In this document: piece after piece, positions 1-48,054 of the stretch
Position numbering within the stretch: position 1 is the first letter of the stretch
How the letters are laid out: the number at the start of each line of letters is the position of its first letter
From: Synechococcus sp. 1G10
GTDB taxonomy: Bacteria; Cyanobacteriota; Cyanobacteriia; PCC-6307; Cyanobiaceae
Direction of reading: 5' to 3'
DNA length: 48,054 nucleotides
NCBI RefSeq assembly: GCF_002252625.1
Contig: NZ_NQKW01000021.1
Location: forward strand, 1 to 48,054
The notes under the pieces: model-generated
What the model saw: the letters and a program-made list of their open reading frames with translations, nothing else
The model's database searches: none
What the model was told of the DNA's origin: nothing
Position numbers and translations under genes: made by a program

Positions 1-2
1 AG

Positions 3-350
3 ATTGAGGACAGCTTCCTGGTCACCCGAACCATGATCTGGGTGCTGCCGATGCTGGGCTTTCTCGGAACCGTACTTGGCATCTCCGTCTCGATCGGAGG
101 CTTCTCTGGCTTGCTGGCCAATGTGACGGATCTGACGAAGGTGAAGGCTGGCCTCACGCAGGTCACCGGTGGCCTCTCCACTGCCTTCGACACCACCCTT
201 CTGGGGATTGTCTGCGCCGTCGGCTGCATGGTGTTGATGAGCCTGGCTGAGCGCTCGGAGTATCGGCTGGCCGGGGACCTCGAAGCAAGCATCAACGATT
301 CCCTCTTCCCTCGATTGGCTCAAGATGAGACGTCCACGGCGAAGCTCTAG
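3..350 (+). CDS. MotA/TolQ/ExbB-type proton channel subunit, 5' end cut off by window
   Basis: The reading frame is open from the window edge, so the true start lies upstream; the first ATG inside the window (33) is internal. The visible part holds two membrane segments with the family signatures PMLGFLGTVLGIS and LSTAFDTTLLGIVCAV, the third and fourth transmembrane helices of MotA/TolQ/ExbB proteins. Members form inner-membrane pentamers that couple ion flow to work through a MotB/ExbD partner. The last 26 bases overlap the next gene, which encodes such a partner, so the two are translationally linked. The C-terminal tail after the last helix is short (about 35 residues), unlike the long tail of ZorA. 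Family assignment is strong; the task of this particular channel is unknown. Confidence 0.85.
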   Translation: MEDSFLVTRTMIWVLPMLGFLGTVLGISVSIGGFSGLLANVTDLTKVKAGLTQVTGGLSTAFDTTLLGIVCAVGCMVLMSLAERSEYRLAGDLEASINDSLFPRLAQDETSTAKL

Positions 351-816
351 TACAGGAGTTGATCTGATCGGCTTCCTCGACATCCTCAGCGCTGTGATGG
401 TGATCGTGTTGCTGGTGATTTCGGTGCTGGCCCTCTCGATCGGGGAGCAGGGAACTACCCAGGCTGCACCTGAACCGTTGCCAGCTGCGGCTTCAGAGTC
501 CAGGACAGCCCCCGCTCTCGTCGAGATCACCACGGTGGGTGGCCGTGATGTCACTGCGGCCACTTCCTTCCTGCTTTGCAAGGGAGAGAGCCTGGAGCAA
601 TTCGATCCCGGAAACGGCGAGAGAATCAAGTCTTGGTCACTCGGCACCACCAGTGCAGCGGCGGTGGCTCGGGAACTGGCAGCCCCCAACGTTTACCTGG
701 CGGTATCCGGTTCCTGCTTCCCCTCACTTGACTCTCTGGTTGAAGCCTTCCGGGCCAGCGGGTCGCAGCTTGGCTACGAGCCCACATCAGAGGAGGCCGT
801 CTTGCCATGGCAGTGA
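325..816 (+). CDS. MotB/ExbD-like single-span membrane protein, first copy
   Basis: A 163-residue protein with a basic N-terminus, then one membrane span at about residues 13-40 that opens with an aspartate (VDLIGFLDILSAVMVIVLLV), as in MotB/ExbD proteins where that acid carries the proton. The remainder is periplasmic and ends in a block (residues ~125-155) with the pattern YLAVSG...FRASGSQLGYEP. There is no OmpA-type peptidoglycan-binding domain. It overlaps the channel gene before it by 26 bases and the next gene by 10 bases, so the three form one operon. The call as the stator partner of the channel is inference from family and overlap. Confidence 0.7.
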   Translation: MRRPRRSSSTGVDLIGFLDILSAVMVIVLLVISVLALSIGEQGTTQAAPEPLPAAASESRTAPALVEITTVGGRDVTAATSFLLCKGESLEQFDPGNGERIKSWSLGTTSAAAVARELAAPNVYLAVSGSCFPSLDSLVEAFRASGSQLGYEPTSEEAVLPWQ

Positions 817-1403
817 AGCAGAGAGGTCGTCGTCGCTCTGGTGCAGCCGAGCTGAGCTTCGACAGCTTGATCGATGTTTTCATGAACGTTCTGGGCGTTC
901 TGATGATCACGGCTGTCGTGCTGGCACTCGCGGCTCCAGGGCGGGTCAGCAACCCACAGGCCCCCACTCCACAACCACCAGTAGCCCCGCCACCCATTAC
1001 ACAGCCGGAGCGGCCAGCAGCTCGGCTCTCATTGCCCCAGGTTCAGGAAGCCGCTACGAGTCCGCTCTATCTGCTGATCACTGGTGATGGCATCCGGCCA
1101 TTTTCTGGGGATGATCTGGAGACGACCGGTCGATTCTTCAGCCTGACTGATCTGGGGTCTTCTCTGCAGCTGGATCCAATCGCCGGCAGGGTGATGAGTG
1201 CAGAGGAATTGCGGTCCTGGCTGCGGCAGCACGACCCTGGTTCACGTCATCTCTCAGCAGCGATCACCCCCGATGGCACCGGGTATTACAAGGAGGTCCG
1301 CACCATTGCGGCAGAGGAGGGCTTCCGCTCTGGATGGCTCGCGCATGAGGGTGATGGTGTCGTGCTTAGCAGCGGAGGGCGTACTGGTTCGCTAGTCCAG
1401 TAG
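807..1403 (+). CDS. MotB/ExbD-like single-span membrane protein, second copy
   Basis: A 198-residue protein that repeats the plan of the preceding gene: basic N-terminus, an acidic membrane span (FDSLIDVFMNVLGVLMITAV, residues ~19-45), a Pro-rich linker (residues ~48-75) and a C-terminal block with the pattern ITPDGTGYYKEVRTIAAEEG followed by GW. The C-terminal blocks of the two genes look related, so this is probably an ancient duplication giving a channel with two different partner subunits. Start overlaps the previous stop region by 10 bases. Followed by about 95 bases without a gene before the nuclease gene. Function beyond channel partner is not known. Confidence 0.7.
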   Translation: MAVKQRGRRRSGAAELSFDSLIDVFMNVLGVLMITAVVLALAAPGRVSNPQAPTPQPPVAPPPITQPERPAARLSLPQVQEAATSPLYLLITGDGIRPFSGDDLETTGRFFSLTDLGSSLQLDPIAGRVMSAEELRSWLRQHDPGSRHLSAAITPDGTGYYKEVRTIAAEEGFRSGWLAHEGDGVVLSSGGRTGSLVQ

Positions 1404-1499
1404 GTTCATTTCACCTCACCTATTGCCATGATTGCTTTCTGCATCCAGAAGGCCTTCAAGGAATCATCTATCTAGAACATGCTATGCGTGCCTAATCCA

Positions 1500-2345
1500 A
1501 TGAAGTTTCAAGCAGGCAAGATCTACAATCGCCGGAGGGACCTGCACGATCGTTACGGTGGACAGCGACAGGGTGGAATGTCCACGCCTAGCGACTATGC
1601 GGCAATCTTCCTATTTACTGGCGATAGCGGCACCCAACATGGATACCGCGACGAGTTCAAGCCTGACGGAACTTATCATTACACAGGCGAGGGCCAGCAT
1701 GGTGACATGAAGTTTGTTAGGGCCAATAAAGCTCTGCGTGATCATAGGGCTGATAGGAAACGCGTTTACCTCTTCGAGGCTCTCGGTCATGGTGATGTAA
1801 GTTACATTGGTGAGGCTACATATCTGGGCCACCACCATGAGGAGCGATCTGATACCAATGACAAACTTAGGCAAGCAATCGTCTTTGAGCTTGCTCTGGA
1901 GCCGTACGAAGGGGAAAAAGATACGCCCATAGACAGATCAGACAGAAGTTTTTCGAACCGGCGTCTGCGAGGAAAGTCGTTGCAAGAGCTTCGACAACTT
2001 GCTATTGCTGGGGCTGGCAGAGAAGCATCTGTCCAGCAAAGGCGGCAATGCGTCCGAGTACGGTCAGCGGCAGTTCGTCAGTACGTTCTGGAGCGGGCTG
2101 CTGGTGTATGTGAAGGATGCGGCGAGATAGCGCCATTCATGACTAAGCGCCGTGAGCCATATCTAGAACCTCACCATACGACTAGGCTAGCGGATGGGGG
2201 CCCAGATCACCCAGGTCACGTGATAGCGCTATGCCCTACCTGCCACCGGCGTGTGCATCATGCCCATGATGGAGACAGCTACAACCATATCCTTATTGAA
2301 CACCTTTTCAATTTGGATAAGACTTCACCGTCCCCTGAGGAGTGA
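1500..2345 (+). CDS. SRA-like domain plus HNH endonuclease (type IV restriction-like)
   Basis: The N-terminal half (residues ~1-125) carries YNRRRDLHDRYGGQRQGG, IFLFTGDSG...GYRD and YTGEGQHGDMKF, signatures of the SRA-like module of ScoMcrA-type enzymes that read modified DNA. The C-terminus (~200-275) is an HNH nuclease with zinc-binding cysteines: CEGCG, LEPHHTTRLADGGPDHPGHV and CPTCHRRVHH. Enzymes of this type cut DNA bearing foreign modification. I prefer the ATG at 1500 to that at 1479 because homologous proteins begin near the KIYNRR motif. The gene is AT-richer and uses rarer codons (AGG, ATA, CTA) than its neighbours, suggesting acquisition. It follows the channel operon on the same strand, but a 95-base gap leaves co-transcription open. 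Confidence 0.8.
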   Translation: MKFQAGKIYNRRRDLHDRYGGQRQGGMSTPSDYAAIFLFTGDSGTQHGYRDEFKPDGTYHYTGEGQHGDMKFVRANKALRDHRADRKRVYLFEALGHGDVSYIGEATYLGHHHEERSDTNDKLRQAIVFELALEPYEGEKDTPIDRSDRSFSNRRLRGKSLQELRQLAIAGAGREASVQQRRQCVRVRSAAVRQYVLERAAGVCEGCGEIAPFMTKRREPYLEPHHTTRLADGGPDHPGHVIALCPTCHRRVHHAHDGDSYNHILIEHLFNLDKTSPSPEE

Positions 2346-2383
2346 TCTTATATTGCACGAAGCTGACAATCAGAACGAGGGGA

Positions 2384-2536
2384 TTAAGCACGATTGAGAC
2401 AGCGGGCCACCATCTCCGCAACATCTTTCATCAGCTCAACCCGCTCCTCTGGATTCGACCCGATCACCAGTAGGCAGAGGTCCGCCGCGATGAACTCACC
2501 TTGTTCGTCGTCAGTGATCGGTACAGCGCTGCCCAA
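2384..2536 (-). CDS. possible 50-residue protein or gene remnant
   Basis: A short minus-strand frame that reads like protein: ITDDEQGEFIAADLCLLVIG followed by SNPEERVELMKDVAEMVARC, an amphipathic helix pattern. There is no ATG; a TTG at 2536 is the only plausible start and a stop lies 9 codons further upstream, so it may be the 3' piece of a decayed gene. No family recognised. Given only because the composition is coding-like and nothing else explains the stretch between the nuclease and the next exported-protein gene. Confidence 0.3.
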   Translation of the reverse strand: MGSAVPITDDEQGEFIAADLCLLVIGSNPEERVELMKDVAEMVARCLNRA

Positions 2537-2586
2537 GGTGCATACAGAGGAGGTTTATGCCAGTAGTGCTGAGGGGGTTCTGCACT

Positions 2587-2645
2587 ATCCCCCAAGCGGG
2601 GGATGCGAAGGACTAGAGAGGCTGGGATGCTGAAAAGGTCAAAGG
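2587..2645 (+). promoter_or_regulatory. hairpin-plus-tail leader element, copy 1
   Basis: A perfect 7-bp stem (ATCCCCC / GGGGGAT, loop AAGC, 2587-2604) is followed about 19 bases later by GGATGCTGAAAAGGTCA. The same layout recurs at 3501-3560. Each copy sits 70-105 bases ahead of a gene for a small exported protein, so a role in the 5' untranslated region is plausible. The tail also begins a short frame, M(L/V)KRS, in both copies. Confidence 0.45.
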
Positions 2646-2673
2646 CAGCAATGCCCACTACCTCGTCAACAAC

Positions 2674-3303
2674 ATGTCAAAAAAGCTTGCACTTGCAATC
2701 GCTGGATCTCTGTCTCTGGCCATTAGCCCACTGGGAGCAAAGGCTGCCTCATACGATGCACTTTGCGGCAATGTAAACTGTAATGTATCTGTTACAGCTG
2801 ACGAGTTTATTACACCAAGTGGCGGCATTAGTCGCGATCAGATTACGTCCTGGAATCAAGGCGGACAAGGAGCGACCACCAGTATTGGAACAGGAATTGC
2901 AACAACAATTATATTTGGTGTTCCCGGGCTTATCGGATTCCTTGCGAAAAACTACGACTATCGATTTACAATCTCCTATGCAGATGGTGCAGGTAACCCT
3001 GCAATCCAGGAAATTCGCTTTGTCAACAATAAGCCAGCCGTAAATTTTGCCTATGATATGTCGCGACTCACTGGTTTGGCAAGTGGGCAGCGCAGCGAGA
3101 AATCTATTGCTCTGATGAATGAGAAGAAGGCCGCTGAAGCGGAAAAGGCTCGCATAGCTTCACTTGATTGTGGCAAAGTGCTGAAACAGTACAATTGCAG
3201 CTGGGACATGTATCTGTCAGCCAATCCTTCGGTTGCCACATGGGCGGCGTCTTACCCTTCGATGGCGAATGTCGAAAAGGCTAGACTGGGTGCTGTTGAC
3301 TGA
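2674..3303 (+). CDS. exported protein of unknown function, 209 aa
   Basis: Starts with a classical signal peptide (residues 1-24, MSKKLALAIAGSLSLAISPL then GAKAAS). The mature part has a cysteine pair near its start (CGNVNC), a glycine/threonine-rich hydrophobic stretch at residues ~70-90 (GTGIATTIIFGVPGLIGFL) that could insert in a membrane, a beta-like segment, and a C-terminal helical part rich in Lys/Glu/Ala with two more cysteines. I recognise no domain. Base composition is AT-richer than the core genes. A strong hairpin lies just after the stop, and a hairpin leader element lies upstream, so it appears to be a single-gene transcription unit. Confidence 0.75.
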   Translation: MSKKLALAIAGSLSLAISPLGAKAASYDALCGNVNCNVSVTADEFITPSGGISRDQITSWNQGGQGATTSIGTGIATTIIFGVPGLIGFLAKNYDYRFTISYADGAGNPAIQEIRFVNNKPAVNFAYDMSRLTGLASGQRSEKSIALMNEKKAAEAEKARIASLDCGKVLKQYNCSWDMYLSANPSVATWAASYPSMANVEKARLGAVD

Positions 3304-3309
3304 CCATTG

Positions 3310-3344
3310 GACCGTCTAGTTGGCAGGTTGCCAACTAGACGGTC
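3310..3344 (+). terminator. strong hairpin after the exported-protein gene
   Basis: A perfect 16-bp inverted repeat (GACCGTCTAGTTGGCA, loop GGT, then its complement) begins 6 bases after the stop codon at 3301-3303. The following bases (TTGGGTCATCAACGATTTT) have no long T run directly after the stem, so it may act as a transcript-stabilising or weak bidirectional terminator. Confidence 0.7.
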
Positions 3345-3500
3345 TTGGGTCATCAACGATTTTATAGCGATCCTTGTCTGCCTTCAAAGACTGTGGTGTT
3401 TGCCGTCGAATGTGTTGGCGTTCTGAGCGGCCTGTGATTGATGCAAAGCGTCATTCAGCCTGATCGAAGTCGGACAGTCTTCACTTTGCAGATAGCAGGA

Positions 3501-3560
3501 ATCCCCCGGACGGGGGATGTGGTGAAAGGTGCAGCCAGGGGATGGTGAAGAGGTCAGAGA
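3501..3560 (+). promoter_or_regulatory. hairpin-plus-tail leader element, copy 2
   Basis: Stem ATCCCCC / GGGGGAT (loop GGAC, 3501-3518), then about 20 bases later GGATGGTGAAGAGGTCAGAG. It matches copy 1 at 2587-2645 in stem, spacing and tail and precedes the exported-protein gene starting at 3621. The loop differs while the stem is kept, which favours an RNA structure. Confidence 0.45.
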
Positions 3561-3620
3561 GGAAGAGGACCGTTACTCGATTCGGCTCCTCCCCCAGAGC
3601 GAACTCCATCCCCCCGCACC

Positions 3621-4109
3621 ATGAAGCCGAACCGCATCTTCCTTGCCACACTCGCCCTGTCGCTCATCGCGACACCAGCCGTGGCACAGACCATCAGCAC
3701 GATCGACCGGAACGCCGATTTCCTGACCGTTGACAACTGCATTCAGACCCTCGGCGACCCCGCCAAGCCTGATGTGCAACAGGAGTGCTACCAGGTCGTC
3801 ACCACCCGTGGCGGCGGCACCATCAACCTCTGGTTTGAGCGCAATAGCAACAACACCTTCGGCTTCATCATCGACACATCTGCCCCGCCTTACTCCAGCG
3901 GCGATACCCGTGTAATGGGCATCCGAATCCTTGCCGATGGGCAATCCTGGACCCTTGGGGCAAAGGGCGCGTGCCGCCTGACACCCTGGGAGGGCAGGGA
4001 TCAGTCGATTCTCACCTGCACAGTCTCCAAGCAGAGTGACAAGCCCGACGTGAGCCCGGCACTCATCACTGGCAGCGCCGTCGTTCCCTCCACCTTTGCT
4101 ATCCGCTGA
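3621..4109 (+). CDS. exported protein of unknown function, 162 aa
   Basis: A signal peptide with a clear AXA cleavage site (MKPNRIFLATLALSLIATPA then VAQ) is followed by a 140-residue mature domain with about four cysteines (CIQTLG, QECYQV, GACRLT, LTCTV) and a beta-rich look, probably a small disulphide-bonded periplasmic or secreted domain. No family recognised. The next gene begins 3 bases after this stop and repeats its first twelve codons almost exactly, so the pair form an operon born by partial duplication. Upstream lies leader element copy 2. Confidence 0.75.
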   Translation: MKPNRIFLATLALSLIATPAVAQTISTIDRNADFLTVDNCIQTLGDPAKPDVQQECYQVVTTRGGGTINLWFERNSNNTFGFIIDTSAPPYSSGDTRVMGIRILADGQSWTLGAKGACRLTPWEGRDQSILTCTVSKQSDKPDVSPALITGSAVVPSTFAIR

Positions 4110-4111
4110 GC

Positions 4112-4342
4112 ATGAAGTCCAACCACATCTTCCTTGCCACCCTCGGCGGTGGCCTCCTGGGCTTATGCCTCCTCAACCTGACCACTGCCATCGTCAGCGA
4201 AATGTCCCCGCCGCAATCCATGGAGCAGGGGGTCGCTGATCAGAAGCTTGCTGACGCCGCCCTAGGAGTCTGCTTTACGAATCGGTGGGCCTGCCAACCG
4301 CATACAGCTAGGGCGCCTTCACACCTGGTATCAACTCATTAG
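4112..4342 (+). CDS. short membrane-anchored or exported protein, probable truncated duplicate
   Basis: 76 residues. The first codons (ATGAAGTCCAACCACATCTT) nearly copy the start of the preceding gene, then diverge into a longer hydrophobic segment (LGGGLLGLCLLNLTTAIV). The rest, with QHTARAPSHL-like low-complexity sequence at the end, does not match the neighbour and looks like read-through into non-coding DNA. It may be a decaying duplicate whose start region only was copied. Translational coupling with the gene before it (2-base gap) is likely. Confidence 0.5.
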   Translation: MKSNHIFLATLGGGLLGLCLLNLTTAIVSEMSPPQSMEQGVADQKLADAALGVCFTNRWACQPHTARAPSHLVSTH

Positions 4343-4405
4343 AAATCGCGACATCTATAACAGATTTACTTTATTCTTAAGAAGCCTTTGCTATCCAATT
4401 GCACC

Positions 4406-4999
4406 ATGTCTTTTCAACGCATTAAGAGCTTTCCAGAGAAGAGCGAGGACTCCCAGTGTGCTCGACACCTATTGGCGAGAATAGCATTTCGTTTGTTACC
4501 TCTAACCCTTGTCTCCCTCACGTCTGCCGTTGGGATTAAAGCTGTTTTAGCCAACCCTCAATATGTTGAAGCTTATTTCTATCAGTTTGTGCCTAGCTCC
4601 TGCAAGATGAGTCACTCCGGATATGGGAGAGGAGCATGCGAAGCCGGGGCAATATCTGTCGGAAGTGAGGACAGAAGCTCCGTGAACTTGCACATAATAG
4701 GCAAGCTTGGACAATGGCAGTTCCTGATTTCTCAAGGCAATTCGTTCATGCCGCAAGTAGATGTGGTGCTAATTAGGTCACTAACAAGCGTGGCCAGCAA
4801 AAAGCCAAAACCAGATTTCTACTATACCCGAGATGGTGGCGGCATTAAGGAGGGGAGCTGCACTCCTATTACGATTACACCTAGGTCGTCCGGGCGATGT
4901 GTAGTCACGCTTGAAGACGGAAAGACAATTGACGTAAGCTTTGAAACCAATACCCTTAAGCCGGTTGAGAACGTCCAGAAAGAGTATCCTCGTTACTGA
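4406..4999 (+). CDS. exported protein of unknown function, 197 aa
   Basis: I start at ATG 4406; a TTG six codons earlier is in frame but unnecessary. The N-terminus (residues ~1-50) has a basic stretch then a hydrophobic segment (IAFRLLPLTLVSLTSAVGIK), a long signal peptide or anchor. The mature part contains four cysteines (SSCKMSH, RGACEAG, GSCTPI, GRCVVT), suggesting two disulphides, and beta-like sequence. AT-rich relative to the core. The 12 bases CCTTTGCTATCC ahead of this start also occur at the 3' end of the gene at 3621. No family recognised. Confidence 0.7.
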   Translation: MSFQRIKSFPEKSEDSQCARHLLARIAFRLLPLTLVSLTSAVGIKAVLANPQYVEAYFYQFVPSSCKMSHSGYGRGACEAGAISVGSEDRSSVNLHIIGKLGQWQFLISQGNSFMPQVDVVLIRSLTSVASKKPKPDFYYTRDGGGIKEGSCTPITITPRSSGRCVVTLEDGKTIDVSFETNTLKPVENVQKEYPRY

Positions 5000-5011
5000 C
5001 ATGCTTAGGTC

Positions 5012-5070
5012 GTCTGGGTTTTCTGGACAGGCCCCATCGTTAACCGCTGAGGCGGCGCATCGCTCCTGAG
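5012..5070. repeat. direct repeat found downstream of both terminase genes, copy A
   Basis: About 58 bases roughly 90 percent identical to 18501-18560, with a 24-base identical core (TCTGGACAGGCCCCATCG then TTAACC). On the minus strand both copies contain ATG followed by codons for MGPVQK(T/S)QTT; here a stop follows after ten codons. In both places it lies downstream of a terminase gene, so it is probably the start of the next phage gene, lost beyond this point. Confidence 0.7.
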
Positions 5071-5157
5071 GGTAAAAGCTGCCCACTGCTATCCCCTTCA
5101 CCACACCCTGAAGTTCGTAGATCCCACCGTAGACCGACTCCGCTGCCACATCACTCC

Positions 5158-6051
5158 CTACCGCACCGCATCCAATGCGTGCTGCGCCACCCCATCAGCC
5201 ACCCGCTCACAATCAGTCGGGTGGCGGGGCAAGGTCGGCACCGTGGCCATCCAGCCCTGACATGCCTTGCTCCATAGGAGCCACGGTGTCTCCGGGTCAC
5301 GACTTGCTGCCTGCAGCATCGTGCGGACCAAGGCCAGGCAGTTCGCTTCTCTCACCGAGAGCTTCCCGGCACGTCGAAACCGCACACCAGCATCTTGGAA
5401 GTCACCGGCCACTGAACCCTTTGGCCCGCCGGTCGCGTTGAACACGGCATCGTCCATCACGATCTGCAGATCCCTTGGCTCCAGCCCCCATCGGCTCAGC
5501 CATTCCTTGAGAGCCATGGCTTGCTCGGCATTGCTCATGTAGGAGCCACGAGTCCAGTCACGTTGCCCCCCGCTGGTGCTGGCGCAGACGTACATCTCAT
5601 CAATCAGCCACAGGCTGCCCTTGGGGGCGCTTGGTGGGTCCTGGATGGCCAGATAGAACACCGATGGGGCAGCACAGCCCCAGTCGCCCACCACGAAGGG
5701 CTTGTGGAGCCTCAAGTTGATCTCCCCTGGCCTGACATCACGAAGGGAGCGGCGCACCGAGAAGCTCGTCCCGAAGAACGCCCCGGCGATCTCCACATCA
5801 AGCCGCCCTCTGAGCCAGGCATCAAGCAGCGCAGGATCATCACCACAGGCCACGCGCAGGCTGCGGATGTAGGCATCAAGGTCGATGTACTGGTTGCTGG
5901 CAGCAGTGGCACTGAAGTAAACGCAGTGCTTCTCCAGGTCCTCGCTGTAGAACCGTGTGGGCTTGCCCGCTTCTGGATAGCCCGAAGGGATGCCGAATCT
6001 GGTCTGCAGCCAGGCGTGACCAGCGCCGCCAGGTGATCGAGATTCCGCCGA
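5158..6051 (-). pseudogene. phage terminase large subunit, C-terminal remnant
   Basis: The frame is open for 297 codons but has no start and begins after a stop at 6052-6054. It opens inside the protein, at SPGGAGHAWLQTRFG, the coupling-motif region that follows the ATPase core in large terminases. It continues through YFSATAASNQYIDLDAYI to the nuclease domain (FVVGDWGCAAPSVFYLAI, LQIVMDDAVF and a C-terminal DCERVADGVAQHALDAVR). The whole ATPase half with the Walker motifs is missing, and the bases just upstream read as terminase-like only in other frames, so decay by deletion and frameshift is likely. It differs from the intact terminase at 18843, so a second phage or satellite once sat here. 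Confidence 0.8.
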
Positions 6052-6138
6052 TCACGCCACCTGACCCACCGCTGCCAGGGTTGGACCGACGACATAACGC
6101 ACCAGCGGGGCTGGTGTCCGGAAGTGGCCTGAGCAGGC

Positions 6139-6390
6139 ATGGCCATCAGCAAGGGACCACCCCTGTCGCCCAAAGACGGGTGGCTCAGCGACGGCCGCCA
6201 GGTGCTGCGCTTCCGCCCGACCCGTTGGGATCACACCAGTCAGCTTCTGGAGATCACCAAGGGCGAGATACTCCCGGGCGAACCGGTGCCGCTGCTCAAG
6301 AGCCGCCGGGAGATCAGCCGGGATGAGGCCATCAAGCTGTGGGCCAGCAAGCGCCAGGAGGGCTGGAGCCCCTGCGAGCCCCAGTGGTGA
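6139..6390 (+). CDS. DUF1651 family small protein
   Basis: 83 residues with the DUF1651 pattern: DGWLSDGRQVLRFRPTRWD near the start, LLKSRREISRDEAIKLW in the middle and a C-terminal GW..CEPQW. The family is small, cytosolic and almost confined to picocyanobacteria, often in many copies per genome; its role is unknown. It is transcribed away from the terminase remnant and stands alone. Identification is by memory of the family pattern. Confidence 0.7.
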   Translation: MAISKGPPLSPKDGWLSDGRQVLRFRPTRWDHTSQLLEITKGEILPGEPVPLLKSRREISRDEAIKLWASKRQEGWSPCEPQW

Positions 6391-6450
6391 TGGGGTGTGG
6401 CCCAGAAGTGAGGTTTGCCGTACTGACACCACGGCCAAACGGTTCTATTG

Positions 6451-6505
6451 ATGAATCGGAGGCCTCGACCAGGGCGGTTCAAACCAGTTCCCTGCAACCG
6501 GCCCA
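6451..6505. repeat. direct repeat bracketing the ferritin-like gene, copy 1
   Basis: ATGAATC(G/A)GAGGCCTCGACC plus AGGGCGG, 27 bases, matches 7154-7180 with a single mismatch; similarity continues weakly for about 28 bases (CCCTG..CCGGCCC). Both copies in the plus-strand frame spell (D/N)ESEASTRA. The copies are in the same orientation on either side of the gene at 6576-7040. Confidence 0.65.
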
Positions 6506-6575
6506 TGGGCCCATCTCGATGAATCGCCACGCCGGCAGCCTCAACTGGAATCGCAGAAGTGGGGAGAAGATGCGA

Positions 6576-7040
6576 TCAGCCGTGATAGGGCTCAAGATCT
6601 CCCGGTCGGCGTAACATCTTATCCACCTCGTCGAGATGAAGTTCCTCCAACACGATCATCTCCCTTGCGTACTCCTCCATCAACACGGAATGTGCTTCTG
6701 AAAGGGAGAGCAGTTCGTAATAGGCCTTGAGTGCTTCTTTTTCGTGCTCCATGCTCTCTCTCAGGATGTCGCCGATGTCGTGCTTCTGGGTCTCCAGAAG
6801 TGAACCGATCTGAAGGGAAGGATGCCCTCCCAGCAGCGTCACCATCTCACCGGCCTTATGGGCATGAACCAGGCCCTCCTCCGCGTTGCTCTTGAGCCAA
6901 GACACGATCGGAATTCGATTGTAGCCATACACCATCAGCGCGTAATGGGTGTATTTAACTACTCCTGCCAGCTCTAGCTCCAGGATGCGGTTAAGCGCTT
7001 TGATCATCGCCTCCTTCACCGTAACTTCGATCGTCTGCAT
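6576..7040 (-). CDS. ferritin-like four-helix protein (bacterioferritin/Dps superfamily)
   Basis: 154 residues, all helical, with two carboxylate-histidine motifs placed as in bacterioferritin: EEGLVHAHKAGEM in the second helix and EELHLDEVDKM in the last, plus helix-one Glu residues (NRILELELAGVVKYTHYAL). These would make a di-iron ferroxidase site, suggesting iron storage or peroxide detoxification in the cytosol. I start at the ATG at 7040, because the upstream ATG at 7070 adds only a Pro/Gly-rich tail. The haem-ligand methionine of true bacterioferritin is not evident. It stands alone, bracketed by a 27-base direct repeat, which may mark past insertion. Confidence 0.8.
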   Translation of the reverse strand: MQTIEVTVKEAMIKALNRILELELAGVVKYTHYALMVYGYNRIPIVSWLKSNAEEGLVHAHKAGEMVTLLGGHPSLQIGSLLETQKHDIGDILRESMEHEKEALKAYYELLSLSEAHSVLMEEYAREMIVLEELHLDEVDKMLRRPGDLEPYHG

Positions 7041-7153
7041 GGTTGGTCCCTCCCCTGGCTCTGATTCCATGATTCGATCATTTTACGTGGCACCAAGGGC
7101 CGTCCCAGTGTGCTCTTCACAGCGCGCAAGCTCGCCACATCCATGCAGCATTA

Positions 7154-7208
7154 ATGAATCAGAGGCCTCGACCAGGGCGGCGCGAGCACTAGCCCTGAAG
7201 CCGGCCCT
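7154..7208. repeat. direct repeat bracketing the ferritin-like gene, copy 2
   Basis: Second copy of the 27-base sequence at 6451-6477 (one mismatch), followed by the weakly conserved extension CCCTGAAGCCGGCCC. Adjoins the double hairpin at 7221-7250. Confidence 0.65.
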
Positions 7209-7220
7209 AGCCCTTGGCTT

Positions 7221-7250
7221 CTGCGTAGGCGCAGCCTTCTCGAAGAGAAG
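7221..7250. repeat. double hairpin of a dispersed cyanobacterial repeat type
   Basis: Two stem-loops lie back to back: CTGCG-TAGG-CGCAG (7221-7234) and CTTCTC-GAA-GAGAAG (7236-7250). The wording GCGTAGGCGCAGCCTTCTC resembles short dispersed repeats common in cyanobacterial genomes. Probably a repeat relic and not a gene signal; no gene ends close by. Confidence 0.5.
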
Positions 7251-7426
7251 CAGTAGGGAGCCAGACACGGGTCGCCCTTTTCATTGGGGACGTTCAGCCC
7301 TGTTCGATACTGGTCGCCTTCTCTTTGTCGAGACGATGTCTGGCTTCCCCGGCAGCGTCATGCCGGCACAGGTGGCCAGGCAGGCCCACGCTGCCGGGTG
7401 GGCCATGGCCGTGGTGAACCGCTGCC

Positions 7427-7567
7427 ATGTTCCGCAGGTGGTTCGAGGTGCGCTTCTTCCCCCTGATCAAGGACCTGGTTGACGAGGAACTCACCGGCAC
7501 CGAGCTGGATGAAGAGTTCAACGGCGAGCTGCGTACGGCACTGGAGGGACTGGAGCACCACGCCTGA
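7427..7567 (+). CDS. small acidic protein, 46 aa, unknown
   Basis: Begins MFRRWFEVRFFPLIKDLVDE and continues as a strongly acidic helix (ELTGTELDEEFNGELR...LEGLEHHA). Codon choice is that of a coding region and an in-frame stop lies three codons before the ATG, so this is the full length. It converges with the gene at 7571-7804, with only three bases between the stops. No family recognised. Confidence 0.5.
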   Translation: MFRRWFEVRFFPLIKDLVDEELTGTELDEEFNGELRTALEGLEHHA

Positions 7568-7570
7568 TCG

Positions 7571-7804
7571 CTATTGCACCGCCTCTTGCTTGAGAAGCTC
7601 AAGCAACCGCTCCACCCGGCCTGCCGCCACTTGACTCAGGCGTTCGTAGGCCGCTCGTTCCTGCTCCTCGATCTGGACCTGGCTGAGCAGTGATCGATGG
7701 ACTTCCAGATCAGGCCATTGCGCGATGACGGCGTCGATGCCGCGGGCCTTCAGAACCTTGCGCACCGAGGCGGTGTTGAGCGGCAGGGAGAAGGTGAAGC
7801 GCAT
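7571..7804 (-). CDS. small protein with coiled-coil tail, unknown
   Basis: 77 residues: a mixed N-terminus (RFTFSLPLNTASVRKVLKAR) then a long charged helix rich in Glu, Gln, Leu and Arg (SQVQIEEQERAAYERLSQVA onward) that would form a coiled coil. No transmembrane segment or metal site. Cytosolic. It ends three bases from the convergent small gene at 7427-7567. I recognise no family. Confidence 0.55.
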   Translation of the reverse strand: MRFTFSLPLNTASVRKVLKARGIDAVIAQWPDLEVHRSLLSQVQIEEQERAAYERLSQVAAGRVERLLELLKQEAVQ

Positions 7805-8017
7805 GTGGTGATCACTGACGAACCAAGGACAAACCGCTGACAGGTTTCCGTTCGATGCACGGACAGCACGGCAGCTGGATCACTGGCGGCGATCACCCTG
7901 GCACGATTTCCTAGGCGGTTGTGTGTGCAGCAGGTGATCAGGCCTCGATCTGAGCATCCAGCAGGGGGCCCTATCGACGGCCATAAATCTGATCGATGAC
8001 CTGGCCGAGCGGGCAGA

Positions 8018-8674
8018 TCACAACCAGTCGACCGGAATCGCATCCCAGCTGGCGGGATCACATGGGGCCATCAGCGCCTCAAGCCCCCGCAGCTCGGCGG
8101 CGTCTTCCGGCAGCAACCAGGCCTCTTCCCAGCCATCAATGATCACCACCGGCATGCGGTCGTGGATCGGACGCAGCAGCGCGTTGGGGGTGGTGGTGAG
8201 GATGCAGCAGGTCTGGAGTTCGCTGCCATCAGGAGCGATCCAGTGGTCCCACAAGCCGCCAAGCCAGAAGGGGGCGCCGTCCTGGCGGCGGATCCAGTAG
8301 GGCTGCTTCTGCCCTTTGGGGCCATGGCCTGCCCCCTCCGGTGGCGGTCGCCATTCGTAGAAGCCATCGGCTGGCAGCAGGCAGCGGTGATGGCGCCAGG
8401 GACCACGAAAGAACGGCTTCTGGCTCACCGTCTCGCTGCGTGCATTGATCGGCCGGCTTTTGCCGCTGGTGTTCTTCAGCCAGCTGGGGACCAACCCCCA
8501 GCGCGCGTAGCCCACTGCCAGCTGTCCCTGCTGGTGCCGCTGGATCAGTAGTGACTCGCCGGGCCGCACTTGCTGCCGCGGCTGGTAATGCTCGAGGAAA
8601 CCATCCGGCAGCGGACCCTTGAGCCGTGGCAGCAACTGATCGATCGTGGTGGTGAGCGAGTAGCGGCCACACAT
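8018..8674 (-). CDS. yedK: SRAP domain protein (YedK/HMCES family)
   Basis: 218 residues starting MCGRYSLTT. The family removes its initiator methionine so that Cys2 can form a thiazolidine link with abasic sites in single-stranded DNA, shielding them during replication. The other active-site signatures are present: RPINARSETV (Asn), LPADGFYEWRPP (Glu) and PIHDRMPV (His). The start at 8674 is fixed by this mechanism even though the frame stays open upstream to 8797. Full family length. It stands alone; the plus-strand nuclease remnant begins about 160 bases away and is divergent. Confidence 0.92.
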   Translation of the reverse strand: MCGRYSLTTTIDQLLPRLKGPLPDGFLEHYQPRQQVRPGESLLIQRHQQGQLAVGYARWGLVPSWLKNTSGKSRPINARSETVSQKPFFRGPWRHHRCLLPADGFYEWRPPPEGAGHGPKGQKQPYWIRRQDGAPFWLGGLWDHWIAPDGSELQTCCILTTTPNALLRPIHDRMPVVIIDGWEEAWLLPEDAAELRGLEALMAPCDPASWDAIPVDWL

Positions 8675-8832
8675 CAGAGACGCCTGCGGATCGAGTTGGG
8701 CTGCTCCCAATCTGCGTGGCCTGACTCCTGGCAGTGCAACCGCGATACCGACCGCCATCCAGGAGGAGCGAGTCTGATGGGACCTTGCCATGCCCACGCT
8801 GCCTTGGATCGTCTGGACCTAAGACCGCGGCT

Positions 8833-9447
8833 ATGTTCCCAGGCCTTTCAATCGGATGGGCCTGGCCGCTGCAAGCCGCCACTGTGCACTCGATCGGCGA
8901 TGGCGACACCATCCGCGTGCTGGAAGGTGGCAAGCGGATCAGCGTGCGCCTGGCCTGCATCGATGCTCCCGAGATGGCTCAGGCCCCCGATGGGGAACAG
9001 GCCCGCCGGTATCTGCAGAGCCGTTTGCGGCTGGGCTCAAGTGTGACCCTCAGGCCGCAGATGGTGGATCGCTAAGGCCGCACCGTGGCCGAGGTGATCG
9101 GGGTGGTGAACCTGAACCTGGCAATGGTGGAAGACGGCCAGGCATTTGTCTACCGGAAGTACCTCTGCCAGTGCGACTCAAAGAAGTATCTCGATGCCGA
9201 AGCACGGGCCAGTCGGCGCCGTGTTGGCGTGTGGCAAATGTCAGGCGGAATCACCCGGCCCTGGGACTTCCGCCGCGTGAAAGCATCGACTCGATCAGGT
9301 GCTGATTCTGGATCCATTCCGGGCGGCCGTCGGTATCGCTGCAGCGAGCTCAGCTCTTATGCCCGAGCCCAGGAGCTGCTGAGCCAGGGTCACCGGTATC
9401 TCGATAGCAACAGTGATGGAGAGGCGTGTGAAAGTCTGCGCCGCTGA
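8833..9447 (+). pseudogene. secreted thermonuclease with Excalibur domain, interrupted by one in-frame TAA
   Basis: Codons 1-80 give a signal-like N-terminus and the start of a staphylococcal-nuclease fold (DGDTIRVLEGGKRISVRLAC, IDAPEMAQ). At 9073-9075 the frame meets TAA exactly where the family has Tyr in DRYGRTVAEV, then continues in the same frame as GRTVAEVIGVVNLNLAMVED through YCQCDSKKYLDAEARA to a C-terminal Excalibur calcium-binding domain (RCSELSSYARAQELL, LDSNSDGEACESL). A single base change from TAC or TAT would explain it. The truncated piece lacks catalytic residues. Sequencing error or read-through cannot be excluded. Confidence 0.85.
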
Positions 9448-9528
9448 GATGACGAACAACCGCACCATTGGTATGAGGAGCCTCTCCCATTCCGCTAGGG
9501 TGTATTCATTGTTGCCTGCCCCACATTG

Positions 9529-9891
9529 ATGGCACTCACCGGATCTGAACTGCTCGCCAAAGTCAAGGAGCTTGGAGCTGCCTCCAAGTCCGATCTGGTG
9601 CGAGCCGCCGGCTACGTGAACAGCAAGAAGAATGGCAGTGAGCGGCTGAACTTCACGGCCTTCTTTGAGGCGCTGCTGGAAGCCAAGGGCGTCAGCCTCG
9701 GTGACGGTGGCAAGGGCCAAGGTGGCCGCAGCTTGAGCTACACCACCAAGATCCAGTTCAACGGGAACCTGATGGTGGGCAAGGCCTACACGGCATTGCT
9801 AGACCTCAAGCCCGGCGATGAGTTCGAGATCAAGCTGGGCAAGAAGCAGATCCGGCTGATTCCTGTTGGTGCCAGCGATGATGAGGAGTGA
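9529..9891 (+). CDS. cyanobacterial AbrB-like transcriptional regulator
   Basis: 120 residues of the cyAbrB type: an N-terminal helical part (LTGSELLAKVKELGAASKSD, then YVNSKKNGSERLNFTAFFEA) and a C-terminal AbrB-like swapped-hairpin DNA-binding part (KIQFNGNLMVGKAYTALLDL, KPGDEFEIKLGKKQIRLIP). In cyanobacteria this family are abundant global regulators of carbon and nitrogen genes. A TTG three bases earlier is also in frame; ATG at 9529 is preferred. About 80 bases of gene-free DNA precede it. The HD hydrolase follows 54 bases later on the same strand. Confidence 0.85.
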   Translation: MALTGSELLAKVKELGAASKSDLVRAAGYVNSKKNGSERLNFTAFFEALLEAKGVSLGDGGKGQGGRSLSYTTKIQFNGNLMVGKAYTALLDLKPGDEFEIKLGKKQIRLIPVGASDDEE

Positions 9892-9945
9892 CCGCAAGCT
9901 GGAACTGCTGTTGGAGCGGCTGCCCCCGCCGGTTGCCGATCGCTG

Positions 9946-10629
9946 ATGACCAACCTGCCCCATCTCCACAGCCCGCGCTACATCGATGCCCTGGGCTGGG
10001 CGGCACAGCTGCACAGCCTCCAGCGGCGCAAAGGCAAACCCGTGCCCTACATCTCCCACCTGATCGCCGTGAGCGCTCTGGTGTGGGAAGACGGCGGCGA
10101 TGAGGAGCAGGCGATCGCAGGCCTGCTGCACGATTCGATCGAGGATGCCGATCAGGACGAGGCCTCGATCGCCGGCCGCTACGGGCAGCGGGTGGGGCGG
10201 ATCGTGGCCGACTGCACAGACACCGCAGGGCCGGTGGCGCCGGGAGGCAAGAAGGAATCCTGGCTCGTGCGCAAGACGCGCTACGTGGCCTCGCTGGAGC
10301 ACAAGCCGCTCGATTCACTGCTGGTGACGGCAGCCGATAAGGCCCACAACGCACGTGACATGGTGCTCGATGCCCGCCGCGACCCAAGCAGCTGGGAGCG
10401 GTTTAATGCCGGCCTCGATGGCACCGCCTGGTACCTGCTGAGGATCCACCAGACCCTGAGCCACCGTATGCCTGGCAGCCGCTCCAACGAGCTGCTGGGG
10501 GACGCCGTGAACAAGATCCTGCGCAGCCAGTCCTACGACCGGATCATCCCCAGCGGCATAAGCCCGTTGGTGTGGGCCATGGGCTACCTGGAGCGGCAGC
10601 AGCAGGGTTCAGAGCAGGTACCAGTTTGA
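9946..10629 (+). CDS. HD-domain hydrolase of the RelA/SpoT hydrolase-like type
   Basis: 227 residues. The N-terminal half matches the HD fold of SpoT/MESH1-type enzymes: an entry helix (YIDALGWAAQLHSLQRRKGK), VPYISHLIAV supplying the first His, GLLHDSIEDA with the His-Asp pair and the ED motif, and LVTAADKAHNARDMV with the second Asp and the basic residue. Such proteins hydrolyse (p)ppGpp or related nucleotides with a Mn ion. There is no synthetase, TGS or ACT part, so it is a stand-alone small hydrolase, with an extra ~80-residue helical tail. Substrate is not known from the sequence. Confidence 0.8.
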   Translation: MTNLPHLHSPRYIDALGWAAQLHSLQRRKGKPVPYISHLIAVSALVWEDGGDEEQAIAGLLHDSIEDADQDEASIAGRYGQRVGRIVADCTDTAGPVAPGGKKESWLVRKTRYVASLEHKPLDSLLVTAADKAHNARDMVLDARRDPSSWERFNAGLDGTAWYLLRIHQTLSHRMPGSRSNELLGDAVNKILRSQSYDRIIPSGISPLVWAMGYLERQQQGSEQVPV

Positions 10630-10661
10630 CCGGGCTGGCATCAAAGGCAGCAGCCCGCCGC

Positions 10662-10937
10662 TCAGCCGCCGCTGGACGGCCCGCCCTCCTCAGGCGGGGC
10701 CGCCTCATAAAGCTCCCACTGCTGCTGCTCCTGGGCGGCGCGGATCAGCTGGAGGCGGTCGAGGAACTAATCGATCACCGGCAGCACCACCAGCTGCAGG
10801 AAGCGACGCTCGCTGGGCGAGAAGGGAGCTCCACATCTGCGCCTGGCTTCCGGGGCCTCAAGAACGGCACCGATGGCCTCACGGCAGCGCAGCAGCAGCA
10901 GGGCCGGATCGGTGGAGTTGAGGACAGGACTGGGCAT
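10662..10937 (-). pseudogene. small conserved hypothetical gene split by one in-frame TAG
   Basis: From ATG 10937 the frame reads as a coherent helical protein (TDPALLLLRCREAIGAVLEA, FSPSERRFLQLVVLPVID), hits TAG at 10767-10769 and continues in the same frame as FLDRLQLIRAAQEQQQWELY to a stop at 10662. Coding quality is the same on both sides, so a recent nonsense mutation (for example from CAG or GAG) is likely. I recall similar short proteins in picocyanobacteria but cannot name a function. Confidence 0.6.
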
Positions 10938-11204
10938 GGCAGCAGACGGAACCGATCCAGGCGTTACCCTTATTTCAAGCCGCCTGAGTGGCAGCCAAGG
11001 AGTGATACCTTTCCTGAAAGTCACCGACCACTCCCATGCTGCGCAGCTGATCCAACTCACCGCAGTGAGGAGGCGTTGATTGGTGCTTTGGCAGCATGCT
11101 CCTGCCTATCCGCAGCGCTCCGCAACCAATAAGCAAATGTAGATCCTCCACAATGAGGTGGGCGGCATTGCGATGAACAACGTAAGCAGCAGTTCCACCC
11201 GCTA

Positions 11205-12185
11205 TCAGTTGCTGAGCACCAGCGGGATTCCATCCGTAAGGGTAGGATCACCGCTAAGAATAGACGTGCCTGCAGGAGTTGGTATTGCCGGGACACGCTT
11301 CCTTGCCACGTAGCGTCTGCCGTCATAGATGTGACGCACGTAGGTCAGGGGAGCGCCACCACCGGACTCCCGTTTCCAGAAGTCATTCCAGCCTTGCGTG
11401 CGCGTGGCTGAAATGATGACCGGCAGGCGAGTAATCGGGAAGCTGTTCATCAGCCGATAATAATTGCCGCTTTGCCGGAAGATCTGCATAGTGCAGCCTC
11501 CGGTGCCGCAGAAGTTCGAGCCCATCAGGTAGGCGAACACCTCATCGCGGCCATCGCCATTGAGGTCGTAACGAGCATAGACATAGCTCCCACGAGCTGA
11601 ACCTCGCTTCCCACCGATGGCGTGGTGCATCTCGCCGGGCGAGGCCCTCAGGATGGCGGCTTCCAGCTTTGGATCGGGGGTAGCAGAGAAATGACCTGCT
11701 TGGTTGATGGGCTCCCAGACGAGAATGCCGCCATCGGCCAGCAGGCTGAGATTCAATCGTCCATCTCTGAGCAGATAGCCGCGCACGAAAGTGGTCTGAG
11801 CGCCAAGCCTCTCCCCCAGGCTCGGAGACGGACAGAGGGCTTTGGTGCTGGCAAGCGGACCCAGCCGCAGACTGCCGTTGCTGGGATCAGCACTTGGTCG
11901 GGCCGACCAGGTTCCGCTGGCTCGGTTGCAGTCGAGGCGCAGCTGAAGCGTGCCGTCGCTGTTGAACCGCAACGTGTAACGGGAGGGATCGGCAGGCCGG
12001 GTGATGCCCTGTGCATCGTCCATCGACTGGATTTCGAGCAGGCGCCACTGCGTGCCCGCCAGGGGGGCGCCTGAGCTGGTCGGCTTGGCCAGACTGGTCC
12101 CCTCGCCGCCAGGCAGCAGGAAGGAAGCAGCAATGGCGGCACTGACCACAACCATCGCTGCAGCATCGCGGACCACCCTCATCAA
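11205..12185 (-). CDS. exported META-domain protein with a C-terminal repeat-like domain
   Basis: 326 residues. A signal peptide or anchor (VVVSAAIAASFLLPGG) is followed by a META domain at about residues 40-155: LAGTQWRLLEI, LRFNSDGTLQLRLDCNRASG and GSLRLGPLASTKALC, as in HslJ-type proteins. The second half (~165-300) has YVYARYDLNGDGRDEVFAYL, an FG-GAP/EF-loop-like acidic turn, with a cysteine pair (CGTGGC). It is likely periplasmic or surface-exposed. The META family is linked to stress and to heat or novobiocin tolerance in other bacteria, but its chemistry is unknown. Stands alone. Confidence 0.8.
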   Translation of the reverse strand: MMRVVRDAAAMVVVSAAIAASFLLPGGEGTSLAKPTSSGAPLAGTQWRLLEIQSMDDAQGITRPADPSRYTLRFNSDGTLQLRLDCNRASGTWSARPSADPSNGSLRLGPLASTKALCPSPSLGERLGAQTTFVRGYLLRDGRLNLSLLADGGILVWEPINQAGHFSATPDPKLEAAILRASPGEMHHAIGGKRGSARGSYVYARYDLNGDGRDEVFAYLMGSNFCGTGGCTMQIFRQSGNYYRLMNSFPITRLPVIISATRTQGWNDFWKRESGGGAPLTYVRHIYDGRRYVARKRVPAIPTPAGTSILSGDPTLTDGIPLVLSN

Positions 12186-12337
12186 TGGAAGAATTGCAAT
12201 CTTCGGTCTAGCAGCGCTGCAGTCCCTACGGCAAGCAATGTGGCCTGCGCTCTATGGCTCTGCGGCCACATAGGGATTGAGACCGCAGCAGCTGATCACG
12301 CCAATGCAGGCCTACAAAGCCCGGATGAAAACCACTT

Positions 12338-12859
12338 CTAGATATAACCATAATGATAAGCGTCAATGCTGCCGTCACGACGAACAAGTATCCAGGCAGG
12401 GCCTGGAAAGAATCCAGGTGAGCGTATGAACCAGATCCAGAAGTCCTGAACAGTCTCTCCATATTCAGGTGGAAACATCGTTTCGGCACCGATTATTGCC
12501 AAGCCTGCGTCAGGTAAAAGCTGAATACATAGGTCACTGTCCTTGGAAAGCGCGGTCTTGATGGCCAATTGAATCTCTTCGGCTGATGCTGCTTCTGTCA
12601 GTCCAAAGGCTTCAGGCTCAGACGCCACAAGACTATAAAAGTCATCTCGTCCGGCACAGACCTTCGAGTTCACGAACAAGGCTCGTAGCCCGGTCTCAAA
12701 AGCTTCAAGGGCACCCACGCTGCCGGGCAGGGCCTGTTGGGATGCGATCACATCAGCGTCCCACCGGTAGACAGGAGGCAAGCCCTCCTGGGACAAGATC
12801 CTGGTAAAATCTTCATGGCCGACCATGACGCGGAGTTCGGTTGCGTAGAGCTCCATCAT
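12338..12859 (-). CDS. unknown cytosolic protein, 173 aa
   Basis: An acidic soluble protein with no signal peptide. It starts MMELYATELRVMVGHEDFTR and ends with an aromatic, beta-looking segment (DFWIWFIRSPGFFPGPAWIL, RRDGSIDAYHYGYI). I recognise no domain; the layout of helices followed by a C-terminal sheet resembles small immunity or SMI1/SUKH-like folds only loosely, which is not evidence of that function. No partner gene on the same strand is close. Confidence 0.6.
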   Translation of the reverse strand: MMELYATELRVMVGHEDFTRILSQEGLPPVYRWDADVIASQQALPGSVGALEAFETGLRALFVNSKVCAGRDDFYSLVASEPEAFGLTEAASAEEIQLAIKTALSKDSDLCIQLLPDAGLAIIGAETMFPPEYGETVQDFWIWFIRSPGFFPGPAWILVRRDGSIDAYHYGYI

Positions 12860-13064
12860 GCCAGAATCATTCTTCTGAGGAAACTCTGCATTGACAAAAC
12901 AGGCCGTTCTGCTCTGGGATCATCGTGAGCCGGCAGAACCTTCAACCAGGACAGCAGTTTCGCGCATTCCTTATGTCTGCCGAAGACTCATATGATCGCC
13001 GGAAGACGAATCTTCATTCACCCGTGCCCGGTGCAGTCATGCTGACAGTGATCGTCCGGAGAGA

Positions 13065-13202
13065 ATGATCTTGACCATCGTCGAGATCACGCATCGTCCG
13101 TTAGATCGGCCCGTCATTGCCTACGGCTCTTACAGAATCAGTCCCAAGGCTCTGGTCGACCTCTCCAAGGTCATCGAAGTTTCCCTCATCAGCACACACT
13201 GA
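13065..13202 (+). CDS. possible small protein, 45 aa
   Basis: ATG at 13065 is preceded by GGAGAG at a good ribosome-binding distance, and the frame gives a balanced peptide (MILTIVEITHRPLDRPVIAY then GSYRISPKALVDLSKVIEVS). Nothing else occupies 12860-13237. No family recognised; it may be chance. Confidence 0.35.
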   Translation: MILTIVEITHRPLDRPVIAYGSYRISPKALVDLSKVIEVSLISTH

Positions 13203-13237
13203 ACTGACGTGCCGAGCAACGAGGAGAGCAAGAAGTC

Positions 13238-13975
13238 CTAAGGATGAGGCCCTGTCACGGGCTGGAAGCGACAGTTGGCTGCAGATAGGCCCAGTGTTGG
13301 CCATTCAATCTGGACCTGCTCACCCTTGATCCAGAGCAAGGCCGAAGGTGCAGCGGCGTCGTTGCTTGGGTTGCTGCTGGTTGTTGAACTGACGTAGCGA
13401 ACTCCAGACGCCGATGGAGTGCGGGTGAGCAGAACCAGCCGGCCGTTGCTCTCCACAACAGCAAACTCCGGCTGTCCATTCACGAGGGTGACGCGCAGAA
13501 CATCACGGATCTCGGGGCAGGCCACGGGGATGGGTCCCTGGCTGATGGAAGCTGGATCCTCCCGGCGCGCGCTTGCAGAGATCTGACGAAGCAAATGAAG
13601 GCGCACCAAAGTGGACTCGAGCACGCAGCGGCGCAGGTCAGCGTCCCAGGTGGGCGGCTTGGCTGATTGCCAACAAGCCTGTCGCTGCTCCACCCAGAGG
13701 CGCTGCTCGCTAAGCAGAGAAGCCCTGGTGGAGGACGGCAGGCTGGGGTCAGTACGGACCAGCGTGAACAGCCGCCTGACCTCGTCATCGAAGCGGCGTA
13801 GCGCGGCATCTCTGCAGATCAACACCGTGGTGGCGCTGGCCCCGGGGGTGCATCGAATCGTCACTCCGTCGAACGACTCCACGGGCGGGGGTACAGCCAT
13901 TGCCGGAACCGTCAACACGGCGAAGGAGAACAGCAGTGGCCCAACAGAGGAGGCGAACGTATGGCTAGCCGTCAT
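13238..13975 (-). CDS. exported two-domain protein: LprI-like plus MliC-like (lysozyme-inhibitor-like)
   Basis: I start at ATG 13975, giving a signal peptide (MTASHTFASSVGPLLFSFAV...AMAV). Residues ~38-115 match the LprI/DUF1311 pattern: a Cys near the start, TVLICRDAALRRFDDEVRRL, LLSEQRLWVEQRQACW and a later Cys. Residues ~165-240 match the MliC pattern: LVLLTRTPSASGVRYVSSTT, LLWIKGEQVQIEW and ANC. Both families include inhibitors of c-type lysozyme that guard peptidoglycan. Joining them in one exported protein suggests defence against lysozyme-bearing grazers, or control of the cell's own wall enzymes; this is inference. The CPBP protease gene lies directly upstream on the same strand. Confidence 0.75.
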   Translation of the reverse strand: MTASHTFASSVGPLLFSFAVLTVPAMAVPPPVESFDGVTIRCTPGASATTVLICRDAALRRFDDEVRRLFTLVRTDPSLPSSTRASLLSEQRLWVEQRQACWQSAKPPTWDADLRRCVLESTLVRLHLLRQISASARREDPASISQGPIPVACPEIRDVLRVTLVNGQPEFAVVESNGRLVLLTRTPSASGVRYVSSTTSSNPSNDAAAPSALLWIKGEQVQIEWPTLGLSAANCRFQPVTGPHP

Positions 13976-14050
13976 GGAATAAGTTGACGAGAATGGATCT
14001 CCGGCGATCCTGGATCCAGGGGTGCCAGTGCGGATCGATAATGGGCCCAA

Positions 14051-14821
14051 CTAAACAGGTTGTCCGTTATCCAGCGGCTTAACCCTGCGAAGAAGATAGA
14101 GTCCGTAGAAAAATCCAGGCGCAGCGAGGAGAAAGGGAGCAAGAATGCTCAGACCTACCGAAGACTGCGCTCCAGTGCCAGCGGCCTTGTGCCCTGAGGA
14201 TATCACCATGAAAACGGCAAAGTCCCATAGGGCGTGCGTAAGGATCACCGGGTAGAGCGATTGAGTTCGTACACGGATGGCAGCGAACAGAATCCCACTG
14301 AAGCTCGCTGCGGCTGCTTGGATCAAGCCTGCCTGAAGCTCACCGGTGACGAAGACATTCAGCGCGTGAACCCCACCAAACAGAAGTGACGATAACCAGA
14401 CGGCTTTCCATACGGAGAAGCGGTCAGTCAAGCCTTTAAAGATGATTCCACGGAACATCCATTCCTCAGATATGCCAACCAGCAGGGTGTTCAGCGCAAC
14501 CCAGAATGTCGTGACTGGACCTGGAAGTCCGAGCACGAGGGCCAGGGAGAAGAAGAGCACAATCATCAGGCCAGGCAGCCACAGAATCCGCAAGGCGAAT
14601 CCCCACTCCGGGGCACGAAACCCGATCTCTCTCAGGCCAAAGATAGCCGTGACCAGACAAAGAAACCCGATGGCGGCAACGAATTGCCAGGCCAATCCGC
14701 GACTGACCATGTCATTCAAAGAGGAGCTGCCTCCACCGCGAATGGCACCACCTCCGATGGTGACCATCAGCCATCCAACAAAGACTGCCAACGCGATCCA
14801 GAGAGTCTTAGTGTTTTTCAT
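14051..14821 (-). CDS. CPBP family intramembrane metalloprotease
   Basis: 256 residues with about seven or eight membrane spans. The three CPBP (CAAX protease and bacteriocin-processing, Abi) motifs are present: EEWMFRG (EExxxR), FGGVHALN (FxxxH) and HALWDF (HxxxD/N). The family cleaves peptides within the membrane; in bacteria members are tied to bacteriocin self-immunity or protein processing, in cyanobacteria mostly uncharacterised. It lies 75 bases upstream of the LprI/MliC-like gene on the same strand, so the two may be co-transcribed. Start at ATG 14821 gives a clean first span. Confidence 0.85.
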   Translation of the reverse strand: MKNTKTLWIALAVFVGWLMVTIGGGAIRGGGSSSLNDMVSRGLAWQFVAAIGFLCLVTAIFGLREIGFRAPEWGFALRILWLPGLMIVLFFSLALVLGLPGPVTTFWVALNTLLVGISEEWMFRGIIFKGLTDRFSVWKAVWLSSLLFGGVHALNVFVTGELQAGLIQAAAASFSGILFAAIRVRTQSLYPVILTHALWDFAVFMVISSGHKAAGTGAQSSVGLSILAPFLLAAPGFFYGLYLLRRVKPLDNGQPV

Positions 14822-15554
14822 GCCCGGTCATTGAATTGGTTTTGCCGTGGTTTGCCATCAAGCCCTGTAGGGCACTTGCGGCGATCATGGGAAGGCAGCA
14901 AGGCCGTCAGCATGTTGCCACTACATTCATCCACCATTCAAGCAGAACAGTGTGATTCAATAGCAGAGTTCGCTCTATTCGGTGAGCCTTGATATCGATG
15001 CGACAACTCGTGCCTGTCATCACTGGACTCATCGCAGCGGAGAGAAAATGAGGCCCATTGCGATTCTCGGCGGGAGAGTCGATTGTCTCTGTTCAAATGC
15101 AGTTCGGCCATGGCTGAGCATCATGAGGTCATTCCTGCTCCGCTCAATAGTGGCATCGAGACCATGAACGAGGGGGTGGGTGTTGCTGCCATGAGGCACC
15201 GGATGAAAACCAAGGCGAGAGCAGTTGGATCCTTGCGCTGATGGCATCTACATTTCAGCCAATACGCATCGTTGCGCCATCCAGGAGCAGCCAGGTATTT
15301 TGCCGCCCAATGGAGGAGGTGACTATGGTGAGGCTTTGCAACTGAGAGAGCTGCACCCTGGTGAGATCGGAGAAGGATTGGGACTCAGAAGTAACAGTAT
15401 GATCGAATCCTTCCTCTGCTTGGCTGTGTGATCGAATGACCCACTCCCAGGCTTTCAAGGCTACGCCAAGGCACCCACTCCCATTGCGCCAACCTTGCAG
15501 ATGCAAACGCCTCTTTGATCAATTAATGCTAAAGTCCTGCACTACCATTTGACC
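14822..15554. other. gene-free stretch with a diverged repeat
   Basis: About 730 bases without a convincing gene on either strand. At 14995-15051 a segment (TCGATG...ACTGGAxTCGCAG...GAGAAxATG) resembles 6517-6573, beside the ferritin-like gene, at roughly 60-65 percent; in both the plus frame ends RSGEKMR. Likely repeat relics. Confidence 0.4.
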
Positions 15555-16015
15555 ATGCAAGCAAGCAACAAAGTCTTCAAGTCGTTGGCGATACTTTCGC
15601 TGGCATGCCTCGCCGGTGCTGTCCCATCTGCCATGGCGGCCCCCCAGAAGATCCAGCAATCTCAAGCAGTCAAGATGCCCTGCACCCTGAGCTGGGGCCC
15701 AAAGGATCGAAACGCCTTGGAGGCGGAGTGCAAAATCTTTTGGACAAAGGGTCAGGGCACTTCGATTATCGTATCTGGACAGCGTTGAAGTATCCTTCGC
15801 CAACGGCTATGCGCAAGGATCTTTACTTTGGCATCCTGATCTTCCCCGACACCAAAACAGCACTGATGACGTCGATGGGTATTTTTGAGCTGGAAGATGG
15901 GCCTGTTGAGCTCGCCGACAATCCGCTTGATCTTCAGAAGCTCAAGGATCGTCAGTACGTTCGCTGGACCAATGGCAGGCATCGCCTTGTTCTTCACCCA
16001 CGCCCAGCTTCCTGA
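15555..16015 (+). pseudogene. exported protein gene with a probable frameshift
   Basis: The first frame starts at ATG 15555 with a signal peptide (SLAILSLACLAGAVPSAMAA) and reads well through MPCTLSWGPKDRNALEAECK and FWTKGQGTSIIVSG, then stops at 15786-15788. A second frame on the same strand takes over from about 15780 and reads DLYFGILIFPDTKTALMTSM through LADNPLDLQKLKDRQYVRWT to a stop at 16013-16015. Together they would give a ~150-residue exported protein. A small indel near 15770-15790 is the likely cause. Alternatively the 77-residue product stands alone. Confidence 0.55.
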
Positions 16016-16104
16016 CGCAGGGGGTTTGGCATTTCTTGAAAAACAGCCGCTCACCTTGTACAATTCCCCTCATCCGATCACCACCTGACTTCCAACTCCA
16101 AGAA

Positions 16105-16866
16105 ATGAAACTCTCAGCATTGTTTCGTCGCAGCATTGCCATGTCCAGCCTATTCTTCATGGGCAGCCTGGGAATGTCAGCCGGGAATGCATTCGCCAAG
16201 GTTCCTCAATTCCACTATGTCTGCCCTGGCGGGATTGATGTGCACGCCGATCGTGGTGGGCCCGTTTGGATCAATGGAATAGAGGCCATGGTTCAGGAGT
16301 TCAGTCCTACCTATTACGAAGCCAAGGGCTCGGGCACCACGATTTCAATCAGCAAGAATTCCGGCGAGTCCCTCTATGTGTCTTACACCCGTTCTAATGG
16401 AGCCCATGGGATCTGCAGCGCCGTTCCAGGCTCTGGGATGAGCTCATCCCCTTCCAGCTCAGGACAGTCCGCCAAAGTTGCTCGGCTTTCGGATGGCACC
16501 TTTCAGGTGCATGTTGGAGGGAGTTGCCGGGTGTACTACAACGCCATGGGGGGCCGCACCATCCAAACGCCTGCATGTACACCGAGCCTCGTCCAGCAGG
16601 CCGATGATTCCATGGCTCAGAACCGGCCTCCATCGTCACAACCAACGATGTCGACTGTCGCCGCGGAAGATGCCTGTCTGGCAGCCGTCGCCAAGACGAC
16701 GGGAGTGTCGCAGAACCGTCTCAGCATCCTCGATGTGATGACTGCCGAAGCAGGTATCGGCGTGATGATTCGGGTACCAGGCGCCCAGGCACCCTGGACC
16801 TGCACCAGCGATCGCAGAGGCCGGGTGCAGGGTGTGATGTACACCGGTTCGGAGGGAAGACTCTGA
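16105..16866 (+). CDS. exported protein with MliC-like N-terminal part and conserved C-terminal domain
   Basis: I start at ATG 16105, which opens a signal peptide (MKLSALFRRSIAMSSLFFMG ... NAFA). Residues ~35-110 look like an MliC-type beta barrel with terminal cysteines: HYVCPGG, YYEAKGSGTTISIS, LYVSYTRSNGAHGICSAV; the middle repeats a weaker version (LSDGTFQVHVGGSCRVYYNA). Residues ~190-253 hold a domain common at the ends of bacterial exported proteins: EDACLAAVAKTTGVSQNRLS, then VMIRVPGAQAPWTCTSDRRG. MliC similarity is my inference. An upstream in-frame ATG at 16036 would add an untypical leader. Confidence 0.65.
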   Translation: MKLSALFRRSIAMSSLFFMGSLGMSAGNAFAKVPQFHYVCPGGIDVHADRGGPVWINGIEAMVQEFSPTYYEAKGSGTTISISKNSGESLYVSYTRSNGAHGICSAVPGSGMSSSPSSSGQSAKVARLSDGTFQVHVGGSCRVYYNAMGGRTIQTPACTPSLVQQADDSMAQNRPPSSQPTMSTVAAEDACLAAVAKTTGVSQNRLSILDVMTAEAGIGVMIRVPGAQAPWTCTSDRRGRVQGVMYTGSEGRL

Positions 16867-16965
16867 CTGATCATTCACTCATGAGCTGATCACAAACGAG
16901 CGCTTGAATCGTGCTGGCATGCCGGCAGTTGATCAATCGCTCTGCAGGATTGGCCATGGCAGCAA

Positions 16966-17178
16966 TCAACGGTGCTTGTCGTCCTTACGCCACAACAGCC
17001 CCGCGATCCCCGTCACCACGCCCGCTCCGCCCAAAAAGAAACCGATCGGGATCAGAGGAAAAGCCTCCCGGACGATGCCATCGGCATCGACCCGGACCCC
17101 GATCAGTTGGTAGGCCACAGCACAGGCCAAGGCACCAACAATCAGCAGTAAGGAGAGGCGAATGAAGGTTCGCTTCAT
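16966..17178 (-). CDS. DUF3955-like small membrane protein
   Basis: 70 residues with two membrane spans (FIRLSLLLIVGALACAVAYQ and PIGFFLGGAGVVTGIAGLLW) separated by VRVDADGIVREAFPLIP, the DUF3955 signature (vD.DG.l.E.F.LIP). A short basic C-terminus would lie in the cytosol. The family is widespread and uncharacterised. The gene stands alone on the minus strand, convergent with the exported-protein gene before it. Confidence 0.7.
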   Translation of the reverse strand: MKRTFIRLSLLLIVGALACAVAYQLIGVRVDADGIVREAFPLIPIGFFLGGAGVVTGIAGLLWRKDDKHR

Positions 17179-17308
17179 GACGATCCAGCCAATTCAGATC
17201 CAGAGCCTACTGGCTCGTACGGAACGCAACCACTAAAAAGCTGATTTACGTTGGCCGGATTCCTAGGCGGCTGGTCGTCATGTTCCGATCAGCCTCGAAC
17301 CTGCTCCT

Positions 17309-17866
17309 TCAAATCTTCTTGACGCCCTTGAACACACCATTGGAGTTAAAGGTGCAAGTGAAGACTTGAGTGAAGGTGCTTGATACGTTGTACTGCCCGT
17401 ACACCATATAGGTGCCATTGGACTGACGACTGGGCTCGTTGCTGGTGATGTACCGAGGGCTTTGGTTGAACTTTTCGGCGGCCATGCCAGTGCAATAACG
17501 TGCCATGTTCTCGACCTCTACACTCTCCTTGGCGGAGCCACCACCACTGGCAGAACGCTTGTCGCTGGTCATCGTGACGCCGTCGAACTCACGATGTTGG
17601 TTGTACTCACAATAGAAAAACATCGCATTGTCACCCTCTGCGGGAGTCTGTCCATAGACGCGGTAGTTGCTCCCCTTACGCTCGACTGGCAGGGTGGAGA
17701 TGTCGCGAGGACTCACGCTGTATTTAGCTGCCACTTCACCTTGGCAGAAACGCATCATGTTCGATTCGTCGATATTTGGGCGGCTCTCCTTTGCCTGTGC
17801 TGAAACCCCCAGCCCCGAGGTGGTCAGAAGAACAGCGGAAGCGATCAGGAGAGCAGGATGGCGCAT
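17309..17866 (-). CDS. exported protein made of two tandem repeats of one domain
   Basis: Start at ATG 17866 gives a signal peptide (MRHPALLIASAVLLTTSGLG...AQA). The mature protein is two copies of a ~60-residue unit: MMRFCQGEVAAKYSVSPRDI...NYRVYGQ...MFFYCEYN..REFDGV and MARYCTGMAAEKFNQSPRYI...TYMVYGQ...QVFTCTFN..GVFKGV. Each holds two cysteines, so one disulphide per unit is likely. A Ser/Gly-rich linker joins them. Function unknown. It belongs to the run of exported proteins in 2.6-18 kb and has its own transcription unit. Confidence 0.75.
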   Translation of the reverse strand: MRHPALLIASAVLLTTSGLGVSAQAKESRPNIDESNMMRFCQGEVAAKYSVSPRDISTLPVERKGSNYRVYGQTPAEGDNAMFFYCEYNQHREFDGVTMTSDKRSASGGGSAKESVEVENMARYCTGMAAEKFNQSPRYITSNEPSRQSNGTYMVYGQYNVSSTFTQVFTCTFNSNGVFKGVKKI

Positions 17867-17920
17867 GTGTGTGTTTTGCGGACGTGGGGTTTGACAAATG
17901 CGCAAGCAAAATGCAAGCAT

Positions 17921-18500
17921 AATTTCAGTTGTGGCCTTGAACCACTCAGGCTTTTTAGCAGTTCGTGCGTCCAGGGGCCAGGCTTCCGTCAGCGATACCT
18001 GACGCTTAGCAGCGTCAATCCAATTTGGTGACTTTCAAGAAATCAAGGCTTGAGGGTGCATGGCACGGCACCGCCCTGATGGCGAAACGATCAGCCATTG
18101 AGATGCTCTCGCTTGCCACCGACTGGTAGTGCTGCGCTCAGTTCAGTCGTTTGCGGCTACACCGTCTGAGGTGGAGTTGCTGCGGTTGATGCGCTTGCGA
18201 AGCTGTCGGGGGCACCGATGGCGGCGAAGGCTCTTTAGCAGAGACAGGACCGGCGATCAGCGGGGGGACAGAAGTCGGTTTGATGGAGGGCCTCAATGGA
18301 CTGGAGCACGCTAGTCAGATCCGGCTACGCCATGCATCAGTGGGGGAAGCGTCGAGTCAGGGATCGGGAATCATGCTGATCGTGGCCTGGTGATGGTGAA
18401 TGATGCCCCGATGCGCTCGGTGGTGGGTCAGGCCTTCGGAACCGTTTCGTAGGTGCGCCGAACACGGGTGATGCGGTCCAGCGGTGACTTCTCTGATGTG
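17921..18500. other. gene-free stretch left of the mobile element
   Basis: Apart from the direct repeat that follows at 18501, I see no gene in about 580 bases. Minus-strand frames here continue the MGPVQK start for only 32 codons to a stop at 18428-18430. Confidence 0.4.
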
Positions 18501-18560
18501 GTCTGGCTTTTCTGGACAGGCCCCATCGTTAACCTGTGAGGCGGGGCACCGTCCCTGAGA
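18501..18560. repeat. direct repeat found downstream of both terminase genes, copy B
   Basis: Same orientation as copy A at 5012-5070. On the minus strand it contains GGTTAACG, then ATG and codons for MGPVQKSQTTSEKSPLDRIT before a stop at 18428. It likely marks the start of a phage gene next to the terminase (often the portal gene) whose body is lost. The two copies bracket 13.4 kb. Confidence 0.7.
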
Positions 18561-18645
18561 AGGGGCTCCCACCCATGCACCAGCGCCGTACCCACAGACC
18601 CGACTGCAAGGCCGGGCACCAAGAAGGAGATGAGCATCCCAGCCC

Positions 18646-18846
18646 TCAGGCGCAGCAGCGCACCCTGCTGACACGGCCCACCAGATGCCTCATGCCAGCC
18701 TCGACCCCAGCGGTGAACTTCACTTCGGAGCTGGGTGCCCATGCATGTTCCGCCAGCAGCAGCTCCTCCTGCTGTCTCCGGAACCGCTCCGCCGCCGGCT
18801 GCTCCCGTTGTGACATCGAGTGGCTGAACCAGGAAGGCCCCATCAC
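18646..18846 (-). CDS. small phage-type protein, 66 aa, coupled to terminase
   Basis: Its ATG overlaps the terminase stop (ATGA at 18843-18846), so it is translated from the same message. The peptide (SHSMSQREQPAAERFRRQQE, ELLLAEHAWAPSSEVKFTAG then VEAGMRHLVGR) is helical and charged. No family recognised. It ends just before the repeat that starts the next, lost, gene. Confidence 0.5.
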   Translation of the reverse strand: MMGPSWFSHSMSQREQPAAERFRRQQEELLLAEHAWAPSSEVKFTAGVEAGMRHLVGRVSRVRCCA

Positions 18847-20309
18847 CAGACCCTGAATAAAGGGCGACCTTCCGTGCCGTCCAAGGCCCCCGTGACGTAG
18901 TTGTACGTCCGATCAACAGTCGCCGTCAGCAGGTAGCGGATCGCATCAGCGGTGTGATCCGGGCCGGTGGTATCAAGATCGCCGGAGTGCAGCTCGTCAT
19001 GCACAAGCACCGGCAGCGTCGCCCAGAAGCTCTCACACCTGGGTGTGGCATAGAGCCCCGCCGCGGTGGGATCCCCTGCTGCTTCCAACATCCTGCTCAC
19101 CAGCGCCCAGCCCGGAATGCGACGGACCTTCGGGGCCGCGATGAAGCTGACCCCCTGCTGCGCCAGCTGATTGCCCAGGCTGCCCTCTGTGCTGCCGATC
19201 TCCGCCGCCATCGCGGCATCCATCAACCGGTGCTTCCTTGAGACGTCGCGCAGCTCGATGCGGTTGCGTTCGGCGAGCAGGAAGGCCGCCCGGGCGATGG
19301 TTGCGGTTGTGGTCCTGCGATCACCGATGTTCCACTGCCGCTGCCCATCGGGGGTGCGCAGGTCGGTGTAATGCTCATCGAGCAGAATCACACTGTTCGC
19401 CCCGATCTGCTTCCTGCCCCAGAGGATCGGCTGACGCGGCCTGTAGGCCAGGATCAGACTCGATGGGCTGCGGGTACCCCAGTCCAGTGTCAGCCACAGA
19501 TTGTGCGGGTTGTAGCTCCGATCCGTTAGGGGCAGCCCGCCCAGGTCCATCACCTTGATGCGCTCCACGTCCCACACCGGCCCAAAGAACGCACCAGAGA
19601 CCGTTGCCCAGTTGCCGTAGACCTCGGACTGGATCCTGGCATCATCAAAGTTGCAGGATGCCTTGAGACTCTCGATGTAGGCATCGCGATCAACGATGTG
19701 CGGGTTGTCAAAGAGCGTCGATGGCACATAGACCACTTCCTTGCGGAACATCTCGCAGTAGCCCGGCCGCCAGGCACTCAGCCGTGAGATGACGTGCTGA
19801 TAGATCCACCAACTGCCGATGTTGTTCGGGTTGGCGGTCATCACCAGCCTGGGCACCACACCAGGTGTTGTCGATCGCATCGATGACTTCAGCCGCAGTA
19901 CAGGGCCAGGATCGGCGATCTGAGCCACCTCATCGATGTAGACATGACTAAGGTCCAGACCCTGGAACCTACCGAAGCTGGCCTCGTCCTTGATGTAGTG
20001 CAGATACAGGATGCCGCCGGTGTTGAACCTGAACTCCTTTGCAGCAGAGAGATACTTGCTGTCTTTCAGCTCCGGCGTGATCTCGATTTGATCCAGCAGT
20101 TCGCGTTCAAGCTTGCGTAATCCGGCTAGATCCTTGCGCACCAGCGCACCGACATACCCCGCACCGAACCGCACTGCATCACGGACAATTAACTGCACCA
20201 CAGCGGTACTCTTGCCGCCACCACGGCCTCCGCTGAGCAGCAGGTCACATTCGTCCGGTACCGCCAGCACCAGCTTCTGCCATGGCAATGGTTGCAGTCG
20301 CTCAGTCAT
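18843..20309 (-). CDS. phage terminase large subunit, intact
   Basis: 488 residues, usual for TerL. ATPase domain: Walker A SGGRGGGKSTAVVQL (~residues 27-42), Walker B HVYIDEVA (~130) and the coupling motif MTANPNNIGSWW. Nuclease domain: LWLTLDWGTRSPSSLIL (first catalytic Asp), a middle region, and GPDHTADAIRYLLTA near the C-terminus (last catalytic Asp). TerL pumps DNA into the procapsid and cuts it. I start at ATG 20309; its first eight bases overlap the stop of the upstream gene (ATGACTGA), so they are coupled. No portal, capsid or tail genes accompany it, so the element is either a satellite or a deleted prophage. Confidence 0.92.
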   Translation of the reverse strand: MTERLQPLPWQKLVLAVPDECDLLLSGGRGGGKSTAVVQLIVRDAVRFGAGYVGALVRKDLAGLRKLERELLDQIEITPELKDSKYLSAAKEFRFNTGGILYLHYIKDEASFGRFQGLDLSHVYIDEVAQIADPGPVLRLKSSMRSTTPGVVPRLVMTANPNNIGSWWIYQHVISRLSAWRPGYCEMFRKEVVYVPSTLFDNPHIVDRDAYIESLKASCNFDDARIQSEVYGNWATVSGAFFGPVWDVERIKVMDLGGLPLTDRSYNPHNLWLTLDWGTRSPSSLILAYRPRQPILWGRKQIGANSVILLDEHYTDLRTPDGQRQWNIGDRRTTTATIARAAFLLAERNRIELRDVSRKHRLMDAAMAAEIGSTEGSLGNQLAQQGVSFIAAPKVRRIPGWALVSRMLEAAGDPTAAGLYATPRCESFWATLPVLVHDELHSGDLDTTGPDHTADAIRYLLTATVDRTYNYVTGALDGTEGRPLFRVW

Positions 20310-20682
20310 GGTCAAGCAATCCTGCAGTGCTTGTGCCAGCGATGCGCTGATTCCTGATTTGCGTCAGCCGTCTCTGCAGATCCTGTTCGCTGGGGTCGGG
20401 GAGGATCGAGAGTTCCTGCTGGAGTGTTTCCTCCTGGTGCAGCAGGCGGCGTTCGGCCTCGGTGATCAGCCGTTCCCGTGCTTCCACCAGCACGGTGATT
20501 ACCGCCTCAAGTCGCTCCTTCTCCGCCTGGAGAGCTTGCCTGGGGCCTGCTCCAGGGCCAACCCTGGCGAGGGTCTGCTCAAGCCGCTGGCGATGGTTCC
20601 GCAGAGTGCCGGCGGCCGAAAGCCTTGAGCTGTACGCGCTACTGAGTACTTCCTCAGCGGTGGTTGGGTAGTTGGCGTTCAT
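20302..20682 (-). CDS. coiled-coil protein upstream of terminase, possible small terminase subunit
   Basis: 126 residues, nearly all helix: YSSRLSAAGTLRNHRQRLEQ, RQALQAEKERLEAVITVLVE and AERRLLHQEETLQQELSILP. Its 3' end overlaps the terminase start by eight bases. In many phages the gene in this place is the small terminase subunit, but no DNA-binding HTH is visible here, so the role is inferred from position only. ATG at 20682 is preferred over the open frame to 20772, which is Pro/Gly-rich. Confidence 0.55.
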   Translation of the reverse strand: MNANYPTTAEEVLSSAYSSRLSAAGTLRNHRQRLEQTLARVGPGAGPRQALQAEKERLEAVITVLVEARERLITEAERRLLHQEETLQQELSILPDPSEQDLQRRLTQIRNQRIAGTSTAGLLDHD

Positions 20683-21190
20683 GGGCCTGCCTCCAGGCGC
20701 AGGTGCGGCTGGTCCCTCCGGAGGTGACTCGCTGCCATCGGCCTGGGGTTCGGCAGGTTGAGGTACTCGCAATGGAGAAGGGTTGCCGTCGACCTGGCAA
20801 TCGCCATCGGCTCATTCGCACCTGGCCATCAGTATAAACCAAGATTTTGTGCCACAGCCGGGCTTATTTGATGGGTGGCAGAAAAAATCTGGGGGCGACT
20901 TTCTGGGTGCCATCAGAATCCGACCACTACCCCCGGGTGGCTGGCTGGTTGTTGAGCTTAATGAGAAGTAGATATTCTCGTGCGAGTGTATATGGAAGCC
21001 CCTCAGAGTGCGGCAGAATTGCAACCCCACCCCCACTTCATTGCGTCCATTTCTGCTATACTTGAGATCACATAGTCAGATGATCTCAAGGCTTCCGAAC
21101 GCACAACCTGGGGACCGCCCGTCTAGGTCAGCGTGGCCATAGGCGGGCTCCGGAGTGCCGGCAGATGGTACCTGCTGGCACCCGAAACCC
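20683..21190. promoter_or_regulatory. divergent intergenic region of the element
   Basis: About 500 bases between the leftward terminase module and the rightward ArdA/integrase module. It is AT-richer than its surroundings and holds the dyad at 21061-21090 and a TATACT hexamer at 21056-21061. No gene seen. Likely houses promoters for one or both arms. Confidence 0.4.
21061..21090. promoter_or_regulatory. perfect 10-bp inverted repeat, operator-like
   Basis: CTTGAGATCA (21061-21070), ten-base spacer, then its exact complement TGATCTCAAG (21081-21090). Half-sites two helical turns apart suit a dimeric repressor. It lies 100 bases ahead of the rightward gene at 21191 and overlaps a -10-like TATACT, so a protein bound here would block that promoter. 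Confidence 0.5.
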
Positions 21191-21601
21191 ATGACCAGTA
21201 CAGCACAACGTCCCGCCTGGGATGTCTCGCAGCAGACAGAAACTGCCATCGCAGGCTCTCCGCTGATCTTCCGTGATCAGCGCCTGATGATGTACAGCAC
21301 CGGCCACTGGCAGGTGCGGGACGTGCACCTGCAGCGCTCCGGCTACATCACCTTCACACTCGGCCATCCCGACACCAACGAGTCGGCCGAAATTGAAATC
21401 CGCCACACCGACTGGGAAGGTGCCGCGCGGGAACTGCACAACGCCATCGTGTGGTTCGTGCAGCGGGCTGGTGACAGTCGCCACAACAGCAACGAGCGCC
21501 AGGCCGCCGAATGCTTCCTGGATCGCGTGGAAGGCGCCATCGCTGGTGCCCGTGCCGCTCTGGAATCCAGCCGTGCCAGCGCGGTGGAGGTGGCGCGATG
21601 A
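21191..21601 (+). CDS. unknown element protein, 136 aa
   Basis: Starts MTSTAQRPAWDVSQQTETAI. The centre is beta-rich (LIFRDQRLMMYSTGHWQVRD, SGYITFTLGHPDTNESAEIE) and the end helical (LHNAIVWFVQRAGDSRHNSN, ECFLDRVEGAIAGARAALES). No domain recognised. First gene of the rightward module that leads to ArdA; its TGA overlaps an ATG at 21598, so the next gene is coupled. Confidence 0.55.
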   Translation: MTSTAQRPAWDVSQQTETAIAGSPLIFRDQRLMMYSTGHWQVRDVHLQRSGYITFTLGHPDTNESAEIEIRHTDWEGAARELHNAIVWFVQRAGDSRHNSNERQAAECFLDRVEGAIAGARAALESSRASAVEVAR

Positions 21602-22063
21602 TCCCATTACCTGATCGCACCGCTCACTGGGGGGTTTGGCGACACCGGGCGTGGCAACGTCCCGTCCGATCGTGGCGCCGCTGATCACTGGGGGTGGCAT
21701 CCAGCGCTGTTACCAGCCAGCCAGGCCTATCACCGCCAGTACTGCACCACCGTTCCCGAGATCGGTGGCCAGCTTTGGTGGCCCGTGGTCGAAACCCTGG
21801 ATCCGGCCACCGGCTACGTGCTGAGCGCCATCAGCTACATCCGCTGGGAGGCGTGCGATGCCGCACGCCGCATCCTGCGAAGTGGTCGGGCCGCGGCGAT
21901 CCGTGATGCCTGTCCAACATGCGCACCGCGCGTGGTCTGGGCTGGTGGGCCATCGTCACCGCTGACCTGCGCCTGGCGACCGAAGCGCGGCACCCTGCCT
22001 CGCTGGTCCGACGCCAGCATCCCGAACGCCATGGGGACAGCCCCGGTGGGGGTGCGGTCATGA
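21598..22063 (+). pseudogene. unknown element gene with a probable frameshift
   Basis: An ATG at 21598 overlapping the previous stop opens MIPLPDRTAHWGVWRHRAWQ, ended by TGA at 21685-21687. The neighbouring frame then reads coherently: DHWGWHPALLPASQAYHRQY, VPEIGGQLWWPVVETLDPAT, YVLSAISYIRWEACDAARRI, and reaches a stop at 22061-22063 that overlaps the ArdA ATG. Overlaps at both ends argue that this is one gene between its neighbours, broken by an indel near 21670-21690. Its Trp/His-rich sequence matches nothing I know. Confidence 0.5.
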
Positions 22064-22650
22064 CCGCCACCATCATCATCAACCGCCCTGCAGGTGTCGT
22101 TGACTATCTGCCGGATATCGGCGCCTACTTTGCCTGCCTGGCGGCCTACAACAATGGCCGCTTGCATGGTGCATGGGTTGATCTGGAGGAGATCACCTCC
22201 ACCGATGATCTGCAGGAGTGCATCGACTACATCCTGGCCAGCTCACCAGAGCCCGGTGCCGAGGAATGGGCGATGCATGATCATGCCGGGCTGCCGGATT
22301 GTCTGACCCATACGGAATGGCCAGATCTCACTGATCTTGCCGCTTACGATGATGCCCTGGCGGAGATCGGTGATGATGCCGACGAGCGCGAGGCATTTCG
22401 CCTCTATTGCAACGATCGCGGCGAGATCGTCGACGTCGAGGCCTTCCGCGATGCCTACAACGGACGGCACGACTCAGGATCGGATTTTGCCTACGACCTC
22501 GCCGATGATTGCGGCCTGATTCCCGAGGGCATCACCTGGCCGGTGTCATGCATCGACTGGGAGGCAGCCTGGCGAGAGCTGGAGATCGGTGGTGACTACA
22601 CCAGCGAATCGGCCAGCGCTGGAGGGGTGCATATCTTCCGCACCTGCTGA
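22060..22650 (+). CDS. ardA: antirestriction protein ArdA
   Basis: 196 residues, very acidic throughout, as expected for a protein that mimics bent B-form DNA and blocks type I restriction enzymes. ArdA signatures: IGAYFACLAAYNNGRLHGAW VDLE near the start, EEWAMHDHAGLPDCL in the middle, RLYCNDRGEIVDVEAFRDAY, and near the end CIDWEAAWRELEIGGDYTSE with a final V.IFR. ArdA genes ride on plasmids, ICEs and phages and protect them on entry. The ATG at 22060 overlaps the preceding stop; an upstream open frame to 21919 is possible but less likely. It supports the view that 18.5-35.15 kb moves between hosts. Confidence 0.88.
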   Translation: MTATIIINRPAGVVDYLPDIGAYFACLAAYNNGRLHGAWVDLEEITSTDDLQECIDYILASSPEPGAEEWAMHDHAGLPDCLTHTEWPDLTDLAAYDDALAEIGDDADEREAFRLYCNDRGEIVDVEAFRDAYNGRHDSGSDFAYDLADDCGLIPEGITWPVSCIDWEAAWRELEIGGDYTSESASAGGVHIFRTC

Positions 22651-22810
22651 TCCATCCACCCTGGCCCCGTCGGCTACGGCTGGCGGGGCTCCTTATTGCG
22701 AACGCGAGCAAGTCTCCAGCGCTGATCACCGCAATTCCTTATTGAGAATGGCTGCAGCGCAGGCGACTTGCTCATCTCTCAGATCCGCAAATCAAACAGA
22801 CACCAAAATC

Positions 22811-23380
22811 ATGCCCAAGATCAATCGACACGGGAAGGCAACTGCCCTCACCGATGAACAGCTCGACCAGCTGATAGCAGCGGCACCCAGCGACTGCTAC
22901 CGGACGCTCTGGATTCTGCAACGTTGGACCGCCGCCAGGATCGGCGAGGCACTGGCGCTTACTTGGGCAGATGTCGCGGGTGGCGTTGTCACCTTCCGCA
23001 GGGCCACGACCAAGACCCGCCGCACACGTCAGATCATGCAGTCGCCGCACCTCGTTCGAGAACTTGCCGCATGGCGCGATGAATGGGCTCGTATGAATGG
23101 CCGCACGCCTTGTGGTGATGATCACCTGTTTCCAGGCCGGTTCGGGCCCAATGAATCGCTCACCCGGCAGGCAGCGGACATGGCGCTGCGGAAAGCTGTC
23201 TTGAATGCCGGCCTAGTCGGTGTGAGTACGCACAGCTTCCGCAGGTCGCTGGCGCAGCGTGTGGTGCGGCAGACCAACGATCTGCGCCTGGCGATGGAGA
23301 TCACGGGCCACAAGTCACTGGGCTCGCTGGGAGAGTATCTGGGCGTCGATGAGGATGCCATTGCCGCGGTGCTCTCTTGA
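22811..23380 (+). CDS. short tyrosine recombinase, catalytic domain only
   Basis: 189 residues covering only the catalytic domain. All key residues are in place: Arg in ARIGEALALTW, Lys in ATTKTRRTRQ, His and Arg in THSFRRSLA, His in GHKSLGSLG and Tyr in GEYLGVD. The arm-binding and core-binding (SAM-like) domains usual in phage integrases are absent, apart from a ~30-residue leader, making this a minimal or truncated integrase. The start ATG at 22811 (MPKINRHGKATALTDEQLDQ) is clear. It could serve the element as a resolvase or be a relic beside the serine recombinase. Confidence 0.85.
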   Translation: MPKINRHGKATALTDEQLDQLIAAAPSDCYRTLWILQRWTAARIGEALALTWADVAGGVVTFRRATTKTRRTRQIMQSPHLVRELAAWRDEWARMNGRTPCGDDHLFPGRFGPNESLTRQAADMALRKAVLNAGLVGVSTHSFRRSLAQRVVRQTNDLRLAMEITGHKSLGSLGEYLGVDEDAIAAVLS

Positions 23381-23630
23381 ATGGGGCCCGACTGCCAAAT
23401 CTGCCTCGGGCGATGAATGAGCCGTTGTTCCCGTGAGCGAAGTCGGGAGTTGGCGCTCCCCAGCCAGTTCGTGACCAACAACCGAGGTGCCGAGACCCGT
23501 CATGAATGCCGGCCACCAGAAGTCTGCCCATTGGACTGGGTCACAATGCGCCCCATGAACAGCACCCGTGAATGGGCCCTCTCAGTCGGCGGCGCAAATT
23601 GACCGCATGTTGTTCTGAATGGCCCGGCAC

Positions 23631-24212
23631 CTACTCAGCGGACTCAAGGGGCTCCACATCAATGACACCCTCAGCACGCGGACGTGCATCTACCGTGATG
23701 CTCGGCATGCCATTAGCCACAAGCGCCATATAGCTATCTCGATCCATTGGCGCCAAAGCATTACGGGTGGATTCGTCTACTTCAATGCGGGCAACAGTGT
23801 CTGCACCTTCTCTTATGCCGAGGAATGTCGTGATTTCCTTCACGGTGGCGACAATTCCACTAAGAGGCTTTAGATCCACTGGTTCATGCTTGATCGTCTC
23901 TGATCCATCAGGATGACGAGTGGCTGTTTTCTTGCCTTGTTTTGCTATCTCCCACTGTTCGTGAAGCTCTTGCAGTACGAACTCGTGCTGTGCTAGCGCC
24001 TTGGCACGCCATTCCTCGCCAGCGTCGGCCAAGGTGGCCTTCCAGGTGGACTTGACCAGCTTGATGTCACGATAGGCCGCATTGCGATCAATGCCTAGCT
24101 CCGCTGCAATCCGGCGCACTGAATAGCCTTTGACCACCAAAGGCGCAACCTGCTCACTTACGCGTTGCTGCCGCTTGGGGCTGGCCTTGGCAAGGGTGCT
24201 GGCAGTGGCCAT
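23631..24212 (-). CDS. HTH DNA-binding protein, possible small terminase or replication regulator
   Basis: 193 residues. Residues ~10-50 form a helix-turn-helix of the resolvase/terminase-small type: RVSEQVAPLVVKGYSVRRIA, AELGIDRNAAYRDIKLV. A central helical part (EFVLQELHEQWEIAKQGKKT) and an acidic C-terminus (GVIDVEPLESAE) follow. Layout resembles phage small-terminase or packaging-recognition proteins. The frame is open upstream to 24314, but the ATG at 24212 (MATASTLAKASPKRQQRVSE) is the natural start. It lies downstream of the primase-helicase on the same strand. Confidence 0.6.
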   Translation of the reverse strand: MATASTLAKASPKRQQRVSEQVAPLVVKGYSVRRIAAELGIDRNAAYRDIKLVKSTWKATLADAGEEWRAKALAQHEFVLQELHEQWEIAKQGKKTATRHPDGSETIKHEPVDLKPLSGIVATVKEITTFLGIREGADTVARIEVDESTRNALAPMDRDSYMALVANGMPSITVDARPRAEGVIDVEPLESAE

Positions 24213-24536
24213 GAGGATGGGAACGGTTATCAGACTCACTTTATAGGGGTGTCTCACCCTTCGGCCCACCCCTCGTGCGCTTGACCCAGCAGGGCAGCGG
24301 TTTGACCGGGCCAAGGCACTGGAGGTAGAGACATTGTCGCGAATCGCTTAGTGGGCCGGTCAAGGCCGGTTGCGCAACAGGGCCCCAGCAGCCATGTGCT
24401 GACCGGGGGGAGCGCCCACCAGCCTGCCCTGTGGGGTGTAACGAATATGAGTTAGACGATGCCGTTGTGAGTGCCGCTTTGCGGGCCAGGGCGATCAAGT
24501 GCCCATCAAGTGCCAGGACGGGCCCGCGGGCCCGGA
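24213..24536. other. gene-free stretch after the replicase gene
   Basis: About 320 bases without a gene. At 24520-24533 sits a perfect 14-base palindrome (GGGCCCGCGGGCCC) three bases beyond the replicase stop; it lacks a T run but could end or slow transcription. Confidence 0.4.
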
Positions 24537-27500
24537 TCAAAGGCCATCGAGAAGGGGGCTGTTGTCGGCCTCCTCAGCCCGCTTGATGCGAGCGAGGGTG
24601 GCTGAGCAGACGGCTGCGGGCAGGCCTGTAACTCGTACGACATCACGAAGTACACCCGGAGCGGAGGCATTGGCCTTGAGCTGCTCAAGGGCGGCCTCAA
24701 TGCGTTCGAGGTGGGTCTGGACCGGCCCAGGTCCGGATTCAATGCTGTCCATATGGTCCTGGACCGGTCCGGTCCGGATGTCTGGTCCGCCCAACCCCGC
24801 TGGTATGAATGGGCTGGACTGGATGACCAGATCGGACCGCATAAAAGCGCCCCCTATAGACCCCTCCGGGAGAGCACACCCCCCCCCACGGACTACTGAC
24901 CCTATACCCCCTTCATTCTTAAGAACTTTAGATAAATCATCTGGTCCATCTGGTCTAAGGGGCAAGGTGCCACTCCCCACCCGCGTTTCAACCGGACCAG
25001 ATAGTCCCCCACTGAAGCGGTCTACGTCTGGTCCGTGTGCGGCTGCTGGTCCGGGTTCTGGTCCTTGGTCGCCGTCGGCATCCATGCGCCGCCAGAGGCG
25101 GAGCTTCTGCCCGTCGATTACGGGCCGGTACTGCTCGAATCCGAGCCGCTTGAGGAGTGGGGCAATGATGCGTGCGTGGGCGGAGGTGGTGGCGCCCTCA
25201 CGGACGCAGCGAGCACCGAGGATGGCCTCGACGGTCGAGAACTCATCGGGCGCCCGGATCAGCTCGAGGCGGGTGTCACCACGGCCGTCGGGGACAGTTT
25301 CAGCGAAGCCCTCGAGCCAGCGCTGCAGGAGAGCGGTCCAGGGGTGTTCACCGTGGAACTGCTCGTTGGCGGCCTCGTTGGCGGCGAGCTGATCATCAAG
25401 GAGCCAGGTGCTTTCATCGTTGCGGTAGGCGATGAGAGCGGCCTTCCAGATCCGGTCACGGTTGGCGGCGATGGCCTCGACATCAATGTGGCGGGTGATT
25501 TCAACAATGAGGAAACGCCTGTTGCCGGTGTCATCAACGAGGAAGTCTCTGCGGTTGCAAGTGCCGACCAGGGCAAAGCGTCGCGGGAAGGACTGCGACA
25601 CACGGCCATAAGGAGGCCTAAAACTATCCTTAGAGGCACTGATCAGTGCCTTGAGCGCACCGGCCTCCTTCCTGCTGGTGATGGTTTCGAGCTCTGCGAA
25701 CTCATACAGCCAGTGCTGGTGCATCACGACCAACCTGTCCTTGTCCGAGTCCTGGTGAGTGTCGTTATGCCACTCAGCACCGACCAGGGCCTTGAGGCTG
25801 CGTGTTTTACCGAGGCCCTGCTGATCGCTCTGGAGCACGGTCATGGTTTGGAACTCGCAGCCGGGCTCGAGGGCACGATTGACGAGGCCGAGCAGGAGCA
25901 GGCGAAGGTAGAGCTGCTGAAGGGGATCCGTGACGCCATAGAAGGCATAGAACTCATCCCAGGGCAGGGGCTCGATGGTGGGGTCGCCTTCGACGGTCTC
26001 GAGGTAGACCTGCACAGGATGGAAGCGTGAGTGCCTCGAGGCAGCTATGAGCGCATCGGTGGATGATTCCTTGGAGATGGACCAGCCGGCTTCACTGAGG
26101 CCGACGTGGAGGTCTTCGATCTGCTCGGCCGGGATCGAGATCTTGTCGATGGTTGGCGCGAGGGCGAGGTCATCGAACTGCAGGCGCCGCCCCAGAACCT
26201 GGCGAAGGGTGGCGGCGAGATCACCTTTGACGAGATCAGTGCGCTTCCTGCCGTTATCGGTGTCCTGCCAGCCGGAGCCGACAGCAACGAGCAGCGCGAC
26301 CCCACCACAGACCCCCTCCACCTGCGCCGTGGCGGCATTGATGCGAGCGTTCCGGGCCGCTTCAACGCGAGGCGCATCAATCAGGCGCTGCAGGCGACAG
26401 ACGGCCGCAACAAGCGGAGCGTACTTCTGCTGGCACTCGCTTACACCTCGCCGGATTTCGGACTTGATGTGGCCGGCGGGCGCCTTGGTTTTGGCGGTGA
26501 TGGCATCACGGAGTGGGACGAGGTTGCGGTCATCGCCATCAGCACCAACACGAGCGGCGGTGATGGCCACGAGCGAGGCGATCACCGGATGGATGGCGGG
26601 ATCGGGCCACTTCAGATCTGGATTGGTGGCAGCGATGCGATCGAGGATCTGATCAACAGGCAGTGCATCGGCGAGGTGTGCATCAACAGCGGCCTGGGCC
26701 CTCTCGAGCTGCTGGTGGAGAGCGTCCTGCCCCCCTGCACCCCCGTGGCCGTTCTGGCTCAGGCCTAGGCCATCACCTGCACCCGCCCAACCCTCTGCAC
26801 GGGCCCGGGCCCAGAACACACCTTCATTGAGCCACCCGGAACTACGCAGCACCTGCGGGATGTCCCAGCCGCAGCTGGCTGATGGCGAGTGCTCTTCCAT
26901 CAATCCGATGGCCTCATCACAAGCGCGGCCTTCATCGCCGTGGAGCCGGTAGAGCGCATCAGTGAGGCCGCAGAGCACGAGGCGGTGATAGGGATACCGG
27001 TAGGGGCTTCCTTCCGGTAGACCGCTCACGCGGCGTGGGACGACGGCCAGGGCAGCATTGATCTCGGCCAGCGTGCGCGGCGGCAGGTAGGGGCGGCCTT
27101 CAGCTGCTCGAGCGGCTTTGCGTTCGTCTTCGGTGGGTGGCCCTACTTCTCCGTCCCGTGGGGCAGAGCCATAGAGCTTGGTGCCGGATTGCAGGCCTGC
27201 GATCAGATCCTCGAGGGCCGGGTTAGCTGCCACCTGTGCATCCACCCAGGCCTCGAGCTGCTCGAGCCTGCAGGTGATCGGCGTGCCGCTGGCATCGCGG
27301 CCCTCCCAGACGACGGCGGTCTGGCCGATGATCTGACCTTTGAGTTCTGGATCACCAAACCGCTTGGCCACCTTGTCAGTGGCGATGTAGCTGGATCCAG
27401 CGAGGCGCATCAACCGGCTGGGGTTACGGCAGACCGCATCACTGCCGAGCACGACGACGAAGCGCTCCATGAACCGCGTCCACCGTGGGATGTCGGTGCA

Positions 27501-28109
27501 GGGTTGATCGAGCCGCCACCAGACATGAAGCGAGCCGCCCTCCCAGGTGTTGAGACCCAGCACCGGCGTCGGGAGCCCAGATGCCCTAACCGCCTCCACC
27601 CTCGACCAGGCCTCCTGCCAACTGACCCCATCCCATTCCGCAAATGCAGCGGGGCAAGCCTTGACGCTGCGGTCATCCCCGGCGCCGCCAGCGATCAGAT
27701 AGAGCCGTTTGCTCTGGCCCTGTGCCGCGATCAGATGCGGGAGGCGGGCCTCGAAGGTGGTGCCGGGGACGGGTCCGAGATCCTGCGCAGCGCTGCCGTC
27801 CCACTTGATGGCACGGAAGTAGGCGAGATCTGCGGGGATACCGAGCAGCTCGAGGTGGAGGGCTGCCTGGTCTGAGTTGAGAAGCGAGCCGTCGCGCCTG
27901 GCATCAGCAACCCGAATAGCAACTAAGCCATGCCCTACGGCTTCTGCCGTGGCAACACCACTGTGAGCAACAGGCTCACTCTGGGCGGATTGTGGCTGGT
28001 TGCTAAGATCGGACACAGTTGCATCGTTTTGAAACCCAGTTGCTCGAGATCTCGAAAGCAAGACAGCAACTTGAGTGGATAGGGGTGGGGCAACCTGCCC
28101 CTTTTTCAT
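24537..28109 (-). CDS. large primase-helicase (AEP-like primase plus VapE/VirE helicase)
   Basis: 1190 residues. Residues ~110-290 look like a RepB-type archaeo-eukaryotic primase: AFAEWDGVSWQEAW, then GGSLHVWWRLDQP and NPSRLMRLAG. Residues ~690-900 are a VirE/VapE (PF05272-like) helicase: Walker A SDQQGLGKTRSLKAL, HQHWLYEFAELETI, LISASKDSFRPPYG, ALVGTCNRRDFLVDDTGN and RRFLIVEI. The last ~190 residues are Gly/Pro/Asp-rich, then a small helical domain. Together these would unwind and prime the element for its own replication, as in satellite phages and plasmids. The Gly/Pro tail is encoded by a repeat-rich stretch (24716-25064) that may be the origin. Length is unusually large for the family. 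Confidence 0.85.
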   Translation of the reverse strand: MKKGQVAPPLSTQVAVLLSRSRATGFQNDATVSDLSNQPQSAQSEPVAHSGVATAEAVGHGLVAIRVADARRDGSLLNSDQAALHLELLGIPADLAYFRAIKWDGSAAQDLGPVPGTTFEARLPHLIAAQGQSKRLYLIAGGAGDDRSVKACPAAFAEWDGVSWQEAWSRVEAVRASGLPTPVLGLNTWEGGSLHVWWRLDQPCTDIPRWTRFMERFVVVLGSDAVCRNPSRLMRLAGSSYIATDKVAKRFGDPELKGQIIGQTAVVWEGRDASGTPITCRLEQLEAWVDAQVAANPALEDLIAGLQSGTKLYGSAPRDGEVGPPTEDERKAARAAEGRPYLPPRTLAEINAALAVVPRRVSGLPEGSPYRYPYHRLVLCGLTDALYRLHGDEGRACDEAIGLMEEHSPSASCGWDIPQVLRSSGWLNEGVFWARARAEGWAGAGDGLGLSQNGHGGAGGQDALHQQLERAQAAVDAHLADALPVDQILDRIAATNPDLKWPDPAIHPVIASLVAITAARVGADGDDRNLVPLRDAITAKTKAPAGHIKSEIRRGVSECQQKYAPLVAAVCRLQRLIDAPRVEAARNARINAATAQVEGVCGGVALLVAVGSGWQDTDNGRKRTDLVKGDLAATLRQVLGRRLQFDDLALAPTIDKISIPAEQIEDLHVGLSEAGWSISKESSTDALIAASRHSRFHPVQVYLETVEGDPTIEPLPWDEFYAFYGVTDPLQQLYLRLLLLGLVNRALEPGCEFQTMTVLQSDQQGLGKTRSLKALVGAEWHNDTHQDSDKDRLVVMHQHWLYEFAELETITSRKEAGALKALISASKDSFRPPYGRVSQSFPRRFALVGTCNRRDFLVDDTGNRRFLIVEITRHIDVEAIAANRDRIWKAALIAYRNDESTWLLDDQLAANEAANEQFHGEHPWTALLQRWLEGFAETVPDGRGDTRLELIRAPDEFSTVEAILGARCVREGATTSAHARIIAPLLKRLGFEQYRPVIDGQKLRLWRRMDADGDQGPEPGPAAAHGPDVDRFSGGLSGPVETRVGSGTLPLRPDGPDDLSKVLKNEGGIGSVVRGGGCALPEGSIGGAFMRSDLVIQSSPFIPAGLGGPDIRTGPVQDHMDSIESGPGPVQTHLERIEAALEQLKANASAPGVLRDVVRVTGLPAAVCSATLARIKRAEEADNSPLLDGL
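24716..25064. repeat. TCTGGTCC repeat cluster flanking an AT-rich patch, candidate origin
   Basis: Exact TCTGGTCC (either strand) at 24781, 24940, 24994 (reverse), 25027 and 25057, near-copies at 24949 and 25045, and a GGTCCGG/GGACCGG run at 24719-24777. In the middle, 24914-24940 is a 27-base AT-rich patch (CATTCTTAAGAACTTTAGAT) in otherwise GC-rich DNA. Iterons beside an unwinding patch are a common origin layout. All of it lies inside the 3' part of the replicase gene. Confidence 0.45.
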
Positions 28110-28272
28110 CCCTACGGAGAGGGGGAGCTGGCACGCTTGCTGGCGTTAGGAGCAAGACTGGCTGTGGCAGTCCGTTGACTCATTGATTGATCTCTTGCCA
28201 ATGGGGATCGGTCAAAGAGCAGGTCCCAACACCATGCACGTGCGGTGGTGGAACCTGCTCCGTTCAGATGGA

Positions 28273-28440
28273 TCAGGCGTTGAGGGTTGCTTCTAGCCCG
28301 CGGCGCATGATGCGGCGGGCGGCTTCAGCAAAGGAGGAGAATTCCCTTGCTTCCTGGAAGGCGAGGATCTGCTCGTACTCCGCAGGAGAGATGCCGAAGG
28401 TGATCGGCATGGCGCGGGACCGGATGGCAGTCGATTGCAT
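28273..28440 (-). CDS. ribbon-helix-helix-like small protein, 55 aa
   Basis: Reads MQSTAIRSRAMPITFGISPA then EYEQILAFQEAREFSSFAEA and ARRIMRRGLEATLNA. The short beta strand (MPITFGIS) followed by two helices with the FSSFAEAARRIMRRGLE pattern is typical of CopG/Arc-type ribbon-helix-helix repressors or antitoxins. It lies between the topoisomerase gene and the primase-helicase gene on the same strand, where small copy-number regulators of replicons are often found. No toxin partner is visible, so regulator of replication is the better guess. Confidence 0.65.
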   Translation of the reverse strand: MQSTAIRSRAMPITFGISPAEYEQILAFQEAREFSSFAEAARRIMRRGLEATLNA

Positions 28441-28570
28441 AACGATCGATGCGATTTGCGCGTTTGACTTGCATAAGCTACGGAGAGCAAGCCCTGCTCA
28501 ATCCGGCACCCACGGACAGCGAATTACACCCACTGCAAGACTGTTACATCTCGTTATAGACATAACGAGA

Positions 28571-28602
28571 CATGAGAAAGCCCCGGTGAAGAGCCGGGGC
28601 GG
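28571..28602 (-). terminator. intrinsic terminator after the topoisomerase gene
   Basis: On the minus strand GCCCCGGC-TCTTCA-CCGGGGC forms a GC-rich hairpin followed by TTTCTC, about 25 bases beyond the topoisomerase stop. It separates the topoisomerase operon from the downstream regulator and replicase genes. Confidence 0.7.
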
Positions 28603-28625
28603 GTGGCGCTGAGGAACGCTTGTTG

Positions 28626-31196
28626 TCAGTCTTCATCTTCCACGCGCTCCCCCGCCAAGGCATGAACTGCCGCATCCCACGGGATTGGCTGCCCCATCAG
28701 CCGCTGCGTCACTTGCTCACGGAGGTCATTTGGGATTTCGACCTCTTCATCGTCTGCGGCAGCTAGTGCGGCCTCCATGGCTTCCTCTGCCGCTCGGATC
28801 TTTGCTGCCCGTCGGTACGCCGCGGCCAGCGTTGCCTCATCGGGCACCACCTTGATGATTTCCATGGCATCGAGCTGGCCGTGAACGAACGCAATGAACT
28901 GAGCGGATGTCATGGCGTTGAGCTCGATCCGCTCTCCACCCCAGCCGCCGAATTCTGCGGTGCCCCTCGTGACGAGGAATGCGAGTTCCTCATCGGTGGC
29001 CCCGCATTCCCGCAGGTTGTGGCGCGGATCCTTCTTCTGCTGCTTGCTGAACTCAAACGGCTCTGATTCAAGCTCCATCTCCTGGGCCTGTTCCAGCCGC
29101 AACCCCAGGCTGTGCACGATCGGGCTGGCATTGAACTGATAGCGGCGGCCGTCGTTCTGTATCGTGCGGGCGATCGCCAGGCCGGCGAAGTCGAAATCAT
29201 GGAGCAGCAGGATCGGGATGCCCTGCTGGCTGAGCTCATCCACCAGCCGACGGGCAGCGGTCGTGCTCATCCCTTTGGTGGAGAAGATGGCCACGTCGTA
29301 GAGCTCCGCTGTCCGGGCCGCCTCGAACAGGGCGGTGAAACCTTCCTTCTCGATGAAGATGGCAGCGCTGTAACGCCCAGATGGTCCGCAGGTGTGGATC
29401 CGGTTAGGCATGACGTCACTGACGTCTAGTACCGCCGTATCAGGTGCGCACCAGCTGTTGATATAGTTGCGTACCTTAAGTGTCCCCATCGCCACCCGGA
29501 TTCTTGTGTGAGGCTCCATGAAGGTGCCGCGATCGTCGTAGACCACATCCCAGTCTTTGGTGAGCTCGAAGTTCTCGGAGATGAAATCAGGCAGAAGGGT
29601 CTGAGTGAAGTACGTATCGCTGAGCGGCTTGCCGGTTGCGTTCAGGATCGCGCCCCGTGCGGCGTACATCACCTGACGGGCGTTGGCCGGCAGGGTGTTG
29701 TTGTTGCTGGCCTTCATGTAGGCATCGGCCATCACGGCCCATGCTGCCTCCTTGGTGGTGACGCCACTCTGCTGGCGACTCAGGCGTTCCAGCTCCTTCT
29801 CTGTTGACTGTGCATCACGCCGCTGCCTGGCCTTGAGCTTCTTCCAGTTCTTGGTGATGGCATCGATCACGGTGCGGATGGCGGTCCACTGCTCTGGGGT
29901 GAAATTGATCAGGGTCTTGCCGCGATCGGTGTACCGAAATGCAGGGCAGACCATGTGGAGCACCACGGTGATCGGGTCGCGGTAGTCGGCGAAGTTATCG
30001 GAGAGGGCGCTCTGGATGAGATGATGCGGCACCTCCCGCAGCGGGGAGTTGTTGGCCCCGACCACAAGGACACGAGTGCGCTCGGCGTTGCTGGAGACAG
30101 CGAACCAGCCCTCCACCACGAACGGCCTGTTTTCGTCCTCCACCAGCACCTTGGCGTAGGCCGTGCTGCCCTCTCGGATCTGATGCAGCCGTTCGTGGAG
30201 CGTCCTGCCGATCACCCCAAGCCGTTTGGCCTTGACCGGCTCACCCCCGTAGGCAGCGATCACGTCATGCAGTTCCTGAACCTTGTCCTCAAGCACCGCA
30301 CCGCCTGTGGTGAAGGCAGCGGTAATGGTGGTGCGCTGCAGCGTCAGCTCATCGAGCACAGCGCTCTGCGTCCAGCTACCACTCATGCCAGCGAACTGCT
30401 TGATGAAGTCCCGCACGAACATGGTGGGACTGCTGGCCAGATGGGCGCAGAGCAGCGCCTTGAACTGCCCGCGGTAGTACCAGCTCGCCGGTGGTCTGGC
30501 GAGCGGCTTCCACTTCTTGAAGACCCAATCGGCGGCCGAGCGCGGGGCTGCGTACCAACTGTTATCAGGATCGCGCTCCCCATCAAGGACACGGATCCTG
30601 ACGTGCGGGTTGAACAGGCCGAAGCTCCAGGCCAGCTCGGTGGCGGATGTAAAAAGTGAATCCTCGAGTTCGCTTGCTGCCCCGGGCCAGGCGATCCTTA
30701 CAAAAGTGCCAGCGGCCGGCGGCACGAGGATCTGCTGGTGATCGAGCACCGGCTCATTGCGGATCGAGTCGAAGCTGGCCGTGATGCGGTGCTCCACTCC
30801 CTTGGCGGTGATGGTGACGTCGCCGCGGCCATGGGCGACGAAGCCGGCGGCATAGAGGCACTTGAGGGCATTGCCCAGCTGGCCCCTGGTCGGGCTGACG
30901 TAGAGGTTGTTACTGCTGGTGCGGCTGAGGTAGTCCAGCGAGCTGGCCACGGTTTCCGGGGGAATCCCGGGCCCGTTGTCGGCCACCATGAGCTCGTCGG
31001 CCCCCACGGTGATGGTGATCTCCGGCGAGATAACACCGGCGCCTTCTGCAGCATCGAGAGCGTTGTCGATCAGCTCCTTGAGGAGCATGGGGAGCCAGCT
31101 TTCGCGCCCGGCGCCCATCTGCATCTCCAGTTCCTTCTCGGAGAAGAACTCTGCGGTACGGCTCACCGTGAAGGTGGTGCGTGCAATTTCAGCCAT
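28626..31196 (-). CDS. topoisomerase VIII-like type IIB topoisomerase (B and A subunits in one chain)
   Basis: 856 residues. N-terminal GHKL ATPase: LLKELIDNALDAAE (N box, ~39-52), MVADNGPGIPPE (G1, ~70-81) and SPTRGQLGNALKCLYAAGF (G2, ~101-119). Centre: ARQVMYAARG, where Tyr at ~511 is placed as the DNA-cleaving tyrosine of Topo VI A/Spo11. C-terminus: a Toprim domain with AIFIEKEGFTALF (metal-binding Glu, ~615) and LLLHDFDFAGLAIART (DxD, ~667). Topo VI normally uses separate A and B chains; the fused form is topoisomerase VIII, known from plasmids and integrated elements. It could relax or decatenate the element. ATG 31196 is preferred over the codon at 31226. Confidence 0.9.
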   Translation of the reverse strand: MAEIARTTFTVSRTAEFFSEKELEMQMGAGRESWLPMLLKELIDNALDAAEGAGVISPEITITVGADELMVADNGPGIPPETVASSLDYLSRTSSNNLYVSPTRGQLGNALKCLYAAGFVAHGRGDVTITAKGVEHRITASFDSIRNEPVLDHQQILVPPAAGTFVRIAWPGAASELEDSLFTSATELAWSFGLFNPHVRIRVLDGERDPDNSWYAAPRSAADWVFKKWKPLARPPASWYYRGQFKALLCAHLASSPTMFVRDFIKQFAGMSGSWTQSAVLDELTLQRTTITAAFTTGGAVLEDKVQELHDVIAAYGGEPVKAKRLGVIGRTLHERLHQIREGSTAYAKVLVEDENRPFVVEGWFAVSSNAERTRVLVVGANNSPLREVPHHLIQSALSDNFADYRDPITVVLHMVCPAFRYTDRGKTLINFTPEQWTAIRTVIDAITKNWKKLKARQRRDAQSTEKELERLSRQQSGVTTKEAAWAVMADAYMKASNNNTLPANARQVMYAARGAILNATGKPLSDTYFTQTLLPDFISENFELTKDWDVVYDDRGTFMEPHTRIRVAMGTLKVRNYINSWCAPDTAVLDVSDVMPNRIHTCGPSGRYSAAIFIEKEGFTALFEAARTAELYDVAIFSTKGMSTTAARRLVDELSQQGIPILLLHDFDFAGLAIARTIQNDGRRYQFNASPIVHSLGLRLEQAQEMELESEPFEFSKQQKKDPRHNLRECGATDEELAFLVTRGTAEFGGWGGERIELNAMTSAQFIAFVHGQLDAMEIIKVVPDEATLAAAYRRAAKIRAAEEAMEAALAAADDEEVEIPNDLREQVTQRLMGQPIPWDAAVHALAGERVEDED

Positions 31197-31296
31197 AGGG
31201 TCCCCCCGGCGGCCGGTTGCCGCCATTTCGTGAGTGCATAGGTTGTTGAATCAGGTGGCCCCTGCTTGGTCCGGCGCAGGGGCGTGCCGGTGGTGG

Positions 31297-31663
31297 TCAG
31301 CCGGTGCCTTGAGCAATGCCGAGCAGCTCGGCGTCGTGGCCCTTGCCGCGCTTCAGGGCGGCCATCTCGCGGCGTGCTTCCTGCTCAACGAGGCAGTCGG
31401 CGGCATCAACGGTCTGCTCGAACAGGCGGTCGAATCCGTCGCAGGTGTGGCAGTCGATCGGGTGTGGGATGTCCGCCTGAAGCAGGTGGCGGTAGGCAGA
31501 GCCGCCATGGCGCGAACAGGTCGTGATCGATCGGGTTGCTGAGCAGCTCGACCAGTACATCGCGCAGGGCATTGCTGCGGGTGGTGTGGATCGTCTCTCC
31601 ATCCTTCGCCAGGCAACGGCGGAGCCGGCCCAGCAGCTGCTCCTCGTTGATGGTGCGGCTCAT
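31297..31663 (-). pseudogene. unknown element gene with a frameshift
   Basis: Starts MSRTINEEQLLGRLRRCLAK at ATG 31663, overlapping the stop of the upstream gene, and reads well to PIDHDLFAPW. The neighbouring minus-strand frame then gives AYRHLLQADIPHPIDCHTCD, GFDRLFEQTVDAADCLVEQE and ARREMAALKRGKGHDAELLG to a stop at 31297. The join lies near 31500-31515. A combined product of ~120 residues with a CxxC motif is likely. Either a one-base indel or a programmed frameshift could be the cause. It lies just upstream of the topoisomerase gene in the same operon. Confidence 0.55.
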
Positions 31664-32268
31664 GGCGGCACCTCCGTGGCCGGTGCCAGCTCGTCACCTC
31701 CGAAAGCCAGTCCGCTGATGGAGTCGAAGGTCAGGGATGGGATCTCAGCCGGCGTTGCCAGCAGCTCCTCGGCCAGGCCAAAGGTGAGCCATCCCTTGCC
31801 GAAACCAGGATCCAGCAGGCCGGAGACGAGCCAGCGGATCTGCATGTCATCGACTGTGGTGTCGGTGGTGATGCCACAGCCGTAGAGCACCTCGCCGGCT
31901 GCAAACTCCCAGGAGGATGCGCTGCGGGCCATGTGAAAGACATCCCATGCGTAGCCATCCCAGGAGGATCCACAGCCCTCGTTGATGGCGGTGGCCACCA
32001 ACTGCTCGAGGCCAGCAGTGACGCGCACCTCGAAGTCAGGCTTGATCGCAGCGGTGGCGGTGATGGCCTTGGCGAGGTTGCTGCGATCAGAAGGGAGGAA
32101 CAGGACCTCGATCATCTGGCGGTCGAACTGGCCGTAGCCGAAGGCAAAACCCATCGGCGCCATGCGGGCATTGATCGCCAGGTAGAGCTGCTGCTCGTTG
32201 AAGGCAGCCCAGGGACATCCCTCGGCTTTGAGAACCATGCGGGGATCGCGCGCTTTTGAGGAGTGCAT
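31660..32268 (-). CDS. unknown element protein, 202 aa
   Basis: Soluble protein with aromatic-rich sequence: PWAAFNEQQLYLAINARMAP, FAFGYGQFDRQMIEVLFLPS, SSWDGYAWDVFHMARSASSW. No domain recognised. It lies 20 bases after the HTH gene and overlaps the next gene by four bases (ATGA), so HTH, this gene, the frameshifted gene and the topoisomerase form one operon. Such a fixed link to the topoisomerase hints at a joint role, which is inference. Confidence 0.6.
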   Translation of the reverse strand: MHSSKARDPRMVLKAEGCPWAAFNEQQLYLAINARMAPMGFAFGYGQFDRQMIEVLFLPSDRSNLAKAITATAAIKPDFEVRVTAGLEQLVATAINEGCGSSWDGYAWDVFHMARSASSWEFAAGEVLYGCGITTDTTVDDMQIRWLVSGLLDPGFGKGWLTFGLAEELLATPAEIPSLTFDSISGLAFGGDELAPATEVPP

Positions 32269-32288
32269 CTGTTTAGGGGGGTGTGGGA

Positions 32289-32525
32289 TCAGTAATCAGC
32301 CAGTGCAGCCTCGATCTCCAGCGGAGTCATGACCTGATGGGACATCACTGCCTGCAGAGCCGGGATGTTCCACTGGAGGGGTGCAACTGAGCCGAAGCCT
32401 TGTCGCCTGTAATGCACAGATGCGGTGAGCCGCCCATCCTCAACATCACGACGCAAGGTACGTTCGTGGATGTCAAGAATGCGGCAAGCATCACCGGTCC
32501 GATACCACTGTCGTGGACGGTCCAT
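32289..32525 (-). CDS. HTH protein of the excisionase/MerR type
   Basis: 78 residues from ATG 32525 (seven codons later than the first ATG at 32546). RQWYRTGDACRILDIHERTL then RRDVEDGRL form the winged HTH seen in excisionases and MerR-like proteins; the rest (YRRQGFGSVAPLQWNIPALQ) is the wing and tail. First gene of the topoisomerase operon. As the nearest small DNA-binding protein to the serine recombinase it is a candidate recombination directionality factor or an operon repressor. Confidence 0.65.
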   Translation of the reverse strand: MDRPRQWYRTGDACRILDIHERTLRRDVEDGRLTASVHYRRQGFGSVAPLQWNIPALQAVMSHQVMTPLEIEAALADY

Positions 32526-32699
32526 TGGAGAAATGAAGGGGGGCAACGGATGAACTGCCTAGGCAGCCTCTCCCGTCGGCTTCACCTGGGTGGACCAAGA
32601 TCCCGAACGATTCGGAGAGTCCGCAGGTGGCAGCCGCTGCCAGAAGCATATCCCATCCATCCCCAGACTGCACACACCCCTTAAGCGACAGGCTTAGTG

Positions 32700-32738
32700 A
32701 TTGTGGCACAATTGCTATCTCAATACGTCGCTTGACGT
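32700..32738. promoter_or_regulatory. two small dyads upstream of the topoisomerase operon
   Basis: ATTGTGGCACAAT (32700-32712, palindromic but for the centre) and ACGTC-GCTT-GACGT (32725-32738) lie about 175-210 bases upstream of the HTH start, in the only AT-rich part of the gap. They suit binding by small dimeric regulators; no clear -35/-10 pair could be assigned. Confidence 0.4.
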
Positions 32739-32758
32739 GATGACACTGCTAAGGCCCC

Positions 32759-33229
32759 TTAGGCGATAGTTGCTGTCAGGGATTCGTGCTGCCACCACTT
32801 TCCGTATCTACGCCATATTGATCCGCTTGCAATAGATCGCATGTTTACACTCCATGCCTCGCAAGCTGCGTGCTGATCCATGAGGGCGGAATCCAACTGC
32901 GCTTGTCGCACATGGCGATACCGAAAAGTGCACGGGCTGAGCTTTTGACCCCTTCTGCTCAGCTCATGCCGCACCAACATCCATTGAGCTAGGCGGCGAG
33001 GTAGTCGGCGAGTAAGCGCATCTGCCAGACGGGTCGCTACAACCCAGAGCCACCAGGCTGCGGATAAGGCCCTTCTGGCCACTACCGAGCGCCTGGTCCT
33101 GGTGGGGGTCAGCGCTCAAAGCTTTCGGCGGAGCCTGGCCCAGTCGGCTGTGCGTCGGGGCTTCCCCCTCCATCTGGTACGGCAGGTGACTGTTGTCCTG
33201 TGGACTCCAAATTCCCGGAGAGGCCATGC
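32759..33229 (-). other. gap holding a possible decayed recombinase tail
   Basis: No intact gene. The minus frame ending at 32759 contains LVRHELSRRGQKLSPCTFRY RHVRQAQ, which recalls the catalytic His-Arg stretch (SPYSFRH.YA) near the end of cyanobacterial tyrosine integrases, but the flanks are not conserved. Weak evidence of a degraded integrase. Confidence 0.25.
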
Positions 33230-35113
33230 TTAGCCGTCAGCGCTGACCCGCACCTCCCCCCCACCAGCCAGTTCGATCCAGGCACGCCCACCACTGCGGA
33301 TCGCTTCCTGCACCCGTTGCCGCAGCTCACGTTCGTTCTCCACCAGGAATTCGGCGTACACCTGATCGCAGCTGCCTTCGGCAAGATTCGCGGTGGCCAT
33401 CGCACCAAGCAGTGGTTGCCAGTCGATCGGGCCATCACCGATCTGCAGACCCATCCGCTGCTGATGGCCATCCACCGTGATCCGCAGCCCAAGGCGCAGC
33501 AGGTGGGATCTCACCAACCGGCGATCCGCCACCGTGTCGCCACCGCAGGCGAAAGTGCTCAGCAGCCCACGGATCTGCTCCTGTGCTTCGGCCCCAATCG
33601 TCTCGATCGAGCGGTTGACCTGCAGCCGTTGCAGCTCCCCTGCTGCCGCATTCAGCCGCTGCCTGGCACCATCCATCGCCGTCTCTTGCCCCGCCTGACG
33701 GCGAGCCAACACCCGCAAAGTCGCAGGGTCGGACTCGTTGGCCATGGCGATATCGCCCGCGTTGATCGCCGCGCTGATCGCATCGACCTGTGCCTGTGCA
33801 GCCGCCACCTCCGCCATCGCAGCAGCCAATGCCAGCCCCTGTTGCCCTGACGCATCGGCCCGCAGCAGCGTCAGGAAATCGGCTGCGCTCAGACGAGTCA
33901 GCAGTGCTGCCTGGGCAACAGGCACGGTCACACCGGGCGCATGGCATCCCGATCTTTTGTGCTTCCCACGGCAACGCAATCTGTAGTCGCGCCTGACCCC
34001 TTCTGGCCGCTTTCGGGTGGTACAGGTTGCGCCGATAAGATCGCCGCAGACGCAGAAGCTCAGTCCAGCGCCAAGCCAGCGCAGCTGATCGCCCCGGCCC
34101 ATGTCCTTCGGTCGGCGGCGGCGGATCGTGGCCAGCAAGGCCTGATGCTCTGCTTCGCTCAGCAAGCTGGGGTAATAGCCCGCCTGCGGTTGTTCATAGG
34201 TGCGGGCTGGCATGGGCGGCAGATCCGCTGGATCGGTGCCTTGGCGGAGGAGCAGCGCACAACGCTCCTGCCAGTCACGCTCCCTCGCTTTATGGCCTGG
34301 GCAGAGCACCTGCCGGTGGCCCGTGATCGCCGGGTTCTCAATCACCTGCAATATCGATGCCCCACTCCATTGAACGGGCTTATAGGCATCCCGCGAGCGG
34401 CGTTTTGCGCTGGCTGACCAGCGATCCCTAGCCACCTGGCCAGGCGATGGGATCCCTTCACTGTTGAGCAGGCCAGCGATCACCGTGCTGCCGTGGTCGG
34501 AGGCAAGCTCCAGCAGCCGACGGATGACAGTGGCGTAATCGTTCAGCACCCACCGGCCCTCTTCATCGAGGCTGATCCATGCCGGCGCCTGTGATGGCGT
34601 GACCGGTTGCCCTTCACGGATTCGCTGGCGTTTGGCCTGCTGGACGTGCGTCAGCCGACGGCTGAGCTTGTCGCTGAACTCATGGGCGGAACCAAGCCAG
34701 AACAGCAGCTCGTGCAGTTCCATTGGGTTGCCCCTGATCGTTTCGCGGTTGATGTCCCGCCCCTTGGCCATCACGCCGAGGGTGACGCCGGCGTTTAGCA
34801 GGTCATCGATCAGCACTGGTAGTACCGCGAGGGGGAAGCTGCGGCTGAACCGATCCAGGTCTTCCAACAGCAGGGCAACGGGATCGACGCCGAACTGTCC
34901 GGCCTTCAGGTCCGCCAGGAAGCGACCCAATGCACCGCCGGCGAGGTTCGCCCCTCCGAATGCGGAGATGCCTGCATCGGCGTAACCAGGGCCGTCGTAG
35001 AGGTTCCACCCACGCTGGCGGCAGTAGCTGGCTGGGTCGGCTGCCTGGCGCTCCAGGCCGAGACCACTGGTCTGGGCAACGGAGGAGACACGGCTGTACG
35101 GGACGGCGAGCAA
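33230..35113 (-). CDS. large serine recombinase
   Basis: 627 residues. N-terminal resolvase domain: VPYSRVSSVAQTSGLGLERQ with catalytic Ser10, then LLLEDLDRFSRSFPLAVLPV. Next a recombinase domain (~160-290; MPARTYEQP region at its end) and a zinc ribbon (FCVCGDLIGATC...YRLRCRGKHKRSGC), then a long coiled-coil part. These enzymes integrate or excise DNA between attP and attB in one direction unless a helper protein is present; XisF of heterocyst-forming cyanobacteria is a relative. The ATG lies only 36 bases from the break in the sigma gene, in the same direction, placing it at the very end of the element. Intact and full length. Confidence 0.92.
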   Translation of the reverse strand: MLAVPYSRVSSVAQTSGLGLERQAADPASYCRQRGWNLYDGPGYADAGISAFGGANLAGGALGRFLADLKAGQFGVDPVALLLEDLDRFSRSFPLAVLPVLIDDLLNAGVTLGVMAKGRDINRETIRGNPMELHELLFWLGSAHEFSDKLSRRLTHVQQAKRQRIREGQPVTPSQAPAWISLDEEGRWVLNDYATVIRRLLELASDHGSTVIAGLLNSEGIPSPGQVARDRWSASAKRRSRDAYKPVQWSGASILQVIENPAITGHRQVLCPGHKARERDWQERCALLLRQGTDPADLPPMPARTYEQPQAGYYPSLLSEAEHQALLATIRRRRPKDMGRGDQLRWLGAGLSFCVCGDLIGATCTTRKRPEGVRRDYRLRCRGKHKRSGCHAPGVTVPVAQAALLTRLSAADFLTLLRADASGQQGLALAAAMAEVAAAQAQVDAISAAINAGDIAMANESDPATLRVLARRQAGQETAMDGARQRLNAAAGELQRLQVNRSIETIGAEAQEQIRGLLSTFACGGDTVADRRLVRSHLLRLGLRITVDGHQQRMGLQIGDGPIDWQPLLGAMATANLAEGSCDQVYAEFLVENERELRQRVQEAIRSGGRAWIELAGGGEVRVSADG

Positions 35114-35136
35114 GCGTGTATCTGCTGTATTGACAA

Positions 35137-35156
35137 CATACTATGCATGTAGGGCA
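35137..35156. other. junction of element and sigma gene, likely attachment-site core
   Basis: Similarity to sigma factors ends at the codons for AVPY, whose last base is 35149; the next minus-strand bases are ATGCATAGTATGTTGTCA. Family sequence would continue IRGE(L/I)QH. The recombinase start lies 36 bases on. The crossover core should fall within these bases, perhaps at TACAT. Confidence 0.6.
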
Positions 35157-35427
35157 CCGCGAAGCTGCTCAGGGCGGTGGGGCGGGATGGATCAAAGGCC
35201 TCAATCGCCCGGATCAGCCCAAGGCAGCCCAGCTGCACCAGGTCGTCGAGCGGCACTGCGGTGCTCGCGCTCTGGCGCACGGCCACCCGGCGCACCAGGG
35301 GCAGATTCAGCTCCACCAACCGGTTGCGCAGGCGGTGGTCGCCGCTGCTGCGGAAACGCTGCAGCAACTCGGTATTGAGGCTGTGCAGGTCCTGTTCCTG
35401 GTGGGGCTGGGGGCGTGAATCGGGCAT
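35149..35427 (-). pseudogene. group-3 (SigF-like) sigma factor, N-terminal part only
   Basis: From ATG 35427 the frame gives a normal small sigma factor through regions 2.1-2.2: LLQRFRSSGDHRLRNRLVEL, NLPLVRRVAVRQSA, VPLDDLVQLGCLGLIRAIEA, FDPSRPTALSSFAVPY. There the match ends; the open frame runs on for 80 codons antisense-like through the recombinase start. Regions 2.3-4 (promoter melting and -35 recognition) are gone, so the product could not work as a sigma factor. In cyanobacteria group-3 sigmas govern pili, motility or stress responses. It lies 129 bases after the SGNH gene in the same direction. The remaining half is not visible in the window. Confidence 0.82.
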
Positions 35428-35555
35428 GGCGGGGACAGCGGCGGGTCCGTGTTTCCACCCTCTGTCCCATGGCACTGCCGGCGCTTCACCCCAACCGGGG
35501 AACTCCCCTCCCCCGGATGGGTGACTTGTCGTTGTTCAACACCAGGCCGGCGGGC

Positions 35556-36236
35556 TCAGCAGGCCAGTGTGCCGGCCAGACTCAGCTCCAGCCCCGCCCA
35601 GGCCAGCAGGGCCGGCCACTGGCGCACCCGCTCGTACACGCGGTCATGGCCGTCGGCATTGAGATGCAGGCCGTCGGCAGTGAGCAGCCGGCTCCAGTGG
35701 GGGTCCTGCAGCAGGGGCTCCAGCAGGGGCAGGAAGGGCACATCGGCCTCCAGGCATGCCTCCTCCAGCAGGCGCTCGTACTGGTGCACAACCGCCAGCT
35801 GATACCAGAGGCAGCCCGCGAAGGGCATCACCGCCTCATCCACGGGCGTGAGCCCGATCACCAGCACCGGCGCCAGCCGCACCGCCTCCCGCAGCAGCTG
35901 CTGCAACCCGAACAGGAAGGCCTCCGGTGCCAGCTGGTGGCGGCCGTCGGGCCGCCCGACCCGGGCCGTGTCATTCAGGCCCACGCTGATCACGATCCCC
36001 TGGGGAGCCTGGCGGCGCAGCTCACCGCGGGAGCCAACCTCCCCATGCAGCCTTGCCGCCAGTCGCTCCAGGCCATCACCGCGCACCCCCAGGTTGTACA
36101 GAACCGGTCCATCAGGCAGCCCCATCCAGTGGCGCCGCAGCCGCTCGCACCAGCCGCCGCCATCGGGGTCGCCCCAGCCATAGACACCGCTGTCCCCCAG
36201 CACGATCAGCTTGCGCGGCGTCGCGGTCACGGCCAT
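35556..36236 (-). CDS. SGNH/GDSL-type hydrolase
   Basis: 226 residues with the SGNH blocks: LIVLGDSGVYGWG (block I, nucleophile Ser), the Gly of block II in YNLGVRGDGL, VISVGLNDTARVG (block III, GxND) and LLTADGLHLNADGHD (block V, catalytic Asp and His). No signal peptide, so probably a cytosolic esterase or lipase. Substrate unknown. It begins 11 bases after the permease stop, so it shares the transporter operon. ATG 36236 is chosen because upstream sequence in frame is antisense to the permease and Pro-rich. Confidence 0.85.
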   Translation of the reverse strand: MAVTATPRKLIVLGDSGVYGWGDPDGGGWCERLRRHWMGLPDGPVLYNLGVRGDGLERLAARLHGEVGSRGELRRQAPQGIVISVGLNDTARVGRPDGRHQLAPEAFLFGLQQLLREAVRLAPVLVIGLTPVDEAVMPFAGCLWYQLAVVHQYERLLEEACLEADVPFLPLLEPLLQDPHWSRLLTADGLHLNADGHDRVYERVRQWPALLAWAGLELSLAGTLAC

Positions 36237-36247
36237 GGGCTCGGGCG

Positions 36248-37819
36248 TCAGGCCGCCAGCAGGCGCCGGCGGAGGCGGTCGCTGAGATCTTCCCCCATCA
36301 GGGTGAGCAGCACGTAGACCGCCACCAGGGCGATCAGCTGATCGATCGCGAAGGAGCTGAGGGACTCCAGCAGCAGGCTGCCCAGTCCGGCGGCACCCAC
36401 CAGACCCACCACCACCGTCTCGCGCAGGATCACATCGGCGCGATAGGCGCCATAGGCCAGGTAGGAGCGGGCCAGGGCACTGAAGCGGCCGTAGAGCAGG
36501 GCCAGCCTGGGGCCAGCACCGGCGGCGACCAGGGCTTCCTCCGCCTGCATCGGGGCCGACTCCTCCGCCTCCAGCAGCAAGCGGCCGAGGATGCCCAGGT
36601 TGTGAAACGCCAGGGCCAGGGCAGCCGTGAGCACCCCCGGCTGCAGCACGAACAGCAGCAGCAGGGCGGTGAGCGGCGGCGGCCAGAGGCGCCCCAGCGC
36701 CCAGACGGCCTGGATCAGCACCCGCCCCCATGGCCAGGGGGCCAGCAACAACAGCAGCAGCGGTGCGCTGCCCACCGCTAGCGCCGCCGCCAGCAGGGTG
36801 AGCCCGAGGGTGGAGCCGATCAGCGAGAGCCAGGGCAAGGCCGCCACCGCTGGCCAGTCGGCCGTGAAGGGTGGCAGGGGCTGGAGTTGCCCCAGCTGCA
36901 GCGGGCTGACCCCGAGCGCCGCGGCCACCAGCACCAGCAGCGGCAGCAACAGCACCAGGCCCAGTGCCACCTCCCGGCCACCACGCCCGACGGAGCGGCG
37001 CGTCAGGCCGAAGCGGGCCGGCATCGCCCAGCGCTGGCGCAACGCCCGCAGCAGGGCCTCAAGAGCCAGCATCACCAGCAGCAGGATCCACAGCCCGCTC
37101 CAGAGCTCACTGAACTGCAGAGACTGGAGCGTGAGACGCAGATCGGTGCCCAGCCCGCCGAGACCGAACACCCCCAGCAGGGTGGCGCTGCGCAGAGCGC
37201 ACTCCAGCCGGTAACCGCCGTAGCTGATCACCCCGGGCTGGAGTGCCGGCCCGAGGGCGGTGAGCAGGGCAGGGGCGGCCGGAGCTCCAGCCAGGCGCAG
37301 GGCCTCCAGTCCCTGGGTGGGGAGTGCGTCGAGCAGATCACTCACCACCCGCGCCACCAGGGCGGCGTAGGGAATCGTGATCGCCAACACGGCCACCACC
37401 GGCTGCAGACCCAGCAGTTGCAGCAGCAGCAGGCCCCAGAGCAGCTCATGCATCGCCCGCGGCACTGCCAGCAGCCGCCGGATCAACTCCGCCGGCAGGG
37501 CGCTGCCGATCAGCGTGCGCCACACCGTGCGGGAGCTCAGCACTCCCCCCAGCAGCCCCAGCGCCAGGCTCAGGGCCCAGCCCAGCAGGGCGATCCCAAC
37601 GGTGATCCCCAGGCCTGAGAGCAGCGAGCCCAGCACCAGGGGATCCAGCGATGGGTTGAAGGCCGCCCAGGCGAACTGGCCGATCAGGTCCCAGCCGCCG
37701 CCATGGCTGAGGCCAGGCAGCACCAGCAGCACCGGCAACCAGGCCAGAACCGGCAGCAGCGGCAGCAGCGGCGGGGCCAGGCGCAGCGACCGCCAGCTCC
37801 AGGCAGACGTGGCCGTCAT
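36248..37819 (-). CDS. phnE: PhnE-type ABC permease, double length
   Basis: 523 residues, about twice the usual PhnE, with two permease halves each of some six spans: an N-terminal half containing AITIPYAALVARVVSDLLDA and a C-terminal half containing FHNLGILGRLLLEAEESAPM and YGAYRADVILRETVVVGLVG. The paired loops (VVSDLLDALPTQGLEALRLA and LLEAEESAPMQAEEALVAAG) are the sites that dock the ATPase. A fused tandem permease could make the whole channel from one chain. Its ATG overlaps the ATPase gene stop by four bases. Very high GC and Leu content, fitting the core genome. Confidence 0.85.
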   Translation of the reverse strand: MTATSAWSWRSLRLAPPLLPLLPVLAWLPVLLVLPGLSHGGGWDLIGQFAWAAFNPSLDPLVLGSLLSGLGITVGIALLGWALSLALGLLGGVLSSRTVWRTLIGSALPAELIRRLLAVPRAMHELLWGLLLLQLLGLQPVVAVLAITIPYAALVARVVSDLLDALPTQGLEALRLAGAPAAPALLTALGPALQPGVISYGGYRLECALRSATLLGVFGLGGLGTDLRLTLQSLQFSELWSGLWILLLVMLALEALLRALRQRWAMPARFGLTRRSVGRGGREVALGLVLLLPLLVLVAAALGVSPLQLGQLQPLPPFTADWPAVAALPWLSLIGSTLGLTLLAAALAVGSAPLLLLLLAPWPWGRVLIQAVWALGRLWPPPLTALLLLFVLQPGVLTAALALAFHNLGILGRLLLEAEESAPMQAEEALVAAGAGPRLALLYGRFSALARSYLAYGAYRADVILRETVVVGLVGAAGLGSLLLESLSSFAIDQLIALVAVYVLLTLMGEDLSDRLRRRLLAA

Positions 37820-38619
37820 GCTTCCGAGCGGTAGAGGGCCGCCAGCTGTTGGCCAGTCAGGCCCGAAGGCGCTGCATCCAGCACCACCCGGCCCTGGCGC
37901 AGAGCCACCACCCGATCGAAGCCAGCGAGCAGATCGGGGCGGTGCAGGCTGAGCAGCAGGGCCCGACCGCCGCTGGCCTGCTTCAGCAACAGATCCAGCA
38001 GGTCACGCGCCAGGCGCGGATCCAGATGGGCCAGGGGTTCATCCGCCAGCAGCAGCAGCGGGTCCTGCCGCAGCAAGCGGGCCAGAGCCAGTCGTTGGCG
38101 TTGGCCGCCGGAGAGGGCGGTCACAGGCTGCTCCAGCAGATCGGCGCTGAGGTCGACCCGGGCGAGAACCTCCGTGTTGGCCGCGGTCTCGACGGGCAGC
38201 ATCAGGTTGAGCAGGGCCCGCGGCCAGCCCCAGCGGGCCAGCCGCGCCGCATTCAGGTTCTGCTGCACCGTCAGCTCTTCGATCAGGCGCAGGTCCTGCC
38301 AGAGGGTGCCGATCAAAGCCTGCTGAAGCCTGCGCCTGCGCCTGGAGCGCGCCGGGGCTGCGCCGTTCCAGAACAGCTCACCGGCTTCAGGCCTGATCAG
38401 GCCATTGGCCACGGCCAGCAGGGTGCTTTTGCCCGCACCGCTGGGGCCCACCAGGGCCACCCGCTCACCTGGCCGCAGCTGCAACGACACGTCATCCAGC
38501 CGGGGGGCGCTGCGGCCCGGCACCCGGATGGAGCACAGCTCCAGCAAAAGACGGTCGGGGGAGCTGCTCAAGACAGGGAAATTGGGCCGGTTCAGGAGAG
38601 GACAGGGAACAGCCAGCAC
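37816..38619 (-). CDS. phnC: PhnC-type ABC transporter ATPase
   Basis: 267 residues from a GTG at 38619 (start uncertain by up to ~20 codons). All ATPase motifs are present: Walker A LVGPSGAGKSTLLAV, signature LSGGQRQRLALARLL, Walker B LLLLADEPLAHLD and the H-loop LLLSLHRPDL. It powers import of the ligand bound by the neighbouring PhnD-like protein. Four-base overlap with the permease gene and 44 bases after the binding-protein gene mark one operon. Confidence 0.88.
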   Translation of the reverse strand: MLAVPCPLLNRPNFPVLSSSPDRLLLELCSIRVPGRSAPRLDDVSLQLRPGERVALVGPSGAGKSTLLAVANGLIRPEAGELFWNGAAPARSRRRRRLQQALIGTLWQDLRLIEELTVQQNLNAARLARWGWPRALLNLMLPVETAANTEVLARVDLSADLLEQPVTALSGGQRQRLALARLLRQDPLLLLADEPLAHLDPRLARDLLDLLLKQASGGRALLLSLHRPDLLAGFDRVVALRQGRVVLDAAPSGLTGQQLAALYRSEA

Positions 38620-38663
38620 CCGGCATCATCGGTCTCAGGCTTAAGGGGCCCCAGCGGCGTGGC

Positions 38664-39632
38664 TCAGCGGATCTTGCCGATCTCGCGGCCCACCTTCTCG
38701 ATCGAGTCGTACTGGCTAACAGGCGCAGGAATGAATCTCTTTGCACCGAAGAGGTCGAGGATCTGGGCCTGCTTTGGATTGCTGGCGCGCAGATTCAGGA
38801 AAGTGGATTGAAGCCTGGTGGTGAAACCCTTGCCGAAGCGCTGGTCGAGATTCGGCTGGGCGAGCCAGTGGTAGTTGGCGTAACCGGGGGTGCGCCAGAT
38901 CACGATCACCTTCTTCGGGTCGGTCTTGCCGGAGCTGAGATTGCTCTGCCACACCTCCTCGTTCACCACCCCCGCCTGGTAGGCGCCGCTCTGCACGAGG
39001 GCGATCGTGGCGTCGTGGCTGCTGCTGAAGCCCGGGGCGCCGCCGGCGAAATCGCTCAGCCGCACGCCGGCCTGGCCGAGGAAGTACTGAGGCATCAACC
39101 GACCGGAGGTGGAGCTCTCAGAACCGAAGGTGAAGCGCTTGCCCTTGAGCACGCTCAGCCCCTTCTGATTGGCGATGGGCTTGATTCCACTGGCGGTGTT
39201 GGCGATGAAGAAGCTCTGGAAGGAGGCGTCGATGTCGCGCTGGGCGATCACCTTGGCGCCGGGCTTCTGCAGCCGGGCCTGAACGCCGGTGAGGGCTCCG
39301 AACCAGACCAGATCCAGATCACCGCGGCGGAAGGCGCTCACGGCGGCGGTGTAATCGGTCACCGGCACGTACTTCACCGGCACACCGAGGCTGCGGCTGA
39401 GTTCGCTGGCCACCAGGGGGTAGAGGCGGTTGAGGGTTTCGGGCTTCTGATCAGGAATGGCGCTGATCCGCAGCAGCTTCTGCTGGGCCTGGGCGCCGGC
39501 GAGCTGGGGTGCGACCTGCTGCAGCTGGGGCGGCAGGGCCGCTGGCGTGAGGGCCAGGGCGAGGCCGGCCAGCAGAGCCAGGCGAAAACCGGGGCGCGGA
39601 AGGCGTGGGCGGAGGAGGGGCAAGGAGAACAT
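38664..39632 (-). CDS. phnD: PhnD-type periplasmic binding protein
   Basis: 322 residues. A signal peptide (FRLALLAGLALALTPAALP) is followed by the PhnD fold: LLRISAIPDQKPETLNRLYP, VPVKYVPVTDYTAAVSAFRR, DLDLVWFGALTGVQARLQ and FGSESSTSGRLMPQYFLG, where SSTSGR lines the anion pocket. Homologues bind phosphonates, phosphite or, as annotated in some genomes, selenate-like anions, so the true ligand is open. No C-P lyase or phosphite dehydrogenase genes are nearby. It begins the transporter part, 15 bases after the aminotransferase gene. Confidence 0.87.
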   Translation of the reverse strand: MFSLPLLRPRLPRPGFRLALLAGLALALTPAALPPQLQQVAPQLAGAQAQQKLLRISAIPDQKPETLNRLYPLVASELSRSLGVPVKYVPVTDYTAAVSAFRRGDLDLVWFGALTGVQARLQKPGAKVIAQRDIDASFQSFFIANTASGIKPIANQKGLSVLKGKRFTFGSESSTSGRLMPQYFLGQAGVRLSDFAGGAPGFSSSHDATIALVQSGAYQAGVVNEEVWQSNLSSGKTDPKKVIVIWRTPGYANYHWLAQPNLDQRFGKGFTTRLQSTFLNLRASNPKQAQILDLFGAKRFIPAPVSQYDSIEKVGREIGKIR

Positions 39633-39647
39633 GGGGGTTGCTTCGAT

Positions 39648-40826
39648 TTACAGGGATGTGAGGAAGTGGCCGAGCCGGCCCAGGCCGTCGCGCAGGGTGG
39701 CGGGGGAGGCGGCGCAGGAGAGGCGTACGCAGCGGTCGTCGCCGAAGGCGATCCCAGGCACCACGGCCAGGCCCACCTCGTTAATCAGACGATTGCAGAA
39801 GGTCATCGAATCGAGCCCGTGAGCGCTCACATCCGGGAAGGCGTAGAAGGCCCCCTCCGGTGGCTGCAGGTTGAGCCCCGGCAGGGCGGCGAGACCCTGA
39901 TGGAGCAGGGCGCGCCGTTCACTGAACTGCCGGGCCATTTCCACAACGCAGTCGCGCGGCCCCTGCACCGCCGCCAGGGCACCGAACTGGGCGAAGGAGC
40001 AGACGTTGCTCGTGCTCTGGCTCTGCAGGGCGATCGCGGCACTCACCACGGCACTGGGGCCGGCCAGAAAACCCAGCCGCCAGCCCGTCATCGCCCAGCC
40101 CTTGGCGAAGCCATTGACGATGAACACCCGATCGCTGAGGTCGGGCGCCACTGCCGCGAAGCTGTGGTGCTCATGGCCCGGGGCCAGCAGAAATTCGTAG
40201 ATCTCGTCGCAGACCACCGCCACATGGGGATGGCGGCGCAGCACCACGGCGATGGCCTCCAGCTCCGGGCGGCTGAGCACCATCCCGGTGGGATTGGACG
40301 GGCTGTTGAGCACCAGCAGGCGGGAAGCCGGGGTGATCGCGGCCTCCAGCTCCTGGGGATCCAGACGGAAGCCGTGCTCGGCGTCGCTGGGCAGCAGCCG
40401 CACCTTGGCCCCGGCCAGCTGCACCATCTCGGGATAGCTGAGCCAGTAGGGGGCGGGCAGGAGCACCTCATCGCCGGGGCCCAGCAGCACCTGGAAGAGG
40501 TTGAACAGAGCCTGCTTGCCGCCATTGGTGACCAGCACCTGCTCGGCCTTGGTGGCAACCCCGTTTTCCTCACTCAGCTTTACGGCGATCGCTTGGCGCA
40601 GGGCCGGCTCGCCGGCGGCCGGGCCATAGCGGGTGGCGCCGGCCTCGAGGGCATCGATGGCCGCCTGGCGGATGAAGGGCGGGGTGTCGAAGTCGGGTTC
40701 GCCGGCGCTCAGGCTGCAGATGTCCTGGCCCTCAGCGCGCAACTGCTTGGCGCGGGCGGCGATTGCCAGGGTGAGCGAAGGCTGCAGGGCTTCGGCCCGG
40801 GCCGAGAGCTTCAACGGACGATGCAT
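39648..40826 (-). CDS. class I aminotransferase (aspartate/prephenate type)
   Basis: 392 residues, PLP-dependent fold type I. Signatures: SLSAGEPDFDTPPFIRQAAI, TNGGKQALFNLFQVLL, LNSPSNPTGMVLSRPELE, CDEIYEFLL, the PLP lysine in FIVNGFAKGWAMTGWRLGFL and an Arg near the end in CVRLSCAAS. It most resembles cyanobacterial enzymes that use aspartate with oxaloacetate or prephenate, linking to aromatic amino acid synthesis. It heads the leftward operon that continues into the ABC transporter, SGNH and sigma genes; divergent from the glycosylase gene across 200 bases. Confidence 0.9.
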   Translation of the reverse strand: MHRPLKLSARAEALQPSLTLAIAARAKQLRAEGQDICSLSAGEPDFDTPPFIRQAAIDALEAGATRYGPAAGEPALRQAIAVKLSEENGVATKAEQVLVTNGGKQALFNLFQVLLGPGDEVLLPAPYWLSYPEMVQLAGAKVRLLPSDAEHGFRLDPQELEAAITPASRLLVLNSPSNPTGMVLSRPELEAIAVVLRRHPHVAVVCDEIYEFLLAPGHEHHSFAAVAPDLSDRVFIVNGFAKGWAMTGWRLGFLAGPSAVVSAAIALQSQSTSNVCSFAQFGALAAVQGPRDCVVEMARQFSERRALLHQGLAALPGLNLQPPEGAFYAFPDVSAHGLDSMTFCNRLINEVGLAVVPGIAFGDDRCVRLSCAASPATLRDGLGRLGHFLTSL

Positions 40827-41025
40827 CGGCGGGGGCGCGGCCGACGGCCGCAGCGCGAAGCGGCCGCTGGGGCCGTGGCGCTCCGAAAGAAGCGCCTGGG
40901 AGATCTTGCATCCTGCCTGACGCCCTTCCAGGGAAAGGTTCGAGCGGGCACCGTCGCGCCAGGCAGCTGGACAGCTGCACCCCGCTGCGGCCAGCGTGGA
41001 CGCTCAGCCACAGGGGAGAAACTGA

Positions 41026-41652
41026 GTGGAGGGTGATTCCGGCGCGGCGCTGCAGCAACTGGCCCAAGCCTGCTCCGAGTGCCGCCGCTGCTCCCTGGCG
41101 GACGGCCGCCAGCAGGTGGTGGTGAGCCGGGGGGACCCCCGTGCCGCCCTGATGGTGATCGGCGAGGGGCCCGGCGCCCAGGAAGACGCCAGCGGCTCCC
41201 CCTTCGTGGGCCGGGCCGGCCAGCTGCTCGATCGAATGCTCGCCAGCGTCGGCATCGACAGCAACCGCGACGCCTACATCTGCAATGTGGTGAAGTGCCG
41301 TCCACCGGATAACCGCAAACCCACCTCCCAGGAGATGGCCGCGTGCCTGCCCTGGCTGCTGCAGCAGGTGGAGCTGGTGCAACCGCAGGTGGTGCTGCTG
41401 GCTGGCGCCACCGCGGTGGAAGGGGTGCTGGGAATCAAAGGCGGTATCACCCGCCTGCGGGGCCAGTGGCGTTCCTGGCAGGGGCGCTGGTGTATGCCGA
41501 TCCTTCACCCCTCCTATCTCCTGCGCAATCCCTCGCGGGAACCGGACACCCCCAAGTGGCACACCTGGCAGGACCTCAAGGCGGTCAGGGTTCGCCTCGA
41601 CCAACTCAGGGCCGCCCCTGACCCCGCTCCCGATTCGTCAGGCGACCCCTGA
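41026..41652 (+). CDS. family 4 (Fe-S) uracil-DNA glycosylase
   Basis: 208 residues. Cysteines CSECRRC at the start, with a later cysteine pair including the one in [15 protein letters not shown], would bind a 4Fe-4S cluster. Catalytic motifs: [20 protein letters not shown] (motif A) and [12 protein letters not shown] (motif B). It removes uracil from DNA as the first step of base excision repair, standing in for the Ung family in many cyanobacteria. GTG at 41026 gives the normal length. ispG follows 38 bases later on the same strand and is probably co-transcribed. Confidence 0.92.
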
Positions 41653-41690
41653 TCTGTGGCAGGGTGCACCAACTTCCCGGCACCCTGGCG

Positions 41691-42935
41691 ATGACCGGCA
41701 CCCTCGCCCGCCCCGAAACCAGCCTTGCGGGCCTCCCCGCCGACTGGGCCAGCAACCCCCGCTACGACACCCTGATCCGCCGCCGCAAGACCCGCAGCGT
41801 GCGCGTCGGCGACATCTGGGTGGGCAGTGATCACCCGGTGGTGGTGCAGTCGATGATCAACGAGGACACCCTCGACATCGCGGGCGCCACCGCCGGCATC
41901 CGCCGCCTGCACGAAGCGGGCTGCGAGATCGTGCGGCTGACGGTGCCCAGCCTGGCCCACGCCAAGGCGGTGGGTGAGATTCGCAAGCGTCTTCTAGACA
42001 GCTACCAGAGCGTTCCTCTGGTGGCCGATGTGCACCACAACGGCATGAAGATCGCCCTGGAGGTAGCCCAGCACGTCGACAAGGTGCGGATCAATCCGGG
42101 CCTTTATGTGTTCGACAAGCCCGATCCCAACCGCACCGAGTTCACGCCCGAGGAAGTGGCGGCGATCGGCGCGCGCATCCAGGCCACACTCGAACCGCTG
42201 GTGAGCCTGCTCAAGGAGCAGGACAAGGGCCTGCGCATCGGCGTGAACCACGGCTCCCTGGCCGAACGCATGCTGTTCACCTACGGCGACACGCCGCTGG
42301 GGATGGTGGAGAGCGCCATGGAGTTCATCCAGATCTGCGATCGCCTCGACTTCCACAACATCGTGGTGTCGATGAAAGCCTCAAGGGCGCCCGTGATGCT
42401 GGCCGCCTACCGGATGATGGCCGACCGCATGGACGCCGCCGGCTTCCGCTACCCGCTGCACCTGGGCGTCACCGAAGCGGGCGACGGCGACTACGGCCGC
42501 ATCAAGAGCACCGCCGGCATCGCCACCCTGCTGGCCGAGGGCCTCGGTGACACCATCCGCGTGTCGCTCACCGAGGCGCCCGAGAAGGAGATTCCGGTCT
42601 GCTACTCGATCCTGCAGGCCCTGGGCCTGCGCAAAACGATGGTCGAATACGTGGCCTGCCCCAGCTGCGGCCGCACCCTCTTCAACCTCGAGGAGGTGCT
42701 ACATGTGGTGCGCAACGCCACCGCCCACCTCACCGGCCTCGACATCGCCGTGATGGGCTGCATCGTCAACGGACCCGGCGAGATGGCCGACGCCGACTAC
42801 GGCTACGTGGGCAAAACCCCTGGCACCATCTCCCTTTACCGCGGCCGCGATGAGATCCGTCGGGTGCCGGAAGCCGAAGGCGTGGAGGCGCTGATCGCCC
42901 TGATCAAGGAGGACGGTCGCTGGGTCGATCCCTGA
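41691..42935 (+). CDS. ispG: IspG/GcpE, HMBPP synthase of the MEP isoprenoid pathway
   Basis: 414 residues from ATG 41691 (an in-frame GTG at 41664 would add nine). TIM-barrel part: [71 protein letters not shown]. Fe-S part: [15 protein letters not shown] and [20 protein letters not shown] supply the three cluster cysteines and the Glu ligand. It turns methylerythritol cyclodiphosphate into HMBPP, using electrons from ferredoxin in cyanobacteria. The [12 protein letters not shown] segment is typical of the cyanobacterial enzyme. Essential core gene. Confidence 0.96.
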
Positions 42936-43036
42936 CGAGTCACATCCTGACTTGCCTTTGACCGTCTTCGATCCCTCGCCCAGCCCTGCAGCTGGGGCTA
43001 GCTTGGGTGGACAGTCAAGCTCCAGGGAATCAGCCA

Positions 43037-44371
43037 ATGGGCAGGGGTCGCACCAGCATCGCCGTTCTCGCCGGACTGGGTGCCTGCACCACCGCTGTGA
43101 TCGTCGGCACCGACTGGCTGGGCTCCCCGAGCGCCGCCTCGTTGATCACCGACAGTCCGAAGGAGGTGATGGATCAGGCCTGGCAGATCGTCTTCCGCGA
43201 CTACCTCGACACCACCGGCAAATACACACCTGATCAATGGCGCAAGCTGCGCCGCGACTTGCTGGCCAAGAGCTACGGCAGCACCAAGGAAAGCTATGAG
43301 GCGATCCGGGGGATGCTCGGCACCCTCGATGATCCCTACACCCGCTTCATGGATCCGCGGGAGTTCAAGGAGATGCAGATCGACACCTCGGGAGAACTCT
43401 CCGGGGTGGGCATCCAGCTGAGTCTCGACAAGGAGACCAAGGAGCTGGTGGTGATCTCACCGATCGACGGCTCCCCCGCCTCTGAAGCCGGCGTGCAGCC
43501 CAAAGACGTGATCGTCTCGATCGACGGCAAGAGCACCAAGGGGATGAGCACCGAGGATGCGGTCAAACTGATCCGCGGCCAGGCCGGCACCAAGGTCACC
43601 CTGCAGCTTCGCCGCCGCAGCCAGGTGGTCACGGTGCCACTCACCCGGGCGCGCATCGAGCTGCATGCGGTCGAGCACCAGATCAACACCGGCGCCGGCG
43701 GCGTGAAGGTGGGCTACATCCGCCTGAAACAGTTCAACGCCAACGCCGCCAAGGACATGCGCGCTGCCCTGCGCGATCTGGAGCAGAAAGGGGTGCAGGG
43801 CTACGTCATCGACCTGCGCAGCAACCCCGGTGGGCTGCTGATGGCGAGCGTGGAAATTGCCCGTCAGTTGCTTGATGAGGGCATCATCGTCTCCACCCGC
43901 ACGCGTGACGGCATCCAGGACGTGCGTCGCGCCAATGGCCGCGCCCTGACCAAATCACCGATCGTGGTGCTGGTCAACGAAGGCTCCGCCAGTGCCAGCG
44001 AGATTCTCTCCGGCGCCCTTCAGGACAACAAGCGGGCCGTGTTGGTGGGCCAGAAAACCTTCGGCAAGGGTCTGGTGCAATCGGTGCGTGGGCTCTCCGA
44101 TGGCTCCGGCATGACCGTGACCATCGCCAAGTACCTCACCCCCAGCGGCCGCGACATCCACAAGCACGGCATCGCCCCGGATGTGTCGGTGAAGCTGAGC
44201 GAAGCGGAAGCCTCCAAGCTCAAGCTGGAAGATCTGGGCACCTCCAAGGATGTGCAGTACCGGGCGGCTGAATCCACCCTTATGAAGAAGCTGCGTGAAA
44301 CCAGCGCCTCCCGCACCACCTTCAATCCCACCAGCGCCAATCTGCCGGCCGCCCTGCCCGTTCAGCGATAG
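43037..44371 (+). CDS. carboxyl-terminal processing protease (CtpA family)
   Basis: 444 residues. Signal peptide or anchor (TSIAVLAGLGACTTAVIVGT), then a helical part (AWQIVFRDYLDTTGKYTPDQ, TLDDPYTRFMDPREFKEM), a PDZ domain (~105-195, GVGIQLSLDKE ... IDGSPASEAGVQPKDVIVSI) and the S41 catalytic core: GYVIDLRSNPGGLL, VLVNEGSASASEI with the nucleophile Ser, and LVGQKTFGKGLVQ with the catalytic Lys. CtpA proteins mature the photosystem II D1 protein at its C-terminus in the thylakoid lumen; paralogues CtpB/CtpC have other targets, and which one this is cannot be told here. ATG 43037 is preferred over GTG 43007. Confidence 0.92.
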   Translation: MGRGRTSIAVLAGLGACTTAVIVGTDWLGSPSAASLITDSPKEVMDQAWQIVFRDYLDTTGKYTPDQWRKLRRDLLAKSYGSTKESYEAIRGMLGTLDDPYTRFMDPREFKEMQIDTSGELSGVGIQLSLDKETKELVVISPIDGSPASEAGVQPKDVIVSIDGKSTKGMSTEDAVKLIRGQAGTKVTLQLRRRSQVVTVPLTRARIELHAVEHQINTGAGGVKVGYIRLKQFNANAAKDMRAALRDLEQKGVQGYVIDLRSNPGGLLMASVEIARQLLDEGIIVSTRTRDGIQDVRRANGRALTKSPIVVLVNEGSASASEILSGALQDNKRAVLVGQKTFGKGLVQSVRGLSDGSGMTVTIAKYLTPSGRDIHKHGIAPDVSVKLSEAEASKLKLEDLGTSKDVQYRAAESTLMKKLRETSASRTTFNPTSANLPAALPVQR

Positions 44372-44781
44372 GGCGCCAGCCCGAAACCCTCGCTCTGACT
44401 TGGGCTCCTGTCGGTGATTCCCGGTCCGTTTATAGGCCAGGGGGCGACGGGCACCGGCCTGGTGGCGATGCGGCTGCCGCTGCGATCTAGCCGGGCCATC
44501 AGGGAGCGACAGCCGCCGGCCGCGCCGATGGCCTGCCCCAGGCGGCGGGGGTCGATCGAGCGTTCCCAACCCACCGGCCATCTGCGGCGGCGACCCTGCT
44601 GATCGATCAGGGCACGGGCCTCGTCATCGCCGATACGGCCCTCTTGATAGAGGCACTGGACCACGGCCAGAGTGTCGACCGGCAACGAACTCGAACCCGA
44701 ACTCAGACCCTGGCGGTAGCCATAACCCCCGCCGAACTGGCCAAGTGCGCTCAGAAGCAGTGAAAGCAGAAGGTTGTTCAT
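44362..44781 (-). CDS. exported protein of unknown function, 139 aa
   Basis: Starts MNNLLLSLLLSALGQFGGGYG, a short signal peptide. The middle holds VDTLAVVQCLYQEGRIGDDEARALIDQ, a helical hairpin with the look of a SHOCT-like short domain, followed by a basic stretch and a cysteine in GAAGGCRSLMARLDR. The tail overlaps the end of the protease gene by ten bases on the opposite strand. Its ATG overlaps the stop of the HEATH-motif gene (four bases), so the two are one operon. Confidence 0.65.
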   Translation of the reverse strand: MNNLLLSLLLSALGQFGGGYGYRQGLSSGSSSLPVDTLAVVQCLYQEGRIGDDEARALIDQQGRRRRWPVGWERSIDPRRLGQAIGAAGGCRSLMARLDRSGSRIATRPVPVAPWPINGPGITDRSPSQSEGFGLAPYR

Positions 44782-45275
44782 CGGAGCGAAGGGGTACGAA
44801 AGGCGAGGCCGGCAGAGGAGCGCCGACCGCAGTAGCGATCGAACAGCCGGATCACCTGATCGGGTGGCAGCTGGGCGGTGTAGCGGGCCTCCAGTTCGCT
44901 GAGGCGCTCCCGGGCTGGATAGCTCTGCAGGGAGCGCCACTCGAGCGGTGCCCGGTTGGCCAGAGTGGCCGCCATCGCCCTGTGGTGACGCGGATCCGTG
45001 ATCGGACCGCCTCGGCAGACCTGCATCCGATGGGTGGCTTCATGAGCCAGGGTGTTCCACACTGCAACCGGATCGCTGTGCACGCGGCAGACCACGATCG
45101 TCTCGCTGCTCGGGTGATACAGGCCCTGGAGACCACGCTGACCGCAGTCCCGCTGCTTCACCCTCACGCCGTTGGCTGCCAGACGATCTCGCAGGATGTC
45201 GATGGCTCGCCAGTGATCAAGAGCCTTTGCCGGGGCAGGCACCAGGCTCAGCAGCAGAGCGGCGAAACAAGCCAT
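44778..45275 (-). CDS. exported HEATH-motif protein, metallopeptidase-like
   Basis: 165 residues from ATG 45275, with a signal peptide (MACFAALLLSLVPAPAKA). The core VWNTLAHEATHRMQVCRGGP contains HEXXH, the zinc-binding motif of many metallopeptidases, and cysteines (RDCGQ, VVCRV, VCRGG, RYCGR) that could form disulphides. A third zinc ligand is not obvious. The protein is small for a peptidase, so it may bind metal without cleaving. A related gene lies at 46553-47002. Upstream GTG at 45344 is possible but less likely. Confidence 0.7.
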   Translation of the reverse strand: MACFAALLLSLVPAPAKALDHWRAIDILRDRLAANGVRVKQRDCGQRGLQGLYHPSSETIVVCRVHSDPVAVWNTLAHEATHRMQVCRGGPITDPRHHRAMAATLANRAPLEWRSLQSYPARERLSELEARYTAQLPPDQVIRLFDRYCGRRSSAGLAFRTPSLR

Positions 45276-45493
45276 AGGTCCAACCCCGGACCACTGGCGG
45301 TGGGCCGAACGACCTGGGGTCGGTGGCAGCAGCGAACGGGCCACGACAACGACTTATTACTCCTCCACCCTGACGCTGGGGGGCAGCCAAACGATGACAG
45401 GGAAGGCCCCAGGTTCTGACTGGATGTGTCCGGCCGGGTCCCCCGGATTCAGGCGGACAGTTTCGGCCTGACAGGCTCCCGGCCTGACCAAAT

Positions 45494-45682
45494 TCAGGCC
45501 GCGCCCGTTACGGGCTGCATCAGGCCGCCACCTGGGTTGGAATCGTCGTCGTCGTTCTCCTGGTCGTTCTGGAAAAGGGCAAACAGGCCGAGGGCCAGCA
45601 CGCTGATCAGAGCTGAGGCGAGCGCATAGCCGCTCTGAAGACCAGCCGTGACGCCGCCGTATCCACCCACCAGTTCGCCCAT
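45494..45682 (-). CDS. small single-span membrane protein, 62 aa
   Basis: MGELVGGYGGVTAGLQSGYA then LASALISVLALGLFALFQND, a single membrane span, followed by an acidic tail (QENDDDDSNPGGG). The Gly/Tyr-rich start and acidic end recall conserved short membrane proteins of cyanobacteria, but I cannot name it. It has its own upstream region of ~100 AT-rich bases. The 140 bases after its stop hold no gene. Confidence 0.6.
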   Translation of the reverse strand: MGELVGGYGGVTAGLQSGYALASALISVLALGLFALFQNDQENDDDDSNPGGGLMQPVTGAA

Positions 45683-45783
45683 GTCCGCGTTTCAGTTCTT
45701 CACACTGTAACGAACTTTTGCGCAGATGAGACAAAAGACATTCTGAAGCCTTCCTTAATTCGCCCTGGTTGGAGCTGGCGGCT

Positions 45784-46071
45784 TCACCACAACCGGTCGT
45801 CCCCACGCCGCAGGGCCTGCACCTTCCTCTCCAGCACCACCAAGGCCGGGACCAGGGTGAGGGCATTGGCGACGATCAGGGGCCCATCACCAGTGATCAG
45901 GCCATAGATCCCCCAAGCCGTGATCCCCAGCGTGAACAACAGGTACATGCGCAGAGAGATGCCGCGGGTGTCGCCGCTGCGGACGGTCTTGATCGCCTGA
46001 GGGAAGAAGCTCAACGTCGTGAGGGTGGCGGCTCCGTAGCCCAGAAGCATCACGGGCAGGGGCTGGGTCAT
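45784..46071 (-). CDS. SemiSWEET-type sugar transporter (MtN3/PQ-loop)
   Basis: 95 residues with three membrane spans, the size of a SemiSWEET, which works as a dimer to let sugars cross the membrane down their gradient. Signatures: LTTLSFFPQAIKTVRSGDTR (PQ-loop Pro-Gln) followed by GISLRMYLLFTLGITAWGIY, and a third span LIVANALTLVPALVVL. A charged tail ends in the cytosol. Stands alone. Confidence 0.85.
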   Translation of the reverse strand: MTQPLPVMLLGYGAATLTTLSFFPQAIKTVRSGDTRGISLRMYLLFTLGITAWGIYGLITGDGPLIVANALTLVPALVVLERKVQALRRGDDRLW

Positions 46072-46241
46072 GGCTGGGGCGGGAACCGAGCGAATTGTCT
46101 CCGACGCAGTTTCCTCCGACGCAGTTTTTCCCTCCCTCAGCAGCCGATGGCGCTTACACAGGGGTGGGATCCTCGTCGTGATCAGCCAGATCAGGGGGTC
46201 CTCGTTGGTCGGTGCGCCGAACGCCGGTGGAGAGAAACCGT

Positions 46242-46454
46242 TCAGGCCGCAGCCGCCTCTCCCGTCCTCTCCTGGAGGAGTTCCCAGAGCAGCCGGTAGG
46301 CAGCGGTGTTTTCCTTCGTCCAGACGGCCCTACCGGGATGGAGCCGGTTCACGCGCACCGCGAGAGCGCGTCGGCTGGGGAGAAGCGCGTGCAGCTCAAG
46401 CACACACAAGGCCGCCGCCAGATCAGTTTCTGAAAACGACATGCTCATGGCCAT
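46242..46454 (-). CDS. small unknown protein, 70 aa
   Basis: ATG 46454 is preceded by GGAAGG at six bases, a good ribosome-binding site. The peptide (SFSETDLAAALCVLELHALL, AVRVNRLHPGRAVWTKENTA, AYRLLWELLQERTGEAAAA) is helical and soluble. It faces the HEATH-motif gene at 46553 divergently. No family recognised. Confidence 0.5.
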   Translation of the reverse strand: MAMSMSFSETDLAAALCVLELHALLPSRRALAVRVNRLHPGRAVWTKENTAAYRLLWELLQERTGEAAAA

Positions 46455-46552
46455 CGCAAGCCTTCCAAAAGCTCGCGCGTCCAACCTGGAGGCGCAAGAT
46501 GGGACGTCACAGAACTCATGGATGCTGATCGGACCGCATCCTCCTCCCCGCC

Positions 46553-47002
46553 ATGGCGATGACGATCCTGGCCAGCGGCTCGATCGCCCTCCTGGCTATG
46601 TCGCTCCACTCCCTCCCCGCCGATCTCCAGCCGGTGGCGGCTGAGCTTCGTCGCCATGGCTTCAGGCTGAAGCTCGCCCCGCCTCCTGTTCAGGGAACGT
46701 ACGGGCTTTATCAGGCCAAGACCAGGACCCTCTGGGTGGCCCCGATCGCGTTCGAACTCGGGATCGGCCGTCAGACCTTCCTCCATGAGGCCACGCATGC
46801 CGCCCAGAGCTGCCCCGACGGCACCCTCAGACCGATCGGCTGGAACGTGACCTTGGCGCCGGTAGTGGAGCGTGAAATCAGCGGCATCCTCACGACCCGA
46901 TATCACCACAGCAATCGGATCATCGAGCAGGAAGCGTTCGCGATGCAGGGCCAAGCCGATGCACCACAGAGGATCATCGCGGCCCTCCGCAAGCGCTGTT
47001 GA
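46553..47002 (+). CDS. second HEATH-motif protein, paralogue of 44778-45275
   Basis: 149 residues. A short hydrophobic start (MTILASGSIALLAMSLHSLP), then LRRHGFRLKLAPPPVQGTYG, TLWVAPIAFELGIGRQTFLH and FLHEATHAAQSCPDGTLRPI with the same HEATH motif as the upstream exported protein; the order (short N-terminal helix, strand, HEATH, cysteine, long helix with EQEAFAMQ) is shared. A Glu in the last helix could be a third zinc ligand. Likely exported or periplasmic. Family function unknown. Confidence 0.7.
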   Translation: MAMTILASGSIALLAMSLHSLPADLQPVAAELRRHGFRLKLAPPPVQGTYGLYQAKTRTLWVAPIAFELGIGRQTFLHEATHAAQSCPDGTLRPIGWNVTLAPVVEREISGILTTRYHHSNRIIEQEAFAMQGQADAPQRIIAALRKRC

Positions 47003-47109
47003 GTGATCACCAAGCAGCCCGAAGCAGCCTCATCGGCGTGAATCCATTCTCCCAGCGACAACTCCCTGACTGCCCTGGATACGCATGATGCGACACTTTC
47101 GAACTGAGC

Positions 47110-47601
47110 ATGAAGTCCAATTTCGTCAGTTCGAGCTATTCGGCTTCAAAACGAAACACTGGTAGTGTTCAAGCAGTGGTCGGCAGGCTGAATTCCATGT
47201 CCACCCTTCGAAAGCGAGGAACCACGGCAGGCCTGGTGTTAGGCCCAGCTGCTCTGGCGACTGGCTGTGTTGCCACGGTCCTGATGCTCAGCCAGCCCAC
47301 CGCAAGAACCCAGCCTTACCAGATCTATCCCAAGCTGAATCCTGGCGACCCCAATGAGGAGCGACAGTGGAACCCGACCGCTGGGCGGCTTGAAGCCGCT
47401 TGCCAGGTCACGGCCAACTTCAACATCTGCTTGACCTACTATCAACTATGGTGCAGCTATGGATTCCAGAAAGCCTGCTACTTCCAGCAGTTGGGCACAG
47501 CCAATCCACAACTTTTCCAGCAAGCCATGATCGCTAACAGCGCCTGTACACGGGGAGAGCCGAATGCCTGCAACTGGTTAAGTCAGCGTTTTGGACTTTG
47601 A
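47110..47601 (+). CDS. membrane-anchored or exported Cys-rich protein
   Basis: 163 residues from ATG 47110; an ATG at 47197 (MSTLRKRGTTAG) gives a cleaner signal-anchor (LVLGPAALATGCVATVLMLS) and may be the true start. The mature end holds six cysteines in a pattern seen in Sel1-like or short disulphide repeats: AACQVTANFNICLTYYQLWC, FQKACYFQQLG, NSACTRGEPNACNWLSQ. The unit C..(6-7)..C recurs, which fits stacked helical hairpins. No name assigned. Confidence 0.65.
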   Translation: MKSNFVSSSYSASKRNTGSVQAVVGRLNSMSTLRKRGTTAGLVLGPAALATGCVATVLMLSQPTARTQPYQIYPKLNPGDPNEERQWNPTAGRLEAACQVTANFNICLTYYQLWCSYGFQKACYFQQLGTANPQLFQQAMIANSACTRGEPNACNWLSQRFGL

Positions 47602-48054
47602 GCACTGAAGCTGGTGCTGTGTTTATAGCCCAGAAAATCTTTTGCCGGGCCAGAAACGCTACAAGCACTCTACACCCCTACATCAGATACCAGCCAGCTG
47701 GGTATTCCGATAAATCAGGAAGCGTATCGCGACTCTGAAGACGTTGCCTGCACAATCCAGTCAGCTTGGCAGTCTTGTGGAGACTGTGCTTCTGAGCCCT
47801 AAAAGATTTAACTGGAGCTTTCGTGCCATAGATCGCACCCAACGCTGGTCCTCATATCTTTTCCCTTCACGACTCCAATGCCATTACTAAGGCAAAGCGG
47901 CCAGTCTCCAGCAGGGCACCTCGAAAAATAAGTTTGACTTGCCAGAATGCTGCCATGCAGATACAATAGATGCGTTGAAAGCGCCAAATCAATGGGGCAG
48001 CGTGGCTTTTGGGATGAAGAGCAGCGAATCCACAAACTGCATCAAAAGAACCCC
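47602..48054. other. gene-free window end
   Basis: No gene can be supported in these 450 bases on either strand; the sequence is AT-richer than the core. A partial dyad (ATACCAGC / GCTGGGTAT) at about 47687-47706 is the only structure noticed. Confidence 0.4.

Follow-up and report, generated by a model that had tools for sequence, protein, structure and literature searches.

The stretch of DNA analysed here, referred to as the window, spans contig C76 from end to end (48,054 nucleotides) in an assembly of Synechococcus sp. 1G10 that comprises 84 contigs and is 99.9% complete. On its minus strand, at 35149..35427, lies the 5' half of a SigF-like sigma factor gene, recognized both from its frame and by Pfam. 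The frame reads MPDSRPQ...SSFAVPY and departs from the sigma family after the codon for the Y of AVPY: Pfam sigma region 2 is matched over profile positions 1-54 of 71, as against 1-69 in the intact protein of a sister genome, G005, to which the half gene is 99% identical over 77 aa. The sigma type is assigned from that intact protein, not from the split halves of the window's own genome (G000). Among NCBIfam models it comes closest to SigF and SigB/F/G, under cut-off in each case, with SigF PRK07408 the best (2.3e-48, 165 bits; cut-off 261); SigK models match at about 1e-12, and the interrupted gene is not sigK. We take this class of sigma factors to be the one usually named 'group 3'.

Thirty-six bases past the last sigma codon, in the same orientation as the sigma 5' half, a TTG codon at 35113 opens the gene of a large serine recombinase, the integrase (33230..35113, minus strand, 627 aa), whose reading frame has no internal stop. 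A sigma gene ending at AVPY with an intact, co-oriented serine recombinase 36 bases on is what the first-pass annotation had described, and both parts of that description hold. The integrase matches Pfam Resolvase PF00239 (1.8e-11) and Recombinase PF07508 (1.4e-4), both above cut-off, and PHROG 95, 'integrase' (5e-40). In an alignment of five relatives the RVSS, Q, R and E...R-S-R positions are invariant (R7 V8 S9 S10 Q13, R21, R87 S89 R90 in alignment numbering; add one for the 627-aa frame); we presume these residues to be catalytic. The zinc-ribbon PF13408 gives no Pfam match in the integrase; C353, C380 and C389 are invariant in the same alignment. Solved structures searched with the single integrase sequence returned no match, and the same search with a profile of the five-member alignment returned three, TP901-1 integrase included. 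A consensus scan of 34900-35700 found neither promoter nor terminator, which says little either way.

Inward from the sigma 5' half the genes all run on the minus strand, in the order integrase, HTH protein, unknown, topoisomerase-VI-like protein, VapE-type protein, unknowns and terminase. The HTH protein (32289..32546, 85 aa) is a candidate directionality factor (excisionase) by virtue of matches below cut-off to HTH_17 (E 1.8e-4) and to the TIGR01764 excisionase model (E 0.0073); it has no PHROG match, and no relatives of it were found around four related integrases. Its neighbor (31660..32268, 202 aa) has no family match in profile searches. There follow a topoisomerase-VI-like fusion of 866 aa (28626..31226), with B-type ATPase and A-type Toprim in one chain, and a VapE-type (helicase/primase) protein of 1190 aa (24537..28109) that matches Pfam PF05272 at 1.4e-56 as well as the PHROG DNA helicase and DNA primase families. 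The topoisomerase-VI-like chain also has a weak JetD match. Farther in are a 227-aa protein (23631..24314), with 30-33% matches near related integrases in two other genomes, G002 and G126, and a phage-type terminase large subunit (18843..20315, 490 aa) identified by both Pfam and PHROG. The terminase is the only packaging match among the 20 element proteins given to PHROGs; capsid, portal and tail families are absent from that set.

The rest of the element is mosaic cargo: nucleases, a LuxR-type regulator and proteins without assigned function, with many matches to window 1-19900 elsewhere in the genus. Several features of this arm may be recorded in their own right. A fragment at 5158-5853 resembles part of the terminase (18843-20315) at 29% identity; the surrounding DNA (5097-6033) is 93% identical to C13:5605-6541, and there C13 matches the terminase at 28%, which points to related elements elsewhere in the genome. 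A further 2.4 kb, at 15482-17913, has a counterpart with 93% identity within this genome, at C16:179330-181752. About 140 bp beside the terminase gene (18494-18634) recurs at 82-95% identity in genomes of the genus, sometimes at contig ends; G000, G001, G002, G004, G005 and G007 are among the matches listed. An HNH protein at 1479-2345 resembles type IV methyl-directed restriction enzymes, according to PADLOC.

The other half of the sigma gene lies on another contig of the same genome. A search with the 3' half of the G005 gene finds it at C5:19032-19688, on the minus strand, as the first-pass annotation had predicted: query residues 1-219 are covered at 97% identity, the first residue is exactly the next one after AVPY, and the halves join at AVPY|IRGAM. 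Two short frames with sigma region 4, at one end each of contigs C65 and C10, had also been candidates for the missing half; on reading they proved to be two different genes, neither of them the one sought, which we take to be of group-2 type. These (L004:1-115 and the end of L007) are two other sigma genes cut at contig ends, with a stretch in common.

Both junctions carry the same 8-bp core, ATGTAGGG, at 35147..35154 in the window and at C5:19687-19694. In alignment to the G005 locus, C5 matches to position 8721 and C76 from position 8714, an overlap of 8 bp at the core. The overlap is 8 bp in G006 also, and 6 bp in G003, where the C5 alignment stops 2 bp sooner. The element end next to the core in the window (35130..35146) has an arm, TTGACA, and a TGTCAA lies at C5:19700-19705; the recombinase gene stands at this end of the element, 36 bases from the junction. 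When the flanks are joined at the core they form a single open frame of 348 codons, stop to stop, and the restored sigma protein is of about 312 aa counted from the likely ATG.

In the sisters compared the site is empty. It is uninterrupted and colinear in all three sister regions compared (G003, G005 and G006), and the sigma gene is full-length in 8/8 other genomes of the genus, one genome per species. The proteins of these eight read AVPY or AVLY, then IRG or VRG; the core is one base off in G005, G001, G003 and G002, and identical in the other four. In a family sample of 400 genomes, 203 match the sigma protein at E <= 1e-15, and among the matches listed only this genome's two rows break at that residue. 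The circumstances that the first-pass annotation had named as telling against an element (the same truncated gene in sisters without an element, a missing 3' half, or a half that fails to join at AVPY) are absent in the genomes examined. The two halves, the exact shared core, the open joined frame and the empty site in sisters together argue that the insertion is precise, site-specific and at least 49.4 kb long. The proposal that a serine-recombinase element splits the sigma gene is thus borne out by shared core, joined frame and empty site alike; attachment falls on the codons for Pro-Tyr-Ile within sigma region 2.

The length is the sum of the element DNA known between the halves: C76:1-35146 (35.1 kb) and C5:19695-33905 (14.2 kb). 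GC content is 0.53-0.63 in the element segments measured, and 0.645 and 0.665 in the two flanks. That the two arms belong to one element is probable, and depends on how the contigs are paired. C76 begins within cargo, at the end of a MotA/TolQ - ExbD-like operon (1..1403, plus strand), and the preceding gene is at the end of C5. The first 1.4 kb of C76 is 94% identical to the start of C13 (window 1-1404; C13:1-1404), and the last 3.5 kb of C5 shares 94% identity with the C9 end in reverse orientation; the outermost 97 bases are identical within each pair. That is, the operon is present in two 94% identical copies, and therefore the assembly broke there. In a sister, G007, homologues of the C5-end and C76-start pieces belong to a single operon, with about 0.6 kb between them. 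The simplest pairing joins C5 to C76 across about 0.6 kb within the duplicated operon, and would give an element of about 50 kb. Pairing C5 with C13 is unlikely, as it would place a 217-kb contig inside the insertion; of all sigma-region-4 matches in the genome the best, a 498-aa frame, is on C13. Sister genomes gave no link between C9 and C13, and therefore the C5-to-C76 join rests on parsimony: C9:3450-15000 has matches in 3/3 sisters in scattered pieces only, and C13:1405-15000 in 0/3 at E <= 1e-80, a search that lacked a positive control and so shows little. A little further support for the join may come from C5-arm proteins (LuxR-type, 88%; SNase, 59%) whose relatives occur on the G002 contig bearing a related integrase.

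The sigma halves could also have been parted with no insertion at all, by an assembly artefact or a rearrangement such as an inversion. They do sit on separate contigs, each of which runs out in duplicated DNA. The junctions, however, are at least 12.9 kb from any contig end, and they have an exact core in common with an integrase at one of them; we regard this account as highly improbable.

Relatives of the integrase show what else this group may do. At E <= 1e-20 it has matches in 8/300 family genomes sampled, G000 included. The closest relative, in G264, is 45% identical; an empty-site search in the genus of that genome gave no usable common breakpoint. A relative in G002, of the same genus as the host here (40%), adjoins a breakpoint at L053:5385 (contig C41, L086/L087): DNA that matches sisters ends at that same base in 7/7 sisters searched, and an open frame spans the breakpoint in both sister loci with frames listed (L082 and L083). 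The gene so interrupted is presumably yraN/UPF0102, judging by its appearance; in the 48 kb examined of that contig its other half did not turn up. Besides a primase, the G002 contig has matches to the 227-aa protein (30%) and to the terminase (26%); the terminase-like frame has no Pfam match, and the primase has no BLAST match to the VapE-type protein of the window. The same contig also has an SNase and proteins with weak tubulin-like and FtsA-like matches. Near the relative in G126 are matches to the VapE-type protein (36%, 119 aa) and to the 227-aa protein (33%). Since the G002 relative lies in an unrelated coding gene, integrases of this group can use coding genes as attachment sites; the group travels with similar genes, and can enter coding genes other than sigma.

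Wider collections give no help in placing the element. Searches with short exact peptide patterns, which reach close relatives only, found one integrase match in the named-genome collection (28% over residues 6-125) and no integrase relative in viral contigs; five phage records have an integrase match, at 25-28% and coverage of 32-64%. A 25-base pattern across the proposed attP has no exact match in viral contigs. In the reconstructed attP, 12/20 positions pair about a centre at the core edge, the best of 38 centres scanned; the best centre in attB pairs 10/20. Dyad symmetry of this kind is weak, and gives modest support to recombination of attP with attB by the integrase.

The explanation we favor, with a probability of about 85%, is that an island of about 50 kb with its own large serine integrase has integrated site-specifically into a SigF-like sigma gene. 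That is, the integrase at the junction presumably made the insertion, recombining the attP of the element with an attB inside the sigma gene; integration would leave the 8-bp core at both ends, and the integrase as the first gene inside, co-oriented with sigma. While the element stays inserted, the whole sigma factor would not be made. The integrase, probably with a directionality factor, should be able to excise the element at the core and restore the frame exactly; the 85-aa HTH protein is the candidate for that factor, and may direct excision. The best reading of the locus is thus a mobile element that has switched a sigma gene off, reversibly in principle. Besides the shared core, the joined frame and the empty sites, the explanation has in its favor the intact integrase frame with its conserved residues, the mobile-element gene set, the lower GC of the element, sigma halves with little decay, and the G002 relative at a breakpoint within a coding gene. 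Excision may still occur; the assembly contains the split form only, with no restored sigma copy or circle seen. Further points that tell against the explanation are the two ways of pairing the contigs, the weak dyad symmetry of the reconstructed attP, the excisionase match below cut-off, and the lack of a BLAST match between the G002 primase and the VapE-type protein.

Two further accounts overlap with this explanation, as they concern what has become of the insertion, the first of them its present role. One supposes a regulated switch: certain conditions or certain cells would set off excision, so that the element times sigma production, as skin does or as in active lysogeny. The plan matches that of skin in sigK (PMC5025042) and of interruption elements that have a co-oriented recombinase as their first gene (PMC4874684), and the two sigma halves, like the integrase frame, are intact. 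However, the eight other genomes of the genus (one genome per species) have the gene uninterrupted, a related integrase targets an unrelated gene, the assembly holds the split form only, and intact halves are equally expected from a recent insertion. Absence of the element from eight other species and occurrence of a related integrase elsewhere fit a mobile element at least as well as an evolved switch, and we think a regulated role unlikely. The corresponding picture of a reversible switch in a unicellular picocyanobacterium (the label for the host is that of the first-pass annotation), in which excision of the 50-kb island turns a SigF-like regulon on and reintegration at the core possibly turns it off, is to be held with equal reserve.

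The other account supposes a dead insertion, in which the element can no longer leave and the loss of the sigma gene is permanent. Phage-type gene fragments in the left arm (5158-5853, for example) and mosaic repeats suggest wear, and the sole candidate found for a directionality factor is a weak one. Against this, the integrase and both sigma halves keep open frames, and the halves show little sign of decay. Changes were counted by branch for G000 versus G005, with G006 as outgroup. On the G000 branch the 5' half has 3 synonymous changes against 2 nonsynonymous, and the 3' half has 10 against 2; one further site is unresolved. For the G005 branch the corresponding counts are 1/0 and 6/4, and for that of G006, whose gene is intact, 5/2 and 8/22. 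The G000 branch thus has no apparent nonsynonymous excess, which speaks against a dead insertion. The test is weak, because the intact gene of G006 shows that the 3' half tolerates much change, and the absence of decay would be explained as well by recent insertion as by selection. A dead insertion is a real possibility, short of even odds.

The preferred reading, a mobile element in a sigma gene, has close parallels in known systems. A gene-interruption element is marked by halves that join in frame at a shared core, by a terminal recombinase, and by excision that restores the gene under defined conditions; the first two marks are seen here. Serine-recombinase interruption elements are on record from three unicellular cyanobacteria, one of which, Synechococcus sp. 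PCC 7502, has its element in a DNA helicase gene; in two of the three the serine recombinase is first and co-oriented, and xis genes are co-oriented and towards the beginning in 23 cases, serine and tyrosine types together (PMC4874684). In the fdxN/XisF-type elements, as here, a serine recombinase lies near one end and coding genes are interrupted; the word 'sigma' does not occur in the main text of that paper (PMC4874684). The first-pass annotation had likened the locus to skin and to XisF-type elements. The comparison is apt for the architecture; the integrase itself matches the NCBIfam XisF model at only E 0.0035 (16 bits, cut-off 375). Among the open-licence literature matches listed, mostly titles and openings of abstracts, there is no cyanobacterial sigma gene split by an element with a recombinase.

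Phage A118 in Listeria comK resembles the present case in that its serine integrase has its attB within the coding region of a regulatory gene; its attP and attB are little alike (PMC3556126). A118 is a phage, whereas the element here has no capsid or tail match among the 20 proteins given to PHROGs. Cyanophage P-SS2, whose description mentions sigma factors and an integration site, was considered as a precedent and set aside: the site proposed for it, a 53-bp match partly identical to tRNA-Met, is non-coding (PMC2784084). The gin element in gerE of Bacillus cereus (PMC5595907) and SP-beta in spsM of Bacillus subtilis (PMC4191935) are excised in sporulation, rebuilding the gene. Those are other genes, in spore-formers, with excision demonstrated; the present case is known from its sequence alone.

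An excisable element in this sigma gene would make a clean, testable case, outside spore-formers and heterocyst-formers, in which the presence of a sigma factor hinges on the departure of a mobile element; it also provides one more serine integrase with defined attB, attL and attR sites and with a candidate attP. The nearest parallel is the skin element in sigK of Bacillus subtilis and Clostridium difficile, a prophage-like element that likewise has a large serine recombinase and splits a sigma gene; its precise excision rebuilds sigK (PMC5025042). In C. difficile the recombinase adjoins the 3' half of the gene (PMC5025042); here it adjoins the 5' half. The target there is sigK, and here a SigF-like sigma. 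The host lineage here, unlike the hosts of skin, is presumed not to sporulate. The plan, by this comparison, is one already known from skin and from the cyanobacterial interruption elements; what is noteworthy is the target.
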